20,527 nucleotides of DNA from a virus, in IMG/VR virus record IMGVR_UViG_3300047375_000682, positions 1 to 20,527 of that record. The stretch is one strand, 5' to 3'. Position 1 is the first letter of the stretch; every line of letters starts with the position of its first letter. The position numbers and the translations under genes were made by a program. Positions 1 to 20,527 of the stretch are shown piece by piece. The notes below the pieces were generated by a model. It did no database searches, was not told where the DNA came from, and saw only the letters and a program-made list of their open reading frames with translations.

Positions 1-2
1 CA

Positions 3-926
3 AATATTAGTGCAGTTGTAAATGCAGCTACAATTAATATTATTAATACTACAGTTGATTCAGATTATATTGCATTAAGAACTGGTGTTGCACAGGATTC
101 AGGTGCCACACTACTTATTGTTCAAGCTAATTCAATTGATTCGGCTGAAGCCATTGTTCTTATTGATTCTGCATATGTTCAGGCTAGACAACTTGCCGGT
201 ACTGATTCTGCACTCTTTACAAAATTAACAGCCATTGCTGGTCACGTTGTACCTTCAATTGATAGCGCGTATGATCTAGGCGATTCTGCTCGTAAATGGA
301 AAGACTTATATTTAAGTGGCTCAACTATTCACTTAGGTGATACTACAATTAAAAATGATGGAAGTAATATTACATTTGGTCGACCAATTGAAGCAAATAT
401 TAAGGTCGAAAATTCTATGGACCTTAAAGGTAACTCAATTGTAGATTCTAGTAGTGTAAATCTAAGATCGCCTAAGTTTAATTTTGGCACAATTGATGGT
501 CTTGGTTATGTACACTTTAGCCAAAACGCACCACAAATTAGAATCGGAGATTCGAATACTCCTGCGGGTTATATACAGCTCGGTCATAATTCAACTAATA
601 GTGGCTCTGTCGGTCAAGGTACAGTTCACTACAATAGCGCAACAAAAGATTTTAACTTTAAAGATAGCGATGGCTGGTTTGCACTACCTAGAGCAGCATT
701 TACTGATTCGGATGTTCAAGCAACAGTTGATTCTGATTATGTAAGAGCCAAAGCAGTAGAAATTGATTTTAGAAATTATGAAGTAAATACTGTACCAAAC
801 AGTGTGCCACATGGCAATACAATTTTTGTTAATAACGGTAATTCCGGTGCACCTTGTCTTGCAGTCTACGACAGTGATGCGGGATATTACAGAAGAATTG
901 CACTTGGAAATCAAATTAGTACTTAA
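3..926 (+). CDS. Tail-fibre-like virion protein, 3' part (5' end outside window)
   Basis: The reading frame is open from base 3 to the TAA at 924-926, so this is the C-terminal 307 residues of a longer protein; the ATG at 417 is internal. The visible part is rich in Asp-Ser-hydrophobic motifs (DSDYI, DSAEA, DSAYV, DSDYV) spaced roughly 18-25 residues apart. Around bases 265-330 it reads DLGDSARKWKDLYLSG, a motif that recurs in fibre and structural proteins of marine T4-like phages. The C-terminal 60 residues lose the Asp-Ser pattern and resemble a small globular cap. No enzymatic motif is visible. It lies 13 bases upstream of the gp8-like gene in the same direction, which fits a baseplate-attached fibre or adhesin. 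The assignment rests on composition, repeat style and neighbours; the exact fibre type cannot be told. Confidence 0.7.
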   Translation, partial: NISAVVNAATINIINTTVDSDYIALRTGVAQDSGATLLIVQANSIDSAEAIVLIDSAYVQARQLAGTDSALFTKLTAIAGHVVPSIDSAYDLGDSARKWKDLYLSGSTIHLGDTTIKNDGSNITFGRPIEANIKVENSMDLKGNSIVDSSSVNLRSPKFNFGTIDGLGYVHFSQNAPQIRIGDSNTPAGYIQLGHNSTNSGSVGQGTVHYNSATKDFNFKDSDGWFALPRAAFTDSDVQATVDSDYVRAKAVEIDFRNYEVNTVPNSVPHGNTIFVNNGNSGAPCLAVYDSDAGYYRRIALGNQIST

Positions 927-939
927 TAGGATATAGAAA

Positions 940-2295
940 ATGCCAGCGATTGTAACAGACGCACTAAGAAGACAAATTGCACAGGACTTCTTTGATCAAT
1001 TTACTAATGATACAAGAAAGTATTATATTGGTATAGGACGATCAGAGCAGTGGGATTCTTCAGATACGGTCCCAACACCTACTAACACTCCAACTACTAC
1101 TGAGGCATTTAGAAATAGCTTACAGTCTGTAAAGAAAGTTGAAGCTACATCACTCGTTGTTCCACGTAATACATGGTCATCTGGTAGAATTTACTCACAG
1201 TATGATGATCAGCAAGGAGGATATCCTACACTGCCGTATTATATAATGAATGAATCACGTCAAGTCTATGTCTGTTTAGAAACTGGACGTGATGCTACTG
1301 GCGCAGCAAGTCCTTCTATTGAGCAACCTACTCATGCTAATCTTGATTCTCGTAGAGAAGCTGATGGTTACGTATGGAAATTCCTATTTACAATTAGTGC
1401 TGAAAGAGCAAATAATTTCTTATCAGCAAATTTTATGCCTACACTTTTACAAGACACAACTGATTCTAATTCAACTGGTATTCAGCTTAAACAAGCCGCC
1501 GTACAAAATGCGGCAACACCCGGTGAAATATTAAGTATTATTGTAACAGACGGTGGAGCAGGTTATACGAGTGTTCCAACTGCAACAATTACAGATCCTA
1601 ATGGAAACAATGCTAGTTTTAATATTACTATTGATTCAGCAACGGGACAAGTTGTTCGTATTCGTATGGATGATAGTACAAACGGTGATGTTGCAGGGCA
1701 TGGCTCGGGTTATACGAATCCCACGATTTCAATTACTGGTGGAGGTGCAACACTTAATGCTACAGCACGAGCAGTACTCGGACCTGATTCTGGTATTGGC
1801 CGTGATCCACGCGAAGATCTTAAATCAGCATCGGTCATGTTCCATGCAGAACTAAAGGGAACTGATAGTGACTTTATTGTAAATCAAGATTTTAGACAAG
1901 TCGGTTTAATAAGAGATATACAAAGTAATTCAGGTTCAATCTTTACAGAAACAACGGGTAATGCGCTTAAGTCTATGAAACTTGGCGCGATTATTACACA
2001 ATTTACTGCAGATAAAATTATTCGTGGTGCAACTACTTTAGCAGAAGCATATATAGATGAAGTAGATTCAGATATTCTATATTATCACCAAACGAATGCC
2101 ACTGGTTTTGTAGCTTTTCAACCAGGAGAATTAATTGAAGAAACAAATGGAGCCGGTGAAGGAACAGTAGATTCAGCAGCTATATTACCAGAAGTATTAC
2201 CTTCAACTGGTGAAGTATTGTTTATTGATAACAGATCTCCGGTTGATAGAAGCATTGCACAAAATGAAGACGTTAAAGTTATTATTCAATTTTAA
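940..2295 (+). CDS. 8: Baseplate wedge subunit, T4 gp8-like
   Basis: A protein of 451 residues beginning MPAIVTD, the typical opening of gp8-like wedge proteins of marine T4-like phages. Supporting features are an early YYIGIGR segment followed by W (residues about 29-38), a TWSSGRIY segment near residue 85, a YVCLETG strand near residue 118, and DGYVWKFLFTIS near residues 142-153, which matches the conserved YxWKYxYTIS block I recall in this family. The later part holds two Gly-rich sandwich-like repeats (DGGAGYTSVPTATI and GHGSGYTNPTISI). T4 gp8 is about 334 residues; marine relatives are usually longer, as here. In T4, gp8 forms a dimer in each baseplate wedge and helps hold gp7 and gp10. 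AGGATATAGAAA precedes the ATG as ribosome-binding site. The family call is from remembered motifs rather than an alignment. Confidence 0.68.
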   Translation: MPAIVTDALRRQIAQDFFDQFTNDTRKYYIGIGRSEQWDSSDTVPTPTNTPTTTEAFRNSLQSVKKVEATSLVVPRNTWSSGRIYSQYDDQQGGYPTLPYYIMNESRQVYVCLETGRDATGAASPSIEQPTHANLDSRREADGYVWKFLFTISAERANNFLSANFMPTLLQDTTDSNSTGIQLKQAAVQNAATPGEILSIIVTDGGAGYTSVPTATITDPNGNNASFNITIDSATGQVVRIRMDDSTNGDVAGHGSGYTNPTISITGGGATLNATARAVLGPDSGIGRDPREDLKSASVMFHAELKGTDSDFIVNQDFRQVGLIRDIQSNSGSIFTETTGNALKSMKLGAIITQFTADKIIRGATTLAEAYIDEVDSDILYYHQTNATGFVAFQPGELIEETNGAGEGTVDSAAILPEVLPSTGEVLFIDNRSPVDRSIAQNEDVKVIIQF

Positions 2296-2305
2296 GGATT
2301 AGAAT

Positions 2306-5300
2306 ATGTCAAGTAAACTCAATTCACGGGTTCTAAGTAACACATATAAAGATGATTTTGCCGACAGCGATGGTTACTATCGAATCTTGTTTAATAGCGG
2401 CAGACCTTTGCAAGCTCGTGAACTTACACAGATGCAAACAATACTGCAACAGCAGATTACCAAATTTGGTAATAATGTCTTCAAAGAAGGAGGCGTTGTA
2501 AAACCTGGTGAATCAGTCTTAAATAACTCATATGAATTTGCAAAGCTTATTACTACACAGTACGCGCTTCCTAATGGCTTCGGTTCACTTGTCGGTACAG
2601 TATTTACCGGAAACATTTCAGGTGTTACAGCAAGAATTATTGAGGTTATTGATGCCGAGGATGGTGACCCTGCAGCAATTTATATTGCTTATACAAATGC
2701 TCCTACCGCTCTTGCCGGTGCTATAACTGTAAGATTTACGCCAGGAGAAACGATTACAAATGGTGCAACAACACTTAGAGTGCAAGAAACAAATACAGAT
2801 GATAATCCTGCAGTCGGCAGAGGTGTAAGATATTCAATTGATGCCGGTGTTTATTTTGCAAAAGGGTTTTTTGTATTTACTGAAAAACAAAGTCATATTG
2901 TTTCTAAATTTAGTGATACCGTTACCAAGACAGTTGGTTATAAAATTGATGAGACAATTGCCACTGTTGACGATGACACTGCTCTTTATGATAATCAAGG
3001 CGCTGTGCCGAACGTTTCATCTCCAGGAGCTGATCGACTTAAAATTACGCTTACATTAACAACACAAGATAAAATTATATCTAATGAAAATTTTATCCCA
3101 CTTGCTAATATTACTGAAGGTGTTATTTCAAAAGTAATTGATGCTGATAATTCTTATAATGTAGTTAATGATTTTATTGCAACTAGAATTAAAGAAAATT
3201 CTGGCGATTATCTCGTAAAACCTTTTAAATTGACATTTGAAGAAGATTCTGATAAAGATAATTTAATTCTTAATCTTAGTCCGGGCATTGCAGTTATTGG
3301 CGGATATAGAACAAAGCTTTATGTGCCTTATACTGATAGAATTACAAAGCCATTTTCTACTGCTGAAATAGAAAATGAGGTAACACCCGTTGGATTTGGT
3401 AACTATGTTTTAGTTGATGCAGGCACTGCCTCTAACACTAAAGGTCTACCAAACATTAATACATTTGCTAAATTAAATATTAGATCTGCAGCAGCTCACG
3501 GTGGTATTTCAATAGGTACATGTAGAGTAAGATCTGTGTCTGAAGATGCTGGAAATCTTTATAGATTTTATCTTTTCGATATTCAAATGAATGCAACCAA
3601 AAACTTTAGAGATGCAATGAGTGTTGGTACAGGTGTCAGTGATTATTTTAACCTATACAGACCTGGCGGTAAAACAGAATTAAGAGACGTTAGAAAAAAC
3701 AATCTTCTATTTACATTACCACAAACTAGGCCAAAGGCTTTAGATGATATTGCTTTACAAACACAAAGAAGATTTCAAGTAACAACAAGTGGTACTGGAA
3801 CTGCAACTATTTCATTAACTGCAACTGGTGAAACATTTGCAAATGAGAATGATTGGGTTGTTGCAAAAGCTGGTACAAATATTATTACAACAGGTTTGAC
3901 ATTTAGTTCATCTCCTGCCGGTCAAGTTGCTGCTAACTTTACAGGATTACCTACAAGCTCTACTGTTGAAATTTTAGCATATGTAAATAAATCTATTGGT
4001 GTCGTTAGAAGTAAAACTCTAACTGAAACAACTTTGACTAAAGGCCCCGCTTCAGCTGATGGATCTGTAGGTTTAGAAAAACCGGATATTTTTAAAGTTC
4101 TAAGAATAAGAGAAGATGATTCTGATGGCATCGACCTAAAAAATAGATATGAAATAGACAATGGACAAAGAGATAATTTTTATGCTCACGGTAAATTAAA
4201 ATTAAAGCCAGGCATGTCAGCACCAAATACTGTATTTGTAAGATACCAATATTTTAATCACGGTGCTAATGGAGATTTCTTTGCTATTAACTCTTACACT
4301 GGACAAATAGATTATGCTGATATTCCTTCATTTAGAAAAACTACTGGCGAAAGAGTAAGTCTAAGAAATGTTATAGATTTTAGATCGGTAAAAGACTCAG
4401 ATGAAGATTTTATTACAACTAGTGATGGCGCTAGAATCCACGAATTACCTCAAGTAAATGACACGGTTGTGGCAGATGTTGATTATTATTTACCACAACG
4501 TGGAATACTCACTCTTAACGGTGAAGGCGATGTGCAATTAAGATTAGGATTGCCGGCATTTCAACCGCAACCACCATATGTACCAGTTGGCCAGATGCCA
4601 CTATATAATATAGAACTTAATGCGAATACATTAAATGATTCTGATTTGTCTATGTCTAAAATTGATCATCGTAGATATACAATGAAGGATATTGGCAAGA
4701 TTGAACAAAGGGTTGATAAGATTGAAGAACTGACTGCTTTAAATTTACTTGAAATTGATACAAAAAACTTTGCAGTTCTTGATTCTAATGGTTTAGACAG
4801 AACAAAGTCTGGATTCTTTGTTGATAATTTTTCAACTCAATTATTTAGTGATTTAGATGTAGAAGACTATAGAGCGTCAATTGATCCTAAACTAGGATTT
4901 TTAGCTCCACAGTTTAATGAAGATAATATTAAGTTAGTTTATGATTCAGATGCATCACTTAATGTTGTGAAAAAGGGTGACAATATCTATCTTAGACATT
5001 CTGAAGTTTCTTACGCAAAACAAACTCAGGCAACTAAGCATATCAGAATTAATCCATTTGAAGCAGTTGTTTATCATGGAGATATTGAATTATCTCCGTC
5101 ATCTGATGAATGGAGAGAAGTTAATATTAGAGCCAAAAAGATCATTGATGGCGGTTCAAAGCTTGATACTAAACAGGCATATCTTTGGAACAACTGGGAA
5201 TGGAACTGGGGTGGCACATCAATTAATGATTTACAAGTAGGCGCAACAACAAATAAAAAAGATGAATCTACCTCATCAAAGATTATTGCTAATGTAAATA

Positions 5301-6277
5301 AGGTTGTTTCAGAAGAAACATTATTAGAAGTAATTGATGAAAAGGTGATTGATATTGCTCTTATTCCATTCATGAGATCAAAGAAAGTATACTTTAAAGC
5401 GCAAGGCCTAAGACCTAGTTCTAAGGTCTGGATATATTTTGCTAATACAAGAGTTGATAATTGGGTGAGAGAAGAAACATTCACTAGAGTCTCAGATGAT
5501 CCAACTGATTATGGTAATAAACATAATAATGCAACTTCGCACCCAGAAGGTATAACAGAAATTCTTACTGATGCCAATGGTGCAGTTGAAGGCTCGTTCT
5601 TTATTCCAAATAGCTCTGCTCAAAGATTTAGAACTGGAGCACAACAGTTTAAAATATTAGATATTAGTGCTGATGATGAAAAATCTTCGGGTACAATTGC
5701 GAGAGCACTGTATACTTCTAGTGGCTATCTAGATACAATTGATCAAACAATTAAATCGACAAGAGTTCTAAATGTAGAACACATTCGAACCACAACCAAG
5801 AAATATTCCGGCGGTGGCGGCGGCGGTGGCGGAGGTAATGATACCTCCGGTCCAGGCTATACTTCATATGATGGTGGCAATACTTGGACGCATAATGCAC
5901 CAACAGATGGTTATAATCATGGATTCCATGATACTGGCACTAGTAGCAGCGCCGGCGCATCAAATTGCTTTATTACTACAGCTGTTGTGGAAAGAAGAGG
6001 CGAAGCTGATGATGGCCCAACCTTGACTAAATTGCGTAAATTTAGAGACGAATATATGGCAAACAAAAAAGTAGAAGTACAAGAATACTATGTCATTGCA
6101 CCGATTCTCGTAGAAGCGATAACTGATGATAATGAATGGCAATGGATTGATGATCAAATTCAAAAGGCTGTCATTTATATAGACGAAAAAAATTATGAAA
6201 ATGCTTATACCACATATAAAGATATGGTATCTATTTTGAAAAATAAATATATTGACAATACAGCGGAGCAAAGATAA
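2306..6277 (+). CDS. Very large virion structural protein (DUF4815-like) with poly-Gly linker and C-terminal CFI box
   Basis: A protein of 1323 residues. The N-terminus contains YKDDFADSDGYYRILFNSGR and then LQARELTQMQTILQ, the signature opening of the large DUF4815-type baseplate or fibre-associated proteins of marine T4-like phages. The middle is a long beta-rich region with several predicted jelly-roll-like stretches and no visible catalytic motif. Residues 1169-1177 are nine consecutive glycines (bases 5810-5836), followed by a Gly/Ser/Thr/Asn/His-rich linker to about 1219. From Cys1221 there is a separate domain starting CFITTAVVE and continuing TLTKLRKFRDEYM and YYVIAPILV. This matches the Cys-Phe-Ile box C-terminal domain found at the ends of many unrelated bacterial proteins. 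The gene overlaps the next by one base (TAATG), indicating translational coupling. It is probably a virion component near the baseplate rim; a gp10-like role is possible but unproven. Confidence 0.72.
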   Translation: MSSKLNSRVLSNTYKDDFADSDGYYRILFNSGRPLQARELTQMQTILQQQITKFGNNVFKEGGVVKPGESVLNNSYEFAKLITTQYALPNGFGSLVGTVFTGNISGVTARIIEVIDAEDGDPAAIYIAYTNAPTALAGAITVRFTPGETITNGATTLRVQETNTDDNPAVGRGVRYSIDAGVYFAKGFFVFTEKQSHIVSKFSDTVTKTVGYKIDETIATVDDDTALYDNQGAVPNVSSPGADRLKITLTLTTQDKIISNENFIPLANITEGVISKVIDADNSYNVVNDFIATRIKENSGDYLVKPFKLTFEEDSDKDNLILNLSPGIAVIGGYRTKLYVPYTDRITKPFSTAEIENEVTPVGFGNYVLVDAGTASNTKGLPNINTFAKLNIRSAAAHGGISIGTCRVRSVSEDAGNLYRFYLFDIQMNATKNFRDAMSVGTGVSDYFNLYRPGGKTELRDVRKNNLLFTLPQTRPKALDDIALQTQRRFQVTTSGTGTATISLTATGETFANENDWVVAKAGTNIITTGLTFSSSPAGQVAANFTGLPTSSTVEILAYVNKSIGVVRSKTLTETTLTKGPASADGSVGLEKPDIFKVLRIREDDSDGIDLKNRYEIDNGQRDNFYAHGKLKLKPGMSAPNTVFVRYQYFNHGANGDFFAINSYTGQIDYADIPSFRKTTGERVSLRNVIDFRSVKDSDEDFITTSDGARIHELPQVNDTVVADVDYYLPQRGILTLNGEGDVQLRLGLPAFQPQPPYVPVGQMPLYNIELNANTLNDSDLSMSKIDHRRYTMKDIGKIEQRVDKIEELTALNLLEIDTKNFAVLDSNGLDRTKSGFFVDNFSTQLFSDLDVEDYRASIDPKLGFLAPQFNEDNIKLVYDSDASLNVVKKGDNIYLRHSEVSYAKQTQATKHIRINPFEAVVYHGDIELSPSSDEWREVNIRAKKIIDGGSKLDTKQAYLWNNWEWNWGGTSINDLQVGATTNKKDESTSSKIIANVNKVVSEETLLEVIDEKVIDIALIPFMRSKKVYFKAQGLRPSSKVWIYFANTRVDNWVREETFTRVSDDPTDYGNKHNNATSHPEGITEILTDANGAVEGSFFIPNSSAQRFRTGAQQFKILDISADDEKSSGTIARALYTSSGYLDTIDQTIKSTRVLNVEHIRTTTKKYSGGGGGGGGGNDTSGPGYTSYDGGNTWTHNAPTDGYNHGFHDTGTSSSAGASNCFITTAVVERRGEADDGPTLTKLRKFRDEYMANKKVEVQEYYVIAPILVEAITDDNEWQWIDDQIQKAVIYIDEKNYENAYTTYKDMVSILKNKYIDNTAEQR

Positions 6278-7854
6278 TGGCAACTTCCCTAGGCTATCGA
6301 ATTAATAGAAACCCTATAGCACAATCCTTTAATGTTGAGGAAGCGTGCGGGATTTATGTTACAAAAATCGATCTTTACTTTAAATCTAGAAATACATCTA
6401 GTCCCGTTTGTTTACAATTAAGGCCTATGATAAATGGAATTCCATCTAATTCTGAGATAATTCCTCAAGGTGTTGTATATGTGAATGGATCAAATATTAA
6501 TCTTTCCGATGATGCAACTGCCGTAACATCTTTTGTATTTGAAGAGCCAGTATTTTTACAGGGTTTAAATGATTACGCATTTGTTGTAATGTCAAACTCT
6601 CCGGATTGTCAAATTTGGATTGCCCAAATTGATGAATTTCTAACTGGAACAACTGCTGGAAGAGTGGCAAAGAATCCTGCGGTCGGCAATATTTTCTACT
6701 CTGCAAATGGTGGCTCATTTACTGCAGCACAAGATCAAGATTTAACTTTCGAAATTCATAGAGCAGCATTTAACACGGGAGATCTCGGTAAAGTTGCTCT
6801 TAAAAATACATCAGTTCCACAGAAACTTTTAAATGCTGATCCTATACAAACGTTTGCTGGAAGTTCAACTGTAAGAATTGCTGACGTTGGTCATGGATTC
6901 GTCATAAATGATGATGTAACAATTAGAGGTATGGATTCAGCTGCACTTATTGGTGGTATGCGTACTACCAGTATTATGGGTGCATCAAAAAACATTACTG
7001 CTGTAGATTGGACTGGATATGAAATTACTGCCGATTCTGCTGCTGATAGTGCCGGTATAGGTGGTGGATTTAATGTTTTAGCAACTAAAAATATCCCTTG
7101 GTCAACTTACTATAATAATATTCAGCTATTAGTACCAGATAAAACATCTACATTTGCTGCTATTAAAGCAACATCTAGCAAATCCTTTGCAGGTACTGAA
7201 ACAGCGTATCAAAAAGATGTAGATTTTAAAATGTCTAAGGTTCAACGAAGTGTATATACAACCAAGGCTAACGTTGTTGCTAACAATGAATTGGAAGTTG
7301 CCAATCTTGGTGCTGGTGTAAAATCGCTAGAACAAGAAGTTGTCTTCACTACTAGTGATTCTTATGTGGCACCTATGCTAGATATGCAAAGGGCTTCAAT
7401 GACATTGATTGATGCAATTATTGATAATCAAGATTCTGCTGCAACCGTTGGTTTTAATGTTCCACTAAATTATATTTCTGAAACACAACCTTCAGGAGGA
7501 TCATCTGCATCAAAGCATATTACTAGAAAAATTACAGTAGTAGAACCAGCAGTTGGTCTTAAAATTATATTAGATGCTCATAGACCTAGCGGTACTTCTT
7601 TTGATTTATATACAAGAACATGTGAAGAAGGTGTTGATATTGAAACTATTAACTGGGTATTGGCTCCTACAACGAGCAATAACCCAATCGATAATGCAGG
7701 ATTCGTATTTAGAGAGTATCAATATCTTGTAGGTAATTTAGGTGGCGAGCTTCCTGATTTTACAACATTTCAATTAAAAATTGTATTGAACTCAGTAAAT
7801 AGAGGCAGATCACCAATCATAAAGGATCTTAGAGTTATTGCATTGAGTGTATAA
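6277..7854 (+). CDS. Virion structural protein, baseplate or fibre associated
   Basis: A protein of 525 residues. The first 170 residues contain AQSFNVEEACGIYVTKIDLY, then VCLQLRPMINGIPSN, then LNDYAFVVMSNSPDCQIWIA. This beta-sandwich-like segment is one I recognise as the C-terminal portion of large baseplate-associated proteins in marine T4-like phages, where it is often fused to the DUF4815-like part; here it is a separate gene directly after that protein. The middle contains DSAALIGG and DSAADSAGIGG stretches, echoing the Asp-Ser style of neighbouring fibre proteins. The C-terminus is again beta-rich (FQLKIVLNSVNRG). No enzyme motif is seen. The start ATG shares a base with the previous stop (TAATG), so stoichiometric co-translation with the upstream protein is likely. 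Structural role is well supported by context; exact position in the particle is inference. Confidence 0.65.
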   Translation: MATSLGYRINRNPIAQSFNVEEACGIYVTKIDLYFKSRNTSSPVCLQLRPMINGIPSNSEIIPQGVVYVNGSNINLSDDATAVTSFVFEEPVFLQGLNDYAFVVMSNSPDCQIWIAQIDEFLTGTTAGRVAKNPAVGNIFYSANGGSFTAAQDQDLTFEIHRAAFNTGDLGKVALKNTSVPQKLLNADPIQTFAGSSTVRIADVGHGFVINDDVTIRGMDSAALIGGMRTTSIMGASKNITAVDWTGYEITADSAADSAGIGGGFNVLATKNIPWSTYYNNIQLLVPDKTSTFAAIKATSSKSFAGTETAYQKDVDFKMSKVQRSVYTTKANVVANNELEVANLGAGVKSLEQEVVFTTSDSYVAPMLDMQRASMTLIDAIIDNQDSAATVGFNVPLNYISETQPSGGSSASKHITRKITVVEPAVGLKIILDAHRPSGTSFDLYTRTCEEGVDIETINWVLAPTTSNNPIDNAGFVFREYQYLVGNLGGELPDFTTFQLKIVLNSVNRGRSPIIKDLRVIALSV

Positions 7855-7856
7855 TA

Positions 7857-8072
7857 ATGATTGATTATATAAAAGTTGAAGGTGCGGCCGGTCTAGTAAG
7901 AGATAGAAATACACACGCAATTATGAATGTAGATAAAAACGCAACAGAACAAGCGCGTGCCAGGAAGCTTAAGAAAATACAAGATAAGCAAGAAATTGAA
8001 GATCTTAAAAAAGATGTTAATGATATAAAAAATATACTTAATTTAATCGTGGATAAACTCAATGGCGCGTAA
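7857..8072 (+). CDS. Small coiled-coil protein of unknown role
   Basis: A protein of 71 residues. The first 25 residues (YIKVEGAAGLVRDRNTHAIM) resemble the start of small conserved proteins found among structural genes of marine T4-like phages, which read roughly VEGxxxLxRD..(S/T)xAI.N. Residues 27-68 are highly charged and follow a heptad-like pattern (Q-E-I-E-D-L-K-K-D-V-N-D-I-K-N-I-L), so a coiled coil is expected. The ATG begins two bases after the previous stop and the 3' end overlaps the next gene by 11 bases, so it is embedded in a coupled translational series. It may be an assembly or trimerisation factor for an adjacent fibre protein, but the sequence does not show which. The minus-strand frame over the same bases is a shadow. 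Confidence 0.65.
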   Translation: MIDYIKVEGAAGLVRDRNTHAIMNVDKNATEQARARKLKKIQDKQEIEDLKKDVNDIKNILNLIVDKLNGA

Positions 8073-9237
8073 AGTAATATTTAATATGAGCAATACGCTC
8101 GTTGCTACGATTAATAAGATTAATCAAATGGATGAGTGGCTTGGTGATCTAGATGACCTTAATAAAAGAAATTATAAAGGCACAAGAAGCTACTTAGGCG
8201 GTTTTGAAGATAACGAGTACACCGAAAACGGTGGACTTGCAAATCAGTCAGCTGTAGCTGCTGCAGAATGGTTACATAGTGAACTAGAAAAATGTAGAGT
8301 GGCCATGTTTGGCCAAGAAATTTTAGATAGTAATGATAGTGTAGATAGCAGTTTAGAATTTTCAACATTACGCTTTGAGCGAGTTCTTGTTGCAGATAGT
8401 GCAGTATTTAAAAGATTTACAATACAAGGGCTATTCATTCCAGTAGACTCTGATCTGAGTTCTACATCAGCAACTATTGTAAGAGATAGTCTAGACAGTA
8501 ATTTTTATACACCGTCTTTTGAAGGTGGGCCGGTTTTTAATACCGGAATTACGATTGACAGCGGTTATATACGAAATTTTTCTGGTATTGATTTAGACGT
8601 CGGTCGATGGATGGTAAGCGATAGCAGCTTCCGTACATTCTTTAATGATAGCACTGATAGTATAGGTAGTTTTGTACCGGTCTTTAATTTTGGATTTACA
8701 GTTAGAGATAGCGCATATATCGGCGTTGTACATGGTCCACGTAATCTTTTCCCATTCCCAAGACCGCGCAAACCAGGTTTTCCAAATGGATATACATTTG
8801 ATTCGTCAACAATAAATATTAATACTCCATTAAGTTTTGATTCTGGCAAAAGCACAATTACACTCTTAGCGCCAGACTCAACTGATAGTTCTCAAAATTG
8901 GACTCTTGATTATGATAGCGCTAATTTTAAAAAAATAGTAGTACGCGAATCTGCCACATTTGATACTTGGATAGTTGAATCAGATGGAGATAACTTATAT
9001 GTCCCTTCTCCTCTACATGTTAAAAGATTTGTTTTTGATGTAGACTCATCGTTTGATTCAGCAACTCCTCCTGCAATTCCAGTAGGATTCGATTCATCTT
9101 ATAGAGCTGATTTTCATGGAAGACTTGATAGTGGCTTTGAATATACTTCTCCATTTACAATTTATGAATCTGATGGTAGTACTATACATTTCGGGACATT
9201 AATGCTAAGTCAATATGATTCGGATAACCGGTTATAA
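8062..9237 (+). CDS. Asp-Ser-rich fibre-like virion protein, paralogue 1
   Basis: A protein of 391 residues. The N-terminal 80 residues form a distinct module (DEWLGDLDDLN at 24-34, AAAEWLHSELE at 67-77). Residues about 88-350 carry dense Asp-Ser motifs (DSDL, DSLDS, DSGYI, DSAYI, DSTDS, DSANF, DSSFDS) spread through a beta-rich sequence, with a Pro/Arg-rich insert (PFPRPRKPGFP) at 231-241. The C-terminal 40 residues (SPFTIYESDG..FGTLMLSQYDSD) form a closing module. The first and last modules match the next gene's product in order and position, so the two are paralogues. Asp-Ser pairs use several codon combinations, so the pattern is kept at protein level rather than by recent DNA duplication. 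Probably a fibre or baseplate decoration protein. The ATG overlaps the upstream gene by 11 bases. Confidence 0.62.
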   Translation: MARKVIFNMSNTLVATINKINQMDEWLGDLDDLNKRNYKGTRSYLGGFEDNEYTENGGLANQSAVAAAEWLHSELEKCRVAMFGQEILDSNDSVDSSLEFSTLRFERVLVADSAVFKRFTIQGLFIPVDSDLSSTSATIVRDSLDSNFYTPSFEGGPVFNTGITIDSGYIRNFSGIDLDVGRWMVSDSSFRTFFNDSTDSIGSFVPVFNFGFTVRDSAYIGVVHGPRNLFPFPRPRKPGFPNGYTFDSSTININTPLSFDSGKSTITLLAPDSTDSSQNWTLDYDSANFKKIVVRESATFDTWIVESDGDNLYVPSPLHVKRFVFDVDSSFDSATPPAIPVGFDSSYRADFHGRLDSGFEYTSPFTIYESDGSTIHFGTLMLSQYDSDNRL

Positions 9238-9240
9238 ATA
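9233..9240 (+). promoter_or_regulatory. T4-type late promoter, TATAAATA
   Basis: An exact match to the T4 late-promoter element recognised by the phage sigma factor gp55. It overlaps the stop codon of the preceding gene and sits 16 bases before the ATG at 9257, a position that would give a short leader containing the AGAGATAGAAC ribosome-binding region. It was the only exact TATAAATA noticed on the plus strand at a gene boundary. Function is inferred from the consensus and position. Confidence 0.6.
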
Positions 9241-9256
9241 GAACAAGAGATAGAAC

Positions 9257-9916
9257 ATGACACGTAGAATACAAATACAGACTTCAAATTCTATCGGCAC
9301 CTGGATTGCTAAGAATAATGTGCTGTCAGATAATTTCGGTGATCTAGATTTACTTGATTCTCATTTTGAATCTTCTAGGTTTGGTAAGAATGATTCAAAT
9401 TTTGTTTCAGCTCTTAATCATCTACACCGTGAAATAGATAGTGTTTCAGCTGCACTATTTGATTCTGGTGGAGCGCTGCAAGTTTCTACGATTTATGCTG
9501 ATAGTGCAGTTATTAATAGAGTGCGAGCAAACTACATGTATGCAGATAGTGCTGATGTTGATTCAGCATTCACTCATATCTTAAGAGGGCATCAACTCGA
9601 TTTTGTAGACGCACATATTGAAAGTGCAGAAATTGCTTTCTTATCTGGTCAGTCAATTCAATTTGATAGTGGAAGAATTAAATACTTATCAGGTGAATAT
9701 ATAGATTATGATAGCGCAAGCTTTAATAAATTAAATGTAGAAGATAGTGCGTATATAAGTCATGCTACTGTAAATAACTTAGTAGTAAAAAGTAACTTTC
9801 AGTTCGATAGTATAGATTTTTCTCATGTATTTCCATTTACTATAAAAGATTCTATCGGTCAAATATTGTTAGGCGGTTATTTACTTTCTACTGATAGTGA
9901 TATTAACGTACCTTAA
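9257..9916 (+). CDS. Asp-Ser-rich fibre-like virion protein, paralogue 2 (short)
   Basis: A protein of 219 residues built like its upstream neighbour but shorter. The N-terminal module has NFGDLDLLD at 26-34 and SALNHLHREID at 51-61, at nearly the same positions as the GDLDDL and EWLHSELE motifs of the 391-residue paralogue. Residues 76-175 are an irregular repeat of about 17-20 residues in which an Ile/Phe/Tyr-rich strand ends with DSA, ESA or DSG (YADSAVI, YADSAD, VDSAFT, IESAEI, FDSGRI, YDSASF, EDSAYI). This suggests a beta-solenoid or fibrous trimer. The C-terminal module (FPFTIKDSIGQILLGGYLLSTDSD) matches the paralogue's end. A late promoter at 9233-9240 lies just upstream, so this and following genes may be transcribed more strongly than those before. 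A fibre or spike role is inferred. Confidence 0.62.
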   Translation: MTRRIQIQTSNSIGTWIAKNNVLSDNFGDLDLLDSHFESSRFGKNDSNFVSALNHLHREIDSVSAALFDSGGALQVSTIYADSAVINRVRANYMYADSADVDSAFTHILRGHQLDFVDAHIESAEIAFLSGQSIQFDSGRIKYLSGEYIDYDSASFNKLNVEDSAYISHATVNNLVVKSNFQFDSIDFSHVFPFTIKDSIGQILLGGYLLSTDSDINVP

Positions 9917-9928
9917 GGACTATAATTT

Positions 9929-11113
9929 ATGTCATTATTAATACCCGCTCCAAGACCTCTTGTAGTTGATAGAAGATATCCTACATTATATATGAATAAT
10001 AACGACACCGGTAATGTTATTAGTGGTTATGATTTTTATGGTTCTAGAACAAAGGGTGGTGCGCACGGTCTTCGTGAAATGAATACAACTGAACTTTTGC
10101 AGTTTTATAATTGGATTCGGCATCTTTATACTCGAAATCAAACAGTTACATTGTCATATGTAGGATCTGGCGGTAACCTCGGTATTATGCGTGATACTCG
10201 TTATCAGGCCGGATCAGCTACTAATCACGTAAGTTCATTTCGAAGCGCAAGCCAAACACCTAATATTAATTCACTTGAATTTGACTGGACTAAAATTCAA
10301 GTGAATTATGATACGACTGTACCTATGCCTAATATATTAAATTATGGGTGTGATTCACCGCCGCTTACTCTCGGTTCATATTCGCCTAATAGAAAGAATA
10401 TGAGAAAATTTCCAATGCTTCTACTCGCTGAATTGGTTGCAGAAGCTCTTGCTGAAATTGGTGGAAACAAATCAAATCTTACACATCCGGATATTGTAAT
10501 CGGTAGAAATGGCGGATACGCAATCATTCGTAAAGACTTTACTGTGCCTGCTACGCATGATGAAGGAGGTACTCTTACAAGTATGGGAAGAGTATTTGAA
10601 GATACAATTGCTAATAAAAACGCATATACTTCTGGTGGAATTCCGGAAACTCTAGATCAGCCACTAGCCGTTACCAATGCAAATAAATGGGATCTTTATT
10701 CTATGGATAAAGATCCAGCATATTCACCGCCGCCACCGCCAAACATGGTATACGCTGACGCAAATGGTGGCATACACGAATGGAGCCTTGCGGGCATGCA
10801 ACAGTTCTTTGAACCATATGTACAACATATTGCAGCAAATGGATATAACTCGGCGGGAGCGGGTAAGCTTCATTGGTATATTCAGAACAATATTAATGGA
10901 GTTAATTCAGGTACCGGCGGAAGCTCTTCACCGCTTGATGCAGGATCAGGCGAAGTTGAGAATGAAAGATTAGATGGAAGCTCAGCAGCGGGTTATACAA
11001 CAGGGCCGAATCAGCCAGCATCAGGCGACAACTATCGTACACAAGAGTTTCCTAATGGTACTCCACAAATTCAAAATACTTACAGTCTTAGATCATACAC
11101 TGAACCAGTTTGA
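9929..11113 (+). CDS. Probable virion structural protein of unknown family
   Basis: A protein of 394 residues with no family I recognise. The N-terminus (LLIPAPRPLVVDRRYPTLYM) and the following aromatic- and Gly-rich stretch look like a virion protein. Residues 164-175 (MLLLAELVAEAL) are a short amphipathic or hydrophobic helix, not a clear membrane segment. A run of five prolines occurs at 267-271, and the last 75 residues are rich in Gly, Ser, Asn and Gln, as in surface-exposed fibre tips or flexible tails. It follows the fibre-like paralogues after 12 bases (TTAAGGACTATAATTTATG, with AAGGA as ribosome-binding site) and belongs to the same transcript. A perfect 16-bp inverted repeat lies inside the gene at 10267-10308. 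Structural role is inferred from context and composition only. Confidence 0.5.
   Translation: MSLLIPAPRPLVVDRRYPTLYMNNNDTGNVISGYDFYGSRTKGGAHGLREMNTTELLQFYNWIRHLYTRNQTVTLSYVGSGGNLGIMRDTRYQAGSATNHVSSFRSASQTPNINSLEFDWTKIQVNYDTTVPMPNILNYGCDSPPLTLGSYSPNRKNMRKFPMLLLAELVAEALAEIGGNKSNLTHPDIVIGRNGGYAIIRKDFTVPATHDEGGTLTSMGRVFEDTIANKNAYTSGGIPETLDQPLAVTNANKWDLYSMDKDPAYSPPPPPNMVYADANGGIHEWSLAGMQQFFEPYVQHIAANGYNSAGAGKLHWYIQNNINGVNSGTGGSSSPLDAGSGEVENERLDGSSAAGYTTGPNQPASGDNYRTQEFPNGTPQIQNTYSLRSYTEPV
10267..10308. repeat. Perfect 16-bp inverted repeat with 10-base loop, inside a coding region
   Basis: The left arm TAATTCACTTGAATTT (10267-10282) and the right arm AAATTCAAGTGAATTA (10293-10308) are exact reverse complements, separated by GACTGGACTA. 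The arms encode parts of the peptide INSLEF...KIQVNY in the 394-residue protein. No T-run follows, so it does not look like an intrinsic terminator. It could fold as an mRNA hairpin or DNA cruciform; function unknown. Confidence 0.85.
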
Positions 11114-11124
11114 GGATAACGCAA

Positions 11125-11604
11125 ATGAAATTTATTAGAGCACACTTTGGAAATAATGAAAGAACAGAAGTAAAAGCATATTATGCGGATGATGAAGGCA
11201 ATCAAATACCTTATGTTATTTCTGCAGAAGATGGTAATCCTCAGTGGAAAAAACTTTTAAAACATATTACTATTGATGAATTGCACGAATCAACTCATGA
11301 GTACATTAGACAATCTCAAGAAGATTATGAAAGTGAGGTTATGGCAATTGCTAAAAAGCGCGGCATGCTTTTAGAATTTGATGAAAAAAATAGCGATTCG
11401 TACAAAAAACTTTTAGATATTATTTTTATTGAAGACGAAAACGAACAAACCGCAAAGGAATCTTTATTTGCTTTTAAACTTGCATTGTTTGAATTTGATG
11501 CTATTAAAAATTCAACTGATAGAGAAGCAAAGGCTAAAATACGAAAAGCGGTTAATACTATCGATGCTTTAGAATCAGCAATTCAAATCATAAAACAGAA
11601 CTAA
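11125..11604 (+). CDS. Small acidic protein of unknown function, last gene of the structural module
   Basis: A protein of 159 residues. A TTG at 11110 would extend it by five residues into the previous gene, but the ATG at 11125 is preferred because GAGG lies at 11112-11115 at a sensible distance. The N-terminal 40 residues (FIRAHFGNNERTEVKAYYAD, then GNQIPYVISAEDGNPQWKKLL) look like a small beta domain, which I recall only vaguely from conserved hypothetical proteins beside fibre genes in marine T4-like phages. The rest is highly charged and helical, with many Glu and Lys residues (TAKESLFAFKLALFEFDAIK), and could be a coiled coil or assembly helper. The 3' end overlaps the convergent glycosyltransferase gene by 17 bases. 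Function is not shown. Confidence 0.6.
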   Translation: MKFIRAHFGNNERTEVKAYYADDEGNQIPYVISAEDGNPQWKKLLKHITIDELHESTHEYIRQSQEDYESEVMAIAKKRGMLLEFDEKNSDSYKKLLDIIFIEDENEQTAKESLFAFKLALFEFDAIKNSTDREAKAKIRKAVNTIDALESAIQIIKQN

Positions 11605-12232
11605 ATTCCTTTGTAGACATATGTAAAAAATGACATGCATCTGATTTAGGATAGGCTTCGTCAACTATAAAGTTCCATGCTTTACCAATATCGGTATACG
11701 GCACATTATATTTTTCTACAATATATGATAAATAAATTTCGTTATTAGCAGCATATTCATTTGAATATTCTAGATTTATTTCTTTTTCCCTTTTTTGAAA
11801 TTTTATAAGATTGCAAATTTCCTTTGTTATGCCAAACACTCCCGTATTTATTACATTATGTTCAGAATTAATTCCCTCTGATTCTAACATTAGTCTTTTT
11901 CTATTAATTTTCCAAAGAGGCGCTAATGTTCTATGACATAACAATTTACTGAAATCGTGATATTCAAAAAAGTTTATTTTGGTTCTTGGTATAACATCTA
12001 AATCTAAATACAAAACCTTGTTATATTTTTGAGCTAAGTCTTCTGCAATATAAATTTTCATAAAATTTAAAGTAGTAAAATCGATTTTATTTTCGCGTTT
12101 TATATTGTAGTGTTTATATTCTGCGTCACAAAGCTCTGCATACTTTTTATGTTTTTCGATTAAAATGTCTTTGTAAGCTAACCACTGTTTATCGCCAAAA
12201 TCAATCCATATGTCAAATATAATGTTTGTCAT
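11588..12232 (-). CDS. GT-A type glycosyltransferase (GT8-like), last gene of accessory operon
   Basis: A protein of 214 residues. It begins with a GT-A style strand (NIIFDIWIDF) and has KVLYLDLDVIPRT at residues 72-84, where DLD (77-79) is the DxD motif that binds a divalent metal and nucleotide-sugar diphosphate. NTGVFG (129-134) matches the conserved NxGxxx acceptor-side loop of GT8-like enzymes, and HFLH at 201-204 corresponds to the metal-binding His near the C-terminus. At 214 residues it is a minimal GT-A domain without extra modules or membrane segments. It is paralogous to the upstream neighbour (same YLDLDVIP block and NTG loop). It overlaps that gene by 20 bases. The donor and acceptor are unknown; a role in tailoring a surface glycan or a phage protein is inference. 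Confidence 0.72.
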   Translation of the reverse strand: MTNIIFDIWIDFGDKQWLAYKDILIEKHKKYAELCDAEYKHYNIKRENKIDFTTLNFMKIYIAEDLAQKYNKVLYLDLDVIPRTKINFFEYHDFSKLLCHRTLAPLWKINRKRLMLESEGINSEHNVINTGVFGITKEICNLIKFQKREKEINLEYSNEYAANNEIYLSYIVEKYNVPYTDIGKAWNFIVDEAYPKSDACHFLHMSTKEFSSVL

Positions 12233-13001
12233 ACCAACCTTTTACGTAACTGAAATCTTTGTTTATACAATGTACAAATTTTGTATTTTTTGGTATAAAG
12301 CTCCACTTATCCATAAAGAAGTGCCAGCCAGTTTCATATAGATTCTGATATTTTAAACCTTGACCAAATAACTTATATGCAAACATCGTTTCATTATCGT
12401 AACCAAATAAATTTCTAATATCATCCGGCCAAAATTCATCATTAATAAGATCAGTCATAAAATCTATTGTTTTTTCAAAATTGCCAAAATAGTCTAGTTC
12501 GTCTAAAGATTTTTTATTAGCACCTATAATACCTGTATTAAATACAGGATGAATTTCACCTAGCATTGCGCGGGCATTCCAGTATTTTGCAAGAGGAGAT
12601 CGTATGGTATGGTGTTGTCTATGTCTGTCTTTACAGAACCAATCTTCTGACATAATTGCAATGCCTTTTGATAGATCCCAAACTTCAAAAAAGTTTTCAT
12701 TTGTCACTGGTATAACATCTAAATCAAGATATAGTATTTCTTCATAGTCTAAAGTATATAAGAGATGCAACTTATAAAAATTAATGATATTATATTCAGA
12801 TATTTCAGGACCAAACTGTTTACTAAATTCTATATAATCGTCGTCATATGTAAAATGCTTATACTCAACTCCAATCGTATCAGCATAGGCCATTTGTTTT
12901 TTTAAAAGCCAATCATAGTTGTCATTAAACTTTTTTTGGTTTTCAAAGTGAGATACAGGTTTTTGCATATCAATATAAAGACTGTATATTACTCTGCGCA
13001 T
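12213..13001 (-). CDS. GT-A type glycosyltransferase (GT8-like)
   Basis: A protein of 262 residues. The first strand RVIYSLYID is followed by an Asn/Lys-rich helix, then EEILYLDLDVIPVTNENFFE (residues 87-106) with the DxD motif DLD at 93-95. VFNTGIIGA (153-161) is the conserved donor/acceptor loop, and KFVHCINKDFSYVKGW near the C-terminus supplies the His of the GT8-type HxxxxK(P)W-like end motif. This is about 50 residues longer than its downstream paralogue; the extra length lies mainly in a charged segment (about 110-150, containing DRHRQHHTIR) and around FWPDDIRNLFGYDNE. The start overlaps the methyltransferase-like gene by 13 bases. A soluble cytoplasmic enzyme is expected since no membrane segment is visible. 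Substrates are not predictable from sequence. Confidence 0.75.
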   Translation of the reverse strand: MRRVIYSLYIDMQKPVSHFENQKKFNDNYDWLLKKQMAYADTIGVEYKHFTYDDDYIEFSKQFGPEISEYNIINFYKLHLLYTLDYEEILYLDLDVIPVTNENFFEVWDLSKGIAIMSEDWFCKDRHRQHHTIRSPLAKYWNARAMLGEIHPVFNTGIIGANKKSLDELDYFGNFEKTIDFMTDLINDEFWPDDIRNLFGYDNETMFAYKLFGQGLKYQNLYETGWHFFMDKWSFIPKNTKFVHCINKDFSYVKGWYDKHYI

Positions 13002-13594
13002 AATTTACCAATAAGTGTAAACCTAGTACCTCTATCATCTTCTACTTCATCTTCTGCTATAACAGTTGCGTTGTGTGGCAGTTGAAAATAAAACTCGTCA
13101 ATGCTTGCAACACAATTTATATGTGTGGGTATGTTATACATGTTATTAGATTGAAATGCGAAGTACGCGTTACTTTCATACAGTGCTGGTAGTTCTGACA
13201 TATTAGACATGTGTTCACATGAAGTGTTTATAATTAAGTTAGAATTTTTAATTCTATTATGGCATATAGGATCAAATACATCTTCGTTATAATATTCGAT
13301 ATTTTTATATTTTTTAAACAATCTGTTTTTAGCAATTCGAATGCACATATCTTCTAAGTCAATGCATGTTATCTTTTCGGCTTGATCTACAAATGCGGGT
13401 ATTAAAATACTTCCATACCAACTACCGAGTATTGTGATATGAGGGTTTAATAACTCTAATTTTTGTATTAGTTTAATTAAGCTTTCTTTTGACTTGAATT
13501 GATTAGGACTATAAGAATCTAATAAGTTAGTATTATGTCTAGCTTCTGCTATAATATTTTTAAAAATATCAATTCCAATATTTTTCAAAGCCAT
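12989..13594 (-). CDS. Class I SAM-dependent methyltransferase-like protein
   Basis: The best start is the ATG at 13594 (201 residues), because AAGGAGG sits a few bases before it; an upstream ATG pair at 13612 lacks this. Residues 53-62 (ITILGSWYGS) look like motif I of a Rossmann-fold methyltransferase (a degenerate GxGxG, here GSWYG). Residues 75-82 (ITCIDLED) end with the acidic pair that normally holds the SAM ribose. NSNLIINTSCEHM (117-129) matches the post-II/IV region. The N-terminal 45 residues form a helical cap. There is no nucleic-acid methyltransferase motif such as NPPY or DPPY, so a small-molecule, sugar or peptide target is more likely than DNA. It lies between glycosyltransferase genes, which suggests O-methylation of a glycan. 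Family is fairly secure; target unknown. Confidence 0.65.
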   Translation of the reverse strand: MALKNIGIDIFKNIIAEARHNTNLLDSYSPNQFKSKESLIKLIQKLELLNPHITILGSWYGSILIPAFVDQAEKITCIDLEDMCIRIAKNRLFKKYKNIEYYNEDVFDPICHNRIKNSNLIINTSCEHMSNMSELPALYESNAYFAFQSNNMYNIPTHINCVASIDEFYFQLPHNATVIAEDEVEDDRGTRFTLIGKLCAE

Positions 13595-14267
13595 TATATC
13601 CTCCTTCATCAAATGGTTTATTAATACCTAAATTCCATCCATCAAAAATACAAACAGGTATTTCTGGTCTATAGAAAAGTCTTTTTAAACCATGCCCATA
13701 TAAATTGTAGTTAAACTTATTTGTTCCATATAATCGCGAATAGGCTTCACCTTCTGGCAAATACAATAATTTATCTGACTGGTTGTAATACAAGTAACGA
13801 TCTATTCCAGCGTATTTCCATATGTAATGTTCATAGTCATTATAAAATGATTTCCATATATCGGTACAATCGCCATTCCATATCATAATAGAAGAATTAA
13901 TATCAACATCAAATTCTTCTTCTACTATTGACATATATGGTTTCCAATATGCTTTTACTAAACATAACATGTCATCTACACAATAATCTTTAAAGTGCGT
14001 AATGTCATTTTGAATTACAACATCTAGATCTAAAAATATTGTAAGAGTTCTAGTGGGATATTCGAAGAGAGTAAGTTTCCACCACCATTTTTCTAAATCA
14101 TAATCAGGCAATGGTTGTATAATAACGTTACGATCAATGCCATTTGCGTCTTCAGTATAACATATAAAATTAAAATCACACTGCAGATTTCGCTTTACCA
14201 TTTTATATAGTCGATTCACATGAAATGAATCAAACTTATTACCCCATTTTACGCACACTACGTTCAT
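13569..14267 (-). CDS. GT-A type glycosyltransferase
   Basis: A protein of 232 residues starting VVCVKWGNKFDSFHVNRLYK, an opening I recognise from small phage and bacterial glycosyltransferases of the VxCVKWGxKY type. LTIFLDLDVVIQNDI (75-89) carries the DxD motif DLD at 80-82. WWWK (61-64) and SSIMIWNGD (about 125-133) are further conserved blocks, the latter equivalent to the NSGVxxW-type loop. It is only distantly similar to the two glycosyltransferases downstream, so the operon carries at least two different subfamilies. Its start overlaps the carbamoyltransferase stop by 29 bases and its stop overlaps the methyltransferase-like frame by 26 bases. The last residues have KPFDEGGYNGFEKYW. 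No membrane segment. Donor and acceptor unknown. Confidence 0.72.
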   Translation of the reverse strand: MNVVCVKWGNKFDSFHVNRLYKMVKRNLQCDFNFICYTEDANGIDRNVIIQPLPDYDLEKWWWKLTLFEYPTRTLTIFLDLDVVIQNDITHFKDYCVDDMLCLVKAYWKPYMSIVEEEFDVDINSSIMIWNGDCTDIWKSFYNDYEHYIWKYAGIDRYLYYNQSDKLLYLPEGEAYSRLYGTNKFNYNLYGHGLKRLFYRPEIPVCIFDGWNLGINKPFDEGGYNGFEKYWN

Positions 14268-15627
14268 TTATTACCAACATATCTAATTGTGTTTTATTAA
14301 AAGTATTTATTGCATCTTCCGGAGTTTCAACAATCGGTTCCTTACAATTAAAACTAGTGTTGAGTACCATTGGTACACCAGTTGCTTGATAGAACCCTTG
14401 TATTACTTCGTGAAATTTTTCATTTTGTTTTCTATTTACTGTTTGTATTCGTGCAGTACCATCAACATGCGTTACGCCTGGAATGACATCATGAAGGTGA
14501 GACTTAACTGGTACGATACGAGACATATAAGGACTTGATTGATTAGTATTAAAGTAATACGGATAGTGTCCTTCCAGAACTGATGGTGCAAATGGACGAA
14601 AGTCTTCTCTTTGTTTAATAGTTTTATTAATAATGTCTTTAATTTTAGGATTACGTGGATCTGCAAGAATGCTACGATTGCCTAATGCTCTATTACCTGA
14701 TTCAGATTTACCATGAAACCATCCAACAATCTTACCAGCTGCTATTGCTTCACCAACTTCTCTCGGTGTAATAGGATCACCTTCATCAAAATTATATTCT
14801 TTACCAGCGTATGTTTCCGGAACATGAATGTTGTTGTTTAAGATATAGTCAGCATGCATATAAGTGCCAAGTGATTGACCTTCATCTCCTGGTGCCGGCG
14901 GTACATGTACTTTATCGTAATGCTTTGTAAACTCTTCGTTCATATATCCGTTATACGCAACGCCACCAGCAACGCAAATGTTATCACAGGATTTAAGAGG
15001 AAGAACATGCTGTTTTACAAGCTCAATGGTATGATGTTGTAATGTTGCGGCTATGTCTTCTTTTTTAGCATTTAGTAGGTAATCATAATTTTGGTTTTCG
15101 ATTGCTAAATGTATTGCAATATTATATTCACCGTAAGCTGATAATCCCATAAGCTTACCGGCACCAAGATCGCCAAACCCCAGTCTTTTCGAAAAATAAT
15201 TCCACTGTAATCCTATTTGTATTTTATTTGATAGATCAGTAATGTTACCATTCTTATCAAAGAAAACACATTTATAATTCCAACCTCTACCGTCAATAGC
15301 TAAAACATCTGACTGAGAAAAACCTGATGTTAGTAGTGCATAGACGGCATGTGATTGGTGATGATCTATATAGTATAGATTATCTTCATACCAATAATCC
15401 CACAGCTTTTTAGGTTTAAAAGATAAACACTTATGATTAAATCCCGTGTTTTCTATTCCACCGATTGTGGCAGTAATACAAAGAGGATTATTTGGTTTAT
15501 AATAATCATTAAAAAATTCTTGCGTCTTATCAAAGTTATGCTTGATACGACTATGTCTTTCTATTTGATTATGGTATTTTCCATCATATGTATTGTGATC
15601 GTGTGGTCCAATTGCTACACTAAACAT
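14239..15627 (-). CDS. O-carbamoyltransferase, NodU/CmcH/TobZ family
   Basis: A protein of 462 residues with the whole signature of the family, which transfers a carbamoyl group from carbamoyl phosphate to a hydroxyl through a carbamoyl-adenylate. The N-terminal Kae1-like part has HHQSHA (89-94, metal ligands), DGRG (112-115), GKLMGLSAYG (157-166), VAGGVAYN (219-226) and PPAPGDEGQSLG (243-254). The C-terminal YrdC-like part has the strongly conserved GKSESGNRALGNRSILADPR (306-325), FRPFAPSV (343-350), RIQTV (393-397), LNTSFN (422-427) and EPIVETPEDA (430-439). Classical members have about 570 residues; the shortening is in the N-terminal half, so it is a compact phage-type form. The start ATG overlaps the preceding radical SAM gene by eight bases. 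The substrate is probably a sugar hydroxyl, given the glycosyltransferases next door, but this is inferred. Confidence 0.93.
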   Translation of the reverse strand: MFSVAIGPHDHNTYDGKYHNQIERHSRIKHNFDKTQEFFNDYYKPNNPLCITATIGGIENTGFNHKCLSFKPKKLWDYWYEDNLYYIDHHQSHAVYALLTSGFSQSDVLAIDGRGWNYKCVFFDKNGNITDLSNKIQIGLQWNYFSKRLGFGDLGAGKLMGLSAYGEYNIAIHLAIENQNYDYLLNAKKEDIAATLQHHTIELVKQHVLPLKSCDNICVAGGVAYNGYMNEEFTKHYDKVHVPPAPGDEGQSLGTYMHADYILNNNIHVPETYAGKEYNFDEGDPITPREVGEAIAAGKIVGWFHGKSESGNRALGNRSILADPRNPKIKDIINKTIKQREDFRPFAPSVLEGHYPYYFNTNQSSPYMSRIVPVKSHLHDVIPGVTHVDGTARIQTVNRKQNEKFHEVIQGFYQATGVPMVLNTSFNCKEPIVETPEDAINTFNKTQLDMLVINERSVRKMG

Positions 15628-16432
15628 TCCCTGCTTCCATAATTTTTAATATCTGATCGTCTGTTCTTTTTTCAATATGTTCAGTACATTTCTTACAATA
15701 TTCTTCAAACTCAAATAATTCATAGTTCATCATCTTATCTATGTTTTCTTTTGTAACATCAAATTGTCTTGATCCATTAATTACCTTTTTACTGCAATGC
15801 CTAATTTTTTGAATCTCGAAATCTATTACTGGTACTTTTGGAAATGCTGCACACATTCTACGTTCAAATTCGGGTGCTTGTTCTTCTATATCATAATCAG
15901 GCGATCGTGAGTTAAAATGTTTAAACAGTGTATTGTTATGATCTACAATTGAAAGATCAAAGTTTTCGCGATACTTAAAATAGTTTGGTGTCATAATAAT
16001 TACGTTATAATTGTTTTTATCATTTTCTTCAAAGAAGTCGTAGTTGCCAAGCTTTTCAATATTATCTTCATAAAAGTCTAAGACCAAATGTTCTTGATAT
16101 ACAATTGAAGGATCTTCTAGAATATGTGGGTAGCGATTACGTACAAATGAATTTGATAACACTGATGGTACAAGATTCTTATACTTCTTAATTTCATTTA
16201 ACACTTCATCTAGATTTTTAATAAGACCCGGCTCTCCACCTAGCAATTGTATACGTGCTTTATATGGAGACAAATACTTAAGTGTATTACTTAAGAACTC
16301 CATATCTACATCAAGGTTTCTCATTTGTAAAGTCCATGCCGTACAATAATGACACGACTTATTACAAGACTTTGAGAGGTAGAAGTCTATCGCAAGATAG
16401 CCTTCTTCATTCAGCTGTTTTATGCTTTTCAT
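15620..16432 (-). CDS. Radical SAM protein with SPASM-like C-terminal cysteines (intact)
   Basis: The ATG at 16432 gives 270 residues; a TTG at 16477 would extend it further into the upstream gene and is less likely. CNKSCHYC (23-30) is the CxxxCxxC motif for the [4Fe-4S] cluster that cleaves SAM. LLGGEPGL (63-70) is the GGEP SAM-binding motif. The C-terminal part has a Cys in RRMCAAFP, a second 19 positions later in IRHCSKK, and a YCKKC pair, the same layout as in the separate SPASM-like genes upstream, so a second cluster is likely. All parts are in one frame here, unlike the two split pairs upstream. The substrate is unknown; peptide modification or sugar chemistry are both possible. It overlaps the carbamoyltransferase by eight bases. 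Confidence 0.85.
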   Translation of the reverse strand: MKSIKQLNEEGYLAIDFYLSKSCNKSCHYCTAWTLQMRNLDVDMEFLSNTLKYLSPYKARIQLLGGEPGLIKNLDEVLNEIKKYKNLVPSVLSNSFVRNRYPHILEDPSIVYQEHLVLDFYEDNIEKLGNYDFFEENDKNNYNVIIMTPNYFKYRENFDLSIVDHNNTLFKHFNSRSPDYDIEEQAPEFERRMCAAFPKVPVIDFEIQKIRHCSKKVINGSRQFDVTKENIDKMMNYELFEFEEYCKKCTEHIEKRTDDQILKIMEAGNV

Positions 16433-16715
16433 TACCACATTGCCATTTACAAACTTTATTGGGCGATTCGCCTTCAATATGTTCTTTTAATTCACGTTGA
16501 TAAAAATCACTATTTGTAATTTCAATCAACGACTGATCTTTTAAGTTCCACTTACCAATATCTACTTGTTTACTGTAATTTATAATAAACTCTGGCTGAA
16601 TTTCAACTCTCCGCGTTCTAATTTCATGATGCCAATAACAGCATGGGTATACATTACCATTTTCATCAACATAGACTTTATTATCTTCAGCCCACTCACA
16701 AACTATTTTCGCCAA
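16407..16715 (-). CDS. SPASM-like auxiliary-cluster fragment of split radical SAM protein 1
   Basis: A frame of 102 codons with no ATG near its start; a TTG at 16715 is the only plausible initiator, and the frame opens after a TAG at 16728-16730. The product holds Cys6, the pair Cys25-Cys26 (NVYPCCYW) and Cys89/Cys93 (CKWQC), the C-x18-CC...C-x3-C layout of SPASM-like domains that bind an auxiliary iron-sulfur cluster. Without a radical SAM core it should not be active alone. The core is encoded just upstream in another frame. An 8-nt tandem duplication at the junction, if reduced to one unit, makes one continuous 329-residue protein. It is therefore probably the 3' half of one ancestral gene, broken by mutation or by a sequence error, or expressed through frameshifting. 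Confidence 0.7.
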   Translation of the reverse strand: MAKIVCEWAEDNKVYVDENGNVYPCCYWHHEIRTRRVEIQPEFIINYSKQVDIGKWNLKDQSLIEITNSDFYQRELKEHIEGESPNKVCKWQCGNEKHKTAE

Positions 16716-17404
16716 TCTCTTACCGTCCTACCGTCTTCTTCATATACATCTAAGAATCTTTTATCTGTTGTTTGCTCTAATATATATTCTTTGCCTTTCC
16801 ATGTGTATTTGCACGTAGGAGTTCTTATAAAACGATTTGATTGAAAAGGCTTATGAACAATACCGCGGTCGTTACACCATTTAGTTATTTTATCAATTTC
16901 ATGTTGATTATGTTTAAACACAACAGTAAAGACTTCGGTCTTAGAATTAGTCATTGCAAATGTTTCACAGTTATTCATTACTTTACTTAGATTTGTATTG
17001 CGTCTATAATATTCATGCGTTTCTTGCGTAATACCATCCATGTCAAAAATACCCGATATTTTATTTGTTAGTGATCCAATACGCCAAAAAAATTCTTCGT
17101 CTCTTAACGATCCATTTGTAGAAAAACTAATCCAAGCTTTTGAATTATCTACTATATGCTTAAATATATCTTCAACATAAGGATTCATCATTGCGTCTCC
17201 CCATTGCCCAGAGAAATGAAATGATCTGATATGTGAATACGACTTTTCATACATATCAATCCATTCTTTTAGATCAACATGTTTTAATGGTACGTATTCG
17301 TTTCGAGTTAATCCTTTATGATTAGTTCTAGAACACTGAGGACACTTAGCATTACAATGAGTCGTAAGATCACACAGCACATTACAATTATATTTAGACC
17401 ACAT
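16703..17404 (-). CDS. Radical SAM core of split radical SAM protein 1
   Basis: A protein of 233 residues. HCNAKCPQC (16-24) gives the CxxxCxxC cluster motif with Cys17, Cys21 and Cys24. FSGQWGDAMMNP (64-75) is the variant GGEP motif that is common in phage radical SAM proteins (G-x-x-G-D-P/A style). STNGS around residue 95 and the DMDG strand further on fit the partial TIM barrel. The protein ends with RTVRDWRK just where a SPASM domain would begin, and the matching domain is encoded in the overlapping next frame. AAGAGA nine bases ahead of the ATG is the likely ribosome-binding site; the gene starts 12 bases after the previous stop. Substrate unknown. Confidence 0.82.
   Translation of the reverse strand: MWSKYNCNVLCDLTTHCNAKCPQCSRTNHKGLTRNEYVPLKHVDLKEWIDMYEKSYSHIRSFHFSGQWGDAMMNPYVEDIFKHIVDNSKAWISFSTNGSLRDEEFFWRIGSLTNKISGIFDMDGITQETHEYYRRNTNLSKVMNNCETFAMTNSKTEVFTVVFKHNQHEIDKITKWCNDRGIVHKPFQSNRFIRTPTCKYTWKGKEYILEQTTDKRFLDVYEEDGRTVRDWRK
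16721..16736. repeat. 8-nt tandem duplication at the core/SPASM junction of split radical SAM protein 1
   Basis: On the plus strand TACCGTCC is followed directly by TACCGTCT (seven of eight bases identical). On the coding strand the region reads GACGGTAG then GACGGTAA. With a single unit the frame runs VYEEDGKRLAKIVCEW without a stop, and the joined gene length (990 bases) is an exact multiple of three. Confidence 0.85.
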
Positions 17405-17416
17405 TAAATAAATCTC

Positions 17417-17845
17417 TTATAATTCTTTGATTCTTGATATATCATCTAAATCCGATGCGTCATTTTTATAAAAGCTTTCACGTTTCTGTTGTGGAGTTTC
17501 TCTTTTTTTACACGCTCGGTAACAGAATATAAAGCCAATACCATTTGAAATATTTTTTGAAAACTGTATCCATTCATCAGTAAATAGTATTTCACCTATT
17601 GAATCATAATCTTCTATTTTACTTACTGCTAATAGTTTTTGGTAATCTTCATCATGACGATTAACTTGGGTGTCCATCCAACAACATGGGATTAATTCAC
17701 CTCTATTAGTCAAAGCAAACGATGGCTGTCTGTCATCTAAGCATTTAGGATCCAGCTCATAACTCTTCCATTCAGAAAATTCAGCATCATCTACTGCAGT
17801 TCTTTCAGGATTATACAGAGCCTGTTTTTGTTTTTCATCCATCAT
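17417..17845 (-). CDS. SPASM-like auxiliary-cluster protein of split radical SAM protein 2
   Basis: A protein of 142 residues. Cys35, Cys54-Cys55 (LIPCCWMD) and Cys108/Cys112 (CYRAC) repeat the C-x18-CC...C-x3-C pattern of the corresponding fragment downstream, so it should bind an auxiliary iron-sulfur cluster. It has no CxxxCxxC motif of its own and presumably acts together with the core encoded immediately upstream. It starts at the first ATG of an ATGATGGATGA string that also contains the core's TGA stop, an 11-base overlap that would allow translational re-initiation. A GATG tandem duplication sits in this overlap; one unit less would fuse both frames into one 354-residue protein. The last 25 residues are charged and have no recognised function. 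Confidence 0.75.
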   Translation of the reverse strand: MMDEKQKQALYNPERTAVDDAEFSEWKSYELDPKCLDDRQPSFALTNRGELIPCCWMDTQVNRHDEDYQKLLAVSKIEDYDSIGEILFTDEWIQFSKNISNGIGFIFCYRACKKRETPQQKRESFYKNDASDLDDISRIKEL

Positions 17846-18485
17846 TCAAACTCAACGATAATTCAGGATTTGATGGTTTCAATGGATCGTCTTTTCCTAG
17901 CCATCTAGACGAGTTTATTATTACAAAATCTATGCCTATTTCTTTAGCCATTTTATGTGCTATTTCCATTTCGTCTTCGTTATAACTAAAAACTATAAAT
18001 TGCCAAACTGGAGTATTTGTCAAGTGTTCTTTAGCAATTTTCATTATTTCATACATTTTCCATCCATCTTGGTTTATTCTATACATAGGGCTACTATCTG
18101 GAGTTCCATCTAGAGCTAACCACCATCTTGCGTGTGGATTAGCTTTAAACGCTTTATGATACCAATTCATACCTTTTGCGGCAGAAGCATGATGCACAGC
18201 TGTACTTTTGTTTTCTTTATACAGTATTTCTAGAAACTCTACGAACTTAGGATGATGTACTGGATCAGATACTTGACCACAAAAGTTTACATGATTGAAA
18301 TGCTTTACTATCTTTGCAAAATTTTGTATTGATAGATCTTCACCTGGAACCTTGATGCCATGGGAAATAAAAGATGTGGATCTTTGACAGCGAGGACATT
18401 CTAATGAACATCGGTGTGTTATATCAACATTAATACTACGTCTAGTTAAAAAATACATTTGCTTTTTATGATTAACGCTGTTCAT
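17835..18485 (-). CDS. Radical SAM core of split radical SAM protein 2
   Basis: The ATG at 18485 overlaps the DegT stop as ATGA and gives 216 residues; an ATG at 18494 adds three. HRCSLECPRC (24-33) holds the CxxxCxxC cluster motif (Cys26, Cys30, Cys33). VNFCGQVSDPVHHP is the variant GGEP motif. WWLALDGTPDSSPMYR and VWQFIVFSYNEDE correspond to later strands of the barrel, the latter being the typical W-Q-x-I-x-x-x-N/Y-x-x-E segment. It ends NPELSLSLNDG at the boundary with the SPASM-like domain, encoded in the next, overlapping gene. It follows the aminotransferase, so the aminated sugar or another operon intermediate could be its substrate, but a peptide substrate cannot be excluded. Confidence 0.82.
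   Translation of the reverse strand: MNSVNHKKQMYFLTRRSINVDITHRCSLECPRCQRSTSFISHGIKVPGEDLSIQNFAKIVKHFNHVNFCGQVSDPVHHPKFVEFLEILYKENKSTAVHHASAAKGMNWYHKAFKANPHARWWLALDGTPDSSPMYRINQDGWKMYEIMKIAKEHLTNTPVWQFIVFSYNEDEMEIAHKMAKEIGIDFVIINSSRWLGKDDPLKPSNPELSLSLNDG
17836..17843. repeat. 4-nt tandem duplication at the core/SPASM junction of split radical SAM protein 2
   Basis: On the plus strand CATC is repeated directly (CATCCATC); on the coding strand this is GATGGATG. With one unit the frame reads LSLNDEKQKQALYNPE without interruption, and the joined gene (1065 bases from the ATG at 18485) is a multiple of three. As it stands, the duplication creates both the stop of the core gene and the ATG of the next gene. 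Confidence 0.75.
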
Positions 18486-19546
18486 GCCATACATCCAATT
18501 ACCATACTAGTTTTTAGTACTTCTTCTTCTGTTACATAGGGATGACAAGGCAAAGATAATATTGTATCACTTGCTATTTGTGCATTGCTATTTGCGTGAT
18601 AAGGTCGATAGAAAACTTTATTGCGATCAAGCGGTAAATCGTAATGAATCTTTGCACCTAACTCATCTTTAACTTCATCACGTATTTCTTTATTTTCAAA
18701 TCTTACCACAAATTTATGGTAATTATGTAGCACAGTCATATCATCTGGTTCCTGAGTTATAATAGGTATATCCTGTAATGCCTCATAATATTTATAGGCA
18801 ACTTTAGTTCTTGCCATTTGATACTCTTTTATCTTATCAAATCTAAACTCAATAAAGGCAGCATTAATATAAAACATCTTTGAATTATATCCGAGTATTT
18901 CATAGTCATCACCTTTACCATGACGTCTTAGTTTACGAGCCATATCAGCATGTTCTTTATTATCAGTAAGAATAATACCACCGCCGGAAATACCGGATAT
19001 AACTTTGTTATGATTAAAACTAAAAGAACTAATATCACCGATCGAGCCAGCATATCTACTTTTATAGATTGAACCGAGTGATTGTGCAGAATCCTCAATA
19101 AATGCTATGTTGTTTTCTTTACAGTATTTTTCTATCTCTTTTGTTTCGGTCATATTGCCAAACAGATGAGTGTAAATAAGGGCTTTAGTTTTACTCGTAG
19201 TGTTCTTTTTAATTTCATCAAATGAGATATGGTAAGAATCTAAATCAATATCACAAAATACAGGATATGCGCCTGTCATAAGGATACTAGATGCAGACGA
19301 TATCCATGAGAAATTACTCACTAGAACCTCATCACCTTCTTGGATATTTAAACACTTTAACGAATAATGTAATGCATCAGTGGCGCTATTAATTAAAACA
19401 CCATGCGACCTACCTACATATTTTGCTATCTTTTTTTCTAGAAACTCTACATTCTTTTCATTATCTTCTTGCATTACCTTATCAAAAAGTTTCATGTATG
19501 CTTCTTTATTTTCAAGATAATCTTGATTCCAACCTTCATAATTCAT
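18482..19546 (-). CDS. DegT/DnrJ/EryC1/StrS family PLP-dependent aminotransferase
   Basis: A protein of 354 residues, close to the usual 360-390 of the family that adds an amino group to keto-sugar nucleotides. Visible landmarks are NSATDALHYSL (53-63, phosphate-binding loop), EVLVSNFSWISS (73-84), EDSAQSLGS (151-159, the Asp/Gln that contact the PLP ring) and SFSFNHNKVISGISGGGI (174-191). Lys181 there is the expected Schiff-base lysine, in place of the more usual SFHxxK. RRHG and GYNSKMFYINAAFIEF (219-234) match the family's R-x-G and GxN-x-RM-x-x-x-x-A-A blocks. AGGTGA precedes the ATG. It starts four bases after the nitroreductase-like gene and overlaps the next gene. Some family members are dehydratases rather than transaminases, but those lack the lysine. 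Confidence 0.92.
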   Translation of the reverse strand: MNYEGWNQDYLENKEAYMKLFDKVMQEDNEKNVEFLEKKIAKYVGRSHGVLINSATDALHYSLKCLNIQEGDEVLVSNFSWISSASSILMTGAYPVFCDIDLDSYHISFDEIKKNTTSKTKALIYTHLFGNMTETKEIEKYCKENNIAFIEDSAQSLGSIYKSRYAGSIGDISSFSFNHNKVISGISGGGIILTDNKEHADMARKLRRHGKGDDYEILGYNSKMFYINAAFIEFRFDKIKEYQMARTKVAYKYYEALQDIPIITQEPDDMTVLHNYHKFVVRFENKEIRDEVKDELGAKIHYDLPLDRNKVFYRPYHANSNAQIASDTILSLPCHPYVTEEEVLKTSMVIGCMA

Positions 19547-19550
19547 TATA

Positions 19551-20237
19551 TCACCTATCTACAAACTTAAATATTTCTTCAAATTCTGGTTTAGTATATT
19601 CTAAAGCTTCTTCTTCAGTAAGCCTTTCATAATAATATTTTTTTGCTTTGCCTATAGTTACAATTAGTATTGGCGTAAATGTCAGATAAGGAAAATCTTC
19701 CATGTCTTCTATCTTTTTTGGTACACAAAGTGTGTATGATATATCTAAGCCTTTATCTAAAGTTATTCCAGTGATCGTATTTACTAGTAATCCTACTTCA
19801 AGTGGTATCTGTCGATTGCGTTCACAAAAGTCAGGGTCTAAGTGCTGCCAATATGAATCAGATTCTTTCCATAGTTTAGCTATATAAGGATTAGGTTCAG
19901 TCAATCTAGGTGTAATAACTAAAGTCCATGGGGCTGTTAGCAAATGCACAAGGCCGTCATTAATTCTTCTTTTTATATTACTATGAGTATTTTCACCTTT
20001 ATTTCCGTATGCATCTATGTCAACTTGTATTCTGTTTCCGTCACATAAATTCATTAATCTTTGGCTGCGTTCAGAATCAGGTCCTAAGATAAAAATTTCG
20101 TATGCAAATGCTTTTTGTTTTGATTGGCCAAACTTATAAGATTCTCTTACTATGTCTTCTATTTCTGATTCGTTCGGAACTATATTAGTATCATAATGCC
20201 AAACGTGTTTTTTATTTTTTAATGAATCTTGTATCAT
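19551..20237 (-). CDS. Nitroreductase-like flavoprotein (putative)
   Basis: A protein of 228 residues. It opens with KNKKHVWHYDTNIVPNESEI, and then FGQSKQKAFAYEIFILGPD (residues 36-54), which resembles the RxSxxNxQPYxxxVV segment that binds FMN in nitroreductases, with SKQ in place of S.xN. VHLLTAPWTLVITPR (97-111) matches the hydrophobic strand of the family, and LEVGLLVNTITGITLDKGLD (146-165) matches the typical GxxxxNLxLxAxxxGL helix. The C-terminal arm is short. The ATG at 20237 is supported by GGAG five bases upstream. Flavin-dependent redox roles fit the neighbouring radical SAM and sugar enzymes, but substrate and activity are unknown, and the key FMN residues are only partly recognisable. 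Confidence 0.58.
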   Translation of the reverse strand: MIQDSLKNKKHVWHYDTNIVPNESEIEDIVRESYKFGQSKQKAFAYEIFILGPDSERSQRLMNLCDGNRIQVDIDAYGNKGENTHSNIKRRINDGLVHLLTAPWTLVITPRLTEPNPYIAKLWKESDSYWQHLDPDFCERNRQIPLEVGLLVNTITGITLDKGLDISYTLCVPKKIEDMEDFPYLTFTPILIVTIGKAKKYYYERLTEEEALEYTKPEFEEIFKFVDR

Positions 20238-20248
20238 TCATACTCCAT

Positions 20249-20527
20249 TCATATTGCATCTATAATTGCCTCCACATTTGGCTTTTCAATTGGTCTGTCA
20301 AAATAAACTTTAGCACCTCTATTCGTAGCTTCGAATATAATCTCTTTATTATGATATTTACATTCCTGTATAATCCTTGGCGCAGGATCAAGTGTTTCTT
20401 TTGTATAAACATATTTATCAAAAATACCTAAAAGATTATCAACAGGTACAATAATATTATTGATTCGCGAATCGTAGTGTCCTATATTGTATATCATTAC
20501 TCCATGAGACTTATAATTACTTATAAC
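20249..20527 (-). CDS. C-terminal part of an unidentified protein (5' end probably outside window)
   Basis: The frame is open to the window edge. An ATG at 20497 would give 82 residues, but GGAG lies only two bases before it, too close for a normal ribosome-binding site, and the preceding codons (ISNYKSHGVMIYNIGHYDSR) read as natural protein, so a longer gene is more likely. The visible part contains NIIVPVDNLLGIFDKYVYTK, then DPAPRIIQECKYHNKEIIFE (about 50 residues before the end) and GAKVYFDRPIEKPNVEAI. The PRIIxE...KEIxF layout recalls the C-terminal donor-binding half of some surface-glycan glycosyltransferases in marine phages, but similarity is too slight to name it. It lies 11 bases upstream of the nitroreductase-like gene. 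Confidence 0.55.
   Translation of the reverse strand, partial: VISNYKSHGVMIYNIGHYDSRINNIIVPVDNLLGIFDKYVYTKETLDPAPRIIQECKYHNKEIIFEATNRGAKVYFDRPIEKPNVEAIIDAI

Follow-up and report, generated by a model that had tools for sequence, protein, structure and literature searches.

The window analysed here (the whole stretch of 20,527 nt, positions 1 to 20,527 of IMG/VR virus record IMGVR_UViG_3300047375_000682) comes from a T4-like phage related to Pelagibacter phage Mosig and carries a set of enzyme genes beside its tail-fibre genes; the phage is probably marine, as judged from the relationship to Mosig. The best joint explanation, to which we give a probability of roughly 0.47, is that the window holds the greater part of a single gene unit, located in the fibre ("host recognition") region, and that this unit encodes a phage pathway making and transferring an aminated, carbamoylated sugar, most likely onto a host surface glycan, where it would block adsorption by other phages. 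Gene content, the recurrence and order of the core, and the co-variation of radical SAM (rSAM) cores with SPASM genes are directly supported; the reactions, the product, the acceptor and the benefit are what we infer. If this is right, a dedicated sugar-chemistry pathway, of which no convincing cellular copy was found, is common to phages related to a SAR11-infecting one, and it offers an experimental way into the question of how these phages change receptors or virions.

The enzyme block and its neighbours

Thirteen minus-strand ORFs make up the block (20527 to 11588). Neighbouring ORFs either leave gaps of 4-12 nt or overlap by 8-71 nt, which bears out the tightly packed, overlapping cassette of the preliminary description. 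The features of the window are as follows.

940..2295, plus strand: T4 gp8-like baseplate wedge protein (PHROG 438 baseplate wedge, 1.1e-76; Pfam Gp8, 2.9e-8)
2306..7854, plus strand: gp10L and S3, two ORFs for VrlC-type proteins (both match Mosig_00100, putative VrlC, at 30-32% identity)
9929..11113, plus strand: S7, probable virion protein judging by position (homologue near S8 in Mosig, 25% identity)
11110..11604, plus strand: S8, convergent neighbour (Mosig has a homologue, 35% identical, in the corresponding position)
11588..12232, minus strand: GTa, GT8 glycosyltransferase, last gene of the block (Pfam PF01501, 2e-6, above cut-off)
12213..13001, minus strand: GTb, GT8 glycosyltransferase (Pfam PF01501, 2.9e-7, above cut-off)
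12989..13612, minus strand: MT, probable SAM methyltransferase (profile of 22 relatives reaches PDB 1dus, MJ0882, 7.2e-6)
13569..14267, minus strand: GTc, glycosyltransferase (PHROG 1962, 3.8e-11; no Pfam match)
14239..15627, minus strand: NodU/TobZ-type O-carbamoyltransferase, 462 aa (Pfam C-terminal domain 2.3e-67, N-terminal domain 2.4e-18)
15620..16477, minus strand: RS3, core rSAM enzyme, 285 aa with a TTG start (Pfam 1.2e-6, just under cut-off)
16407..16715, minus strand: SP2, stand-alone SPASM protein, 102 aa, proposed partner of RS2 (Pfam SPASM 2.5e-9, above cut-off)
16703..17404, minus strand: RS2, rSAM core, 233 aa (Pfam PF04055, 6.4e-10, above cut-off)
17417..17845, minus strand: SP1, stand-alone SPASM/twitch-type protein, 142 aa, proposed partner of RS1
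17835..18494, minus strand: RS1, rSAM core, 219 aa, without a SPASM domain of its own (Pfam Radical_SAM 0.0021, below cut-off)
18482..19546, minus strand: DegT/DnrJ/EryC1/StrS aminotransferase (DegT), 354 aa (Pfam PF01041, 4.9e-77)
19551..20237, minus strand: NTR, divergent nitroreductase-family protein, 228 aa (at profile level only)
20249..20527, minus strand: X, C-terminal 92 aa of a 275-aa protein, cut by the contig end (complete in another contig as L004:8471-9298)

The inventory given earlier stands in part. The three rSAM enzymes are present as cores with the CxxxCxxC motif, while 17417-17845 and 16407-16715 are separate SPASM-type genes (auxiliary Fe-S cluster) and not parts of rSAM enzymes. 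Three glycosyltransferases are likewise found, namely the two GT8 enzymes and GTc, and the 92-aa fragment at 20249-20527 is corrected to the truncated end of the GT-B-fold protein X. The aminotransferase and the carbamoyltransferase hold at the Pfam level; DegT best matches glutamine-scyllo-inositol transaminase (PDB 7b0d, 1.7e-57) and also matches 2-deoxy-scyllo-inosose aminotransferase (PDB 2c7t, 4.4e-35), and the carbamoyltransferase has both TobZ/NodU Pfam domains, matches PHROG 1601 (7.8e-101) and NovN, GdmN and TobZ in the PDB (9.5e-51 to 2.3e-46), and belongs to a family in which 175 of 198 ORFs (at least 400 aa and >300 bits) contain the HxxSHA...DGxG motif. The nitroreductase-like and methyltransferase assignments are recovered for the families rather than for the window proteins themselves: NTR alone matched no Pfam, PHROG or NCBIfam model, and a profile of 25 relatives reaches the PDB nitroreductase 3gfa (4e-7); MT has no Pfam match and an NCBIfam match far below cut-off.

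The X fragment matches the L004 ORF without a mismatch along its whole length (100% identity), and directly upstream of the identical block in L004 lies a gene for a tail-fibre-assembly-type protein. A PDB sequence search with X returned nothing useful. The AF2 model of the L004 protein (pLDDT 95.0) has the GT-B fold, with PimA as its best VIA match (Z 15.5, rmsd 3.9, 245 aligned), followed by BshA (Z 15.1) and, as one among many, T4 DNA alpha-glucosyltransferase (Z 13.9); a glycosyltransferase role is predicted from this model. An rSAM identity for X is ruled out by the fold and by the absence of CxxxCxxC from five aligned members.

The block was previously described as converging on Ser-rich fibre genes. 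The immediate neighbours S8 (11110-11604) and S7 (9929-11113), the latter matching no PHROG or Pfam model, contain only 5.5% and 7.9% Ser, and it is the next two genes (13.7% and 12.5%) that are Ser-rich. Of the host recognition cluster, the window reaches only the VrlC-side border and stops short of the neck genes. Genes typical of an O-antigen cluster, for sugar-nucleotide synthesis, a flippase or a polymerase, were not recognised in a scan of 20 window proteins; the host could supply these functions.

Recurrence and co-variation in virus contigs

Relatives of the block were collected in 118 groups, gathered by matches to DegT, RS1, RS3 or X, a choice that biases co-occurrence upwards; three collection scans kept the best 80 of 303, 80 of 456 and 80 of 210 relatives. 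Since the first carbamoyltransferase HMM also caught low-scoring rSAM/SPASM proteins, >300 bits was used for co-occurrence. The order analysis used >60 bits. The recurring core comprises X, DegT, RS3 and the carbamoyltransferase: DegT occurs with RS3 in 93 groups, RS3 with the carbamoyltransferase in 89, and X with RS3 in 77. In 83 of 87 measurable groups, DegT, RS3 and the carbamoyltransferase keep the same order on a single strand. The earlier one-pathway view is thus supported for the core, and the scattering named beforehand as its refutation was not seen for these three genes; the accessory genes are more variable, and for them the view holds less well. The block is more than a chance assembly, because independent records carry it again.

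Sequence distances point the same way for part of the core, with correlations of 0.76 for DegT-RS3 (n=93) and 0.74 for X-RS3 (n=77), and weaker ones for X-DegT (0.52) and DegT-carbamoyltransferase (0.30), suggesting that parts may be exchanged separately. It has to be considered whether the genes are simply assorted cargo in an island, without a shared product. Such islands are described as hypervariable (PMC7029224), and the correlations of the accessory rSAM cores with DegT (0.30), of NTR with RS3 (0.25) and of the carbamoyltransferase with DegT agree with that notion; however, the conserved core order and the co-variation of RS3 with both DegT and X make it distinctly improbable.

The rSAM enzymes have an unusual layout. 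The CxxxCxxC motif is present in every near-full-length ORF of the three families (RS3 205/205, at least 250 aa; RS1 111/111, at least 195 aa; RS2 148/148), and RS3 is 60-78% identical to its relatives; judging from an alignment with them, RS3 more likely starts at the ATG of residue 16 (16432) than at the TTG. In the window and in 81 of the 118 groups, rSAM core and SPASM domain are encoded by separate ORFs, while some relatives are fused (e.g., a single 360-aa ORF in L005 that matches both RS2 and SP2). Five Cys residues of SP1 (C35, C54, C55, C108, C112) are invariant in 44 sequences, 28 of which match Pfam SPASM at E<=0.01, the window SP1 not among them. Foldseek gave no match to the SP1 model at E<=0.001, and the only two VIA matches, both weak, were to the auxiliary domain of BtrN (Z 3.2 and 2.8; for the better, rmsd 2.8 and 71 aligned), the BtrN domain being the only one matched of 30 chains; PDB sequence searches with SP1, the RS1 profile and the fused L005 protein yielded nothing useful.

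Distances among the rSAM cores co-vary with those among neighbouring SPASM genes (r 0.80), whereas partner swaps within loci average 0.57 and none of 500 reached 0.80. This suggests that a bare rSAM core and a separate SPASM subunit form two-subunit enzymes, although linkage may contribute to the correlation. A frameshift joining the two genes is ruled out by overlaps in two phases and by reversed gene order in some groups, and the commonest overlap, 4 nt, is further evidence against it. We tentatively propose a pathway, found almost exclusively in viral records, in which two-subunit rSAM enzymes, encoded in either gene order and each pairing with its own subunit, are exchanged independently of the core and diversify an amino-carbamoyl sugar. 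Our literature search found no description of split SPASM subunits; if true, this would be a natural case of a detachable auxiliary-cluster subunit, useful for asking what the cluster does.

Cellular genomes supplied only three RS3 relatives, of which two (L248 and L249) adjoin S8/S7 homologues and are clearly phage contigs; the third (L247, 7.6 kb, with cassette-type genes alone) is probably phage. The data do not support a recent acquisition of the core from SAR11 chromosomes: RS3 was found in one of 197 genomes of the order, on a contig already seen, and RS1 in none of the 197, a blank that taken by itself would prove nothing; the same RS1 query matched 3/3 cassette-bearing records.

Candidate products and acceptors

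In the proposed pathway, an rSAM enzyme with an auxiliary Fe-S cluster would oxidise an alcohol of a sugar or cyclitol to a ketone, which DegT would convert to an amine. The other rSAM/SPASM pairs and nitroreductase-type flavoproteins could make further redox changes, the carbamoyltransferase and methyltransferase would decorate hydroxyls, and the GT-B protein and GT8-type enzymes would attach the product to a host surface glycan; the receptor would thereby be altered and adsorption of other phages prevented. Glycan tailoring, as first suggested, is supported by enzyme content and location. In 54 of 93 core groups the fetched stretch includes structural or fibre genes; none was recognised in the other 39. 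Among the roles offered at that time host-surface remodelling fits best; the host surface glycan is a more likely acceptor than fibres, DNA or a peptide.

The rSAM profiles do not single out sugar oxidation, since RS3 lies closer to viperin-type enzymes (NCBIfam 2.4e-8, far below cut-off; PDB 7n7i, 0.004) and to PDB 9dfn (7.8e-5) than to BtrN (0.042, not significant), and since the best NCBIfam match of RS1 and RS2 is a maturase family, below cut-off. Viperins, among the nearest named families of RS3, modify a nucleotide. The block could also make a small molecule (aminocyclitol-like or nucleotide-derived) or a modified peptide. Its mixture of rSAM, DegT, carbamoyltransferase, methyltransferase and glycosyltransferase genes is natural-product-like, and the best structural match of DegT is a scyllo-inositol transaminase. 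Such a product is nevertheless improbable: a scan of 20 window proteins recognised neither a cyclitol synthase nor a transporter, the block has at least four glycosyltransferase-type genes, and the gaps in the window cassette (all at most 12 nt) leave the peptide product mentioned earlier no room for a precursor gene between the cassette genes.

Alternatively, the pathway might glycosylate the phage's own fibres or baseplate proteins, with late synthesis of the sugar and its attachment no later than assembly. In favour of this, virion genes face the block in convergent orientation, and the distances of GTb and RS3 correlate with those of S8 (0.73 and 0.71; n=41 each). Asp-Ser is enriched in S1, S5 and S6 (13, 22 and 13 against shuffle means of 2.7, 4.8 and 3.0). 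However, the motif does not follow the cassette, and fibre modification therefore gains no support from it: enrichment is at least 2-fold in 10 of 25 measurable cassette groups and at most 1.1-fold in another 10, including Mosig (8 against 14.3 expected) and two groups (L117 and L044) that carry both GTb and GTa, with little sequence there. Asp-Ser repeats as a general glycan target, strong in the window and absent in Mosig and others, were thus rejected. Promoter motifs fall on both sides. Against controls that were single-base shuffles, and in groups that are related to each other, T4-late-type motifs precede 45 of 63 unit starts (shuffle mean 21.6, max 33), a pattern that fits virion-protein modification just as well, and a sigma70-type pair precedes the first gene in 22 of 63 (mean 4.0, max 10), in keeping with expression ahead of the late stage. 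On balance, fibre modification appears somewhat unlikely.

Comparison with known systems

A TobZ-type phage carbamoyltransferase is also found in systems that make 5-carbamoyloxymethylcytosine from 5-hydroxymethylcytosine (PMC8670742), and together with the fold of X, which T4 DNA alpha-glucosyltransferase (Z 13.9) and many other proteins also have, this raises the possibility that phage DNA is modified (e.g., carbamoylated or glycosylated pyrimidines). In the available text of that study, modified contigs pair the carbamoyltransferase with a thymidylate synthase homologue, whereas in unmodified contigs it occurs with glycosyltransferases and other genes. No such thymidylate synthase homologue was recognised among the 20 window proteins scanned, and none was found in 11 of 12 long cassette-bearing records; a PF00303 match occurs in one (with two internal stops) and not in Mosig, although the records may be fragments, while RS3 is present in all 12. 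DNA modification is accordingly very improbable.

The pairing of rSAM enzyme and DegT resembles the logic of BtrN/BtrS in butirosin biosynthesis, which, as far as the consulted part of PMC9012708 goes, likewise combines a twitch-type rSAM enzyme, whose auxiliary cluster has four Cys ligands, with a DegT-type aminotransferase; BtrN differs in being one chain, and the window block has no recognised cyclitol synthase. The T4-like Campylobacter phages CP220 and CPt10, in the portion of PMC2853527 available, also carry an exchangeable cluster, with five rSAM genes and a group-transfer enzyme, and genes annotated in CP220 as nucleotide-diphospho-sugar transferases add to the likeness. They have an amidinotransferase in place of the carbamoyltransferase, and their best match to RS1 is 27% identical, inside a 342-aa single chain.

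The outline of surface remodelling is not new, as PMC7029224, in the part available, already proposes it for the hypervariable rSAM/glycosyltransferase islands of T4-like phages. The pelagimyophage host recognition cluster described there has fibre genes and GT8, as does the window with its two Pfam GT8 genes, and its placement between VrlC and neck genes is found in Mosig. The core pathway and the separate SPASM genes are not defined in the available part of that account, and the word "carbamoyltransferase" is absent from the whole paper.

The best named relative is Mosig (EXVC030M, MT647606), the only relative for which a SAR11 host is known. Its block (60990-71305) lies within the fibre region, between the VrlC gene (74619-80756) and the neck genes (37983-39614). 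Pelagibacter phage HTVC008M (Mosig's host, same collection) has no match to RS3, X or RS1, and the block is therefore not needed to infect that host. Mosig differs from the window in having one rSAM core/SPASM pair rather than two and no NTR gene directly before DegT, a second annotated nitroreductase coming later. It shares, in similar order, the nitroreductase-like gene, X (annotated there as a molybdenum cofactor enzyme), an RS1-type core with SP1, DegT, RS3, the carbamoyltransferase, MT and GT8-type genes; X, RS1, DegT, RS3 and the carbamoyltransferase are 47-61% identical between the two, and in both the block converges on S8 and the VrlC-side genes.

Relatives of the cassette in phages and cellular genomes

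The window, 20,527 bases long, comprises an entire virus record. T4-like virion genes lie on its plus strand and code for a gp8-like wedge protein, for VrlC-type proteins and for Ser-rich proteins; on the minus strand, thirteen ORFs are tightly packed between 11588 and the contig end. The enzyme list of the preliminary description was correct in substance and needs corrections (e.g., the SPASM ORFs are separate genes and not parts of radical SAM (rSAM) genes). Asp-Ser dipeptides occur at 4-5 times expectation in three virion-type proteins of the window (3-926, 8062-9237 and 9257-9916; counts of 13, 22 and 13 versus shuffle means of 2.7, 4.8 and 3.0), and are also high in L004, L005, L181, L013 and L014 but not in Pelagibacter phage Mosig.

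A near-identity search with the window gave no match among 50,697 phage records. Protein searches of phage records with RS3 (an rSAM core) and X (the GT-B-fold protein cut off at the window end) returned one match each, Mosig (EXVC030M), for which the isolation host is given as HTCC1062 (PMC7892664), while RS1, another rSAM core, matched Mosig and, weakly, three Campylobacter phage records. HTVC008M, another HTCC1062 myophage in the searched collection, did not match RS3, X or RS1. The Mosig block resembles the window in gene order, converges on homologues of the virion-side genes S8 and S7, and lies between VrlC and neck genes. Its X-family member (Mosig_00083, L003:21563-22429) is annotated as a molybdenum cofactor biosynthesis enzyme; the rSAM motif is missing from this family, and the structure model of the L004 member has a GT-B fold. 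Searches of IMG/VR yielded 8 relatives of the aminotransferase DegT in 7 loci, as well as 303 relatives of RS3, 456 of RS1 and 210 of X, with 80 kept from each of these three scans. Locus L004 contains the complete window block at 100% protein identity and continues beyond the window end with a further nitroreductase-like gene, full-length X and, just upstream on the opposite strand, fibre-type genes.

Cellular genomes were searched by pattern scans and genome samples, which rare cellular copies could escape. Among 84,980 bacterial and archaeal species, a scan for RS3, limited to sequences that first matched either of two short patterns, found three relatives:

L247: Pelagibacter MAG, 7.6-kb contig, cassette-type genes only
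L248 and L249: Rhodobiaceae MAG and gammaproteobacterial MAG, respectively, cassette beside S8/S7 homologues

The latter two contigs are clearly phage. Amongst 398 sampled genomes of one phylum, X was found in one, on the same Pelagibacter contig, and RS1 had weak matches in three, all within longer single chains (open frames, 394-451 aa); by our own reading, one of these chains starts with a SPASM-like Cys pattern, N-terminal to the rSAM match.

Conservation of the core

Shared 31-mers placed the loci, the window and Mosig among them, in 118 groups. Strand normalisation was not applied in this step, for which reason the window is separate from L004 and one or more groups are duplicates. Because the sample was drawn by cassette genes, the frequencies hold for cassette carriers and not for phages at large. 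DegT and RS3 co-occur in 93 groups, RS3 and a carbamoyltransferase scoring >300 bits in 89, and X and RS3 in 77. The order DegT-RS3-CARB (carbamoyltransferase) on a single strand was observed in 83 of 87 measurable groups, the exceptions being CARB-DegT-RS3 (2 groups), DegT-CARB-RS3 (1) and genes not all on one strand (1). Distance correlations were strongest for DegT-RS3 (0.76) and X-RS3 (0.74), lower for X-DegT (0.52), RS3-carbamoyltransferase (0.43) and the probable methyltransferase MT with RS3 (0.40), and lowest for DegT-carbamoyltransferase (0.30) and RS3 with the nitroreductase-family protein NTR (0.25); RS3 versus S8 gave 0.71. Genes that recur next to the cassette but are missing in the window include clusters resembling GDSL/SGNH esterases (56 groups; e.g., L102:1121-1963) and PP-loop ATPases (32 groups; e.g., L056:6381-7118), both with weak, sub-cut-off similarity, and a 294-aa nitroreductase-family protein (40 groups; e.g., L157:6990-7874). 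Among the papers listed by searches of openly licensed PMC literature, none was found to describe a conserved core of X, DegT, RS3 and carbamoyltransferase, or SPASM subunits as separate proteins.

Possible split radical SAM enzymes

Stand-alone SPASM ORFs (<175 aa) are present in 81 of the 118 groups; of these 243 ORFs, 163 lie immediately after an rSAM core, 39 lie immediately before one, 26 are flanked by cores on both sides and the other 15 have no adjacent core. Overlaps occur in two phases and most often measure 4 nt; the ORFs are therefore separate, probably translationally coupled genes and are not joined by a frameshift. Fused forms exist in some relatives (e.g., the 360-aa ORF of L005). 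Distance matrices of cores and subunits correlate at 0.80 over 87 pairs, compared with a maximum of 0.15 in 500 random re-pairings and a mean of 0.57 (maximum 0.76) when partners were swapped within the 19 loci holding at least two pairs; the cores of the 72 pairs accompanied by DegT and RS3 correlate at 0.30 with DegT and 0.39 with RS3. This co-variation, the strongest new point of the analysis, supports, short of proof, a physical two-subunit rSAM enzyme, although co-moving neighbour genes would correlate too. SP1, the proposed partner of RS1, has five invariant cysteines; the auxiliary cluster of BtrN is described with four Cys ligands (PMC9012708). A Foldseek search with the SP1 structure model (pLDDT 84.9) had no hit at E<=0.001; the only match of the model, to the BtrN auxiliary domain, is weak, with a Z at a level that may reflect a common arrangement only.

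Expression, proposed role and known systems

A gene was taken as a unit start if it was the first one following a strand change or a gap of >150 nt; largely through this definition, 63 of 66 measurable starts lie at a strand change. In the 90 nt preceding each of the 63, a T4-late-type motif (<=1 mismatch) was found at 45 (shuffle mean 21.6, maximum 33) and, by our own count, a sigma70-type pair (<=2 mismatches) at 22 (shuffle mean 4.0, maximum 10). In 16 of the 22, also by our own count, the pair has a 17-nt spacer and starts 34-35 nt ahead of the start codon, with 5-6 nt between the -10 box and ATG; this implies a nearly leaderless message, and in 15 of the 16 the first gene is X. Near-consensus promoters of this close-set kind lie upstream of X in L126, L129, L188 and others; L004 has a sigma70-type match at 11 of 12 positions, 11 nt before the first ATG. 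Judged from these motifs, the cassette may be used both early and late.

The enzyme families suggest sugar or cyclitol chemistry, in which an rSAM enzyme with an auxiliary cluster would oxidize an alcohol, DegT would transaminate the resulting ketone, and carbamoylation and methylation would precede transfer of the product. Among solved structures, a scyllo-inositol transaminase is closest to DegT, and sugar aminotransferases such as QdtB come next; however, RS3 matches viperin-type enzymes and 9dfn better than BtrN, which counts against this proposal. We tentatively favour remodelling of the host surface, given that the cassette lies in the fibre region, is rich in GT8 genes and has sigma70-type promoters, and that neither a DNA nor a peptide product found support. 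This reading matches the proposal of the pelagimyophage authors for such islands (PMC7029224), where rSAM-rich variable modules are mentioned; in T4-like phages, such modules have been published for Campylobacter phages (PMC2853527). An apparent parallel module is present in Campylobacter phage CP220, where several annotated rSAM genes are accompanied by a gene for a putative glycine amidinotransferase and by two others with notes of nucleotide-diphospho-sugar transferase domains.
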